A stretch of 64,000 nt of DNA. It comes from Entrophospora sp. SA101 (lineage: Eukaryota; Glomeromycota; Glomeromycetes; Entrophosporales; Entrophosporaceae). Below are positions 1 through 64,000 of this stretch, piece by piece. The notes beneath the pieces were generated by a model, which saw only the letters and a list, made by a program, of their open reading frames with translations, was not told the origin of the DNA and made no database searches. The position numbers were made by a program, and so were the translations under genes. Position 1 is the stretch's first letter. Every line of letters starts with the position of its first letter. The stretch lies in contig CAUDNR010000335.1 in the NCBI GenBank assembly GCA_958430865.1, positions 1 through 64,000 on the forward strand, given 5' to 3'.

Positions 1-131
1 GTGATGCAAGTTTATTAATAAAATCCATTGTGACAAATATTTTTTAATTAATAAAAAAAGGGGCCAATACTTAAATCTGTTGTGACAAGAAATCCGCTGT
101 GACGAAATCCGCTGTGGCAAGGTTAGACTGT
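1..131. repeat. Subterminal short repeats, possible end of a Tc1/mariner-like element
   Basis: Four degenerate copies of a 15-16 bp motif (AAATCCGCTGTGACAA-like) lie at 21-36, 73-88, 90-104 and 105-120. They are followed by GGTTAGACTGTA, whose reverse complement TACAGTCTAACC looks like a mariner-type terminus beginning after a TA. The rest of such an element would lie to the left, outside the window. The assignment rests on the motif pattern alone. Confidence 0.35.
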
Positions 132-1221
132 ATACTAATATCTAACACCCCAATATATAGTGCAAATCATCTATACTCAAGTTAAAATTTTTGAAATATT
201 ATGTGATCCATGCATTGGATTTTAAAAAAACTACCACCATTCAATTAAGCTTTAAAAGAGAAGTCTTTTGTAGATTTTTCTAAATTTGAAAGTTATGCTC
301 AGAAGTGCAACAATAATTTTTGTGTTACAATATTTCAGTGTTGTGCAGTTGGAACATTGTAATGTATTGGATCAATAAATGGCACAACACTGCAATATTT
401 TGAATCGCATGACCAAATTTAGTAATTATTTTCTTTTGATATAATATGTTTGTTAAACTTTTTTGTTGTAAAGAACCTTTTATTTATTAATAAAAAAAAT
501 AATACAAATAAATCAATATATGTTGTAGAAATATTCTATGGAAAAAAAATTATATATAATAAATTTGAATTTTCTTACATTCATAACAAATGGGATTAAT
601 GTATGGATATATATATGAATTATCAAGAAAATAAATTTGAATTTTCTTATATCTATAATAAATATTTAGTTGTTAATGAATAAACAACAAATTATGTACA
701 AATAAAGTGATTAATAAATGAGTATAAATATATAATTTTCTTACAGCTTATTATTGTTGTAAATAATTTTGTGATCCTTTATTTTATCTATTTAATATGT
801 TTCATCTGATATGTTTTTCACATTTTTTCAACTAATATCTTTTTTAAAATAGAGCATGCAGTAATCCGCCTTTGTTAAGGACATTCATTGACAGGTGTTA
901 CTATTTTTGGTTTTATCATCTTAAACATTATTGAAGTAAAAAAGTGAAAAGTGAACTTAAAATATACTTAAAATATACTTAAAAAATGAAATTTTCTTTG
1001 ACTAGTAATTTCTTATATCTTGTAAACTTCGCAGTGATCCTCAGAGTATATATTCAGAGGAATTTATTTCAACTATTATAGGTGTTTTTTAAAATAAAAT
1101 AAAATTTAACATGCATGGAAGTATCACGTTTGTAACATATATGAATTTATCAAGATGGAGGTTCTAATTTTTTCCAGAATTGATTTCCAAATTTGGATTA
1201 TATTAATTATTATTATTATTA
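132..1221. other. Intergenic, no gene seen
   Basis: Very AT-rich sequence with homopolymer runs and a short tandem repeat (AAAATATACTT, two to three copies near 957-985). No coding frame with support. It is the unique left flank of the first LINE copy and is not found again left of the second copy at 49.4 kb. Confidence 0.5.
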
Positions 1222-2261
1222 TTTTTTTTTTTTTTTGCTGAGTGAGGTCTGACCAAACATTTTATGATGATCATGCCATTCTTGGAATGGGTTAATCGTA
1301 CAACGTTTGATTCAGTCATGGATAGTGGTGTGACCCACTACCCAAAACTGTGACCTGCCACCTTGAATGGATATGGCGGTCCAGACCTACTGATCCATGG
1401 CATCGCCATAGCTCAATTCCACTCTTTTATTAAATAAAATTAGGTTTTCAGTATATATGTTTACATAATAATTTGTTACAATTTCACTTCTATTTCTATT
1501 GCTACTATTACTAAAGTTCCTACTTCTATTACTAGTATTATTATTAGTGTTGTTGTTGTTATCCTCATTATTGTCTCTATTAATAGATCTATTATTACTA
1601 CTATTTCTACTGTTATTATTATTATTATTACTGTTAAACCTTTCCACTTTCTGCTCCATTGTGATTCCTGTTTCTTTTTCCCATTGTATGATACTATCAC
1701 ACCTCACTTTCCATATCTTTTCTTTGGATTTTTCCACTATCTTTTTACATAAGCTTCTTGTTAATTTGCTTATTTTGTTTTTGGGTATTTTCTGTTCTTC
1801 TAAGCATGTTTGAATTTCACTTGGTATAAATCCTCTCAGCAGCACAAGTGTACATGCTTCATTGTTATGATTAAAATATGGCAGATTTAATAATCTTGTT
1901 TTGAGGGCTTGATAATTTATTGTTTCTTTATTATTGTTACTGCATTTTCCTTTTTTTTTAAGTTTTTTTAACATTAAATGTATCTCAAAGCAAAATATCT
2001 CCATCACAGAAGTTTTGTTTGCACTACAAGTCCAAATGTGTATTTGGTCTTCTTTGCTTTCTAGGCACCTAGGGCACGTACTGTCTGTGTATAGTTTTGG
2101 ATTTCTCTTGTGTAATGTTTCAAGCACCGGAAGTTCATTCATTAATAATTTGATTTTGTAGCTTCTGTCATATACTGAATTAAAAATTCTATTACTTTTT
2201 GTAAATTTTTTGCTATTAAATATATTGTGCCATGTGTTTTCCCAATCTATTGTCCCTGGTT
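1222..2261 (-). mobile_element. 5'-truncated LINE (non-LTR retrotransposon) 3' end, first copy
   Basis: A poly(T) run at 1222-1236 is the poly(A) tail of a minus-strand insertion of about 1 kb. The insert carries the C-terminal part of a reverse-transcriptase polyprotein and ends abruptly inside the ORF at about 2261, as expected from 5' truncation during target-primed insertion. On the right it abuts ATTGCAGAAAAGTTTTTTT (2262-2280). On the left the expected matching target duplication is missing: the flank is an ATT-rich run instead. The second copy at 49.4 kb has the repeat on both sides, so the left flank here is not the original one. Confidence 0.85.
1387..2259 (-). pseudogene. LINE reverse-transcriptase C-terminal fragment (zf-RVT-like), first copy
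   Basis: The frame is open for 290 codons from the truncation point to a stop at 1387-1389; an ATG-initiated version spans 1387-2142 (251 aa). The start reads PGTIDWENTW, typical of the region following the RT domain in LINE proteins. It is followed by a Cys-His cluster CPRCLESKEDQIHIWTC (CX2CX8HX3C), which matches the zinc-binding motif found at the C-terminus of many non-LTR retrotransposon ORF2 proteins. The tail is Asn/Ser/Arg-rich low complexity encoded by ATT/AAT triplet runs. No RT catalytic motif or endonuclease is present, so this fragment cannot act alone. Confidence 0.75.
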
Positions 2262-2546
2262 ATTGCAGAAAAGTTTTTTTATCCATGGATTTTACTAATT
2301 TTTTTGGAAAGCACGTGAAAGTTGATATGTAAAAAATCTATGGGGGAAATGTGTAAGATTCTATTAAAAATAATTAATATTAAGTTCAGCTTTCTTCCCT
2401 TCTTTAAACTCGAAACATTACCCATCACTTGTTTTCATTTAGTCAGAACCGGAACATTTAAGTATTTCATCAAAATTAATTGTCTAACAAAATATATTAA
2501 ACATATAAATGTTTACAACGTCAGTAACATTATTTACAACATAAAT

Positions 2547-3136
2547 TTATCTTTGTGGTGACCATGGTTCTGGGTATGAAACTGTTACGTACTCGATTTC
2601 CTCATGCGTCCTTGTTATCATTGAACATTGATAGTCCACTTGGCAATTTGGTTGAGTGTTTGATTTATATATGTGTGCGATTTTTATATTTATTGACAGA
2701 AGGTTCAATTTGAAAATTTTATTTAACCTATATAGATTGAGAAAATTTGCGTTCTTGTTTGGTATGCTAGACTCTCTTTGGTCGTCGAGTCGATATGTTC
2801 CCCAACAACTTGAATCATTTGTTTTCTGTTTGAATTGCATTACTGTCTTTGACGAAAGAGACACCAGAGTTTGAATAATTGTTTTCTGTTTGGAATGCTA
2901 GACTTCCGAGTTGATATGTTATTCAAAGATTTAATCAAGCATTCTATTTGGATTGCTTCACTGCCTTCGGTGGAAGAGGTGCTAAATTGCCCCCAAAAGC
3001 TTGAATCTGTGGATACTGTACAGGGCTCTATACAAAGATCAATCGTTTGCTTTTTGCTATGAATTGGAGTTTGAGAATGTATTGTGTGATAATAAATTTC
3101 AAAATAATTTGTATCCTTTGCATCAGAGTTGTCCAT
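2547..3136 (-). pseudogene. Decayed repetitive gene of unknown function, first copy
   Basis: Two overlapping minus-strand frames (2840-3136, 98 aa, then 2547-2864, 105 aa) look like one coding sequence broken by a frameshift near 2850. They share an internal repeat: the first contains NISTRKSSIPNRKQ and the second YRLDDQRESSIPNKN, each preceded by an EAIQ/VMQF segment. At DNA level the repeat is a degenerate unit of roughly 130 bp containing TGCTAGACTT and GATATGTT. I do not recognise the family. A spliced gene with a short intron is possible but I see no clear splice pair at the frame change. Confidence 0.35.
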
Positions 3137-3236
3137 TGATGTATCATTTTAACCATATTTAATATTTTAATTAATGGAAAATTGACCAGACCAAAACTTG
3201 TTGGTCTCAATACTGCCTTGCGTTAACTACTGGACG

Positions 3237-4333
3237 GTAACAATCCCAAGAATTTTAAATCAGAATTTGTCTAGCAGGACTAGTAGTTTCTCCAAAGCCA
3301 ACATTTTGCACCATTTTTATTATCCAAAATATAATTGGTAGAAATACGTATCTCTTTAATTCTAAATCTATTCGTTGTTTTCCATCTAACGATAATCAAT
3401 TCTATTGATGCTATATACATACTAATTATGTGATTTTACATAAAATTGAAATAATGCATTGTCTTGTTAAATATGAGACCAAGGTAATCAATTATCAAAG
3501 TTGCTTCAGTTAGTTTATATTGAATCCCACGTGGCATATTCTTCAATAAGTCTGAAATGTTTTTACAAATAATGATTCTAGGAAAATTCCAAATAATTGA
3601 AAAGATAATCTATGCTGATGCTAAAAAAAACAAATCCGTATCAGAAATTATAAACATTTTTCTGTTTACAAATGTTTTTGTTATTATTAATAGAAACATT
3701 AGCAGCTGATTCATAATCGCAATCATCATCGTCATCTTTTTTGAAGGCCAACGCAACTTTTATTTTAATAACACTTACTCAAATATTGCTTTCTTTACAA
3801 ATAATTTCTTATTTATTTTGCTTTCATCACCAAGTCTTTTATTTTTGAATTCCATCATCGTCGCAATTTGAAGAAGCCTGTTCAGGATTTTGTTGACATC
3901 TTTGTGATTATTATCACCATCTCCTCCACTTTTCTGATGTTTATGTAATGTGCAGTGGGGCCCTAGCCGATTTTTACACTTATCGGTTAACTTCCTATGT
4001 TAGGCAACCACCTCAATTTTGTGATATTTTGGCCATTATGTCATATTGTCTAACGTGGTTGGGCTAACCAATAATATCAGAATTAGAAATGTTTATATTT
4101 CCATTTGGTCATGCATTGCTTTATCTGCGAGCATTGCGTGGAGCATTCATAACCAATCAAACATCTGCCACGACCAATTTTTCCTAGAGATGTAATGTGC
4201 GTGATGCATATGCATGTAATTTTGGGAAACATGTAACAAAAAAAATTATATAGGAAGTATATGAATATTTCTAAATAAAAATTATATGTACAAAAAAATT
4301 TATTCCTTCATAATGACCACTAAAAATATATGA
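3237..4333. other. Intergenic, no gene seen
   Basis: AT-rich sequence with no supported open frame on either strand and no inverted-repeat element I could recognise. The same stretch recurs at 51405-52501. Confidence 0.4.
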
Positions 4334-4708
4334 CTGCATTTGGAAACTTGTCCGATTACAATTAAAAACGTGCAAAGATGTAAATATTATAATTATGAAT
4401 TATATGAATCAAATGGAAGATATGAAGGACATTTAAGAAGACGTTAATTAATACCAGCTAAAGTTTTAAAATCTTTTCTTAATACAAATAATAGTAATCA
4501 TGGTAATAGCAATGAATCATCTTCACTATCATCATCATTAACAACAATAATAACAACAACAAGAAGTTCAAGGGTAATTTATTAGTCTATTAATGATTTC
4601 GTAGACCGAATTTCAAAAACTGAACAAAGAAATAGAACTACTGTTTACAAAATCAATTTATCAATAATTAAAAATTATTTAAAATTATTCAATAATAATA
4701 ATCGGTAG
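4334..4708 (+). pseudogene. Gene relic with two in-frame stops, upstream of the phosphatase
   Basis: One plus-strand frame reads as protein for about 125 codons and ends at TAG 4706-4708, but is broken by TAA at 4445-4447 and TAG at 4583-4585. Segments read CPITIKNVQRCKYYNYELY, ESNGRYEGHLRRR, LIPAKVLKSFLNTN, a Ser/Thr-rich run, and FVDRISKTEQRNRTTVYKI. Composition resembles other fungal proteins here, with Asn and Ser tracts. Family not recognised. It ends 159 bp before the phosphatase ATG, so it could also be a dead upstream part of a longer ancestral gene. Confidence 0.35.
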
Positions 4709-4867
4709 ATGTGCATGTTGCGCACGCACTTCTAAATCTACAATCTACCAATATTTCTATTTTGGATGAATTTGTGTAAAAAAATTGACCATAATAATAA
4801 TATGTATAATATGTAATTAATTGCAATACGCAAAATAAATCTTTTTTGCCAACTAAAAAACTTCAGA

Positions 4868-6034
4868 ATGTCAAATTCTAATGCAAATAACTTGAACAAT
4901 GATTCCAGCAATAATGACAGTCAAACTACTGTTGTAATCCCTCCTTTTCTTTCTGATGCTCAAAACCTAGATGAAGCAACCTTGACGAACAAATTTAAAC
5001 AATTACATATGAATGACCAAGAAAGGCAACGTAAAGCAGAAGATCAAGTCAACAAGTATAGTATGAGTGTGGCACTTGATCCAAATGTTTCAAAGTACAA
5101 CCGATACAGTAATGTGCTTCCATTCAACTGTAACAGAGTGAAGTTGATACGTAAACGTCCGGGCAGAACTGATGATTATATTAATGCAAGTTATATCAGA
5201 GCACCATATGATGTTAAAAAGTATATAGTAACTCAAGGACCAATGAAAAATACATTGGAAGATTTTTGGTTGATGATTTGGGAACAGAACTCGAGAGTTA
5301 TTGTGATGTTGACCAAGGAACAAGAAAAAAATATTATCAAATGTGACAAGTATTGGCCTGACTTGGGGAGTCCAGTCATTTATAAAAATTCAGGGTTGAA
5401 GGTTGAATTAGAAAAGGAGGATTTGGATCCTAGCACCACTTGTGTTATTAGAACTATTAGAATTGAAAAGATTGATGATTATTTTTACTCTGATATTGAT
5501 ATTCTTAATAATAATATTAATAGTTATAGTGTTAATAGTGGTTTTGGGGGTAATGATAATAACAATAATTTTTTTTATAATCGTACTATTAATAATAAAA
5601 ATTTTATTAGACGTGTTACTCAATTACATTTTGTTGGATGGCCCGATCATGGAGTGCCTGATTCACCAGAAAATATACTTAATCTAATTCGAAAAACTGA
5701 TGATTTACAAAAGAAATACATAAATGGAGAAGCACATCTATTAGTAAATAACAATAATAATATTAATAATATTATTAACAATGATAATATAATTGGGCCA
5801 GTTGTTGTACATTGTAGCGCTGGATGTGGCAGAACTGGTACTTTTTGTACGATTGATTCAACACTGGCATTATTAGAGAATAATACTACTAGCAATAACG
5901 ATGATAATAATACTGATCTTATACAAGATTTAGTTGGATATTTTAGAGAACAACGTGTTATAATGGTTCAAACACTTGGGCAATTTCAGTATTGTTATTT
6001 GGCGGTTCTAAGCAATCTTGTCTGCAAACGGTAA
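4868..6034 (+). CDS. Classical (tyrosine-specific) protein phosphatase, first copy
   Basis: A 388-residue single-exon gene for a cytosolic protein tyrosine phosphatase of the yeast PTP1/Pyp type. The pTyr loop reads NRYSNVLPFN (residues 78-87), substrate-fold motifs DYINASYI (103-110) and YIVTQGP (119-125) follow, the WPD loop is GWPDHGVP (257-264, general acid Asp260), and the P-loop is VVHCSAGCGRTG (313-324, nucleophile Cys316, Arg322). The Q-loop glutamines Gln368 and Gln372 lie in VQTLGQFQY. All catalytic residues are present, so it should be active. Asn-rich insertions interrupt the domain around 213-245 and 294-308. The N-terminus is short with no targeting signal. The start is the first ATG of the frame; the stop is TAA. 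Confidence 0.93.
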   Translation: MSNSNANNLNNDSSNNDSQTTVVIPPFLSDAQNLDEATLTNKFKQLHMNDQERQRKAEDQVNKYSMSVALDPNVSKYNRYSNVLPFNCNRVKLIRKRPGRTDDYINASYIRAPYDVKKYIVTQGPMKNTLEDFWLMIWEQNSRVIVMLTKEQEKNIIKCDKYWPDLGSPVIYKNSGLKVELEKEDLDPSTTCVIRTIRIEKIDDYFYSDIDILNNNINSYSVNSGFGGNDNNNNFFYNRTINNKNFIRRVTQLHFVGWPDHGVPDSPENILNLIRKTDDLQKKYINGEAHLLVNNNNNINNIINNDNIIGPVVVHCSAGCGRTGTFCTIDSTLALLENNTTSNNDDNNTDLIQDLVGYFREQRVIMVQTLGQFQYCYLAVLSNLVCKR

Positions 6035-8490
6035 AAACATGTATCATTTTTTCTCGATGCTTAAATTATTATTTTAATAAATACTAATTTTATTTAATAA
6101 ATGCATTTATTATTATTATTAGTACTACTAGTAGTTAGCAACAGTAACGATGCCAGTATATTAATAGGCAAATATATAATTTTTTAATTTCAAAAAAATT
6201 AATATTTATTTTAATTTTTAGATTTTATTTGAATACAAAAAGAATAGAAATTATATATTTATTTAATTATTTATTGTTCAGTTGTTTATACTTTTACTTT
6301 TTAGATTTAAGATATAATAAAATAAATAATTCTAATAATATTAAACTTTTCATTATTTTAATTGGAATATTGTTAAAAGCTTGCCTCATTTAACTCACCT
6401 CGGGTAAAATATAATTTTTATTTACCACTCTAGTTGATATATTATCTATATGATATATAGTTTTTTCTAAGGTATTTGTGGATGTTTCTAATTTACCCCA
6501 TTACAAAGAAAAAATATAATAATTTCAACTAATGTTATTGAATTTGCTTATTAAATCAGAACAATATCATAATGTTAATATTGCTACTGATGAAGTATAT
6601 TTTGTCTGGTAGTTAATAGTAACTTTATTGGAATTAATAGATTGAGGAAGATTTGTAAAATTCGACAAACGGTATTTAGATGAATTGTTTAATAGTTGAA
6701 AGATTAAAGGAAGTTTTATTCATTTATCAAAGACTTTATAAGTGACATAGGTTCTTCATTCTTTTCTATTCTTTTCTTTAAAATATGAAGATATCATATT
6801 TAGTTGAATATATTATGCTATTAAAAAAATCACATGAAATGTTTTCGTTTATTTGTATTAAAAATAGCGGAAAAACCTGGTCTTTAAGTCTTTATCATTT
6901 TTGGTGATTTAGATCTGCTGGACGATCATGATGAACAATTTCTTTAAAAATCATAAAGAATTTCATGTGAGACCATATTCCATTCTAATTGGGTCTACCA
7001 AATTAGATAAATTTGAACCATACATAGATATGAGAGTGTGAAATTTAACATGATTTTTTAATATGATAAAATAAATTTATCATCACCATTATATAACAAA
7101 AAGAATTTGTTTTTAAGAGTTTTTATGAAATCCAAGGTATTGATAAGTAAAAAAAAAAAAATTAAAAATTATGTGTATACGCACTTGCTAAACGGGAGGA
7201 TGATGTGACCATAAAGAATTGAAATGTCTAAACGTACAGCAGGACAAAACTTTTGCGTCACAGTACCGACGATGTTTTTAAATTTTATTAATTTTATTGT
7301 CTTGGCTTTAATTCTCATGATTTGTTTTTTTTTTGACCCCATAAAGTTATGTGAATAGGTGCCCTGCAATATACAGTGGAGGACAGCAAAAACCATCAAC
7401 TATATATTAGTTTACCCAAAAATGATATCAATTCAAAAAAAATAATTGCACCAAACGATTAAGGAACACTAACTTTTGATATGCCTCATTTGGTATCTTC
7501 AATTCTTCTGGTGATTTAAAAAATTTAATGCTAAAATTTAATATATGCAAGTGTTGTTTATTTTCATTTATTATGCAAGTATCTCAAACATAAGCTATTT
7601 AAAAATATTGTATCAGAATATCAGAAGAAGTTCTGAAAACGACATCAATATTTCCTTTCTACACGTCAAATTTTTTATTCAAGATGGATGATGGATGGTA
7701 ATAGTAAATAGTAAGTTATACACACCCTACAAAGCATAGTGGAATTTCGTAATTATCACGAATGTGACTTAAAATGTCGATCTTTTTTATATTGTGTAAT
7801 GGTAATTTTAAAGTACTTTTCAATTGACCTTAATGTGACGTAAAAACCCCTCCATCATTTCAAAGTTTATAAGAAAGTAATAGTTAAAGAATATATAATA
7901 TTGGTATACATTAATTTCAGTGACTTTTAATGAGTATTTGTTTTTTATCATATTATTCGAAAACATCAGCAAGGTATTTGTTTTATTAATATTGATATTA
8001 ATATTAAAATATTTATTGATTTTATTATTTTTGAAATAATACATTTCAAGATCAATAAATTTATTTATTATATATAGTTATTATAGAGAGGCGTTTTTAA
8101 GATTTTACATATATTAATTACCCTTTTCAAATCCTTGGGTAATATTGTTCATGTTTGATTAATAAAATCCTCACAAATAAATATTATAGTTTTTAGAAGC
8201 AATATGTTTCAAGGTCAACATTTTCAAACTTCAAATTTACTACTACTTCACTTTATCAATTAAGATTAAGGTTAATTCTTTATTTAAATATTATTATAAA
8301 TTAATTTTAATGAATACTGCGGTGAAGAGCTAGCAAATTCTTTCACTGCTTCTTTTTGCTACCACTAATTATAATTTATGCTATTTATTGGTAGTGATAA
8401 TATCACCAATTTATTAGATTGTAATTCACCTAAAGTATTGTGAGAATTATCAGAGCTAAGGATACTGGCTGCAACTTTTGATGATGGTTG
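6035..8490. other. Intergenic, no gene seen
   Basis: AT-rich sequence. The phosphatase 3' end is followed by several AATAAA-like signals (for example near 6077 and 6095). Short frames at 7169-7399 and 7820-8044 on the minus strand lack any recognisable motif and read like translated noncoding DNA. Confidence 0.45.
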
Positions 8491-8796
8491 CTACCACCTT
8501 TGCATCATATAAAAATGATTGCAACCGCCTTTATGACCATTTTGTTTCCTTTTTTGGGTTGCAACATGGAACACTAGTATATCCGCAATACAATTAAGTG
8601 AAGCTAAATAATATGGGGGAGATTTCTTTGAAAAAGGCGGATTAACTTGATCAGGTTGAAGCATATAACTTTTGCCAATATTTTTATAAAATTTCTTGGA
8701 AATAAGATAACAAAAATATACTGGTTTTTTTAACAAGAAATTCCGGCTGAATAGACTTATATGGGTAAATATATGGTTTTTTAAAAGTATCAACAA
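8491..8796 (-). other. Possible gene relic (101-codon frame), first copy
   Basis: The downstream half reads as protein (PPFSKKSPPYYLASLNCIAD then ILVFHVATQKRKQNGHKGG), while the first 40 residues look random. It lies just beyond the decayed gene at 8952-9494 on the same strand and may be a further remnant of the same transposon-like gene. No motif recognised; no splice sites confirmed. Confidence 0.2.
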
Positions 8797-8951
8797 AAAC
8801 TGATTTATGGGAATCTAAAGGAGTTCATTAAAAAATTAATAAGTCCATTTTCTTATATATATATATATATATATATATACATACATACATATATATATTT
8901 GAGCTTACCCAATTACAAATGCATGATTAATAATTGATTCTGCATTTTGAT

Positions 8952-9494
8952 TTACATTGATATTAGCATATAACCGCTGTGAAAATTTTCAACATAATAT
9001 TCATTGAAATTAACAAGATGATTCTCCAATACATTTGCAAAAGGATGTTGACTTTCTTTCTAATATATGTAATCTGAAATAGATGCGAGTATCTTATTAT
9101 AATTTTTTCTTTTCCATCTAAGAGCAAAAGTTCAGATTCTAAATAATGTTTCCAAATATTTGATATCAACATAAATATCATTCAATGAAGCATCAATCAA
9201 CATAGTATTTTGATTATTTAAATTGTCTAATAAATTCTTAATGGTAAAAATATTATTTTGTTCATTGATATTTTTATTTTCAAAAGCAATGCATTTTTTT
9301 CCCTTAGCGGGTTCACATATTTGCAAATAATGAGGAGAACATAACTGTGATTCATTAACTATCAAATAATCAAAATTAGAAAAAGTTCCAGAATCAATTG
9401 ATTTTGTATAAACAGTTTTATTAAAGTTTATGTAAGGGCCTGAATTTTCACGACCAGCAACTAAGCAAGGACCTTGATTAGGATTGTGAGGCAT
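8952..9494 (-). pseudogene. Decayed transposon-like gene, first copy
   Basis: From ATG 9494 a frame runs 120 codons to TGA (9132-9134), then continues in the same frame through TAG (9060-9062) to TAA (8952-8954) while still reading as protein: FALRWKRKNYNKILASISDY, then HPFANVLENHLVNFNEYYVE followed by NFHS. After 8990 the reading passes to another frame (NINVNQNAESIINHAFVIG), indicating a small indel. The FNEYYVENFHS block resembles, from memory, a conserved segment in repeat-encoded proteins of Rhizophagus and some animals (often written FDEYPVENFHS), so a transposon origin is likely. The premature stops include TAG as well as TGA, so this is decay, not the alternative code seen at 28-47 kb. 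Confidence 0.5.
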
Positions 9495-9796
9495 CTTTAA
9501 AAAAAAAATTGTTTATTATATAATTATAAGTTAAATTATTTTACATTGTATTTTCCGTAACGTGATAATTTCGAATGTTGATCAAAAACAAAATTCCACT
9601 ATTATATACTATTACTATGCTCCCCTACAAAAAGTATCAACTCACTTGATGATCCGCAAAAATAATTGAATAAACGGGTAATACAAATACTCGTTTCGAA
9701 AAGGTAGCTTTTAAGATACAATGTTTTAACACATCTTTGGGAGCTTAGAAATGTTGTTCTCAAATGTATATATATATATGTTCATAATTATTGATC

Positions 9797-10410
9797 GAAT
9801 ATTCATGGAGAATTAATACAAAACGTAAAAAAATCGGAATGAATTTTTATGCAAGATGATTATCATTATGCGTGAACAAACTTTAAAGGGCAATTGCGGT
9901 TGAAATATCTAACCAAAACTAATTTTTTTTTTAAAAAAAAAATGATTGAACTTTCAATTGTGTTATTTCAATTAAAACATCATGTCTCAATTAACAGACT
10001 TTGAATGATTGGACGTTGGGAAACAGATGAAAGCACTTGTGACATTGCTGGTGCACTCGATCATTCTCAGTCACAAGTAACTCGTGCAATAAAAGCATTT
10101 AATATCAAACTACTTATCGCTCCCCAAAAAATACAAATGAATTGATTTCTTATTTGATGGGTGAGTGAGCAAATATTGATCGTGATTATTTGTAAAAATT
10201 AGTAGACAACATTCCTTGAAGGGTTCAAGCTGTAATTGAATCAAAAGGAAATCCGACAAAATATTGAATAAATGAATGAAATGTTATATTTTTTTGATAC
10301 TTTTGATATAAATTTAATAAAGATTTTATTATGTAAAATTATTATACAAACTGTGGATGAAAAATTATTTCGTTATTTTTACGTTTTACATTAATTCTTC
10401 ATGAATATTC
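9797..10410. mobile_element. Internally deleted Tc1/mariner element with inverted ends, first copy
   Basis: Inverted repeats of about 37 bp bound the element: GAATATTCATGGAGAATTAA begins the left end (9797-9834) and its near-complement closes the right end (10374-10410), with a few mismatches. Inside lies a fused N- and C-terminal remnant of a Tc1/mariner transposase (see 9982-10267). Length about 614 bp, less than half of a full element, so it is non-autonomous. No clean TA duplication is visible at the outer edges, so the termini are probably slightly eroded. Confidence 0.75.
9982..10267 (+). pseudogene. Tc1/mariner transposase remnant (HTH start joined to C-terminus)
   Basis: ATG at 9982 opens MSQLTDFE followed by TGA, then IGRWETDESTCDIAGALDHS and QSQVTRAIKAF, the N-terminal helix-turn-helix of Tc1-type transposases. 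The middle with the DDE catalytic core is missing. The frame resumes with QKIQMN, a stop, and the typical C-terminal end LVDNIP then RVQAVIESKGNPTKY before TGA 10265-10267. Several premature stops confirm it is dead. Confidence 0.75.
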
Positions 10411-10725
10411 AAAACACCACCGAAAATAAAGTAACCAAGAAGTTGCAACCAATTGCAGAATTTCAAATCAGTAACTTTATATAGAAGGCTGAGGTTATAT
10501 CTGGTGGCCTTGCCCTCTTTGTTGCCCCGCCACTTCTAGAAAGAAAAGCTTGTTGGATAAGATCAAATTATCGGTTAAGAGATTCAATTAATAATCTATT
10601 AAAGGGGCGGTGCCATATCAGTGAAAAACAACGATTTTATATGGTTGGACATTACATGGTATATCTTGAAGTCAGAATATATATCGACTAGTGTTGGTCC
10701 CCAAAACTAAATTGAAATGTTATAT

Positions 10726-10866
10726 GTTGTAACTAAGGTTGTGGGCGAAACCTCTTAATGACTGTCGAAACTCTGTCGAAACTCTAATGAACAATTAATG
10801 TGTAACCTGTCGAAACTCTGTCGATTGATTTCTGGAGGAGTTTCTCCCGCAACCTTAGTTGTAACT
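10726..10866. mobile_element. Foldback/MITE-like element, first copy
   Basis: A 141-bp palindromic element: the left arm contains GTAACTAAGGTTGTGGGCGA and the right arm contains CCCGCAACCTTAGTTGTAAC, complementary over about 25-29 bp with few mismatches. The centre holds direct repeats of CTGTCGAAACT (three copies). No coding capacity. A transcript would fold into a long hairpin. Confidence 0.6.
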
Positions 10867-11870
10867 AAATCAAAAATCAAATGTCAAGTGTGGTTTCGAT
10901 TTATTATTATGACAAACTTTTTGACTTTTATACAGTTGCGAAACTTAGCCATTCGAACTTATTCTTTGATTTGTTTTACTTATCGCAGGCTTTGATAGTT
11001 TCACAATTTCATACATTGATGCTTAGTAAATAGACTTCAATCGTTCAACCATAAAATTGTTTTTAATGAACATATATAAAGTTCTTATATTTTCAGGATA
11101 ACCTTTTCTACTTTTCTTTTAATAAAAGAACTATTTAAAAGCTTTTGCTTCTGAACAAGTTTTGACTTGATGAACCTTATTCATGCATAGAAATAATTAA
11201 TTGTAACAATTACGACCTAAAAGAAATTTTTTTTTTAATTTTTAAATCTTTTAAGAATGGCGACTATAGAAGAAATTAGACAAGAATAAGAATGGATTAT
11301 GAGAAGGGAGTGAAGAAATTGGAAGTTTTTGAGGGGAACTTGAGGACACACAAAAGAAACAAGGTAGTTGTTCTATAATTCTAAATTAATAATTTTGTAT
11401 GATATCTTTATTTACATATTTATTTATTTATTTATTATTAGATAAATAGGAAAGAAACAAACAATTATTGTTTAATTAATAATTTTATATAATATACATC
11501 TATTTCGTGGATAATAATAAATTTGTATAATATGTATATATCTATTTATCTATTTCATGGATAATAGTCATTCTATAATTATTGTTAAATTAATGGTTAT
11601 TAGATGACGTGAATAAAAATTTGCTTCCAATATCTATTTGATAAAAACTTGTATATTTTTTTATAATTGGTTAAATACTGGGCTAGCAAGAATTTCCTCG
11701 ACTTTTTGTGTAATTTATTCGGGCAAATTTCGTGATAAAATCAAAATATGATCTACAAAAATCATTACCAATTTTAGAATGTCCTCCATGCTACAAATAT
11801 GCAAGCCTATAAGTCTATATTAAATATGTAATAAAATAAAATAAAATTTTAATGGATAATTCCTCAAAAT
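10867..11870. other. Intergenic, no firm gene
   Basis: AT-rich. A short plus-strand frame from ATG 11293 (MDYEKGVKKLEVFEGNLRTH) reads plausibly for about 24 codons before GTAGTT and might be an exon or a relic, but there is no partner exon I can support. Confidence 0.3.
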
Positions 11871-11952
11871 GACAACATGGCCGAGTGGTTAAGGCGTCAG
11901 ACTTGAAATCTGATTCCCATTGGGAGCGCAGGTTCAAACCCTGCTGTTGTCG
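11871..11952 (+). tRNA. tRNA-Ser (UGA anticodon), first copy
   Basis: An 82-nt type II tRNA. The acceptor stem GACAACA pairs with TGTTGTC, then discriminator G at 11952. The D-arm is GCCGAGTGGTTAAGGC. The anticodon stem CAGA/TCTG closes loop CTTGAAA with anticodon TGA. A long variable arm (TCCCATTGGGA) and the T-arm GCAGGTTCAAACCCTGC follow. The long variable arm and anticodon agree on serine. Internal A and B boxes (TGGCCGAGTGG, GGTTCAAACC) are intact; no intron; CCA is not encoded, as expected for a eukaryotic nuclear tRNA. Downstream T-rich runs could serve as pol III terminator. Confidence 0.95.
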
Positions 11953-12115
11953 TCAAAATTCTTTTCTCTATTTATATAAAAAAGAATAATAAAAATACAT
12001 TTTTTTTTTTTTAACATTGCAAACATATATTTATTAATGAATTACAGATTTTTTAATAATATAAAATTATTTTACTATAATACTAATAGTAATTATAATA
12101 ATTATTTTTTTTTTT

Positions 12116-15100
12116 TCATGTAGTATTTTTATTAATTTTTATAATAATTCTATTGGTAGTTGGTACAGTGGTTGTAGAAGATTCCGACGGAATATTATTA
12201 CTATTATATAATGGACATTTCTTGTTTGTTTTCATATGACCTAAAGCTCCACAATTTCCACATCGTCTCTAAGAAAAAGGTAATCAATTAATAACAAGCA
12301 GTAAGTAAACAAGCGATAATAATAATGATAAATGTAATTATAATTGTAAATGCTTGCCACTGTTGTTTCAGTCTTCTTTTCTTTAACGATAGATGATGCA
12401 GAAGTAACGTTACCAGCAGCAGATAATTTGGCAGCTTTTTTAGCTTCACGAACAGCCAGACGTTGCTGGCGTCTCTCTTGATTTCGTTTTAATCTAGCCA
12501 ACTGATCTTGAATTCTAATTATATAATTATATTATAACAACATGAGTATTAAATATTTATTTATTTTTTTTAAAAAATTGTTAATGATTTACCTCTTTTT
12601 TAATCGTTCGTTTCTTTCTTCATCATTGGTTGGCTCCAACGTTTCAGTACTATAAAAAAATTCCATTATTATTATTATTGTCATCATAATTATTAAAAAA
12701 AAATAGGATGACTAAATTTTGATTTTTTTGTTCTTTACTTTAATGTTTGTTCTTCAATAACTTGTCTTTGACGAATATACGCATTAATTACTGAAGGATC
12801 AGTTATATATTCTTTTGTCCACCTTTTTTCACCATTATCTGACCTTATCTACACTCAAAAATTTTCTTTAAAGATGCATGAATAGATATATAAATGATAT
12901 AGAAAATAGATATAGATGAACATACCGAACGATTTATCACCAATGCTCTGTTTCGATGAGAACTACAATCATAATTTGTACGTGAAGTTATACTACCATC
13001 TACAGATGTTATATCATCATAGTCCATCATTGATTCTGGTGATTGTGTTTGATCTGGCATTGCAGATTCCATTAAATCATTCATTTCCACATTTTCCATA
13101 TCCACATCACTATCAACCTATTAAGGAGAAAAAAGATTTTTTAATTTTAATTACTTTTTTATTAAAATAAAAAGGGAAATTTTTTTTACCTGATTATCTT
13201 CATTATCTTCATTATCTTCATTATTAATATCTTGTTGATCAACAAACATATCAGATAAATCATTATTATATCTACTTTGATCGATAAAAGATGTCGAATC
13301 TTCTCGTTTACTAAGTGATGAAAACTGTGCATTCCAAATTCGACCGATCTAAAAACCGATATATACTATTTATTTAAAATAAATTAGAATTAAAAATAAA
13401 CATTAATATTAAAATACCTCTTGATAATATCTTTTCCATTGATCTAAAACAGTATATTTATGGCCACTCTTTGGCTTATTTTCTATTTCGGCTATAAAAA
13501 AAATCAAATAAATACATGATTGAATTAATAAATGAATTAAGCATTTTTAATTACCAAGCTTATCTTTAGCAGATTCTCCAGCCTTTAAAAATATATCCTT
13601 CATTGAAATTCTAATGAAACTGAAGCCTTCGCCTTTTCCGGTTGGATCACCTTCTCCATGTAATTTTAACATGGCATTTGACTATGCATTAAAAATTTTT
13701 TTTTTTTAATTTTATAAATAAATAAAATTTTTTTTTCAATAAATTAACAATTAATGATAATCATACTTGTGTGGCATTTAGAAAATTCCTTGTCGTAATC
13801 CATGGTGCTAATTGTTCTTCCACAGCCAATTTGGATTCCTTAAGAGCACGTTGACTTTCGTCTTGAACATCGTCATCATCATCATCACCTAATTTATATC
13901 CTGCATCTTCCAAATGTCGTTTACCAAGTAGCCAGCTTTCTTGTAAACAAATCTTAATAATAATAATAATAATAATGATGATGATGATGATAAAATTTTT
14001 TTAGATTTAAAGATTTCACAAAATTATATATATGTGTGTGTGTGTATGTACCATTTCTGGACTAAGGATTTTCCTTATTTCTTTTTCACTTGGGACGCCA
14101 CGTGAAGGTTTCAATTTCCAAATTTGTATATTGTTATCAGTACCTTTTTTACGAACCAACTCTGCTACCTCCTTTATAGATACAAATATATACATACATA
14201 TTTATTATTATCATTATTCGATTGTTAATTTCTCTCCAAAAAACATTATATAATACAAACCTTCATACGTGAACGAATTGTGTCCTCTTTATAATCTGGG
14301 AATCTTTTTAACAGTTGATCATGTGTTACTATATGGTACCTATTTCTTTTCATAAGTCGTAATGCTGTAGCTTGTATTCGAGCTGCTATTGTAGCTTTTG
14401 CTTTTCTTGATGGTGGAGATGGAACTTCTTGCATAGGAAATGTTTGACCCACCACAAAAATATTCTTAATTTCACGTATATAGTATTTTGACTTGTTTTT
14501 GAAAGTAGTTCTATTTTTTTTTTAAAAGGAAAATAATTAAAGAAGACAATGATGATAATTAATATATAAATACATATATATATATTTAAAATTAGATAAT
14601 ATTTAAATTATTAAAATTATTTTTAAATAAAAAAACCTGAGGACTAAAAAATCCGAATCTTTTGGATCATGCCTAAATAGTGGAGCTCGAAATAAATTAT
14701 TATATAAGGTTGTGATGACTTGACCACGTTCAACATTCCCAAAATTCATAAACGGTGATTCATCCATGACATCAAGAATTACAGGTGAACCAATATCAAG
14801 CTATCATTTATCATCATCATTATATTTTATTAATAGAGTAGTCATAATCATGTATACCAAATTAATCAATTAAGTTTATAATTACCGCTGGAATATAAGT
14901 ATCATTCGAATCAATCTTTCTGTAATAATTTAAAAGCAAACTTCCCATTCCAATATTTGATAATATTGGTGGATATTCTTCCTATTATATATAAAATAGT
15001 ATAAATAATAGAACAATAATAACAATAATAGTGGTATTTTATTAATTATGATTATTTTTCTTTCAATATATATATATATATATTGAGGATGGTTATAAAT

Positions 15101-17254
15101 AACACATACAGAATATTCAAGTAAAACAAATTCTTCGTTGTCTTTTAGTGATAAATCTTTAGGTCTTTTCATTTTTTCATGTTTAGAACGTAATTTTCTT
15201 TTATTTTTTCGGTGATGGCGTCTAATTTTCCTAAAATGAACTACTTCTCCGACTGGAACTTGAATTGTTGGACGATGCAATGCTCGAATTTCAGATTTTG
15301 TAAACTTAGTTTTAAACTGTTGAAAAATAATTATTATAATAAATAGGTGTCATTGAATTTGTTCTGATTTTAAGATTAATGTTATTATTATTAACTCACA
15401 TATTGTGGATGTAATTTAAGCGCCGGTAAAGAATGTCTTATAAACATTTGACCAAAATTAAGCCTCTTTCTACAATTTCTTCTTTCAACATTTTCAACAT
15501 TATATTGCAAATAATTTTCTTTATTATCATCAGAAGTTTTGTACTTGTGAATTTTAATTATTTTATCTTCACCCTATAAATAATTGAAAATTTCAATTGT
15601 TTGCTCATAAAAAAAAAATAAATAATTCATTAATTCATTAATTTCTAATTTACCTCAATAAAATTTTTACTGAATTTCCTACTATTTTTCCTAAATACTT
15701 TATTTATTTATTTTTTAAAACAAAATCCAATTATAATAAAACCTTTATATTTGTTTTTTTACATTTATTAAAAATATATAAATAATAAATCATACTTTGC
15801 GAATCAAAATTAAATAATAACTTTTGAGTGTTATCAGATATTAATGAAGGTTTTTGTTGCTGTTGTGGTTGGTTATTTGGTTGAACTGGCTGTTCAAAAA
15901 GTATATTTGGATCATTCATGTCTAATATTAATCGAGAATATAATGGTGATGCATCATTGTCTATATTACGATTATCCCACAATATATTATTGATCCATTC
16001 TCCACTTTCTAATTCTAAATTCCTATAACCAATGATTGACCCTGTATTCTTTTACCGTAGCAGTTGTTGATGTCAATAAATAATAAAATTTGAATCGTTA
16101 ATTAATTGAATGGTTTATTTCTCTTTGATAACAATAACAATAGCAATAATAATAATACCGGGATCATCAAATGGTTTTGACTATTGAATAACAATATAAT
16201 TATTAGAAAACAATTATTATTATTAGCATCAATTATGTATTGTAATAATTATATTATTATTATTACCTTTTATATTCATCATTACTACCATATTCATCCT
16301 CTTCGTCCTCTTCTTCATCATCCCATATAATCTTGTCTTCCCAAGTATCCATCATAAAAGGAAAAAATGAATCTGATTCTACAGGCATTTGCCATTTTAA
16401 TTGTTTTTCTTCTTGCTGTTGATCTCCTTCATCCATTATGACCTATAAATATAAGTCATATTATATCATATTATACCATCATTATTATATTATCATAAAT
16501 TATAAAAAAGAGGAACATCCTACATCATATGAATCAGAATCATTATTATCTATGTTATTGTCATATTCCATTGACTCATCATCATCAGAGAACGATGGAA
16601 AATACTTTGCTAATTCTTCTTCTGTCGTATTAGATCCATCGGCTATCAAATCTTCAAATAATTTGGATGATGATGATTCAACTAATTGTCTTTCGTCTAT
16701 ATCAAATTCTAAACTTACAGGCTCAACTACAATGATTAAACACATATAAATAAACACACAAATATATATATGCCAAGTATTACTATCATTATTATTAACC
16801 AATACCATATTTTTTAATGTCGCGTAATTTTTTTCGAGTGCATTTTGTTGCAAAAAGTTCAGAGAATTTTAATACTTTGTCTTTTTCAAATGCAGGATAC
16901 AAAGTTTTTGGTTCTATTGTGAACAGTAAGGGTGGAGGTGGTAGTGGAGCAATCTGAAGAGTTGGTTTATTTTTTTTTGTTGAAACTTGTTGCTCATCAA
17001 ATCCTAATGTTTGATCTGAAAATATTTGATTTACAACATCCCCAACTGCAACTTTTTGTAATGACTCACGAACCTCCTGTTTAAGAAAAATATTAAAAAT
17101 AAATTATATATATTTATGGGGCTTTTCCAATAAGCTTTCTAGGCTCGTTATAACGTGTAGATGTATGACTAATACAAACTTCATCTAAACCAGAATCTTC
17201 CAGTTGACCTTCTTCATTCACATTGCCAAACAGATATGCAGCAAGATTTTCCAT
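12116..17254 (-). CDS. TAF1: TAF1, largest subunit of general transcription factor TFIID (multi-exon), first copy
   Basis: A minus-strand gene with a dozen or more exons. ATG 17254 opens [20 protein letters not shown]; the next exon holds [20 protein letters not shown], matching the TAF1 N-terminal region. Acidic exons follow. The central domain (DUF3591/HAT region) is visible as [20 protein letters not shown] (near 15270), [40 protein letters not shown] (near 14760), [20 protein letters not shown] (14340) and [17 protein letters not shown] (13650). The C-terminus has the TAF1 zinc knuckle [16 protein letters not shown] (CX2CX4HX4C-like, near 12210-12255) and stops at TGA 12116-12118. There is no bromodomain, as usual for fungi. 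TAF1 scaffolds TFIID at core promoters in the nucleus. Introns are short (roughly 50-110 bp), AT-rich and GT-AG; exact junctions were not all resolved. Confidence 0.93.
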
Positions 17255-17409
17255 TTTTTTTTTACTTTGTGATTATGAAATGTTCCAAAGAAAAAATTTG
17301 TAGATTTGTAACTTGATTTTTGAAGCTTTAAAGAAATTTTATATAAGGAATGAATTGGAATAATAATATTATTTATCTGTTAATTAATATTATTATTATT
17401 GTTTTTTTT

Positions 17410-17444
17410 CCAATGTTACGTAATCCACAATGTTACGTAATTGG
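17410..17444. promoter_or_regulatory. Paired TTACGTAA sites between CCAAT boxes upstream of TAF1
   Basis: Two perfect 8-bp palindromes TTACGTAA lie at 17416-17423 and 17433-17440, 17 bp apart centre to centre, bracketed by CCAAT (17410-17414) and its inverse ATTGG (17440-17444). They sit about 160-190 bp upstream of the TAF1 start codon. TTACGTAA is a known binding palindrome for several bZIP factors and CCAAT for the HAP/NF-Y complex. Function here is inference. Confidence 0.4.
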
Positions 17445-19254
17445 GCCAACACTAGCTCAATATGACATAATAATAATAATGATGATTTAACAAAGAGCAG
17501 GGTGAGGTTTTTATTTGCCATAAAGACCGTGTCTTTATTATTATGTTTTTTTAAGACAGTTTTATTAGAGGAGGATGGTATTATTATATATATATATATA
17601 TTTACTGTTTAAACTAATCAAATCATGAGCAAATGTGAACATTATGTCACAATGAAATTTCAGGGATCAAATTATTCCAATCATTTGTCAAAGGTCAAAA
17701 AAACGAACGAACAACCTTGATCTCTGGTCTGAAAAAGGTTTTATGCAATCAAAATTTCAGAGTGAGGCGGAGGGCCAAGGACTTTACTAAGATTGCATTA
17801 GGCACTTTCTTTTTTTAAAGTGTTTTAAAGTTTCTTGTTCAAAGTTCATCATCCCTGAAGATGTTACATAGCAACTCTTGATATAATGGATACTAATAAA
17901 GTTGTCATAACCATTACCATAACTAATGTAGTAAGGATACCTAATGGTTGCAACAGCACCCATGTAAGTTTTTTTGATTGTGACAATGTAGGAAATTCAT
18001 TTATGACATCTATACTAAAGTGTTAGCCAAATCTGAAATTATTAAATTTTGAAATGCCTTAATGTTTCCCAAAATTTCATAACTTGACCAAAATACGTAC
18101 CAAATGCGTTTGGACAAATAAAAATATGGTGTGGTAACTTTTTAATTTGACAATCACATCATTAGGATCATAAGGCTTCCATTAGATATGTTTCAAATTT
18201 ATAAAAGTACTGCAACTTGAAACAACTAGCATAGAGATGTTTTCTGGAGAAACCAACCAATAACTTTGTAGAGCTTATCCCAATAAACAAAGTTGGTGGT
18301 GAATTTTCTCAAAATACCCCACCATGCTTGTAATGACTGCACTGATTTTTTTTACTATATTGATTATTATTACTACTTAATTATTACTATTTTAATAATA
18401 TTATTGTTTTATTTGTTACTATCTTAATTACTTTTATTATTATAATTATTTTTATTAATTATTATTATTAATTATTTTGTGATGTTGATTGTTGTGGTGG
18501 CATGAGGTTAAATCATACATTGATAATTTGATTTTAGTCAGTTTTAACGTAAAATATTTTTATTCATGAATAAATGAAAAATTGTACAGTGATTATAAAC
18601 GAGTAGAAGCTATTAGAAAGTTTTATATTGTTTTGGGAGATGTATCTCTTATCTTACTCTTTGAAAACCGAATACAAAAAGATTTTACTGAAAAAAGTAA
18701 ATTAGAAAAGGTGATGAGTGGATGGATACCTTGGGGTGATATTTGGTGATTTGCCTCAGGGAACTGAAGAATAAGTTTGATGTGGGGATTTCTGAATGCG
18801 GCAAACTTTCTTTATTGTATCGTTTTGTATTTGCTGTATTCTTCCAATTTCTATTCGCTACAAACTATTTACCTCTTAATTTTGCGATTGCAGATAATAA
18901 TATTTTTTTATTAATGTGTATACACACTGGTAGAATCTGTTATATTGATCTGCTAAATCGAGTATTGCAAAAGGAGCACTTGCGTATTGGGCAAATGATG
19001 GCTCTATTTATTAATCGTGAAAAAAAACCATGAACAATTATAGTCGAGGCCATGTTTACATAGTATCATCGGAAATTTTTTCTGGTGCGAATTTACATAA
19101 TTATGGTTAAATCACCGAACGGGTCGGATTCAGGTTGATTTCGGATTAAATTTAAATGAATTTTATTCACCTAAATTTTATTAATTAAATAAAAAGGCGA
19201 AACAGTTATATTGGTTTAAAAGCTTGCAATTGGTGTTATGCGTAACACAAAACA
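17445..19254. other. Intergenic, no supported gene
   Basis: AT-rich. A 96-codon plus-strand frame at 18743-19033 has no motif and unconvincing composition. ATT triplet runs lie near 18360-18480. Nothing else recognised. Confidence 0.4.
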
Positions 19255-19365
19255 CAATTCGTGATGCAAGAGATGTAGAATGCAATTCATGACGCAAGAC
19301 AATTAATGACGCAAGACGTAACTCAAAACAATTAATGACGCAATACACAATTAAGACACAAGGCT
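19255..19365. repeat. Degenerate short tandem repeat
   Basis: About five imperfect copies of a 17-20 bp unit of the form CAATTAATGACGCAAGA, with interspersed GTAACTCAAAA. The unit contains TGACGCAA. No coding frame runs through it. Confidence 0.5.
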
Positions 19366-20009
19366 AGTGATGGTAGCCCCTATTTTAGGCTTAATTTCGC
19401 GGCGAAGTTGGCGAAGCCTAAACTGCGGGTGAAAACCAAGCGGTCAATTAATATTAAACCCTACTACTACTTTTAATTTCCGACCACAAAAAGTGTTTTA
19501 TTGAGCAAAAAAAAAAAAGAATTGATTGTTTTATTATTAAATTATAAAAATGTTTATTATTATAAAACGAATTAGATCATTATTTATAATTAATGTAATT
19601 AATAAATATAATAAAATAATAAAACGAAAGAGACTATATTAATATAGATCACATGTCCGGCGTACAATCGGACGGCACTTTGATAAATCCGTTTTATTTA
19701 TCATAAACTTTGTTCATAGGTTTGACAGTTTTTAGGAGTTTACCCATCAGTTGTATAAAATTATGATAGGGTGGTACAATGTAAATTTTGGAATTTTTAA
19801 TAATTTTGACCTACGATCTAAAAAGCTTTGGTTTCGGGTCAAAATTTTTAAACCAAACCCGACCCGAAAACTTTCAGTATTAGCCCAGCCGTCCAGAGCT
19901 TTGCCATGATATTGCATTTAGTATAAATAAAATTATATGTTAAAACTTATGGGCATAATATTATGATTTCCTCATGAGAATGCGACCTCAATTATTGTCC
20001 ATGGTTCCT
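19366..20009. other. Intergenic, repeat-like
   Basis: Contains blocks of higher GC such as AACCAAACCCGACCCGAAAA (near 19850) and the mirrored GAACGGGTCGGATTC (near 19117), suggesting ends of an old mobile element, but no frame or clean terminal repeat could be established. Confidence 0.3.
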
Positions 20010-20285
20010 AGTGCAAGTTACTTGGTTGCTGGCAAATCAAAAAATTTATCTGTCGTGTGGCTTTAAAGCTGAGAAAGCACATACATAAAACTTAACCAAT
20101 AATTGTGGCGGAATTTTATGTTTTATTATTATTCATTAATAATATTTAAAAGGTCAATGATTTTAATGGTTAGATTGGTGCGATCACATTACTATTGTTT
20201 TTGTTTTTAATGATTTTAAAGAACCCATAAAAATTTAATAAAGGTCTAAATCAATAAAAAAGTTCAGCGACTAAGTAACTTGCAC
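20010..20285. mobile_element. MITE-like element with inverted ends
   Basis: Left end GTGCAAGTTACTTGGTTGCT (20011-20030) is matched in reverse by AGCGACTAAGTAACTTGCAC (20265-20284), 18 of 20 positions. The 276-bp element has no coding capacity. It sits about 660 bp upstream of the secreted-protein start codon, within range to affect that promoter. Confidence 0.6.
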
Positions 20286-20727
20286 CATAGTAATAGTAAT
20301 AAATTTAATATTTAATATTAATTAAATGCTTTTACAAATTGTATCTAAGGAAATTTTCCAAAATTGGTTCATTCTTAATATCATTCTTACTTGAGAGATG
20401 TAATTTATTAATTAAAAAAGAAGTAACGTATGACCTTCTTGGACAAAAAATCCATTTTACTTAGTATTAATATATAAAGAAAACATTTGTAATCAGGTCT
20501 AATGTTTCACCCTTATATTAATCAGTTTTGTGGTGCATGAAATCATGCAAATTAGAACATTATCTACTGCGGCGATTTTAAATTAACATGCTAAAATTGT
20601 TTCATCATGTATTAACCAGAAATTATGAATGAACCGATCGTCGTCGTCACCAATTGAATGAATGAAATGATATTTTCAATTTGAAGCAAGAGAATGATTA
20701 TTATTAAATGTAGGAAGAAAAATTGAT

Positions 20728-20736
20728 TATAAATAT
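20728..20736 (+). promoter_or_regulatory. TATA box of the secreted-protein gene
   Basis: TATAAATAT about 210 bp upstream of the start codon, followed by a pyrimidine-rich leader (CTTT/TTCC runs at 20790-20850) typical of strongly expressed fungal genes. The transcription start was not determined. Confidence 0.45.
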
Positions 20737-20941
20737 CAGCTTTATTTTCCCCAGATAATCAACAATCAACTTCTCCAAAAAAAAAAATACTTTTTATCTT
20801 TTATTTCTTTCCTACTTTCTTTTTTACTCTTTATCTTCCTCGAAGGAAGTATACAAAATAATTTGCACAAAATCATCAAAAGTATATTGAATATACTATA
20901 TACACACTCTCTTTTTTCTTTAAAAAAAAATATTAAAAAAC

Positions 20942-21649
20942 ATGAAGAATTTATCTAAAGCTATTGGCGCTGCCGTATTAGCCTTTTCTTTAATTGTCAA
21001 TGTTGATGCAAGATTTGGTCAACAAAATCTACAGGATGGTGTTTTAGCCCAGATGAGAGCCTTACCTCCTGCTGGTGATAAAAGCGCTTACACGGGTAAT
21101 TTGACTGGTGCCTATGTTCGTTCTTTATTAGCTGCGGCACCCAAATGTGATCAACAGGACGTCTGTGACAATTTTGTTGATATGGCTAATATAATTGGTA
21201 AAGAAGGTGATGCAAAAACACAAAGTGAAATGATTAAGCTTGCTCAACAATTGAGACAAGCAGAAAGAAACACTCCAAATGATGGACAACCATCTGCAAA
21301 ATGTGACCGAGAACCAAGAAACAAAGAGTTGGACGGCCTAACCCAAAATCAAGATCCTTCACCAAATCCCAAGAATTTACCTCCATTCGAATCACCAACC
21401 CCCAAAAGTTCAGAAATTCCAACATTTGTGCAAAATGGAAAAACACTTATTCCTGCCGAGTCAAGTAAATCTGCAGACCCTCCTAAAGGTGACAGTGAAA
21501 TGGAATCTTTGATCAAAAAGATTGATACTACTAAATTGAGTGCTAAAGACAAAAAAATGGTCAAGAAATGCACTAAACCCAAATCAAGAGACAGAAAAAA
21601 ATGTGTGCAACAACTCAAGAAACTTGCAAAAAAATTTCCAAAGAATTAA
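20942..21649 (+). CDS. Small secreted basic protein, effector-like candidate
   Basis: A 235-residue intronless gene. Residues 1-23 (MKNLSKAIGAAVLAFSLIVN then VDA) form a clear signal peptide with cleavage expected after Ala23. The mature protein has an Ala/Leu-rich N-terminal part with a paired Cys motif PKCDQQDVC (Cys69, Cys75), Cys121, a Pro/Ser-rich linker (about 138-183) and a strongly basic Lys-rich C-terminal helix region (about 185-235) with Cys210 and Cys221. Five cysteines leave one unpaired if two disulfides form. No enzymatic motif seen and the family is not recognised. A strong-looking TATA and CT-rich leader precede it and AATAAA (21665-21670) follows. Extracellular or apoplastic action is inferred from the signal peptide; effector role is a guess from size and features. 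Confidence 0.8.
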   Translation: MKNLSKAIGAAVLAFSLIVNVDARFGQQNLQDGVLAQMRALPPAGDKSAYTGNLTGAYVRSLLAAAPKCDQQDVCDNFVDMANIIGKEGDAKTQSEMIKLAQQLRQAERNTPNDGQPSAKCDREPRNKELDGLTQNQDPSPNPKNLPPFESPTPKSSEIPTFVQNGKTLIPAESSKSADPPKGDSEMESLIKKIDTTKLSAKDKKMVKKCTKPKSRDRKKCVQQLKKLAKKFPKN

Positions 21650-21670
21650 AGACGATGATGACTAAATAAA

Positions 21671-23069
21671 TAGTTTAATAATTTTGTTCTCTTTGATTTT
21701 TTTGTTTTTAGAATTTAATTAATATTAAAATAAACTCGAAATAATTATAAATCTTGTACTAAAGTATTAGAGCAGAAATGGAAAAAGTATATTTGATTCT
21801 ACTGATCCTTCATTGTTAAGTAATAAAATAGATCGAATTTGAGTTTTGTGACAAGATATCTACAGTGTCTAATACCATATTAGCATCAAAAGCATTAGAA
21901 CATTCGTCCTGTTTTAAAGTTCTTTGTCGATTCGTTATCGATTGGTTAATAGTAATGTTCCTGAATCAGCTTTTTGGGCATTACTTGTATAAATCTTCTG
22001 CTTTAATTAAATGATCGGCATCATACGGTTTGTCATCACCAGATGTTATGTTGCTATCGCTTTTTTTTTAGTTCTTATATCTTGGAGATGTCCAACGAAT
22101 TTAATTTGAATTTGTTTTATCTTCGCCAACATGACATTCATCTTGTTTTTGTGTGAAGATAGTTGAAGGCTCCAATTGTTATTGATAATAATTATTATCA
22201 TTGTGAAGATTGCTTCTTTCATCAATAATGCTAAATTAATTGGGACTAAAAGATTCTTTCCTTTATCTTTGGCTAGATTTATTTGAGAGAGTTTGTTTTG
22301 CTAACGGAGCTGTTGCTAAAATTTACGCTTTGATGATAATAATAATGTATCCGAAGAAGAAGTTTGTTTCTTTTGAATTCACCAAAATTTGAACAATATT
22401 TGATTTGATTCTACGATACAATTGTTATAATGTGTGAAACCATCATGGTTATCAATGGTTTCGTCTTTAATATTAATATATTTCTCGTCACTACGAATAA
22501 AAGTGACACGTTTCTGTCCCGAACTTCGAGAATATTGACATTACGAGTTTTTTGCTTGTTGGCGAAATATTTTTTAAGTTATTATAGCGATGATGGTTAA
22601 TGGCTAACTAATACTAATGCTAATTTGGATGACAATGGGGTCAGGTGGAATTAGAAATTATAAATTAATTTATATCAAAAAGGAAAAAAATTTGAAAAGT
22701 TATTAAATTTTATTTTATTGACATCAAAAAGTTGTATATATAACCTAGATTATGAAAATATTTTATCACCATTACTATATCTTATTTGACAATAATATTT
22801 TTGATTATTACAAATAAATCTAAAAAAAACAATAAAAAAAATATTTATTGTAAAACATTACACATTAAATAAAATTTAATATAAAATAGGATAAGGGTTA
22901 ATAATATAATTAATATATATAACAATAACTAACAAAAAAAAATTTTTAAAAATTTAATAATTATCAGCTTAAAACCACCAATAACAATAATAATAAACAG
23001 GAGTTGTTAAGTGTGCGACTATCTATCACTTCCTCTGTTCTAGGAAAACAATAAAATTTTTCTTATCAA
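21671..23069. other. Intergenic, no supported gene
   Basis: AT-rich with no frame that reads convincingly. Stretches such as 21900-22500 have somewhat balanced composition but stops in all frames, perhaps an old decayed repeat. Confidence 0.35.
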
Positions 23070-23074
23070 AAAAC

Positions 23075-23126
23075 AATTCATTTATTCATTCATTAATTCA
23101 TTCATTAATTCATTCATTCATTCATT
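23075..23126. repeat. ATTC microsatellite
   Basis: Tandem ATTC/ATTT/ATTA tetramers (TTCATTCATTAATTCATTCA) about 150 bp upstream of the next open frame. Confidence 0.7.
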
Positions 23127-23274
23127 TGTTTCTTATTTATTATAATTATATCAAAAAATCAACTGGAGAAAAAAAACTTTCAACTATTGTCATCTCATTA
23201 ATCTTTCTTTAATATTACATTTTATCACATTTCATCTCACCTCATCTAATAATTTCCTAGATACAAAGACATAT

Positions 23275-23679
23275 ATGGATATCTTTGAATTGAAGTATGT
23301 GGCAATGGCCATTCGTAGAAAAGTTCCATTACGAAGGCGTATTCCCTCAGTTTTTATTGAGAAACAACCACAACAGGAAGAAGAAAAGCAAGTAAAGAAA
23401 AAATCATCATTATGGAAAATAAAGTTGGAAGATTTAATGAATGACAACCATGAGTGTGGGAATTATGATGCTGACAACCTTTACTCTAAAGATGAAGGCT
23501 ATTATAGTGGTAGGATAAAAATATTAAAAAGAAATCATCATAATGGCGACTTTCGTTATGGAATCGATAAAGATTTCATCAAAAACGGTAAAAAATCAGT
23601 TTCACAGTTAATCCTATATTGGGAAAGTGTATGGTTATTGGGTTCAGGGATTGCAAGTAAATGTGCTGGTTGGAGTTAA
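23275..23679 (+). CDS. Hypothetical basic protein, 134 aa
   Basis: Starts MDIFELKYVAMAIRRKVPLR and contains a basic segment, a Gln/Glu/Lys stretch (KQPQQEEEKQVKKK), an acidic-aromatic middle (about 55-80) and a Lys-rich end (FIKNGKKSVSQLILYW). No signal peptide, membrane segment or family recognised. Sequence complexity and codon use are better than in neighbouring noncoding frames, and the frame is preceded by a CT-rich leader, so a real gene is plausible. Could also be one exon of a larger gene. Confidence 0.4.
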   Translation: MDIFELKYVAMAIRRKVPLRRRIPSVFIEKQPQQEEEKQVKKKSSLWKIKLEDLMNDNHECGNYDADNLYSKDEGYYSGRIKILKRNHHNGDFRYGIDKDFIKNGKKSVSQLILYWESVWLLGSGIASKCAGWS

Positions 23680-25806
23680 AAGAATCGATTACAAATACAA
23701 TAGAATGCAATACAGTATGTAGAGGAAAAAAAAGTAGTTTATTATATTATTATTATTCATTAAATCATTAATTCTATCTTGTAATATTTTACATTCCCTT
23801 CTCCAACATATTATTATTATCATCATCACCATCATTATATTTATAATTATAATAATAAATTTCTTTTTCATGCTATATTGTTGCACCATTGTTATTAATG
23901 TTCTATTCTAGCAGTTTAATTATTTAGAATCACTATGGAGTTGATGGTGTTGGATTTTTGATCAAAATAATTTTAATTACCATTCACACTTGATTCTCAT
24001 CACCACATGGATTTCCACTTCCACTTCTTCCACTTGTTCTTGTATGTTTTCTTTATATCCTTGACTTCTTGATCTCGTAATCCTGTTCCTCATCCTCCTT
24101 CCTCATAATCCAAATTCTAATACTCTTGCTATTTTACCTCTATCCACAAACTTGCCTTGGTTGTATAATATAATGAAACTAATCCTGGTAAAATATTACA
24201 ATTTACATTAATTTAAAGGTTCTTCGCTTTGCTCTTAGTTCATATTTTAAATCTGTAAGGTGTCAACCAACACATTAAATGAATCCTGCACATCATATCG
24301 AAAACAAATTCAGAATCAATTAAATCAAACAACAATTTACCCTAACAATCCGTTAATTATTACAAATATATATATTGATTATTATTGATAGGAATCGATG
24401 ATGATAAGGAATATTTTTTCACTCAAAAAATCGTTACACGAGATAAACCTAATTTATAAATTAGGCTCTTATATTACCCACTAAATATAAATATGAATAT
24501 ATAGTAATTAAAAGCTTTTGACCAAGTTTTTTTCCTCGCTTCAAAATAGCATACATATCTGAAATTTTGACACGTTGAATTTTTTGCACTTTTAATCACC
24601 ACACGCAGACAATTTCCGAAAGGCTGTAGCTTTATCACTAGAATAAAAGGGATAAAGGTCTGACCTACTCTCCGCATTTAATAAAAATCCTTTGGAAAAC
24701 TTTAATCTTTGAAATGGCAGCTTTAATATGTTGATATGCAAAATTTAAATCCTTTTGCCACTTTTATTAAAATTTTTTGGCAAAAACCCTAAGCTACAAA
24801 ATGATGTTTTCGAAAAAAGTGCGTCTATATACTTTCTTCCGGGCAGTGCGTGTGTCAAAATATACAATTTGAAGATTTTTAGAAATAAAGTAAATCAATC
24901 TATCCTGAAAAATTTTGATCTTATATTTTTACAATTTGAATTTTTTTTAGCGAAATACGGAACCCTCGATATTTACTGTTTTGGCATATTTCATATATTT
25001 AAAATAAATGCACTTTCTACATTTCAAAGTTCATTTCCTTATATTTCAAAGACCAATATACAAAGATCACATCCTGTTGCTGTGGTTGATAGTGTAACTT
25101 TAATGTAGTTATTATGTGATGCAGTGATTTGTTGTAGAGCGGAGAGTTTCTGTTCAAAAGCAATAATTTTACATAAGACAAAAATTAAAATATCACGTCA
25201 CATTGGCAATTGGAGATGGCGCATAACAGGAAAAGAAAGTCTACAGCAGCAAGGCCAAGTGATCATAACATAGCGCATGGTAGATGCTATTTTACACAAG
25301 CATCGTTGGATTCTCGTGCACATCACTTTACTATTACAAATCATGGACTTTGTCATTTTACAATATATGCATTTTTTTCATCATTTCCTGTTAAAGATGG
25401 TGGGAGAAACTAGTTTCGGTTGCCTAAACTTGTTTCGCCCAACATCTTATTGCCTGTGTTGGTTATTGAAAAAGATTTACATTATGGGATTTCCCCAGTT
25501 GTATACAATTGGTCAACAACGTAATGGTGATTTCAACCTTTTTTTCTTGGATGCATGTGTCCATTTACCAATTCATTCGTAATAGTGTTGACACCATTCG
25601 TTTTACATGAATATTTCATGTCATATTAATATGAAATATTTCGTCACAATTATACGAATCAGGTTTAACCGTGGCAATCGAAACAGCATATTTAGATATC
25701 CAGCACCTTATGAGGTTAAAAAGAGTTTTTCAAAAGGTTAGTCACTGTGTGCCAAATTTGGTTGAAAAAGATAAAGAATGATTGATCAGTAGAAATGAAT
25801 ATATGG
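23680..25806. other. Intergenic, no supported gene
   Basis: Frames at 24474-24677 (minus), 24755-25108 (plus) and 25210-25582 (two overlapping plus frames) lack motifs and read like translated repeat DNA. CTCTCCGC near 24670 and GCGGAGAG near 25140 are complementary and may be ends of an old element, unproven. Confidence 0.3.
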
Positions 25807-25933
25807 GCATGTTTGCTGAGAATTTCAGGGATCAAAATTTAGTAATGTGATTATTAAAATCCCCCATTTGTTATATTTAATATTAAGTGATAATATAGAA
25901 TTACCTCTATATAAAAATATAAGTTAAAAAATT
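25807..25933 (+). repeat. Degenerate terminal repeat of the UGA-code element family (copy 0)
   Basis: GAATTTCAGGGATCAAAATT and the following 100 bases (ATTATTAAAATC, CCATTTGTTAT, ATATAGAA, CTATATAAAAATA) match the inner part of the terminal repeats at 28132, 42892 and 47454. The outer 35-40 bp are mostly deleted, leaving GGGCAT...GCTG. It marks an older, eroded insertion of the same family. Confidence 0.6.
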
Positions 25934-25987
25934 GTCAGACTTGCATGGGAGGAAAATACTTGGACCAAAAGTCATTGTGAGTATTAC

Positions 25988-26464
25988 CTATTCTTTGAGC
26001 ACTCTGACAAAAATCCAACTTTCACTATTACTACTACTATTATTATTATCAATAATATCATTGTTAATATTCATATCTTTGTTGTTTTCATTATCTTTTT
26101 CATCTTCACTCTCTACCTCTTTCATCTTTTCTTTCTCAACCCACTGTTGAATTGCTTCTATCATTTTGCTTCTAGGGTTTGTTTTTCGTTGATAGAAATT
26201 TTTAACAATAGAAGCAGCAACTTTTTTCTCACCAAATAATTCACAAATTTCCATGGCCATCTCACCAAATGAAAAACTTGGGATTCAACCCAGTTGTTTT
26301 GTCAAATAATTGCTTGGAATCCTTTCATAGATTTCTATTTCTTGTGAATATTGTTTATCACTAGTAAGTTTGTCCGATTTATTTTTGAATTGGCTTTTTC
26401 TTGGTAATATAAAATTGATTTTTGCAAGTTTTATAGTGAAATAAGAAATCAAGGAAAACTCCAA
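25988..26464 (-). pseudogene. Unknown gene with one in-frame UGA, next to the degenerate terminus
   Basis: A 158-codon frame runs from after TAA (26465-26467) to TAA 25988-25990 with a single UGA at 26285-26287. Reading it as Trp gives a continuous YLTKQLG-W-IPSFSFGEMAMEI then CELFGEKKVAASIVKNFYQR. The downstream part alone starts at an ATG (25988-26260, 90 aa). A basic region (QRKTNPRSK) is followed by an acidic Glu/Asp run and an Asn/Ser-rich tail. Not recognised. The tail looks fungal, the UGA fits the mobile-element genes to the right; it could be old cargo or a fungal gene with one nonsense mutation. Confidence 0.4.
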
Positions 26465-26776
26465 TTAACAACTTGCAAAAAAATTCACCATTGAATGTAA
26501 GCATTTTTTTAAAAAATGTTATTATGGATGAAAACATTTATTATTTATTTTTTTTAAACAAAAATAAAATTGTCAATGGTGATTATTAGAAGGATTTGTT
26601 ATTTACCTGAAAATTAAGTGAATTGGTAATGTTTTCATAATGTTCCAATACGAGATGGGATTATTTACCTTGCTTCAACTTCAATGAGAGAAAAACAAAG
26701 ATTTATAAACATATCCTCAAATGTAAAATTTGTTCAAACAAAAACATTTTTTATTGATAAACAATGCAATTTATGA

Positions 26777-27043
26777 TTATTTTCCTTCTAAGGATTTCTG
26801 CTTTTTATTAGGTAATAATGCATCATCATGATGCTTTCTTTTTCTAACATTTATTATTTTTCTTTCTTCTTGATAAACTTCATAGGTAATCCTTTCTTTG
26901 TGTAAATATGTTTGCAAAGATTTGGTATCTGCTAATTTAAAAATGTAAGGAGCAATTTTTTCGCCTTGTTCTTTCTTCAGAATGCTTCTAATGATGCTAT
27001 AATTCTTGGGTCCCATAGTAGATCTGATGTAAATTAACTTCAT
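26777..27043 (-). CDS. Small basic protein of the element terminal module (copy 0, full length)
   Basis: An 88-residue frame beginning MKLIYIRSTMGPKNYSIIRS and ending with a basic, bipartite-NLS-like tail (RKRKHHDDALLPNKKQK). The same protein is encoded next to three terminal repeats (28296 plus strand, 42728 and 47308 minus strand), always reading inward from the terminus. This copy is the longest intact version, although the terminal repeat that should precede it is lost after AAAATAGTTAAT. It contains no Trp, so the code cannot be tested. Function unknown; conservation at the element ends suggests a role in transposition or DNA binding (inference). Confidence 0.6.
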   Translation of the reverse strand: MKLIYIRSTMGPKNYSIIRSILKKEQGEKIAPYIFKLADTKSLQTYLHKERITYEVYQEERKIINVRKRKHHDDALLPNKKQKSLEGK

Positions 27044-27392
27044 ATTAACTATTTTTCTATTAGTAGTTAAATTTAAATAAAAATATAATTTTCTTTTTAT
27101 TGTTTAATCATTGTCCATAAAAATAAATTCCAAGTCATGTGCCCATTAATTTATCATTGGTCGAATTATGAATTAATTGCATCTTTATCACTTTGTTGGC
27201 AGTGTTGGCAATGACGGTTATTTAACTTTTGAACTGTCAGTTAAATAACCAGTTCAAAAAATCATTTGAACTTGTGAACTTTGGTTCAATGACATAAATT
27301 GATTGATTTATGTGCACAGAGCACATTGTCTAACCAATTTTGGAAATTATCTGCAAATAATTAACAAATTGGGTTAGATAATATGCACTAAG
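27044..27392. other. Intergenic
   Basis: AT-rich sequence with short local repeats of GTTCAAAA/TTTGAAC around 27220-27290. No gene seen. Confidence 0.35.
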
Positions 27393-27628
27393 GATGTTAG
27401 CTGAAATTGTTTTTGAAAAAATCAATTTCAGCAAGCAATTTCAGATTCACAATATTTTTCATATTAAAGACCATAAAAAGACAACCTAGCATTTTGGCTA
27501 TTATGTTAATGAATCCAAATAATTTTGGATATAATTTTGGCAACTAATAAAGTTAATTTCAGAAACTATTTTGGCATTTCGGATTTGGCAATGATCATTT
27601 ATTAAGAGAGGCAATTTCGGCTAACATC
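27393..27628. mobile_element. MITE-like element
   Basis: Left end GATGTTAGCTGAAATTG (27393-27409) and right end CAATTTCGGCTAACATC (27612-27628) are inverted repeats with one mismatch in 17. The 236-bp interior is noncoding and holds further copies of CAATTTCAG in both orientations. Confidence 0.6.
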
Positions 27629-28131
27629 TATAATCATGATATCATCATTATTACAACTGTGTCCTACTATTTTGAATGAAATAATGGTCTAGGCCCCCTG
27701 ACCCATGGCTCAATTTCATATTTTTTATTGGTTTTTCTATACATAATAATATTTTAGAGATTGGAATCAACTATTTGACTATTTTAGTCAACTAATAAAT
27801 TTTTTTTTTTTTGATCAACCCAAATAGCTAAATAGTGATTAAAAATAGTCAATTAAATCATGTGGCGGAAATTGGTCATTCTTGTGATATAATAGAGTGG
27901 TGATCTGCAACATATAGTAAATTTTCAAGTCACTTGATATTATATAATAATATGTAAACTCGATAAGTTGGTCATATGGGGGTGAGCTCATATGACTGAC
28001 TTATCAAAGTAAACTGACTTAGAGAGTTTATATATGCAATTTAAAAATGAATTTGAAACCACCAAACTTATTGAATCAATTTTAATGCCAATTTAAAAGT
28101 GTTATAAAATCAATACTGTTTTTTTTAAATG
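27629..28131. other. Intergenic, left flank of element copy 1
   Basis: AT-rich. ACTATTTGACTATTTTAGTC and its near-complements between 27765 and 27870 form a weak palindrome. No gene seen. Confidence 0.35.
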
Positions 28132-28295
28132 GGGCATACTGCAACAAAACCAGACAAAGTGAACATTGGTATTACCAAGAATTTCAGGGTTCAAAATTTA
28201 GTCATTTCATAATGTGATTATAATTAACAGTTTATAATATCCCATTTGTTATCTTAAGTGATATATAGAACTATTCCTGTATAAAAATAGTTAAG
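28132..28295 (+). repeat. Terminal repeat of element copy 1 (left end)
   Basis: A 164-bp terminus starting GGGGCATACTGCAACAAAAC and ending just before an inward ATG. The same sequence in reverse orientation forms 42729-42892 and 47309-47454, with roughly 80-90% identity by eye. Internal landmarks CAGACAAAGTGAACATTGG, AGAATTTCAGGG and GTATAAAAATAGTTAA are shared by all. No unambiguous target-site duplication could be assigned. Confidence 0.85.
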
Positions 28296-28463
28296 ATGAA
28301 ACTCATTTACATTAGGTCTACTATGGAACCCAGGAATTATAGCACCATTAGAAGTATTTTGAAGAAAGAACAAGGTGAGAAAATTGCTCCTTATGTTTTC
28401 AAATTAAGTGATACTCAAGCACTTGAAACTTATTTAGGGAAAGAAAAGAGATGGAAATTTAAA
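28296..28463 (+). pseudogene. Small terminal-module protein, truncated (copy 1)
   Basis: Begins MKLIYIRSTMEPRNYSTIRS and matches the 88-aa version at 27043 for about 45 residues, then goes out of frame (YLGKRKEMEI, stop). The basic tail is lost. It reads inward directly from the terminal repeat. Confidence 0.6.
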
Positions 28464-28561
28464 TAGAAAGGAAAATAATAAGCAATAAATGAACCTTAAC
28501 ATCAACTCATGATAAACCAAGAAAGAAAAGAAGACTGGCAGAATAAACAATCAAATCATTA

Positions 28562-31500
28562 TTAATCATCATCTTCATCATCCTCTTCTTCTAGTTCAGA
28601 GGGAGCATTTCATCATTGGAAAAGGGTTTTTCTTTTGAGAATAGCTCAAATAGTTCCTGCGAATAACAAGAGTAAACCAAGAAAGGATAACCAAGCAGCT
28701 GGGTTATTAGTTCTTCAGAATCCTTCTTCTTTGGAAGTAGGTTTGCTTTCAGTAGCTTTTTGTTTAGCATAACTATGGTTAATTCCTGCGAGTTTTTCGA
28801 AATAGTATTTTTTAATTCCTGCTTCAGTTGGACTAGCTACATCCCCATAGAGGTTCCAATCTAAGTTTTTAGTTTGGTCTGCTGGATTCCGATCAGCTTT
28901 CATTTCAGTTTCAATTTCTCCTTTCTTAGCACTGTTAGTTTTGAGATGGAAATCAGCGATTGCTCCAATTACATGTTGAGGAGGTAAAGTAAAGAAATCA
29001 GTTTAGTTTATCTTGTTCAGCAGTAGCATCATCAGGAAAAGAAGGGAGTCCTTTTTTATCTTTTAAGTAAGTTTTGAGGTGAATAAAGAAAGGCCCAACA
29101 TCATCCAAATCATTCATGATATTTCCAATCTTTTCTAATTGACCTTCATCTTTTTTAAAGAGCTTTTTATCACCATAATTTTTTCATTCTTGAACTAAAG
29201 AAGTAGTAATATCAGCATCAATCTTGAAAACTGACTGAAGATTTTCACTTCTTAATTCTGGTTCAGTTAAGTAATTGTTAATCACTAATAATTCTGTTTC
29301 TTCTTCTGGACTAAGACCAATGGTTTGCTGAGCATTATTTAACTCACTTTTTAGTAAATCAAAATAAGTTATAATGCTTTTTGAGGTTAGGTTTCTTCCT
29401 TCTTTTTTTTCTCAATTATTTAGTCTTTCTTGAAAACTAGTACCTAAACCTTGTCAAGTGCTATAAGTAGGAAGTTGAGCATTTTGAATAGTTTCTAATT
29501 GTTCTGCTTTAGTGAGATATCCTTTTTCAGTAGCCATAAGGGGAGTTTCTAATTTGCCCTCATTTTCTAAATCAGTTAAGAAGTAAATCAAAGTTCTAAT
29601 GGCAATTGTTTCTTGATAAGTGATAATAACATTTACATCACTTGGATTAGTTAGTTTATCTCCTAAATGTTTAAGTTGAGTTCGTAAATGATCAATCCTT
29701 CCAGTTTCGAGGGCTTTGATTTGATTTTGGATTTGGATTAGTTTTTGTTCTTTGTCAGCTTTTTGAAGACTAATTTTAGTTAACTCACTTCTTTTTTTTC
29801 CTAATTCCGCATGAATGCTTTCTAAACCTACTCGTTTATCAGCAGTTATCATGTTTCATTTGTCTCACAAATTGATTGTTTCACCAGAAACTAAGTCTTC
29901 TAATTTACCTTTATCAGGAAGTAATCACTTCGAAACTTCTTGGTGGTGAACATACTCAAGTTTTCTAGTTTCTAACTCTTTAAGAGTTAAGCCTTTTGCA
30001 TCAGTTCTAAACTTTGCATAGCCTCTTTTCATGGTTTGAAGTGCTACTTCTACAGCAATTTTCCCTCACTCTTTTTGAAATTTATCAATTTCCTTCTTGT
30101 CAAATATAGGATTTCCGTGGGCATCTCTTGAATTTTTGATTAAATCGCGAACATGTTTTTGATAATTATTCAAATGCAACATGATAGCCACATGTTTCGA
30201 ACCTGCTGATTTCACAAGTTTATCCTCGTAAACACTAATTTTACAAATTTTTTCTAAATCGACTCCCTTTTCATCTAGCACTTCACAATATGCACTAAAA
30301 TTAATAGCATCATCTTTGTTGTAAACTTGTCAAAAGAATTCAGGGATTTGGCCATTAGCCCAAGTTAAGAGTTTTTCTTCAGCAAGAAAGGGAGCTTCAA
30401 GAATACTTAACTTTCCCCCATCCGTAACATAACTCTTTGTAATAATACTGGCATCTGCTCCTCGCCAATACACTTTAAAAGGAGTATCAATACTCTTATC
30501 CGTATCATTAAACTGCAAACAACTCTTTTCACCTTTTTTTAAGAAAGGACTATTTTTTCATTCACTAGGTTTATTTTTAGGAAAGAGAGCATGCATGATA
30601 CAAAAGACATCACTTATACGAAATATTTCTTTTTTTACTTCTTCTACTTTTTCACTTTTAATTAAATTCATCACATGTGAAAAACCTCAACTAACCGCAT
30701 CATCAGACACAAAGTGACCCATTCTATTCTGCAATCCACCATTTGAAAAAGTAATATCTTTTCGTTCTACAAACCGATTAAAAGCATCTTTAAACTCTTT
30801 CTTTTGGTTGGCAGTTAAGTGAGTGCAAGTAGAAGAACCAATATAAGCAAAAAGTTTATCTTTATCTATATTCTTAAGAATTGTTCAAATTTGACCTGGT
30901 AAATCACTTTCTAAATAAAGCGGATGAGTAAAAGGTTTAGAATTTCCATTATATCCCATTTGAATAACTGATGCATAACGGTCAACTGTTTCTGGTATAT
31001 CAGCTCTATATTGCAAGTCACTATTTATTTTACCAATTTCAAGCATACAATCAAGAAACTTACGACCAGTTCCACCAGGTGCTAAATCATCTTTTAACTT
31101 TTGAACAATAGTAGAAATCTTTTTCTCTAACTCAGTTTGTTCTTGAAGTATTTGTTCGTTATATTTTTTCTCTAACTCTTCAACTTCCTTTTCTGTTTTT
31201 TCTTCTTCTTCTGATACTTTTGCAAAAGTGATTAATGCTTCCTTTAATTTTAAATCCAAAGTTTTATTGTTTTTTCTAAATAAAACTCTTTGGTATTCCT
31301 GCACCATTTTATCAACTCTTCCTTCCTCATTTTCATCTTTTTCATTAACTAATTGGTAAGCAATGGAGTTATTTCTCCTTTCTGCCATTAAGGAAATTAA
31401 TAACTTATTACCATCATTACTAAGAACATCCACACTTTGTTCAATTTTTAAATTAGTTTCCGCTTTTTTACAATCATTTAATAATTCAGCCGTATCCTGG

Positions 31501-31646
31501 AGAAGAGAAACATCCAAAGTACCATTAGGAGTTAAAAGAGAACTATCAAAGATTTCTTTTTCTTGATCAGTAAGTTTACCGCCATGATAGTTAAGGTATT
31601 CCCTTGCTTTTTCGATTGTATCGATATCATTTTTATTGAATGTCAT
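28562..31646 (-). CDS. Large UGA=Trp-coded protein with C-terminal membrane helix (one frameshift)
   Basis: From ATG 31646 the frame is interrupted only by UGA, never UAA or UAG, down to about 29000. After one frameshift near 28998 it continues to TAA TAA at 28564. With UGA as Trp the product is about 1,030 residues with 15 UGA and at least four UGG codons; no introns. Examples of Trp contexts are PEFF-W-QVYNK, NL-W-DK-W-NMI and LFQ-WW-NAPSE. Residues about 125-190 form a Glu/Lys coiled coil; a second coiled coil follows about 620-690. Near the C-terminus AAWLSFLGLLLLFAGTI is a membrane helix followed by a basic stop-transfer (LKRK) and an acidic tail (LEEEDDEDDD). A Shine-Dalgarno-like AGGAAG and TATAAT boxes precede the ATG. 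This is mollicute-style coding. Function not recognised. It occupies the position that coiled-coil and zinc-finger genes hold in copies 2 and 3. Confidence 0.8.
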
Positions 31647-31653
31647 GATTTTA

Positions 31654-31683
31654 CTTCCTATATTATATTTTACCTATATTATA
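31654..31683 (-). promoter_or_regulatory. Bacterial-type promoter and ribosome binding site
   Basis: Upstream of ATG 31646 on the minus strand are two direct repeats of AAAATATAATATAGG, each containing a perfect -10 hexamer TATAAT (31678-31683 and 31662-31667), and AGGAAG (31654-31659), a Shine-Dalgarno-like site ending about 7 nt before the ATG. AT richness makes TATAAT common by chance, so the combination matters more than either part. Confidence 0.5.
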
Positions 31684-31772
31684 TTTTAATATTAATATCA
31701 TTAAAAGATTAAATATAAAGAATTTAATAAAAACTAATAAAGTAATAAAATTTGCAGTTGACTGAAATATTT

Positions 31773-32462
31773 TTATTCAATATCAGTATAGATTGGTTTG
31801 GGACAAGTGATATCTTTGTATTCATCTTTCACAAATGGACGAATATTCTGGTAAAGATATTCTTGCCTTTTGTAATCCAAAGGAGGTGGTGTCAATACTA
31901 AAATAGATAAAGCTTTAATTTCTTCAAAAATATCTGTTTTTTTGGTTTTCAATAAATTGAATTCAGTAAAAGGTCCATTAGCAACTTCTTGAACTTTCAC
32001 TGTACCAAGATTAGTTGCTTCAAAAAGAAAATGTTGATACTTTTGTAAACCATTTAGTTTCTTAAAATAAATTCTCAAAATAGCTTTAATATCTAAATAT
32101 TGAAAACCTCTTCCACCTTCATAACATTGAGCTTTATTCAATCTAGCTGGGCTAGACTTTTTTACCACCTCAACCACATGATCTAGACAATCTACTCTGG
32201 TTCTTCTATAGAGTTTTTTAATCATCCCAAAATTACCATCACATTTGAATTTGGTATGTCCAGGAATCATGAAATTCAATTCAATACTTTTATAATAACC
32301 ACTCCATATAAGAAGAAGCATATATTTATCATCTGAAACATCTATTATACATGACCTAGTTTTAAAATAGTTATCTTGGTTATCTCATTGAATTGTTCCT
32401 TGGTCAAGATTAACTGTGCATCCTGTAATAGATTCATCTTGTTTACTATGGGTTACTAAAAT
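31773..32462 (-). pseudogene. Transposase C-terminal fragment fused to an unrelated segment (copy 1)
   Basis: The distal 170 residues (IELNFMIPGHTKFKCDGNFG to CPKPIYTDIE) are clearly homologous to the C-terminal third of the transposase at 39086-40854, about 80% identical by eye. The upstream 60 residues (VTHSKQDESITGCTVNLDQG then TIQ-UGA-DNQDNYFKTRS) do not match that transposase. The junction lies near 32310. One UGA (32385-32387) is read through in frame. Upstream frames continue to about 32590 with small frame changes. A deletion joined two element genes, so no functional transposase remains here. Confidence 0.65.
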
Positions 32463-32599
32463 TTATGAATAGGACTATCCTTTATTTCATCAATGGGACA
32501 TCTATTGTGTGCATTAACTATAATTTGTTGTTCAATGGCATCAACAACATCTATATAATTTGTAGTTGGGTTTTTAATATTATTTTCTGATTAATCTGT

Positions 32600-33748
32600 C
32601 ACTACTTTATACAATCATCATTATCATTTCCTTCTTCCATTTTTATAAAAGAATTGATTGAAAGTTTTTTAATGAAAAATGTAAGGGTAAAAAAATAAAT
32701 TCGTGCATTAATTTAAAATTAAGTGTACGTTCCCAGAAGACTCCAGATTAGGTAAAAAAATAACTGATGATGATGATAATAATAATAATAATAATAAGAT
32801 TTCAATTTTGCTTAATATTAATATTTTCCTAATACTAATTATAATATTGCTGGAAAATTATAAAGTTGTTTGTTTACACAGAAGTAAAAATGGATGGATT
32901 TAACATGAATAATGCCATTATCTGGAGTTGTCATATGCAAAGAAACCCTTTTCAAAGTGTTGTGTGTGCGAGTTTTAATCATTCCTATTTATAACGTCAG
33001 ATGAAAACTTATCATAAAAAGCAATCGCCAACACCTCCAATTTTGGCAAGTTTCCTTTTGCTGCCAAATGAAATATTTTGGAATGTCTTTCCTCGCAATT
33101 GAAGAAACCTACTAATCTTTTAAGACATTTACATTCTTTGAAAATTCCTATCACTGTTGCTAGAGAAATATCAAATTTTGGGGCGTATCTGTATAGAAGG
33201 TGGTGATTTCGAAGAGTTTCATTTGGATTTTGGGGAATTTAAAGTTTCATAAATTGACAAAAAAAAACTTTGTTATTATCTTTTGTTAATGATTTGCAAT
33301 CTTCATTTAAAGTATTAGGATTCACAAGATCCTAATAATAATGCATTAGAGAAATTTAATCATTGATTGTCACTGAAAATATTATAAATAGAGCAAGTAG
33401 ATTTCGGTGATATTGAACCTTATGAAATGGAATTTACTGCTTTGTTAGAATAATATAGAATAATAAATAACATTGGATATGAAGACTAGAATGATTTTAT
33501 AATTAAAAATGATTTATTATTTATGATTTATTTAGATTAAATCTCACAAATGTTTTGTTGTCACCACCACCAAAGCAAGAAAAGAGGCAATACTTTCAAT
33601 TGCATATAATATTTAATTAAAAAATGTGTTTACATCAATCACTTAAATTATTATATTAAAATTAGCAATAATAAATTTTATTTCAAATTAAAAAATTAAA
33701 TTCATAAAGTAAAAAACATCCATCAACAACATACATATAAAAAGAAAA
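32600..33748. other. Intergenic, transition from element DNA to fungal DNA
   Basis: No gene recognised. There is no copy of the GGGGCAT terminus on this side of element copy 1, so its inner boundary is undefined. ATA/ATG triplet repeat at 32767-32797. Confidence 0.4.
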
Positions 33749-36642
33749 CTACAATTTTTCTAATTCATTTATTTTTTCACATAAATGATTAGTCTCAGCT
33801 ACATAATCAATTTCTGAAATAGCCACCAAGTTATTGTTTACAACAGTCTTCTCCTACAAAATAAAATGATCCCACTTATATTTATATTTATTTATTTATA
33901 TAATTATTATAATAATTGCTATAGTATTTAATACTTACATTAAAAGTTTTTAGCTGAGTACAAACTTTAAATATGTAAGACTCCCACAATTGATTTTTTA
34001 TATGATTTTCATAACCATAAGGATCAAAATCCTAATAAAATGTATATATATATATATATATATTAGAAAATTAAAAATATTAATTAATGAATAGAAAAAA
34101 ATATGATATAAATAAACAATTACTCTAAGTTTACGGAAATCATCAGCAGGCATGCCCAGAATTAATGCAGCTGTTTCATCAAAACAATTCATCCATGCAC
34201 TATCTGAATGATCAGTTATACGAATTGGTAAAATATATCTATAACAAACAAACAAAACAAACAACATCAATAAATATTAATATTTAAAAAAAATTTTCCA
34301 TTAGCAAGTAACATTATACCTGTAGGTTGGAGTCTCAAATGATTTTGAACATCTATCACAACTCCAATTATTGCCACTTCCAAATACTTTCTTTTTGCAA
34401 GAACTGCATGAAGGATAAATAAGTTCTTTGCCTTTATTATGTATGTAAGCAACAGTAGCCCTAACAGTGAAATAGTCAGGCTTGGAAATAAATATATAGA
34501 TGAAGTTAAAGCTAGATGCATAAAAACAATAAACACATATATAAATTCATGTAAAACTATTACTTTTTCTTTACGTCCTAAAGTTTTATCAGATTTAATT
34601 TCTTCTAATGACTTTTGAGCCTCTTTTATGTTGATTGATCGACTTAATGAATTGAATTCTAACTGAGATCCACCTGTACTATACCTAAAAACAATAATAT
34701 GAACACATTTTTAATTAATTTAAAAATTATTATATATAATCAATCAATTCATTAGCCAATCAATAAATTAATAATCAGTAATACCATTCTGATAACTCAG
34801 TTGCTTCTGGTAATGAAGGATTTGTAATCAGGACAGTGCTGTTTGTTGTTGATAAACCTTTACCTGAGGGGATAAAAATAATTAATCACTTGTAAATAAA
34901 TAAAGATATGGTACATGTATAAAATATTATTAAAGATTTTGAACCTCTAAAATCACTAACACGAGCAGATTTAATAATAATTACTGAGCCAATAGTACAA
35001 TCCAAATTATCAATGAGATTCCTCCATATTGTCACCGTAATCTCATAACCACTTTTATCGACTATATCAATTTCTTGTTTTCGAAGCTACAAATAATTTA
35101 ACACCAAAATAAAAGAAAATAAATCAATTGATGAACTTTCAAAAATTAACAAAAGAAACTTTTTAACAAAATATATATATTAAAGATAAATACTGTTTTT
35201 TGATCATTTTTTGTTGAAACATCAAGGATTTCATGAATATATCTAACAACACCAATAACATCTATTAAAATAATATGTATAATATTAATAAAAAAATAAA
35301 AAAATAAAAAACCATTATTAGAAATCACAATTACCAATATGAGTGTCTTTATCAATGCTAAGCAGTTTTTCAAATGTCACAAATTTGAAACTCAATTCAC
35401 TATCCAAGGAATCAGTATCAGTGCACTATAAAAGAAAAAGGAAAAAGATTTTTTTAAAAAATTAATGTTATGGGGTGTAAAAACCTATGTTTACATACCA
35501 GTCTAACTTCACTGCTATTTTCAAAGTGTAATTCATATTTATGACCTTGATAAATTGGATTTTTGTTTAGAGCTACTTTCAACTTGGTCATATAATATGC
35601 CTATTTGAAATTAAATAATTAATAATTGATATGTATTATTAATAAAAAGGGTAATTGAATGAAAATTTATACTTTGTTCTCCTTGAGTAGTTCATAAAAT
35701 TTATCCACACAAAATGTAAATGCTGTAGCTCTGATCTCTCCCTAATTAGATTAATTGTTAGTAATTGGAGAGGAATGATGGTAATAATAAATGAGTTTCT
35801 AATATCCTGATGAATAATTGAATTAAAATTGTAACTCGTACTGATTTATCCATTAAAGTAACATTGAAAAGTTTTCCTTGTCCACGATTGTTAGACCACT
35901 GTTTAATATCTGATTTATATACTACAAATGCTTTAATAGTGAAACTGAACAAATAATAAATAATAAAATATATAATTTTAATGAAGCCATAAAATTAATG
36001 TTCTCAAAAAATAATTTAATATACATACTGAGTATTAAGGGGATTTATTTGCTTGATTTCTAATATAGCTGAAGAAGGCACTGGTCTACTAAAATCACTT
36101 TAATTTTAAAAATTTTAAGCAAAAAAAAGATTATTATACCAAAATTTATTGATCAATACCTATTATTATTATTATTATTATTGTTGTTGTTATTATTGTT
36201 ATTATTATTATTAGTTTGGCTTTGGAAGGAAGGGTTAGCAGGAAAGTTATAAGGATGTGGTGGGTTCTGTTGTGGCATCTGTGATTGAAATGGTTGTGGT
36301 GCAATGTTTTGAGAGAATTGGGATGTTTGTGGTGCATAGTTTTGTTGTAGTTGCTGGGGAGGTAAAGCTTGTGAGTACTGTCGAGGAGGCAACATTTGAA
36401 AGTATTCAATGAGCCGTTCCGCGCCATATTTTCGTCTCATCTCCTCCAGGACGCTCACGTCGTTCTCTTCTATAATTATAGTTCTGTTGTATGTGAAATC
36501 AAAATTATGTGAATTTGAAATTAACATGTGAACTAGAGTGACAACAAGTGGCGGGCGATGACCACCATCCTTAAAACACTTACCCAGAGAAATCAGCTAT
36601 TTGCTTTTCTTTGGTTCTTTTGTTGTTACTTCTTGATGACAT
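33749..36642 (-). CDS. Replication protein A large subunit-like (RPA1/RFA1 family), multi-exon
   Basis: A minus-strand gene with about ten exons, ATG 36642, TAG 33749-33751. The first exon ([20 protein letters not shown]) is spliced at GTAAGT to [21 protein letters not shown] Gln/Pro/Asn-rich linker follows. Then come DBD-A ([39 protein letters not shown]), DBD-B ([50 protein letters not shown] then WRNLID) and DBD-C with its zinc ribbon [10 protein letters not shown]...CDRCSKSF and [20 protein letters not shown]. Splice sites keep frame where checked. The usual N-terminal RPA70N protein-interaction domain is absent. Single-stranded-DNA binding in the nucleus is expected; it may be a paralogue rather than the essential subunit. 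It is flanked on both sides by UGA-code element DNA. Confidence 0.88.
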
Positions 36643-37039
36643 AGTTTATTGTTATGAAAAAAAAAAGTTTGTCATATGATTGACACGTACACTAATTATT
36701 TATCCTTGGTTTTTTTTTTGGTAGGACAGACGCGAATTGATTTTTTTTTTTCTTGGAAAAACAATTTATTTTCTGACAGAGTCCAAGGTGACAAAACGTG
36801 AACGTTGTTGTTTAGTTTGGCTTGGTTTGGGTCTCCTAAAGAAGAAGTGTTAATAACTAACCAGAGGTACTTTTTTTTACTTGTATTGATTGATATTTTT
36901 ATTTTGGTTATTATAAACATTTTAATTGGAAATCAAAACATGGGAGCAGATCTTGTTGGGTAATTACAAGATTTTCATTGATAATATTGATAATATTTTG
37001 TTTTTCATAATCAATAATATTAATAATAACATTATTATT
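36643..37039. other. RPA1-like upstream region
   Basis: Likely promoter region of the RPA1-like gene. Long T runs and ATT repeats, no distinct factor site recognised. Confidence 0.3.
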
Positions 37040-37510
37040 ATTATAATTGCAAGATGTCAAGGCAGCACATTGTTGAATATGAAACATTTCGATATGCAAC
37101 ATTTGATTACAGGAAATTGGCAGGTGTTGAAGCACACACGCTACCTTGAACACATTACAGTCATTCTCGTCTTCCTCGTGCACACAAGGCTAATCTGACC
37201 AAGATTATCCCGATGATACAACAATGCTACCGAATTCCAGGGGGGGGTAACATGGCCCTGGAATTTACTGAGAATGCATCAATTGTCAATGACGCTTTCA
37301 CTAATCTTTCCAGATCAGAGATGGCTGCTGGCATGCTAGCCGAAAAGTCGCCTGCAATGATCCTACTCTAGGGTAAGGATGGCTCTGTGACCAAGTTGCA
37401 ACTCTGCTGATGAATATTAAGAGAATCTGCAGCTCGTTTCAAGCTCCAGGAGGTCACAATTCAGAGCAGGGTTGGTGGCCCTGAAATTGCATTTGGACCC
37501 TGATGTTAAG
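37040..37510 (+). pseudogene. Decayed gene fragment, higher GC
   Basis: Composition shifts to near-balanced GC. Plus-strand frames read EYETFRYATFDYRKLAGVEA (37066 on), a stop, then after a frame change LTKIIPMIQQCYRIPGGGNM, ALEFTENASIVNDAFTNLSR and SEMAAGMLAEKSPAMILL before TAG, followed by GKDGSVTKLQLC. Two frame changes and several stops show it is dead. Family not recognised; probably a dispersed repeat gene or processed copy. Confidence 0.45.
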
Positions 37511-38129
37511 AGGAAAGTTGTAAAATAGTGTTTATTTTGTATAATCATTTTCATAAATGCTCTGTTTTTTTTGATATAACCAATTTATAATTTTGGGTAG
37601 GGGACTAGGTGGGCTTTTGCCCAATCAGTCCTCTGTCCTGTAGGTTAAAATTATCACACAATTATATACATCTTTGTCAGCAATATGGCCAACAAGAAAA
37701 AAGGGTTCGGATTTTGGTATGTTTTGTTTAATCATTTTCCCAAATTTTCTGCTTCTCTTTAATTTTTATCTGACCAACTGAATTTGTTATTTTAGTAAAT
37801 GGGGGTAGGGTTGTTGGTGAGTAGGCATGCCACTGACAAGACAGGGGATGCCTTTGGGATATACCAGCCAAACTCATAGAAAGGGATCTTTTGTCCAGAC
37901 TTAGGGTCACATGGATGTTAAGCACAGAAAATGTACACTATCAATGTATATTTTTTTCAACAAAATAAACATTTAAATAATTAATTGTTAAATATTAATA
38001 CTTTTCTTTTCATAAAAATTACAGCAACCCTCCAGAGTTGCAGAATTTTCAAGCCAGTCTTAACACCAACTTTGTACTGGAAGGGTATAACACAAAGTAA
38101 TCATCACATGAATGTCAACTCATCAGCAA
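37511..38129. other. Repeat-like, no gene
   Basis: Contains a GC-richer block GGGACTAGGTGGGCTTTTGC (37600) that looks like the 3' part of a dispersed repeat, then AT-rich sequence. No supported frame. Confidence 0.3.
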
Positions 38130-38310
38130 ACAATGCTCCATATGGTAACAGCCCAGCCTGGCCTGAGGGGAAGATAAGGGAATGTTTTGTCCAAAGCCTT
38201 CCAACATGTGGGGTGCTTCAACTGTGGAGAAAACTCCATGGTGCTGAAGCGTGTGAAAGCACCTGACTGCATGTTTGTGACAGGAAATTTCAATTAAATC
38301 TGACACCTGT
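38130..38310 (+). pseudogene. Fragment of a dispersed decayed gene family (copy 1)
   Basis: CCAACATGTGGGGTGCTTCA, then GGAGAAAACTCCATGG, GAAGCGTGTGAAAG and TGCATGTTTGTGACAGGAAA match, with scattered differences, the minus-strand segment at 48800-48930. In one frame both end in a CMFV-x-GNF-x stop. Stops and frame changes break both copies. The unit is unidentified. Confidence 0.45.
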
Positions 38311-39085
38311 AATTAACATCAGATTTATTATTCATAAGGAACCATGATTGATAATCAGGAAAAGTAATTTATTATTGTGAATCCCAGAGATCTGGGTAGA
38401 CACGCATTATTAAAAGTTTCATTTATGCATGGCCTTGGTGTTATTACTACTTGGGTGATGCAATTGTTTGTTATGTCAATTATAGCATCAAATGTATTGA
38501 ATAATAATCATGACCATCATGAATATTTGATGGATGGAGGCATTCAGATACAAGGAAATGATAAGTAGCTAAGTCATGTTTGCTTTATTAAAGATATATA
38601 TAATTATATTTAAAAAGTAATTATTCCACTCTTGCAATGAAAGGTATTATTCTGAAATCATTTGTTTATTTAGCATTAATGATTGAATCAATCACACAGG
38701 TGGTAGTCAATTTAAATGGCATTCATTTTTTTAAATGAAATGATATTATTTTAAATGTATAAAATTTTTTTAAAAGATGTTTTTATAATAATGATTTTTA
38801 ATATTGTAAATCTTTTTTGATAAATCTAAATTATTATTAATATTAATAAAAAAATCAGAAACATGAAATTTTTGCACATAATTATTTTTCATGGGGCCAA
38901 TTGACCAAATTTTTCAATTTCTCTTCATAAATTATTGAACAACCATATTTTTTAAATCATTTACTTAAACCTATTCCACTGATTCATCTAAGATTTAATT
39001 CCATTCATATACTTCAATTTTAAACCAATTATAAAAAAACTTACAAAGTGAACATAAAATTATATATATAGGGATAAGTGTATAT
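38311..39085. other. Intergenic, left flank of transposase copy 2
   Basis: A 63-codon frame at 38377-38568 (MNPRDLGRHALLKVSFMHGL...) lacks support. No copy of the GGGGCAT terminus is present before the transposase start, apart from a short ACAAAGTGAACAT match at 39043-39055. Confidence 0.35.
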
Positions 39086-40857
39086 ATGAAAAATAATAAT
39101 AAATATAATGGTTCTAATGAATATCAAAAAGCAATTGATTTTTTAGAAAAAGGTTGTGATTGTGGTTGCTTTTCCAGAATTCCCAAAGAACAATTTGCAG
39201 AATTAAGGGAATCCTTTCAGGCTCTCACTAAACCAGAACAAGACATTTTTTTAATGGCCCAGATTAAAGCAATGGATGGTGGATCAATAAGCACTAGCAG
39301 ACGCCTTAAAAAGAAAACTAGATCCAATAAAAAGACTTTCTATCACTGAAATCACAATACATTACTTTGTCAAGAAACTTATCTCAATATGTTAGGAATT
39401 GGTAGAACTAATTTTGAAAATATTAGAAATCATCTGATAAACAATGGTCTTTTACCAAGAATTCATGGTAATATTAAAAGAATGCCTCAATGGAAAACTA
39501 AAATGGTGATTGACAAAGGTGTTGCTGAAATTGTAAAGAATTTTCTGGAAAATTATGCAGAAGTCCATGGATTACCAAGTCCAGGAAGAAGTATCAACAG
39601 AATAACTCAATCAATTGTATTCTTACCAACTGAAATGAGTTATAAATCAGTGCACAGAGATTTTTTAGCTAGTCTAGAAAAAGATAGCAAGTTGAAATTA
39701 TTAAAATATGATGTTTTCAGAAAATTATGATATCAATTGACACCAGAAATTCAAATTATGAGTCCCAGGACTGATTTGTGTGATACTTGTCAGCATTTTA
39801 GAGATGTTTTACATTATAATGCTCACCAAGAAGGAGAAGCTAAAGAATTACTCAAAAGATTTAAAGAACATCTATCTAAGGCAAGATTAGAAAGAAATTA
39901 TTATAATAAAAACACCAAATTAGCAGAAGAACAAAGAAAACTAGTTGACCAAAATTATTTTCAAGGTAAATCACAATATTGCAGCATTGATTCTACTACT
40001 CATTATAGTTATGATTGAGCCCAAAATGTCTGTGTACCCCATTCAGATCAACAAGTAAGTAAAATCTATTACCTTAGTCCATGTAAAGTTCATTTATTTG
40101 GTGTTCAAGATGAAGCAGTAAGGGAACAAATCAATTATGTTCTTAATGAAAATGAATTATAGGAAAAGGGCCCAATGGCACACTTAGCATGATTTTTGAT
40201 GGAATTAAAAAATTGAATAAAGGTGAAAAGCATTTAAAGATTACTTGTGATAATGCTAGAGGACAAAATAAAGATAATGTAACAATTTGGTTTTACTTGT
40301 ATTTAATAATTTGTGGTTATTATGAAAGTGTTGAATTAAATTTCATGATTCCTGGGCACACCAAATTCAAATGTGATGGTAGTTTTGGATTGATTAAAAA
40401 ACTTTATAGAAAAACAAGAGTAGATTGTGTAGATCATCTGGTTGATGTGGTGAAAAGATCTAGTCCAGCAGGATTGAATAAAGCACAATGTTATGAAGAT
40501 GGAAAAGGTTTTCAATACTTAGATATTAAAGTAATTTTGGGAATTTATTTTAAGAAATTACCAAGTATACAGAAATACCAACATTTTCTTTTTGAAGCAT
40601 CTAATCTTGGTACAGTAAAAGTTCAAGAAGTTGCTAATGGACCTTTTGTTGAGTTAAATTTATTGAAAACCAAGAAAGCAGATATCTTTGAAGAAATTAG
40701 AGCTTTATCTATTTTAGTGATAACAACACCTCCTTTGGATTACAAAAGGCAAGAATATCTTTACCAGAATATTCATCTATTTGTTAGAGATGAATTCAAA
40801 GATATTACTTGCCCAAACCAATCTATACTGGCAATGAATAAATATTTAGGATAAAAT
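39086..40857 (+). pseudogene. RNase-H-like transposase in UGA=Trp code (copy 2, one frameshift)
   Basis: About 588 residues. The frame is open from ATG 39086 except for UGA at 39347, 39728 and 40016, and a single-base deletion near 40158 (NENE then IGKGPNGTLSMIFDG). The N-terminus has a CDCGCF motif and a helix-turn-helix-like segment (LGIGRTNFENIRNHLINNGL). The middle reads PRTDLCDTCQHFRDVLHYN, then SIDSTTHYSYD-W-AQNV. The catalytic part reads KITCDNARGQNKD and FMIPGHTKFKCDGSFGLIKK. These blocks match, from memory, the DUF7869-type transposase-like proteins common in eukaryotic transposons, where the aligned positions LWRQ and FDFAQQ are aromatic, supporting UGA as Trp. It heads the gene order transposase, coiled-coil, zinc finger, terminal module. 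Confidence 0.75.
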
Positions 40858-40970
40858 CACCTCTAATGACTTCATCACTTGTTAATTTATCATCACTGTC
40901 ATTAAGTTTAATAAGTTTAATCTTTGTTAGCTTTTCCCACCTTTAAAGTAAAAAAGTACTAAAATAATTT

Positions 40971-41010
40971 ATATACTTAATATGCCCTTATGAAAAGGAT
41001 ATAAGTATAT
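40971..41010. terminator. Conserved palindrome between transposase and coiled-coil gene (copy 2)
   Basis: ATATACTTA (40971-40979) is perfectly complementary to TAAGTATAT (41002-41010), with an inner CCTT/AAGG. It lies in the intergenic gap before ATG 41036. The corresponding gap in copy 3 carries a different but positionally equivalent 10/10 palindrome, so the structure is maintained. Terminator or regulatory hairpin by position; inference. Confidence 0.45.
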
Positions 41011-41035
41011 TAAAAGAATAAAAAAAAGCTAAACC

Positions 41036-41807
41036 ATGGTAAACATCATAGAAACACAACAAAAAGCAGATAAAGAATTGCTAAACAAAATTGAAGATTT
41101 AGAAAAGCAACTAATTGAAAAAGAAGAAAACCTTAAACTAACAATTTGAAATGCAGTTGACAATGCTGTTAAAGAATATAATGTTTTAACTTTAAAAACC
41201 TTACAAAGATTTACTTGACCTGAAAATGGTCGAGTAAATTATCCAGAAAGGAATTTAACTGAATTTGGAAAAGTAGTTTTCAATGATGAATTCACTCCTG
41301 AGAATGTTATTGAAAGTTTTGCTAATAAAGCATGATATCATGAGCATTTTTTTGAACTTTATTTTAAAAAAGGAATTAGAAGAAAAGAATGCTATTTTAG
41401 AAAAAGAAAATGCTGAGTTAGAGAAAACTAATCAAGAGTTAAAAGAAAAACAAGAGGAATTGGAAGCAAGAGTAGAAGAATTAGATGATGAAGTGTGAAT
41501 GGAGTGAGAAGAGGCTGAAAAAGCACTAAATAAAGCTATGGAATGGAGAAAATGACAAATATTTGAAACTGTGTTGAAGCATGATGCTGCAATGGGCAAA
41601 CTTCAAGACCGAATAAATTTATTGGAAAATAATTTGTTGGCTAAAGATCAAAAAATAAATTGAAGAGATTATTTAGAAAGCAAAGAATTACCAGCTTTAC
41701 CAAAACAACAAAAAGAAAACAGATTACACAGGCTCAAAAAATTAGTAATCAGAGTAAAAGAAAAGATTAAGAAGTTCCAAACTTTCATTGTTCAGAAAAG
41801 TGAGTAA
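41036..41807 (+). pseudogene. Coiled-coil protein, UGA=Trp code (copy 2, one frameshift)
   Basis: Starts MVNIIETQQKADKELLNKIE, closely matching the intact gene at 45301. Seven in-frame UGA codons are read as Trp (for example KLTI-W-NAVDN, RFT-W-PENGR, ANKA-W-YHEHF). A frameshift near 41370, in an A-rich run, breaks it. After that the frame gives a long Glu/Lys coiled coil (EKENAELEKTNQELKEKQEE) and ends near LKKLVIRVKEKIKKFQT at TAA 41805-41807. It lies 6 bp upstream of the zinc-finger gene, an operon-like spacing. Function unknown. Confidence 0.65.
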
Positions 41808-41813
41808 TTTAAT

Positions 41814-42394
41814 ATGAGATTAGAATATAGAGTTCTAGAAATAACCCAGGGAGATGAGCAAGAGTGTATCTTCTGTTTTCTAGATTTTGATGGCCCAACT
41901 CTCCTTAATTTTGATACTGCTCCTGCTACTCATCAAATGGTGGCTCATAATACTCCTGATGGTTATTCTGACATTGTCTTTATCTGTGGTGAATGTAAAA
42001 ACGATTATGATAATAATACACTTCCATGATGTGAGAAATGTGGTAGGTTAAAAAGGAATAGAAACAGATGTTTTTGTAGTCATTTAAAAGCTAAACCAAC
42101 TAAACCATTTTCTGACAAAGAACTACTTTCACAAGCTTTCAGTTTTTGCCTAGAAAATAAAACTAGAGAACTAGAAAAAGAGTTATCAATTACCAAAGAA
42201 GACTTAAAAATTGAAAGAGAAGAAGTAGCCAAATTTCAAGAAAAATCTGAAGAGTGAAGTAAAAAACAGAAACAAGAGTTATAGATAAGATAAAAAGTTT
42301 AGAAGAAAACAGGAAATTAAAAGATCAACAGAATGGTCAACTAACTGCTCAAATTGAAGTCAAGGAGACTAAAGATGATCTTGATTGAAAATAA
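41814..42394 (+). pseudogene. Zinc-finger plus coiled-coil protein, UGA=Trp code (copy 2, frameshifted)
   Basis: Starts MRLEYRVLEITQGDEQECIF. Cys pairs CIFC, CGEC and CEKC...CFC suggest two zinc-binding sites within the first 95 residues, followed by a coiled coil (ENKTRELEKELSITKEDLKI). UGA codons at 42027, 42255 and 42386 are read as Trp. TAG at 42282 comes from a small deletion; the next frame continues to TAA 42392-42394 and matches the end of the copy-3 gene (GQLTAQIEVK). Homologous throughout to 46322-46981. DNA or nucleic-acid binding is a guess. Confidence 0.6.
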
Positions 42395-42473
42395 AAAAGT
42401 AATTGAGGAAATTTCCCTCTGTATAAATTGAAATTCATTCCAACCATCAAAGAAAATGGTATTTATTTTCCTT

Positions 42474-42728
42474 TTAAAGATTTTTGCTTTTTATTAGGTA
42501 ATAATGCATTATCATGATGCTTTCTTTTCCAACAATTATTATTTTTCTTTCTTCTTGGTAAATTTCATAAGTAATCCTTTCTTTTCTTAGATAAGCTTCC
42601 AATGTCTGAGTATCATTTATTTTAAAAACATAAGGAGCAATTTTTTCACCTTGTTCTTTCTTCAAAATACTTCTGATAGTACTATAATTCTTGGGTTCCA
42701 TGGTAGACCTAATGTAAATGAGTTTCAT
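42474..42728 (-). pseudogene. Small terminal-module protein (copy 2, frameshifted tail)
   Basis: Starts MKLIYIRSTMEPKNYSTIRS and reads inward from the terminal repeat. It matches the 88-aa version through EERKI, then shifts frame so the basic tail (RKRKHHDD...) is replaced by IIIVGKESIMIMHYY. At DNA level the lost tail is still recognisable. Confidence 0.6.
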
Positions 42729-42892
42729 ATCAACTATTTTTATGCAGGGGTCAGTTCTATATCAACCAAAATATAAAATGGGTCATTATAAAACTGTTAA
42801 TTATAATTGCATTAAAGATGACTAAATTTTGATCCCTGAAATTCTTGATAATACCAATGTTCACTTTGTCTGATTTTGTTGCAGCATGCCCC
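42729..42892 (-). repeat. Terminal repeat of element copy 2 (right end)
   Basis: A 164-bp terminus, inverted relative to 28132-28295 and the same length. Read on the minus strand it begins GGGGCATGCTGCAACAAAAT. Together with the left end at 28132 it bounds a 14,761-bp segment that contains the fungal RPA1-like gene. Confidence 0.85.
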
Positions 42893-43030
42893 ATATATAA
42901 TAAAAAATGATAATAATAATTTTGACCAATTGTAGAATTGATTACTACCCCTGAATTATAAATTTGTCAAATAAAATTATTATAATATTAATATATAAAT
43001 GCAATATAATTTTGAAGAAAAAAAATTTTT

Positions 43031-43981
43031 TTGAACAATAAAAATATTATGGAACCAATAACAAATAATTATACAACAGTTGCGGCCTCTAATGAACAAG
43101 CATTTTCACAACATGGAACTTCATCAGAATCCTCAATGTTTAAAAATAATAACGACAACAATAACAATAACGGTAATGGTGATTCAGCAGCACAAAAGAT
43201 AACTGCAGTAGAAGATTCCATTGATTCTTCATCAGCAACAATAAACATTGATGAAAATAATCTTGAAACTGTTGAAGAGGATCCATTTCTATTGGTTTCA
43301 CTTAGAAAAACTGCCACACCTACTAGACCTAAATGTGTCAATATATTATATTTATTTGCCATACTTGATTTATCTCTGGTAACTTTATATATGATCTATT
43401 CACTTATTAAACATAATGGTGATCTAAAATCATATCAATGGGGCCTAGTAATATTATGTTTCATTAGATTTATAACAGTTATGTGCATTGCATCATCAAA
43501 CAAGATAAGAGAATTACGTTCGATATTGGCAGGTGTATGCTGTGTAAGTGATGTTAATTCATGAATATATTATATAATTAATTTATTAATTTAATAATTT
43601 TTTTAACAATAATTTTTTCTTTTTGAACAGTTTTCTTCATTGTATATAATATTTAAGGTAAATTATTTAATCCAATTGAAGAAGAACTTGGGAACAATGC
43701 AAATCATATTTTTGATTTTATCGTTTGCATTAAGCCAAATACACTGGATTGCCTATGTTATTGTAACAACTGACAGTAAGCGTAGGGCTGAATTGTTAAA
43801 ATATAATAATATATATTTTGAAGAAGATGTCAATGTCGTTAATGACAACAATGACAATATTAATAATGGGGGTGACAACAACAACGACAACGACAACAAT
43901 GATGTTGATAACAATGAAACGGAAAATTTAACCAAACCACAACCTTCTTATGGTTCAATTAAAAATGTCAATTTAAATTAA
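43031..43981 (+). CDS. Four-helix membrane protein, one intron, function unknown
   Basis: Two exons: 43031-43543, intron 43544-43630 (GTAAGT...GAACAG), 43631-43981, giving about 287 residues. Residues 1-90 are Asn/Ser-rich and cytosolic-looking. Four membrane helices follow: VNILYLFAILDLSLVTLYMI, WGLVILCFIRFITVMCIA, SILAGVCC joined across the intron to FSSLYIIFKV, and MQIIFLILSFALSQIHWIAY. The C-terminus is Asp/Asn-rich and ends with a tyrosine motif PQPSYGSIKNV, reminiscent of sorting motifs in vacuolar membrane proteins. It uses TGG for Trp. Splicing shows it is a fungal nuclear gene; it lies 138 bp from the terminus of element copy 2. Alternative start at ATG 43049. No family recognised. 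Confidence 0.75.
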
Positions 43982-45199
43982 ATCCATGTGCTTTTGTAAT
44001 ATTAAAATATGGAATAACGCAGGCTGTACAATAGACAAGTTTACGTGTTCGTATAATCACTGTAATTGTGCATTTGAGATTCAAGGAGTGTGCTGTACAC
44101 AATTTTCGTGCACATAATGTATTAACGATCAATTTTATTAATTATAAATTTCAGGAAATGTATAACATGTAAATATCTTTTTAATTTTTTTAATTATTTA
44201 ATAAATTATTTATTTAATTACAAACAAAACAAAAAAGAATTTTTACGTAAATATTACTACCATTAGCGAAATTTTACCATCAATCCCATTTTCTTTTCAA
44301 CTAACTAATGAGACAACTTAGGTCCACATGTAAAGTCCTTGACTATTTAAATCACCATTAATAATCATTAATAAAATTTTAACCTGGTCATTTTTCTTTA
44401 TCAATGATATTTCATATAGTTTGTCTATAATAAAATTTATTCCATAGTAAATTTATCTACTTGATTAGATGGTAAAGATTATGTGATAATGACGAATCAC
44501 AATCAAAATTGATTTCTTTAGATTTTTTGATTCTATCATAAAATAAAAGTACATTATAATTGTTCTTTATTGACAAAACCGTCATGATTATCGATATAAA
44601 TGGTAATGACAATGATGGTGAGTAGTATAATAAATAAAGGTTGTTTGAGTTGGTAGGGAAGAAGATTCTTTGTTGTATCATCTAAAGGTTATACTCAAAA
44701 TGATAGATAATATTATCATATATAACAGTAAGAACACTCTCAATTTCAAAATCTTTTTATCCATGCATCGAAAAATTATTTTTGAAGAAAATTTATATTA
44801 CAAAATCAAGGTATTTATTAACTTTACTTATATGTAAGGTTTTCTGTTACTATACAATCTTTCCCCAATTCTAATTTTGTAATATTTGTAAATTTACTAC
44901 ACAAAATACTTTATCATCATCATTTTATCAATTATTCTTTCCCTTTTCCCTTGTAAAGATATAATACATAATTGATTGATTTAAAGAGAAAGTGTAGTTG
45001 TAATTAATTAATTAATTAATAATTTTTATCTGAACACAAATGTAACTAAGAAAAATAAAGAAATTCAATGAATCTATAATTTAATCAAAGATATTTATTT
45101 GTATTACTTTAAAATAGTTATTATTGCAGTCAGGATTATTACCAAATTTGGAAATCGAATCTAGAAAAATTGGAACTCCTTTGTCGATCAATTCATATG
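43982..45199. other. Intergenic up to the assembly gap
   Basis: AT-rich, no supported gene. Short AATT tandem repeats near 45002-45020. The sequence stops abruptly at the N run. Confidence 0.4.
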
Positions 45200-45209
45200 N
45201 NNNNNNNNN
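45200..45209. other. Assembly gap (10 N)
   Basis: Ten undetermined bases. To the left is fungal intergenic sequence, to the right is the interior of element copy 3, already past its transposase position. The join is a scaffolding inference, not read sequence. Confidence 0.99.
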
Positions 45210-45244
45210 TAGAAAATTTAAAAATAAACTAATAAAATAATTAT

Positions 45245-45285
45245 ATACTTAATAATGCTTTTATAAAAAGAAAGATATTAAGTAT
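45245..45285. terminator. Conserved palindrome upstream of coiled-coil gene (copy 3)
   Basis: ATACTTAATA (45245-45254) is perfectly complementary to TATTAAGTAT (45276-45285), at the same place relative to the following ATG as the palindrome at 40971-41010. Loop sequence and lengths differ, so the pairing is conserved better than the sequence between. Confidence 0.45.
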
Positions 45286-45300
45286 TCATTAACAAAAATC

Positions 45301-46308
45301 ATGGTAAACATTATAAATGAACAACAACAAGCAAATAAAGAATTATTAAACAAAATTGAAACATTGAAAAAGCAATTATCCAATAAAGAACAAGAGATTA
45401 CTGAATTAAAAAATCTAGGAGAAGTAAGTGAAGAAGAGGAAGTTGAATTTAAGCAAGAAGCAACAGAGAGAATTCACCAAATATTGGTAGATATGAGGGA
45501 AAGATTTCCTCATTGTAGCAAGAATATTGAACAAGATCTAAGAAAATTGATTAGCAAGCCATTAAGAAATCAATTTATGAAGGTTTGTTTTCAACATAGC
45601 CTTATGCATGACTATAAATGGGAAGGTAAAGAAAATCTAGAAAAAGTTGTTGAAAGAATTATTACAGATCATTTTGAAGGCACTGAGCTAGCCACTGAAT
45701 TGAAAAAAGATTGGAAACTATGAAATCAAAGAGCTCATATTTTTTCTCGAATAGAAGAAGGAGGTGAAATTTTTGGCAAACCAGCTAAGGATATAATTCT
45801 TAAAGATATTATAGGAAGCAAGATTGAACGAATTAAAGATTTAGAGGCAGAGGTAGAAAAATTGGAAGGTGAAGTGCAAGTGGAAAGAGAACAAATTAAG
45901 GAAATCTTAGCAGTTGGTGAAAAATGGAGTAAAGCTCAAGCAGAAGATATAAAAGAAAAAAACAAGAAACTCGATAGTGCTAGTAAAAAGATTTCTCATC
46001 TAGAAGCCCGAGTTGAAAAGTTGGAAGAAGAATCAAGTCAAAAGAGCAAAAAAATAGAAAAACTAAGCAAGCAATTAACTGATAGTGAAACACAAAATGA
46101 AAATTTGAGGAATTTGATCGACTTAGATAATAAACCTTTACCCGCCTTACCTATAGAAGAAGAAGACAAGACTTCAGTTAAACAGAGCATATTTAAGCAG
46201 TTAAAAACAAAAGCAAAAGTTAAGATTCAACATTTACAAAAGTTAATCAAAAAGGAAAAATCTCACAACCAAGAAATGATTGCTCGAGTAGAGGTTAAGT
46301 CTAAATAA
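45301..46308 (+). CDS. Coiled-coil protein, UGA=Trp code (copy 3, intact)
   Basis: 335 residues with a single UGA (45721-45723) read as Trp in KKDWKL-W-NQRAHIFSRIE; otherwise fully open. The N-terminus MVNIINEQQQANKELLNKIE is a coiled coil, the middle (about 50-160) is a mixed globular segment with RERFPHCSKNIEQDLRKLI, and residues 175-270 form a long Glu/Lys coiled coil. A PLPALPIEEED linker precedes a basic C-terminus (KQLKTKAKVKIQHLQKLIKK). No signal peptide or membrane segment. It ends 13 bp before the zinc-finger gene. Homologous to the broken gene at 41036. Function unknown; scaffold or DNA-associated role is possible. Confidence 0.75.
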
Positions 46309-46321
46309 CAAGTAAATTGCA

Positions 46322-46981
46322 ATGAGAGAACTGGAATACACAGTTTTAGAATTGGAAAAAGAAAACAAAAAGACTTGTGATTTCTGCTCTAAGTTTGAAA
46401 ACAAAAATAATAAATCCATTCATCAAATAAGAGCTCGTAGCAAAGTAACTGGGGAATGAATTTCAGATGACATGGTTTGTGAAAGGTGTGAAGAAAAGTA
46501 TTGAAATGATGAATTGTTAAAGTGTAATAGATGTGGTAGATTGCAAACCAAGTTAGATTTTGATATTACTACTGGTAAGAATGTTTGCTACTGTATTAGA
46601 AACAATGAGGATTTGGAAGAGAAGGAACTCCCTCTCTTACCTGATGAAGAAGTAAGTCAGTCTGCTTTTTATGAAAGGCAAATAAACTCCTTACAAGAAC
46701 AACTAAACAAGACTGAAGAAGCATTAGAAATCGAAAGGGAAGAAGTAGTTAAGTTTCAGGAGAAATCTGAAGAATGAAGCAAGAGGCAAAAACAAGAATT
46801 GCTAGATAGGATTAAACAATTAGAAGCAGAAAATGAAAAACTAAAAGGCTTAACTAATCAAGAATTAATAAAAGAAATCAACAAGTTAAAAGTTCAATTA
46901 GCACAATTACAACAACAAAATGGTCAATTAGTTGCTCAAATCGAAGTTAAAAAATGACCTTGATTGAAAATAAGAAAGTAA
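46322..46981 (+). CDS. Zinc-finger plus coiled-coil protein, UGA=Trp code (copy 3, intact)
   Basis: 219 residues ending at TAA 46979-46981. Five in-frame UGA codons (46457, 46502, 46775, 46955, 46961) are read as Trp; no UAA or UAG interrupts. Cys pairs CDFC, CERC and CNRC...CYC in the first 95 residues form two likely zinc sites. An acidic Leu/Pro linker (ELPLLPDEEVS) and a coiled coil to the C-terminus (LQEQLNKTEEALEIEREEVV, KLKVQLAQLQQQNGQL) follow. Homologous to 41814-42394. The only UGA-free stretch long enough to be called by the standard code is a middle piece (46514-46777), so standard gene callers will miss the gene. Confidence 0.75.
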
Positions 46982-47042
46982 TTTAAAGAAATTTTCTTCT
47001 GTATAAATTGAAATTAATTCCAACTATCAAAGAAAATGGTAT

Positions 47043-47308
47043 TTATTTTCCTTCTGATGATTTTTGCTTTTTATTAGGTAATAATGCATCATCATGATGC
47101 TTTCTTTTTTTAGCATTTATTATTTTTCTTTCTTCTTGGTAAATTTCATAAGTGATCCTTTCTTTTCTTAGATAAGCTTCCAGTGTTTGAGTGTCATTTA
47201 TTTTAAAAATATAAGGAGCAATTTTTTCACCTTGTTCCTTCTTCAAAATACTTCTAATGGTGCTATAATTCTTGGGTTCATAGTAGATCTGATATAAATG
47301 AGTTTCAT
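47043..47308 (-). pseudogene. Small terminal-module protein (copy 3, one-base deletion)
   Basis: ATG 47308 reads MKLIYIRST, then a missing G (CTATGAACCC instead of CTATGGAACCC in copy 2) shifts the frame. From ATG 47246 the rest is intact (KKEQGEKIAPYIFKINDTQT to the NKKQKSSEGK tail). Reads inward from the terminal repeat, as in the other copies. Confidence 0.65.
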
Positions 47309-47454
47309 CTTAACTATTTTTATACAGGGATAGTTCTATATATCACTTAAGATAACAAATGGAAGATTTTAATAATCACGTTACTAAATTTTGATCCCTG
47401 AAATTCTTGGTAATACCAATGTTCACTTTGTCTGGTTTTGTTGCAGTATACCCC
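47309..47454 (-). repeat. Terminal repeat of element copy 3 (right end)
   Basis: A 146-bp terminus; on the minus strand it begins GGGGTATACTGCAACAAAAC. It differs from the 164-bp versions by about 18 bp missing around the AACAGTTTATAAT segment. It is followed to the right by AAATGATAATTTG. Confidence 0.85.
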
Positions 47455-47469
47455 AAATGATAATTTGTA

Positions 47470-48013
47470 CTTCATAATCGTTATGGAAAATATCCAACTG
47501 GTCACCTTGTAACAAAACCAGACAAAGCGTTACTAAAATCAAAAATAATCAATAAAATAGAGCTAAGGAAAATCAAATTCCAAGGATAAATCAAACCAAC
47601 CTCTAACAATAAAAAATATCCAGAAGAAATTGAAAATCTATGGAAAAATTTCAAGCAATTGTTTGATAAAAGGATTGAATGGTATTCAGATTTCCCTTTA
47701 GTAAAATGATGGTGGAAATCTACAAATTACTTGGTGAAAGAAAAGGAATTACAATAAAAAAATTTTATCTACTAATGAAAAACAAAAATCAAAGGAAAAA
47801 ATTTGACAATTACAATCCAATTAAATCTAATAAATTTTTTACACTTTGCTAATTTTTTTATTTACCTTACAAAAACACGTCTGCTATTGAAGATATAAAA
47901 AGAACTTAACGAGCAAAAAAGGAGTATGAAAAGTTGAGGGGGAAGACTGAGAGATTGAATGAGTTAAAGATAAATTGACGGGAGAAAAATGAAAAATGAA
48001 CCGTTTTTAAATT
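47470..48013 (+). pseudogene. Further UGA-containing coding relics beyond the element end
   Basis: A frame from about 47478 reads NRYGKYPTGHLVTKPDKALL, meets one TAA, then continues NLWKNFKQLFDKRIEWYSDF and PLVK-UGA-WWKSTNYL to TAA near 47757. A second frame at about 47905-48030 reads RAKKEYEKLRGKTERLNELK with two UGA codons. It also contains AACAAAACCAGACAAAG (47511-47527), identical to 17 bases of the element terminus. Heavily decayed; assignment to the same bacterial-code DNA is tentative. Confidence 0.3.
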
Positions 48014-48030
48014 ATATTGTATATATAAGC

Positions 48031-48537
48031 TTTAGTTTTACAGAATTTTGAATTGATGAACCCATTCAGCCGAATTAGCATTAGGAGCGTTAGTTCCCAA
48101 ACCCTTATCAATAAATAGATACAAATTAAACTTCGTGAATCTTTTTTTACAAATTATACAATTAAAAAAATCATGTATTTTTCTCTTAATTGAATAAAAT
48201 ATTACTTATCTTTTCTGTTGTCATTTAATCCTTTCCTTGAATGAATGTAAATGTATTTGTCTCTATAATTGCTGTATATAATATTCATGATGATTATATG
48301 TTCTTATTATTTGAATATATTCCTTTTTACAATGGAGTAGTAAATAAATTGCATCGCCCGAGTAATGAATACCAAGGTCATGCAGAGATGAAATTTGAGG
48401 AACTGATTAACTGATTTTGAAAATGACTGATGAGTAAAGGATGAGATTCTTCCCAATTTCCAATTCCCAATTACCAGTCGAAAAGTTTCTTAAAATCGTT
48501 CCTTTAAAAAAATGAGCAAATCTGATATTGATCATCA
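48031..48537. other. Intergenic, no gene seen
   Basis: AT-rich, with no supported coding frame. Confidence 0.35.
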
Positions 48538-49030
48538 GCAGGGTTGGCATTGGGCAACATCCGGTGTATTGTGACTTGGTGTTCTTGATGGTGGTAAATC
48601 AGGCGATGGCGGTTGAGTTGGTGATGAATTTGTAGGATTGGTTGGTTATTATTTTGAGTTGGTGATTGAGATAGTGGAGTTGGAGTTACTCGAATGAAAG
48701 CTGTAGTTGTTTGTGATGTTGCTGTTGGTCCTCAGGATTTGGATCTACTGGTGCAGGATCATATCTGTGTCCAACACCAACCCTGATAATAGTGATTTAG
48801 GTGTCAGATTTAATAAAAGTTTCCTTCTACAAACATGCAATATGTGTCTTGACACGCCTCGTCCCTATGGAATTTTTCCACAGGTGGGACCCCTCACATG
48901 TTGGATGACTTCAAACAAGCGGGAGGCACTAACATCCCCCTTGATAACAATGCGATTCATAAATCCCAGAGCCACGCACTCCCCCTGAAATTTAATTGCA
49001 TCATCATTGTCCTTGGAGAGCCAGGTCACT
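48538..49030 (-). pseudogene. Decayed gene of the same dispersed family (copy 2)
   Basis: Minus-strand frames read TWLSKDNDDAIKFQGECVAL, GFMNRIVIKGDVSASRLFEV, IQHVRG, then after a frame change VPPVEKFHRDEACQDTYCMF and VEGNFY stop. Downstream comes a Pro/Gln-rich tail (PAPVDPNPEDQQQHHKQLQL; SSPTQPPSPDLPPSRTPSHN). GC is higher than the surroundings. The HVRG to GNFY part matches 38130-38310. At least three frame changes; dead. Family not recognised. Confidence 0.45.
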
Positions 49031-49374
49031 GATCAGCCTTATATATGTAAGGAAGATGAGAATGATTGTAATATTTTATATTCAAGATGTTCAAGATCTT
49101 CAGCTTGTTAGAACTTTTGTTGCCTTGACACTATAATTGTTTAATGTTAATATTGATCACGCAAGACAAATATACCATCATGAAACGGAATCTTATTATA
49201 TTTACTATATAATAGCAATGTAAATGACATACTTCTATGTTATTTAATATTAGTTCCAAAAAGTTATACCCTTAATTTCTTTCCTGGATCAGATCGTTTG
49301 ATCTAAAGTTACACCAAATAATGTAAACAACACTCTTTTTACTATTGGCTGATTACATTACATAATAATTACGG
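49031..49374. other. Intergenic, left flank of the second LINE copy
   Basis: No gene seen. This flank is unrelated to the flank of the first LINE copy at 132-1221. Confidence 0.4.
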
Positions 49375-49393
49375 ATTGCAGAAAAGTTTTTTT
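49375..49393. repeat. LINE target-site duplication, left side (second copy)
   Basis: ATTGCAGAAAAGTTTTTTT, identical to 50430-50448. Its T-run merges with the LINE poly(T), so the inner edge is uncertain by a few bases. Confidence 0.85.
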
Positions 49394-50429
49394 TTTTTTT
49401 TTTTGCTGAGTGAGGTCTGACCAAATGTTTTATGATGATCATGCCATTCTTGGAATGGGTTAATCGTACAACGTTTGATTCAGTCATGGATAGTGGTGTG
49501 ACCCACTACCCAAAACTGTGACCTGCCACCTTGAATGGATATGGCGGTCCAGACCTACTGATCCATGGCATCGCCATAGCTCAATTCCACTCTTTTATTA
49601 AATAAAATTAGGTTTTCAGTACATATGTTTACATAATAATTTGTTACAATTTCACTTCTATTTCTATTGCTACTATTACTAAAGTTCCTACTTCTATTAC
49701 TAGTATTATTATTAGTGTTGTTGTTGTTATCCTCATTATTGTCTCTATTAATAGATCTATTATTACTACTATTTCTACTGTTATTATTATTATTATTACT
49801 GTTAAACCTTTCCACTTTCTGCTCCATTGTGATTCCTGTTTCTTTTTCCCATTGTATGATACTATCACACCTCACTTTCCATATCTTTTCTTTGGATTTT
49901 TCCACTATCTTTTTACATAAGCTTCTTGTTAATTTGCTTATTTTGTTTTTGGGTATTTTCTGTTCTTCTAAGCATGTTTGAATTTCACTTGGTATAAATC
50001 CTCTCAGCAGCACAAGTGTACATGCTTCATTGTTATGATTAAAATATGGCAGATTTAATAATCTTGTTTTGAGGGCTTGATAATTTATTGTTTCTTTATT
50101 ATTGTTACTGCATTTTCCTTTTTTTTTAAGTTTTTTTAACATTAAATGTATCTCAAAGCAAAATATCTCCATCACAGAAGTTTTGTTTGCACTACAAGTC
50201 CAAATGTGTATTTGGTCTTCTTTGCTTTCTAGGCACCTAGGGCACGTACTGTCTGTGTATAGTTTTGGATTTCTCTTGTGTAATGTTTCAAGCACCGGAA
50301 GTTCATTCATTAATAATTTGATTTTGTAGCTTCTGTCATATACTGAATTAAAAATTCTATTACTTTTTGTAAATTTTTTGCTATTAAATATATTGTGCCA
50401 TGTGTTTTCCCAATCTATTGTCCCTGGTT
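49387..50429 (-). mobile_element. 5'-truncated LINE 3' end, second copy with intact target duplication
   Basis: The same insertion as at 1222-2261 with three base differences near its 3' end and a slightly longer poly(T). Here both flanks carry the 19-bp target-site duplication, so this is an undisturbed integration product and the genuine junction with sequence to the left (47-49 kb). Encodes the same RT C-terminal fragment (49555-50427) with one residue changed (NICTENL versus NIYTENL). Confidence 0.88.
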
Positions 50430-50448
50430 ATTGCAGAAAAGTTTTTTT
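50430..50448. repeat. LINE target-site duplication, right side (second copy)
   Basis: ATTGCAGAAAAGTTTTTTT, matching 49375-49393. The equivalent in the first block is 2262-2280, where no left partner exists. Confidence 0.85.
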
Positions 50449-50714
50449 ATCCATGGATTTTACTAATTTTTTTGGAAAGCACGTGAAAGTTGATATGTAA
50501 AAAATCTATGGGGGAAATGTGTAAGATTCTATTAAAAATAATTAATATTAAGTTCAGCTTTCTTCCCTTCTTTAAACTCGAAACATTACCCATCACTTGT
50601 TTTCATTTAGTCAGAACCGGAACATTTAAGTATTTCATCAAAATTAATTGTCTAACAAAATATATTAAACATATAAATGTTTACAACGTCAGTAACATTA
50701 TTTACAACATAAAT

Positions 50715-51304
50715 TTATCTTTGTGGTGACCATGGTTCTGGGTATGAAACTGTTACGTACTCGATTTCCTCATGCGTCCTTGTTATCATTGAACATTGAT
50801 AGTCCACTTGGCAATTTGGTTGAGTGTTTGATTTATATATGTGTGCGATTTTTATATTTATTGACAGAAGGTTCAATTTGAAAATTTTATTTAACCTATA
50901 TAGATTGAGAAAATTTGCGTTCTTGTTTGGTATGCTAGACTCTCTTTGGTCGTCGAGTCGATATGTTCCCCAACAACTTGAATCATTTGTTTTCTGTTTG
51001 AATTGCATTACTGTCTTTGACGAAAGAGACACCAGAGTTTGAATAATTGTTTTCTGTTTGGAATGCTAGACTTCCGAGTTGATATGTTATTCAAAGATTT
51101 AATCAAGCATTCTATTTGGATTGCTTCACTGCCTTCGGTGGAAGAGGTGCTAAATTGCCCCCAAAAGCTTGAATCTGTGGATACTGTACAGGGCTCTATA
51201 CAAAGATCAATCGTTTGCTTTTTGCTATGAATTGGAGTTTGAGAATGTATTGTGTGATAATAAATTTCAAAATAATTTGTATCCTTTGCATCAGAGTTGT
51301 CCAT
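50715..51304 (-). pseudogene. Decayed repetitive gene of unknown function, second copy
   Basis: Same sequence and same frameshift as 2547-3136. Identical decay in both copies means the duplication postdates the damage or is not biological. Confidence 0.35.
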
Positions 51305-51404
51305 TGATGTATCATTTTAACCATATTTAATATTTTAATTAATGGAAAATTGACCAGACCAAAACTTGTTGGTCTCAATACTGCCTTGCGTTAACTACTG
51401 GACG

Positions 51405-52501
51405 GTAACAATCCCAAGAATTTTAAATCAGAATTTGTCTAGCAGGACTAGTAGTTTCTCCAAAGCCAACATTTTGCACCATTTTTATTATCCAAAATAT
51501 AATTGGTAGAAATACGTATCTCTTTAATTCTAAATCTATTCGTTGTTTTCCATCTAACGATAATCAATTCTATTGATGCTATATACATACTAATTATGTG
51601 ATTTTACATAAAATTGAAATAATGCATTGTCTTGTTAAATATGAGACCAAGGTAATCAATTATCAAAGTTGCTTCAGTTAGTTTATATTGAATCCCACGT
51701 GGCATATTCTTCAATAAGTCTGAAATGTTTTTACAAATAATGATTCTAGGAAAATTCCAAATAATTGAAAAGATAATCTATGCTGATGCTAAAAAAAACA
51801 AATCCGTATCAGAAATTATAAACATTTTTCTGTTTACAAATGTTTTTGTTATTATTAATAGAAACATTAGCAGCTGATTCATAATCGCAATCATCATCGT
51901 CATCTTTTTTGAAGGCCAACGCAACTTTTATTTTAATAACACTTACTCAAATATTGCTTTCTTTACAAATAATTTCTTATTTATTTTGCTTTCATCACCA
52001 AGTCTTTTATTTTTGAATTCCATCATCGTCGCAATTTGAAGAAGCCTGTTCAGGATTTTGTTGACATCTTTGTGATTATTATCACCATCTCCTCCACTTT
52101 TCTGATGTTTATGTAATGTGCAGTGGGGCCCTAGCCGATTTTTACACTTATCGGTTAACTTCCTATGTTAGGCAACCACCTCAATTTTGTGATATTTTGG
52201 CCATTATGTCATATTGTCTAACGTGGTTGGGCTAACCAATAATATCAGAATTAGAAATGTTTATATTTCCATTTGGTCATGCATTGCTTTATCTGCGAGC
52301 ATTGCGTGGAGCATTCATAACCAATCAAACATCTGCCACGACCAATTTTTCCTAGAGATGTAATGTGCGTGATGCATATGCATGTAATTTTGGGAAACAT
52401 GTAACAAAAAAAATTATATAGGAAGTATATGAATATTTCTAAATAAAAATTATATGTACAAAAAAATTTATTCCTTCATAATGACCACTAAAAATATATG
52501 A
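51405..52501. other. Intergenic, second copy
   Basis: Counterpart of 3237-4333. No gene seen. Confidence 0.4.
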
Positions 52502-52876
52502 CTGCATTTGGAAACTTGTCCGATTACAATTAAAAACGTGCAAAGATGTAAATATTATAATTATGAATTATATGAATCAAATGGAAGATATGAAGGACAT
52601 TTAAGAAGACGTTAATTAATACCAGCTAAAGTTTTAAAATCTTTTCTTAATACAAATAATAGTAATCATGGTAATAGCAATGAATCATCTTCACTATCAT
52701 CATCATTAACAACAATAATAACAACAACAAGAAGTTCAAGGGTAATTTATTAGTCTATTAATGATTTCGTAGACCGAATTTCAAAAACTGAACAAAGAAA
52801 TAGAACTACTGTTTACAAAATCAATTTATCAATAATTAAAAATTATTTAAAATTATTCAATAATAATAATCGGTAG
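52502..52876 (+). pseudogene. Gene relic with two in-frame stops, second copy
   Basis: Counterpart of 4334-4708, with the same TAA and TAG interruptions. Confidence 0.35.
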
Positions 52877-53035
52877 ATGTGCATGTTGCGCACGCACTTC
52901 TAAATCTACAATCTACCAATATTTCTATTTTGGATGAATTTGTGTAAAAAAATTGACCATAATAATAATATGTATAATATGTAATTAATTGCAATACGCA
53001 AAATAAATCTTTTTTGCCAACTAAAAAACTTCAGA

Positions 53036-54202
53036 ATGTCAAATTCTAATGCAAATAACTTGAACAATGATTCCAGCAATAATGACAGTCAAACTACTGT
53101 TGTAATCCCTCCTTTTCTTTCTGATGCTCAAAACCTAGATGAAGCAACCTTGACGAACAAATTTAAACAATTACATATGAATGACCAAGAAAGGCAACGT
53201 AAAGCAGAAGATCAAGTCAACAAGTATAGTATGAGTGTGGCACTTGATCCAAATGTTTCAAAGTACAACCGATACAGTAATGTGCTTCCATTCAACTGTA
53301 ACAGAGTGAAGTTGATACGTAAACGTCCGGGCAGAACTGATGATTATATTAATGCAAGTTATATCAGAGCACCATATGATGTTAAAAAGTATATAGTAAC
53401 TCAAGGACCAATGAAAAATACATTGGAAGATTTTTGGTTGATGATTTGGGAACAGAACTCGAGAGTTATTGTGATGTTGACCAAGGAACAAGAAAAAAAT
53501 ATTATCAAATGTGACAAGTATTGGCCTGACTTGGGGAGTCCAGTCATTTATAAAAATTCAGGGTTGAAGGTTGAATTAGAAAAGGAGGATTTGGATCCTA
53601 GCACCACTTGTGTTATTAGAACTATTAGAATTGAAAAGATTGATGATTATTTTTACTCTGATATTGATATTCTTAATAATAATATTAATAGTTATAGTGT
53701 TAATAGTGGTTTTGGGGGTAATGATAATAACAATAATTTTTTTTATAATCGTACTATTAATAATAAAAATTTTATTAGACGTGTTACTCAATTACATTTT
53801 GTTGGATGGCCCGATCATGGAGTGCCTGATTCACCAGAAAATATACTTAATCTAATTCGAAAAACTGATGATTTACAAAAGAAATACATAAATGGAGAAG
53901 CACATCTATTAGTAAATAACAATAATAATATTAATAATATTATTAACAATGATAATATAATTGGGCCAGTTGTTGTACATTGTAGCGCTGGATGTGGCAG
54001 AACTGGTACTTTTTGTACGATTGATTCAACACTGGCATTATTAGAGAATAATACTACTAGCAATAACGATGATAATAATACTGATCTTATACAAGATTTA
54101 GTTGGATATTTTAGAGAACAACGTGTTATAATGGTTCAAACACTTGGGCAATTTCAGTATTGTTATTTGGCGGTTCTAAGCAATCTTGTCTGCAAACGGT
54201 AA
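53036..54202 (+). CDS. Classical protein tyrosine phosphatase, second copy
   Basis: Encodes the same 388 residues as 4868-6034, including Cys316, Arg322 and Asp260 of the catalytic loops and the Asn-rich insertions. No synonymous difference noticed. If the duplication is real, the organism carries two identical intact phosphatase genes about 48 kb apart; if it is an assembly effect there is one. The right-hand copy sits in the context with the intact LINE target duplication. Confidence 0.92.
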   Translation: MSNSNANNLNNDSSNNDSQTTVVIPPFLSDAQNLDEATLTNKFKQLHMNDQERQRKAEDQVNKYSMSVALDPNVSKYNRYSNVLPFNCNRVKLIRKRPGRTDDYINASYIRAPYDVKKYIVTQGPMKNTLEDFWLMIWEQNSRVIVMLTKEQEKNIIKCDKYWPDLGSPVIYKNSGLKVELEKEDLDPSTTCVIRTIRIEKIDDYFYSDIDILNNNINSYSVNSGFGGNDNNNNFFYNRTINNKNFIRRVTQLHFVGWPDHGVPDSPENILNLIRKTDDLQKKYINGEAHLLVNNNNNINNIINNDNIIGPVVVHCSAGCGRTGTFCTIDSTLALLENNTTSNNDDNNTDLIQDLVGYFREQRVIMVQTLGQFQYCYLAVLSNLVCKR

Positions 54203-56658
54203 AAACATGTATCATTTTTTCTCGATGCTTAAATTATTATTTTAATAAATACTAATTTTATTTAATAAATGCATTTATTATTATTATTAGTACTACTAGT
54301 AGTTAGCAACAGTAACGATGCCAGTATATTAATAGGCAAATATATAATTTTTTAATTTCAAAAAAATTAATATTTATTTTAATTTTTAGATTTTATTTGA
54401 ATACAAAAAGAATAGAAATTATATATTTATTTAATTATTTATTGTTCAGTTGTTTATACTTTTACTTTTTAGATTTAAGATATAATAAAATAAATAATTC
54501 TAATAATATTAAACTTTTCATTATTTTAATTGGAATATTGTTAAAAGCTTGCCTCATTTAACTCACCTCGGGTAAAATATAATTTTTATTTACCACTCTA
54601 GTTGATATATTATCTATATGATATATAGTTTTTTCTAAGGTATTTGTGGATGTTTCTAATTTACCCCATTACAAAGAAAAAATATAATAATTTCAACTAA
54701 TGTTATTGAATTTGCTTATTAAATCAGAACAATATCATAATGTTAATATTGCTACTGATGAAGTATATTTTGTCTGGTAGTTAATAGTAACTTTATTGGA
54801 ATTAATAGATTGAGGAAGATTTGTAAAATTCGACAAACGGTATTTAGATGAATTGTTTAATAGTTGAAAGATTAAAGGAAGTTTTATTCATTTATCAAAG
54901 ACTTTATAAGTGACATAGGTTCTTCATTCTTTTCTATTCTTTTCTTTAAAATATGAAGATATCATATTTAGTTGAATATATTATGCTATTAAAAAAATCA
55001 CATGAAATGTTTTCGTTTATTTGTATTAAAAATAGCGGAAAAACCTGGTCTTTAAGTCTTTATCATTTTTGGTGATTTAGATCTGCTGGACGATCATGAT
55101 GAACAATTTCTTTAAAAATCATAAAGAATTTCATGTGAGACCATATTCCATTCTAATTGGGTCTACCAAATTAGATAAATTTGAACCATACATAGATATG
55201 AGAGTGTGAAATTTAACATGATTTTTTAATATGATAAAATAAATTTATCATCACCATTATATAACAAAAAGAATTTGTTTTTAAGAGTTTTTATGAAATC
55301 CAAGGTATTGATAAGTAAAAAAAAAAAAATTAAAAATTATGTGTATACGCACTTGCTAAACGGGAGGATGATGTGACCATAAAGAATTGAAATGTCTAAA
55401 CGTACAGCAGGACAAAACTTTTGCGTCACAGTACCGACGATGTTTTTAAATTTTATTAATTTTATTGTCTTGGCTTTAATTCTCATGATTTGTTTTTTTT
55501 TTGACCCCATAAAGTTATGTGAATAGGTGCCCTGCAATATACAGTGGAGGACAGCAAAAACCATCAACTATATATTAGTTTACCCAAAAATGATATCAAT
55601 TCAAAAAAAATAATTGCACCAAACGATTAAGGAACACTAACTTTTGATATGCCTCATTTGGTATCTTCAATTCTTCTGGTGATTTAAAAAATTTAATGCT
55701 AAAATTTAATATATGCAAGTGTTGTTTATTTTCATTTATTATGCAAGTATCTCAAACATAAGCTATTTAAAAATATTGTATCAGAATATCAGAAGAAGTT
55801 CTGAAAACGACATCAATATTTCCTTTCTACACGTCAAATTTTTTATTCAAGATGGATGATGGATGGTAATAGTAAATAGTAAGTTATACACACCCTACAA
55901 AGCATAGTGGAATTTCGTAATTATCACGAATGTGACTTAAAATGTCGATCTTTTTTATATTGTGTAATGGTAATTTTAAAGTACTTTTCAATTGACCTTA
56001 ATGTGACGTAAAAACCCCTCCATCATTTCAAAGTTTATAAGAAAGTAATAGTTAAAGAATATATAATATTGGTATACATTAATTTCAGTGACTTTTAATG
56101 AGTATTTGTTTTTTATCATATTATTCGAAAACATCAGCAAGGTATTTGTTTTATTAATATTGATATTAATATTAAAATATTTATTGATTTTATTATTTTT
56201 GAAATAATACATTTCAAGATCAATAAATTTATTTATTATATATAGTTATTATAGAGAGGCGTTTTTAAGATTTTACATATATTAATTACCCTTTTCAAAT
56301 CCTTGGGTAATATTGTTCATGTTTGATTAATAAAATCCTCACAAATAAATATTATAGTTTTTAGAAGCAATATGTTTCAAGGTCAACATTTTCAAACTTC
56401 AAATTTACTACTACTTCACTTTATCAATTAAGATTAAGGTTAATTCTTTATTTAAATATTATTATAAATTAATTTTAATGAATACTGCGGTGAAGAGCTA
56501 GCAAATTCTTTCACTGCTTCTTTTTGCTACCACTAATTATAATTTATGCTATTTATTGGTAGTGATAATATCACCAATTTATTAGATTGTAATTCACCTA
56601 AAGTATTGTGAGAATTATCAGAGCTAAGGATACTGGCTGCAACTTTTGATGATGGTTG
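54203..56658. other. Intergenic, second copy
   Basis: Counterpart of 6035-8490. No gene seen. Confidence 0.45.
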
Positions 56659-56964
56659 CTACCACCTTTGCATCATATAAAAATGATTGCAACCGCCTTT
56701 ATGACCATTTTGTTTCCTTTTTTGGGTTGCAACATGGAACACTAGTATATCCGCAATACAATTAAGTGAAGCTAAATAATATGGGGGAGATTTCTTTGAA
56801 AAAGGCGGATTAACTTGATCAGGTTGAAGCATATAACTTTTGCCAATATTTTTATAAAATTTCTTGGAAATAAGATAACAAAAATATACTGGTTTTTTTA
56901 ACAAGAAATTCCGGCTGAATAGACTTATATGGGTAAATATATGGTTTTTTAAAAGTATCAACAA
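56659..56964 (-). other. Possible gene relic (101-codon frame), second copy
   Basis: Counterpart of 8491-8796, identical in translation. Confidence 0.2.
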
Positions 56965-57119
56965 AAACTGATTTATGGGAATCTAAAGGAGTTCATTAAA
57001 AAATTAATAAGTCCATTTTCTTATATATATATATATATATATATATACATACATACATATATATATTTGAGCTTACCCAATTACAAATGCATGATTAATA
57101 ATTGATTCTGCATTTTGAT

Positions 57120-57662
57120 TTACATTGATATTAGCATATAACCGCTGTGAAAATTTTCAACATAATATTCATTGAAATTAACAAGATGATTCTCCAATAC
57201 ATTTGCAAAAGGATGTTGACTTTCTTTCTAATATATGTAATCTGAAATAGATGCGAGTATCTTATTATAATTTTTTCTTTTCCATCTAAGAGCAAAAGTT
57301 CAGATTCTAAATAATGTTTCCAAATATTTGATATCAACATAAATATCATTCAATGAAGCATCAATCAACATAGTATTTTGATTATTTAAATTGTCTAATA
57401 AATTCTTAATGGTAAAAATATTATTTTGTTCATTGATATTTTTATTTTCAAAAGCAATGCATTTTTTTCCCTTAGCGGGTTCACATATTTGCAAATAATG
57501 AGGAGAACATAACTGTGATTCATTAACTATCAAATAATCAAAATTAGAAAAAGTTCCAGAATCAATTGATTTTGTATAAACAGTTTTATTAAAGTTTATG
57601 TAAGGGCCTGAATTTTCACGACCAGCAACTAAGCAAGGACCTTGATTAGGATTGTGAGGCAT
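57120..57662 (-). pseudogene. Decayed transposon-like gene, second copy
   Basis: Counterpart of 8952-9494, with the same TGA, TAG and TAA interruptions. Confidence 0.5.
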
Positions 57663-57964
57663 CTTTAAAAAAAAAATTGTTTATTATATAATTATAAGTT
57701 AAATTATTTTACATTGTATTTTCCGTAACGTGATAATTTCGAATGTTGATCAAAAACAAAATTCCACTATTATATACTATTACTATGCTCCCCTACAAAA
57801 AGTATCAACTCACTTGATGATCCGCAAAAATAATTGAATAAACGGGTAATACAAATACTCGTTTCGAAAAGGTAGCTTTTAAGATACAATGTTTTAACAC
57901 ATCTTTGGGAGCTTAGAAATGTTGTTCTCAAATGTATATATATATATGTTCATAATTATTGATC

Positions 57965-58578
57965 GAATATTCATGGAGAATTAATACAAAACGTAAAAAA
58001 ATCGGAATGAATTTTTATGCAAGATGATTATCATTATGCGTGAACAAACTTTAAAGGGCAATTGCGGTTGAAATATCTAACCAAAACTAATTTTTTTTTT
58101 AAAAAAAAAATGATTGAACTTTCAATTGTGTTATTTCAATTAAAACATCATGTCTCAATTAACAGACTTTGAATGATTGGACGTTGGGAAACAGATGAAA
58201 GCACTTGTGACATTGCTGGTGCACTCGATCATTCTCAGTCACAAGTAACTCGTGCAATAAAAGCATTTAATATCAAACTACTTATCGCTCCCCAAAAAAT
58301 ACAAATGAATTGATTTCTTATTTGATGGGTGAGTGAGCAAATATTGATCGTGATTATTTGTAAAAATTAGTAGACAACATTCCTTGAAGGGTTCAAGCTG
58401 TAATTGAATCAAAAGGAAATCCGACAAAATATTGAATAAATGAATGAAATGTTATATTTTTTTGATACTTTTGATATAAATTTAATAAAGATTTTATTAT
58501 GTAAAATTATTATACAAACTGTGGATGAAAAATTATTTCGTTATTTTTACGTTTTACATTAATTCTTCATGAATATTC
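57965..58578. mobile_element. Internally deleted Tc1/mariner element, second copy
   Basis: Counterpart of 9797-10410. The transposase remnant lies at 58150-58435, with the same missing core and stops. Confidence 0.75.
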
Positions 58579-58893
58579 AAAACACCACCGAAAATAAAGT
58601 AACCAAGAAGTTGCAACCAATTGCAGAATTTCAAATCAGTAACTTTATATAGAAGGCTGAGGTTATATCTGGTGGCCTTGCCCTCTTTGTTGCCCCGCCA
58701 CTTCTAGAAAGAAAAGCTTGTTGGATAAGATCAAATTATCGGTTAAGAGATTCAATTAATAATCTATTAAAGGGGCGGTGCCATATCAGTGAAAAACAAC
58801 GATTTTATATGGTTGGACATTACATGGTATATCTTGAAGTCAGAATATATATCGACTAGTGTTGGTCCCCAAAACTAAATTGAAATGTTATAT

Positions 58894-59034
58894 GTTGTAA
58901 CTAAGGTTGTGGGCGAAACCTCTTAATGACTGTCGAAACTCTGTCGAAACTCTAATGAACAATTAATGTGTAACCTGTCGAAACTCTGTCGATTGATTTC
59001 TGGAGGAGTTTCTCCCGCAACCTTAGTTGTAACT
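58894..59034. mobile_element. Foldback/MITE-like element, second copy
   Basis: Counterpart of 10726-10866, arms and centre identical. Confidence 0.6.
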
Positions 59035-60038
59035 AAATCAAAAATCAAATGTCAAGTGTGGTTTCGATTTATTATTATGACAAACTTTTTGACTTTTATA
59101 CAGTTGCGAAACTTAGCCATTCGAACTTATTCTTTGATTTGTTTTACTTATCGCAGGCTTTGATAGTTTCACAATTTCATACATTGATGCTTAGTAAATA
59201 GACTTCAATCGTTCAACCATAAAATTGTTTTTAATGAACATATATAAAGTTCTTATATTTTCAGGATAACCTTTTCTACTTTTCTTTTAATAAAAGAACT
59301 ATTTAAAAGCTTTTGCTTCTGAACAAGTTTTGACTTGATGAACCTTATTCATGCATAGAAATAATTAATTGTAACAATTACGACCTAAAAGAAATTTTTT
59401 TTTTAATTTTTAAATCTTTTAAGAATGGCGACTATAGAAGAAATTAGACAAGAATAAGAATGGATTATGAGAAGGGAGTGAAGAAATTGGAAGTTTTTGA
59501 GGGGAACTTGAGGACACACAAAAGAAACAAGGTAGTTGTTCTATAATTCTAAATTAATAATTTTGTATGATATCTTTATTTACATATTTATTTATTTATT
59601 TATTATTAGATAAATAGGAAAGAAACAAACAATTATTGTTTAATTAATAATTTTATATAATATACATCTATTTCGTGGATAATAATAAATTTGTATAATA
59701 TGTATATATCTATTTATCTATTTCATGGATAATAGTCATTCTATAATTATTGTTAAATTAATGGTTATTAGATGACGTGAATAAAAATTTGCTTCCAATA
59801 TCTATTTGATAAAAACTTGTATATTTTTTTATAATTGGTTAAATACTGGGCTAGCAAGAATTTCCTCGACTTTTTGTGTAATTTATTCGGGCAAATTTCG
59901 TGATAAAATCAAAATATGATCTACAAAAATCATTACCAATTTTAGAATGTCCTCCATGCTACAAATATGCAAGCCTATAAGTCTATATTAAATATGTAAT
60001 AAAATAAAATAAAATTTTAATGGATAATTCCTCAAAAT
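59035..60038. other. Intergenic, second copy
   Basis: Counterpart of 10867-11870. No firm gene. Confidence 0.3.
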
Positions 60039-60120
60039 GACAACATGGCCGAGTGGTTAAGGCGTCAGACTTGAAATCTGATTCCCATTGGGAGCGCAGG
60101 TTCAAACCCTGCTGTTGTCG
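60039..60120 (+). tRNA. tRNA-Ser (UGA anticodon), second copy
   Basis: Identical to 11871-11952 over all 82 nt: acceptor stem, anticodon TGA, long variable arm and both internal promoter boxes. Confidence 0.95.
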
Positions 60121-60283
60121 TCAAAATTCTTTTCTCTATTTATATAAAAAAGAATAATAAAAATACATTTTTTTTTTTTTAACATTGCAAACATATATTT
60201 ATTAATGAATTACAGATTTTTTAATAATATAAAATTATTTTACTATAATACTAATAGTAATTATAATAATTATTTTTTTTTTT

Positions 60284-63200
60284 TCATGTAGTATTTTTAT
60301 TAATTTTTATAATAATTCTATTGGTAGTTGGTACAGTGGTTGTAGAAGATTCCGACGGAATATTATTACTATTATATAATGGACATTTCTTGTTTGTTTT
60401 CATATGACCTAAAGCTCCACAATTTCCACATCGTCTCTAAGAAAAAGGTAATCAATTAATAACAAGCAGTAAGTAAACAAGCGATAATAATAATGATAAA
60501 TGTAATTATAATTGTAAATGCTTGCCACTGTTGTTTCAGTCTTCTTTTCTTTAACGATAGATGATGCAGAAGTAACGTTACCAGCAGCAGATAATTTGGC
60601 AGCTTTTTTAGCTTCACGAACAGCCAGACGTTGCTGGCGTCTCTCTTGATTTCGTTTTAATCTAGCCAACTGATCTTGAATTCTAATTATATAATTATAT
60701 TATAACAACATGAGTATTAAATATTTATTTATTTTTTTTAAAAAATTGTTAATGATTTACCTCTTTTTTAATCGTTCGTTTCTTTCTTCATCATTGGTTG
60801 GCTCCAACGTTTCAGTACTATAAAAAAATTCCATTATTATTATTATTGTCATCATAATTATTAAAAAAAAATAGGATGACTAAATTTTGATTTTTTTGTT
60901 CTTTACTTTAATGTTTGTTCTTCAATAACTTGTCTTTGACGAATATACGCATTAATTACTGAAGGATCAGTTATATATTCTTTTGTCCACCTTTTTTCAC
61001 CATTATCTGACCTTATCTACACTCAAAAATTTTCTTTAAAGATGCATGAATAGATATATAAATGATATAGAAAATAGATATAGATGAACATACCGAACGA
61101 TTTATCACCAATGCTCTGTTTCGATGAGAACTACAATCATAATTTGTACGTGAAGTTATACTACCATCTACAGATGTTATATCATCATAGTCCATCATTG
61201 ATTCTGGTGATTGTGTTTGATCTGGCATTGCAGATTCCATTAAATCATTCATTTCCACATTTTCCATATCCACATCACTATCAACCTATTAAGGAGAAAA
61301 AAGATTTTTTAATTTTAATTACTTTTTTATTAAAATAAAAAGGGAAATTTTTTTTACCTGATTATCTTCATTATCTTCATTATCTTCATTATTAATATCT
61401 TGTTGATCAACAAACATATCAGATAAATCATTATTATATCTACTTTGATCGATAAAAGATGTCGAATCTTCTCGTTTACTAAGTGATGAAAACTGTGCAT
61501 TCCAAATTCGACCGATCTAAAAACCGATATATACTATTTATTTAAAATAAATTAGAATTAAAAATAAACATTAATATTAAAATACCTCTTGATAATATCT
61601 TTTCCATTGATCTAAAACAGTATATTTATGGCCACTCTTTGGCTTATTTTCTATTTCGGCTATAAAAAAAATCAAATAAATACATGATTGAATTAATAAA
61701 TGAATTAAGCATTTTTAATTACCAAGCTTATCTTTAGCAGATTCTCCAGCCTTTAAAAATATATCCTTCATTGAAATTCTAATGAAACTGAAGCCTTCGC
61801 CTTTTCCGGTTGGATCACCTTCTCCATGTAATTTTAACATGGCATTTGACTATGCATTAAAAATTTTTTTTTTTTAATTTTATAAATAAATAAAATTTTT
61901 TTTTCAATAAATTAACAATTAATGATAATCATACTTGTGTGGCATTTAGAAAATTCCTTGTCGTAATCCATGGTGCTAATTGTTCTTCCACAGCCAATTT
62001 GGATTCCTTAAGAGCACGTTGACTTTCGTCTTGAACATCGTCATCATCATCATCACCTAATTTATATCCTGCATCTTCCAAATGTCGTTTACCAAGTAGC
62101 CAGCTTTCTTGTAAACAAATCTTAATAATAATAATAATAATAATGATGATGATGATGATAAAATTTTTTTAGATTTAAAGATTTCACAAAATTATATATA
62201 TGTGTGTGTGTGTATGTACCATTTCTGGACTAAGGATTTTCCTTATTTCTTTTTCACTTGGGACGCCACGTGAAGGTTTCAATTTCCAAATTTGTATATT
62301 GTTATCAGTACCTTTTTTACGAACCAACTCTGCTACCTCCTTTATAGATACAAATATATACATACATATTTATTATTATCATTATTCGATTGTTAATTTC
62401 TCTCCAAAAAACATTATATAATACAAACCTTCATACGTGAACGAATTGTGTCCTCTTTATAATCTGGGAATCTTTTTAACAGTTGATCATGTGTTACTAT
62501 ATGGTACCTATTTCTTTTCATAAGTCGTAATGCTGTAGCTTGTATTCGAGCTGCTATTGTAGCTTTTGCTTTTCTTGATGGTGGAGATGGAACTTCTTGC
62601 ATAGGAAATGTTTGACCCACCACAAAAATATTCTTAATTTCACGTATATAGTATTTTGACTTGTTTTTGAAAGTAGTTCTATTTTTTTTTTAAAAGGAAA
62701 ATAATTAAAGAAGACAATGATGATAATTAATATATAAATACATATATATATATTTAAAATTAGATAATATTTAAATTATTAAAATTATTTTTAAATAAAA
62801 AAACCTGAGGACTAAAAAATCCGAATCTTTTGGATCATGCCTAAATAGTGGAGCTCGAAATAAATTATTATATAAGGTTGTGATGACTTGACCACGTTCA
62901 ACATTCCCAAAATTCATAAACGGTGATTCATCCATGACATCAAGAATTACAGGTGAACCAATATCAAGCTATCATTTATCATCATCATTATATTTTATTA
63001 ATAGAGTAGTCATAATCATGTATACCAAATTAATCAATTAAGTTTATAATTACCGCTGGAATATAAGTATCATTCGAATCAATCTTTCTGTAATAATTTA
63101 AAAGCAAACTTCCCATTCCAATATTTGATAATATTGGTGGATATTCTTCCTATTATATATAAAATAGTATAAATAATAGAACAATAATAACAATAATAGT

Positions 63201-64000
63201 GGTATTTTATTAATTATGATTATTTTTCTTTCAATATATATATATATATATTGAGGATGGTTATAAATAACACATACAGAATATTCAAGTAAAACAAATT
63301 CTTCGTTGTCTTTTAGTGATAAATCTTTAGGTCTTTTCATTTTTTCATGTTTAGAACGTAATTTTCTTTTATTTTTTCGGTGATGGCGTCTAATTTTCCT
63401 AAAATGAACTACTTCTCCGACTGGAACTTGAATTGTTGGACGATGCAATGCTCGAATTTCAGATTTTGTAAACTTAGTTTTAAACTGTTGAAAAATAATT
63501 ATTATAATAAATAGGTGTCATTGAATTTGTTCTGATTTTAAGATTAATGTTATTATTATTAACTCACATATTGTGGATGTAATTTAAGCGCCGGTAAAGA
63601 ATGTCTTATAAACATTTGACCAAAATTAAGCCTCTTTCTACAATTTCTTCTTTCAACATTTTCAACATTATATTGCAAATAATTTTCTTTATTATCATCA
63701 GAAGTTTTGTACTTGTGAATTTTAATTATTTTATCTTCACCCTATAAATAATTGAAAATTTCAATTGTTTGCTCATAAAAAAAAAATAAATAATTCATTA
63801 ATTCATTAATTTCTAATTTACCTCAATAAAATTTTTACTGAATTTCCTACTATTTTTCCTAAATACTTTATTTATTTATTTTTTAAAACAAAATCCAATT
63901 ATAATAAAACCTTTATATTTGTTTTTTTACATTTATTAAAAATATATAAATAATAAATCATACTTTGCGAATCAAAATTAAATAATAACTTTTGAGTGTT
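60284..64000 (-). CDS. TAF1: TAF1, second copy, 5' part beyond the window
   Basis: Counterpart of 12116-15832: the zinc-knuckle exon, the DUF3591/HAT-region exons and part of the acidic N-terminal half are present. The N-terminal exons, start codon and promoter (15833-17450 in the first copy) lie past 64000, so it is unknown whether this copy is complete. Visible exons are identical in translation to the first copy. Confidence 0.9.

Follow-up and report, generated by a model that had tools for sequence, protein, structure and literature searches.

Element units and fungal genes at the locus

The window, that is, the whole stretch of 64,000 nucleotides analysed from contig CAUDNR010000335.1 of the arbuscular mycorrhizal (AM) fungus Entrophospora sp. 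SA101, holds units of one mobile element family together with fungal genes (Table 1). The element consists, in order, of a left end, a DUF7869 protein, passenger genes (A and B, or D in their place), gene C and a right end; the ends are 21 nt long with 18 matching positions, and the right end is sharply conserved. The incomplete right part recurs at about 95 kb of the scaffold in a copy that runs on to a complete right end. Of the 10 loci with gene D, including the one in the window, 8 have gene C next to it, and the gene D product displays, by eye, a coiled coil, a C-terminal membrane helix and an acidic tail.

The neighbouring spliced genes named in the initial annotation include genuine fungal genes, as confirmed by the RPA1 domain PF08646 in two exons and by the TAF1-type domain PF12157; the spliced membrane-protein-like gene had no Pfam match above the cut-off. 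There is no run of N from 1 to 45,199, where the units alternate with fungal genes. A scaffold gap of 10 N is found at 45200-45209, just left of genes A and B of unit 3, and a block of 26 kb recurs on the scaffold in near-identical form.

Table 1. Element parts and fungal genes in the window.
Feature	Position	Strand	Details
TAF1-type DUF3591	14933-15349	-	PF12157
Element right part, incomplete (gene C)	26762..27059	-	repeat family D1; open frame 26780-27103 minus; ORF MKLIYIRSTM...
Right end, unit 1	28130..28169	+	TGGGGCATACTGCAACAAAACCAGACAAAGTGAACATTGG; end found 9 times more, in 8 other loci
Gene C, unit 1	28296..28466	+	small basic protein, shortened; adjoins gene D
Gene D, unit 1	28562..31673	-	13 UGA in 912 codons; frameshift near 28.97 kb, then 4 more UGA
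DUF7869 transposase gene (probable), 3' part, unit 1	31773..32302	-	PF25273; 89% identical to 40313-40817; break point at 32302
Fungal RPA1, two exons, between units 1 and 2	34001..34546	-	C-terminal domain PF08646, E 4e-10 and 6e-14
Left end, unit 2	39035..39055	+	imperfect inverted match to right end, 18/21 vs 42857-42877
DUF7869 protein (probable transposase), unit 2	39086..40854	+	PF25273; first frame with 3 UGA at Trp sites; frameshift near 40.16 kb
Gene A, unit 2	41036..41807	+	coiled-coil protein; frame interrupted by UGA and, near 41.4 kb, by one frameshift
Gene B, unit 2	41814..42394	+	Cys-rich plus coiled-coil protein, UGA-interrupted
Gene C, unit 2	42447..42730	-	
Right end, unit 2	42857..42893	-	inverted match to left end
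Spliced fungal membrane-protein-like gene	43051..43978	+	directly adjoins unit 2, no N between; ORFs
Gene A, unit 3	45301..46308	+	one UGA, three UGG
Gene B, unit 3	46322..46981	+	five UGA; 155 matches in own genome
Gene C, unit 3	47028..47315	-	frame broken by frameshift
Right end, unit 3	47419..47455	-	

UGA codons at tryptophan positions

Translated with code 4, the frames of the named units contain 39 in-frame TGA over ten open segments, a few of them in overlapping or out-of-frame stretches, so that the earlier count of about 35 UGA in seven gene units was fair. TAA and TAG occur solely at frame ends or frameshifts, in agreement with the near absence of UAA and UAG that had been claimed. 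The longest stretch free of TAA and TAG (28938-31673, minus strand) spans 912 codons with 13 TGA, whereas in 100 sequences simulated from a first-order Markov model of the window such stretches reached at most 225 codons, with a maximum of 12 TGA in one stretch; it is therefore the length, and not the number of TGA alone, that is beyond chance.

Aligned relatives point to the meaning of these codons. Among 35 relatives of the gene B frame of unit 3 (46316-46981), tryptophan stands at the five UGA sites in 11, 11, 34, 24 and 29, with the first two sites being tryptophan in the closest relatives only, and the three UGA sites of the transposase are mostly tryptophan in its relatives. These alignments indicate that UGA in the element genes is tryptophan rather than arginine and that the element proteins are written in this code, as the initial annotation had proposed.

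Next we examined 31 transposase copies, a set that omits the cut-off gene of unit 1 (its codons are included in the overall codon totals). At five tryptophan columns we found 90 TGA and no TAA or TAG. Two of these columns are TGA in all 31 copies, and the other three switch between TGG and TGA, with at least 7, 6 and 7 changes. For the 17 copies without TAA or TAG, meaning none in aligned codons, the median dS is 0.38 and dN/dS is 0.13 before, 0.11 between and 0.17 after the two fixed UGAs (0.13 for DUF7869). Intact copies are over-represented in this set because the copies analysed were the best-scoring matches; five of the 17 (L026, L032, L037, L039 and L042) are aligned as at least two separate pieces, hence with frameshifts or gaps, and when read in a single frame L032 contains TAA or TAG and L017 one TAA. 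The low dN/dS after the second fixed UGA implies translation of the sequence that follows the UGAs. Sequence evolution thus shows that the transposase has been translated through its UGA codons, with the sequence downstream of the two fixed UGAs under purifying selection.

These data also bear on whether the UGAs are the consequence of ordinary nonsense decay of standard-code genes, by CpG deamination or an RIP-like process. Such decay is visible in places: some transposase copies carry TAA or TAG, 14 TGA lie outside the tryptophan columns, and some UGAs of gene D, which is weakly constrained (dN/dS 0.25-0.54), derive from CGA (columns 304, 404, 664 and 730). Gene D has 17 matches in its own genome, of which the 9 full-length ones contain 9-14 TGA and no TAA or TAG; the codon table for this gene omits the partial loci L012-L014. 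As a general explanation, however, decay is hardly credible. CpG loss makes TGA from CGA and not from TGG, C-to-T change in CpA gives TAG, 53 of the 55 TGA of the 17 copies fall at tryptophan columns, and dN/dS stays low behind the UGAs; RIP signatures were, according to the accessible text of PMC8647823, not detected in Gigaspora margarita. The initial annotation had taken UGG at the UGA sites of relatives as the mark of ordinary decay. We found alternation of UGG and UGA at the same tryptophan positions, with purifying selection still acting on the protein sequence that follows, and on these grounds ordinary decay fails.

The end points of 12 of 100 transposase relatives lie exactly before UGA column 223 and those of 6 before column 319, with seven other exact end points occurring once each, and gene models of AM fungi mostly skip UGA columns 96 (11 of 15) and 319 (19 of 25).

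Copy number and position in fungal chromosomes

We consider the DUF7869 protein to be the probable transposase, a role of the domain that we infer in this analysis. PF25273 is a domain of unknown function, found with E 5.5e-17 in the transposase relative P0129; the structure model of the transposase relative (pLDDT 61.5) gave no match to the PDB at E <= 0.001, and a literature search for the term DUF7869 returned no paper. The element resembles eukaryotic DNA transposons with DUF7869 (PF25273) in its domain, its high copy number and its related short inverted ends, and differs from them by its UGA-for-tryptophan genes and its passenger genes A-D.

A scan of the 101-Mb assembly that allowed up to 3 mismatches in 27 bases located the right end 1,213 times, against 0 for the control; the 100 places listed are spread over 75 contigs. 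For the transposase we found 100 relatives, some of them on independent Geosiphon contigs of 1-2.4 Mb, and, in its own genome, at least 77 matches (74 of 1,573 candidates scored). The family is thus dispersed and multicopy, as a DNA transposon is. A left-end motif is present in 28 of 30 transposase loci; the left end is ambiguous, as 1-2 kb upstream is common to part of the copies. No clear target-site duplication was seen by eye, a joined-flank search yielded no empty site (40 of 415 candidates scored), and the flank right of the right end of unit 2 gave only its self-match among the 45 matches listed. A tRNA carried by the element was sought and not found. That an Ambispora gene model joins the transposase to gene A was rejected, the match reaching only E 0.07.

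At least 12 further contigs (C2092, C1856, C1665, C1416, C1363, C2093, C185, C1739, C1289, C1398, C1452 and C1061) combine an element gene with a kinase or reverse-transcriptase domain lacking in-frame stops. The 1,213 right ends and these shared contigs make contamination unlikely, and the element is joined to host genes, with RPA1 lying between units without an intervening N. A chimeric assembly, or contaminating endobacterial DNA that was scaffolded together with fungal sequence, might be suspected from the N gaps and near-identical repeated blocks of the scaffold, from two contigs (C1359 and C459) that carry the same genes at equal scores, from the bacterial contigs that the assembly includes, and from the chimeric fungal/endobacterial assemblies recorded in the accessible part of PMC11423566. 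We nevertheless judge it very unlikely, given the N-free alternation of units and fungal genes, the number and spread of the right ends, a CpG content unlike that of bacterial genes, and the relatives on the Geosiphon contigs. Collectively, the element occurs at well over 1,000 places, beside fungal genes, in the assembly of an AM fungus.

Base composition and the reading of UGA

The same assembly contains UGA-reading endobacteria. We found three bacterial rpoB-type genes, with open stretches of 977-987 codons and 4-7 TGA, and three tRNAs with a UCA anticodon, two on C792 and one on C1735, which ARAGORN labels SeC in bacterial mode and Stop/Trp in mitochondrial mode and which we read as tRNA-Trp(UCA). 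The presence of these endobacteria makes a Mollicutes-type code the likely source of the UGA coding. The element shares UGA as tryptophan with Mollicutes-related endobacteria (Candidatus Moeniiplasma), and the open reading frames beside the UCA tRNAs resemble, by eye, the C-terminal helix and acidic tail of gene D, so that endobacteria too have C-terminally anchored acidic-tail proteins next to their tRNAs; unlike them, the element is on fungal contigs and poor in CpG. None of the element-gene matches listed falls on any of the five contigs that carry bacterial rpoB or tRNA(UCA).

CpG observed/expected is 0.07 in the transposase (consensus 0.076), with TpG/CpA at 1.26. Bacterial frames have CpG of 0.84-1.22 and TpG/CpA of 0.80-1.00, and fungal stretches 0.35-0.76 and 1.18-1.32. 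Gene D, at CpG 0.30-0.60, also falls below the bacterial frames, so that neither gene matches the endobacteria of this assembly, and the CpG signature of the transposase is that of a fungal transposon and not of an endobacterium. Gene B had no relative in GTDB 220 or IMG/VR, gene D none in IMG/VR, and the transposase relative no match in IMG/VR, phages or plasmids; no endobacterial name appeared among the protein relatives listed (for gene B, 120 of 233). The initial proposal of bacterial-code mobile DNA in a fungal chromosome is therefore upheld in part. UGA as tryptophan, mobility, location in fungal chromosomes (right ends, shared contigs, Geosiphon contigs of Mb size) and the presence of Mollicutes-type endobacteria in the assembly all stand; a direct endobacterial origin is hypothetical, with no copy on bacterial contigs among the matches listed and with a fungal-like CpG content.

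An element that is present in more than 1,000 pieces and is written in a code foreign to the nuclear genes of its host suggests either DNA moving from endobacteria to the fungus or some unknown reading of UGA. For the former, which as a whole we hold to be about evenly balanced between right and wrong, we hypothesize that the transposase would be translated in a Mollicutes-type endobacterium of the fungus, where UGA is tryptophan, and that this protein, made by the endobacterium or carried along with the DNA, would insert element copies into the host nucleus. Under the standard code, nuclear copies could not make transposase; they would be eroded by TAA/TAG codons, frameshifts and loss of CpG, and would be moved, if at all, in trans by the endobacterial protein. 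Their star-like tree would fit nuclear copies that are repeated samples from a diverse pool read with code 4.

Alternatively, the element may be a true nuclear transposon of Glomeromycotina whose UGAs are read as tryptophan in the fungus itself, by efficient local recoding or by a UGA-reading Trp tRNA, while ordinary genes still end at UGA. The CpG-poor, TpG/CpA-rich composition is what is expected of methylated fungal transposons, CG methylation of transposons being described for Rhizophagus in the accessible text of PMC8647823. The copy number of the right end, the purifying selection behind the UGAs, the lack of an element copy among the matches listed for bacterial contigs, and the gene models that skip the UGA columns all agree with it. 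Up to 17 UGAs per gene would, however, need nearly complete reading as tryptophan, in-frame TGA was seen in only 9 of 146 kinase matches (at least one of the 9 on a bacterial contig), and the UCA-anticodon pattern gave 5 matches, of which the 3 that are tRNAs are all on bacterial contigs; we regard reading by the fungus as possible though rather doubtful. There remains an outside chance of another source of UGA as tryptophan in the hypha, either mitochondria or their plasmids, or an endobacterium (or a phage of it) that is depleted in CpG and absent from the assembly. Mitochondria commonly read UGA as tryptophan, and some Mollicutes methylate CpG, which would account for the low CpG; no relative was found in phage or IMG/VR collections, and no mitochondrial context was noticed.

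Across endobacterial and fungal translation, we consider it fairly probable that this is a nuclear transposon family of AM fungi that is unreadable in the standard code and is kept by proteins made under another code, by resident endobacteria or by hidden fungal translation of UGA as tryptophan. Nuclear inserts of mitochondrial or mitovirus sequence likewise place UGA-as-tryptophan sequence in a standard-code nucleus. They are dead fragments, whereas the element is amplified and selected for its protein. Mavericks of Curculio weevils contain Rickettsia genes, as reported in the accessible part of PMC13419823, a likeness in that bacterial DNA is associated with and amplified by transposons; there the Mavericks enclose bacterial genes, whereas in the Entrophospora element it is the gene for the transposase that is written in a different code. 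Described transfers between AM fungi and endobacteria run from fungus to bacterium (PMC10507103, accessible text); the accessible texts of PMC10507103 and PMC5982333 contain no report of the reverse, and the bacterial donors in the latter were not known endobacteria. Neither a transposase supplied by an endobacterium nor UGA read as tryptophan in the fungus was found in the literature searched.

The finding bears on how often DNA passes from endobacteria to AM fungi. In public gene models of AM fungi these UGAs are often left out, probably within falsely predicted introns, and filtering against endobacterial contamination may throw out real nuclear DNA. Transposons are thought to depend on the translation of their host. 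If our reading is true, either an endosymbiont can act as translator for a parasite of its host's genome, or UGA has a second meaning in the fungal nucleus.

A mobile element located in fungal DNA

The window, the first 64 kb of the 246-kb scaffold C313 in an assembly of 101 Mb and 2,123 contigs, reads from its sequence as DNA of an arbuscular mycorrhizal (AM) fungus, because the named protein relatives of its units come from Entrophospora, Ambispora, Geosiphon, Gigaspora, Diversispora and other AM fungi. Among the fungal genes near the units are RPA1 (PF08646), TAF1 (DUF3591) and a protein-tyrosine phosphatase. The assembly contains near-identical repeated blocks and N runs. A 26-kb block of the window recurs on the scaffold with 99.3% identity, and a portion of it appears a third time with 99.8%. 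Between or after the copies lie stretches of N, 13.3 kb and at least 5.1 kb long, and the same genes are also found, with equal scores, on contigs C1359 and C459; this suggests an assembly duplication.

Frame analysis of the window confirmed the frames with UGA read as Trp (code 4) that the initial annotation had proposed for its named units. Comparison of the three window units with loci elsewhere in the genome gave a single layout, in which the DUF7869 protein is the probable transposase.

Layout of the element and coordinates of features on scaffold C313
Feature	Sequence or content	Place	Coordinates
Left end	about AAAACCTACAAAGTGAACATAAAATTATATA	first part of element
DUF7869 protein	~590 residues	after left end	39086..40854 (+), unit 2
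Passenger genes	either A + B, or D	after DUF7869 protein
Gene C	opposite strand	after passenger genes
Right end	TGGGGCATGCTGCAACAAAACCAGACAAAGTGAACATTGG	after gene C
Unit 1	broken off within transposase		break at 32302
Unit 2	most complete copy in window		39.0-42.9 kb
Unit 3		right of 10-N gap
Palindrome-like stretch	ATACTTA...TAAGTAT	upstream of gene A start, both copies	40973-41010; 45245-45286
Repeated segment	GC-richer	upstream of unit 2	36900-39030
26-kb block	repeated		1219-27056; 49387-75291; part, 89164-95472
tRNA genes called Ser	anticodon TGA	one per copy of 26-kb block	11870-11954; 60038-60122

A public Ambispora gene model (P0199) fuses the transposase to a part resembling gene D (31% over 167 columns, E 8e-17), and in a second one (P0138) its partner is a coiled-coil part with weak likeness to gene A (E 0.07). 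The palindrome-like stretch before gene A is a possible promoter or regulatory hairpin. The GC-richer segment, present in about one third of 30 transposase loci, may belong to the element as its true left part, or be a separate repeat favoured as an insertion neighbour. A joined-flank search of the best 40 of 415 candidates found no empty site, and no clear target duplication was found by eye at the element ends.

Judged by its sequence, the element is located in fungal DNA. The right end was found at 1,213 places (595 + 618; at most 3 mismatches over 27 bases), with none for the reversed control, and 100 listed places are spread over 75 contigs. The transposase gave 77 matches from the best 74 of 1,573 first-look candidates, and on 12 contigs other than C313 an element gene is accompanied by a presumably fungal kinase or reverse-transcriptase domain free of in-frame stops. 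Several annotated relatives of the transposase are encoded on Geosiphon contigs 1.0-2.4 Mb long; endobacterial assemblies recovered in one survey reach at most 970 kb (PMC11423566). The host nuclear code is standard, because in-frame TGA occurs in only 9 of the 146 kinase matches, at least one of these being on a bacterial contig. Some reverse-transcriptase domains (C480, C1807, C136, C1860 and others) hold a single in-frame TGA in an otherwise open frame, which may reflect decay or a further UGA-coded element.

UGA as tryptophan and selection behind it

Aligned relatives indicate that UGA is Trp in the element genes. At the five UGA positions of gene B, Trp is found in 11, 11, 34, 24 and 29 of 35 relatives, and at the three UGA sites of the transposase the residues aligned from 100 relatives are mostly Trp. 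Of these 100 proteins, 12 end exactly before a UGA at one site and 6 at another, and another seven exact end points are each seen in a single protein. The gene models behind 32 annotated AM-fungal proteins leave out the three UGA columns in 11/15, 6/20 and 19/25 covered rows (mean gap fraction 0.185); these columns rank 7th, 84th and 2nd of 340, and the middle one is therefore not exceptional. Deposited AM-fungal models of the element, P0132, P0169, P0171 and P0138 among them, often skip UGA codons, probably as false introns.

We compared 31 copies of the transposase, window unit 2 plus 30 loci taken from the best-scoring matches, so that intact copies are over-represented. Two of the five Trp columns are TGA in 31/31. 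At the other three, the TGG/TGA counts are 23/8, 20/10 plus one other codon, and 15/10 plus six others; on a star-like tree, in which 20 of 28 inner branches are unresolved, these columns changed at least 7, 6 and 7 times. None of the five columns contains TAA or TAG; elsewhere there are 17 TAA, 2 TAG and 14 TGA. In the 17 copies without TAA or TAG, TGA stood at Trp columns in 53 of 55 cases, and dN/dS was 0.13 ahead of the first fixed UGA, 0.11 from there to the second and 0.17 behind the second (DUF7869 domain 0.13); for all 31 copies the values were 0.13, 0.12 and 0.26 (domain 0.22). Such low dN/dS behind the UGAs shows that the transposase was translated through UGA, since the rear part would drift if UGA stopped translation. 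A is frequent as third base in A/G-ending pairs (AAA 79%, GAA 90%, TGA 63%), thus UGA/UGG acts roughly like one more synonymous pair. Ordinary nonsense decay, raised as an alternative in the initial annotation, does occur, as post-insertion TAA, TAG and frameshifts in some copies and, in gene D, as CGA codons turned into TGA, but such events are a minority.

Possible readers of UGA

Mollicutes-type endobacteria are present in the assembly, a name taken from the UGA code and known AM-fungal endobacteria, not from a tree. Three rpoB-type genes lie within open stretches with 4-7 TGA each. Contig C792 has two tRNA genes whose anticodon is UCA and C1735 has one, and these adjoin other bacterial-type tRNAs or code-4 ORFs; ARAGORN labels them SeC in bacterial and Stop/Trp in mitochondrial mode, and we take them to be tRNA-Trp(UCA). 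The contigs of the fungal assembly that are endobacterial and carry in-frame UGA are C2074, C555 and C1799 (L046-L048), C792 (L049/L050) and C1735 (L053). The three rpoB-type genes differ, and on C792 alone the same tRNA cluster occurs twice in diverged form, which suggests several types of bacteria, perhaps merged into a single contig.

Gene transfer from fungi to these endobacteria has been published (PMC10507103), chimeric assemblies have been described (PMC11423566), and bacterial genes surveyed in R. irregularis had donors other than known endobacteria (PMC5982333). Among the mostly open-access papers covered, we found no report of UGA-coded mobile DNA in fungal chromosomes.

We keep two mechanisms, supply of the transposase by endobacteria and reading of UGA as Trp within the fungus. 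An endobacterial translator is the simplest choice, because UGA-reading endobacteria, with their rpoB-type genes and UCA tRNAs, are in the same assembly, yet composition argues against it: the transposase has CpG 0.07 (consensus 0.076) and TpG/CpA 1.26, whereas bacterial frames have 0.84-1.22 and 0.80-1.00. Fungal stretches have 0.35-0.76 and 1.18-1.32, and gene D is less CpG-depleted than the transposase (0.30-0.60; TpG/CpA ~1.0). Given this composition and the CG methylation carried by Rhizophagus transposons (PMC8647823), the lineage of the transposase seems to have spent a long time in a methylated genome, with its coding maintained under code 4.
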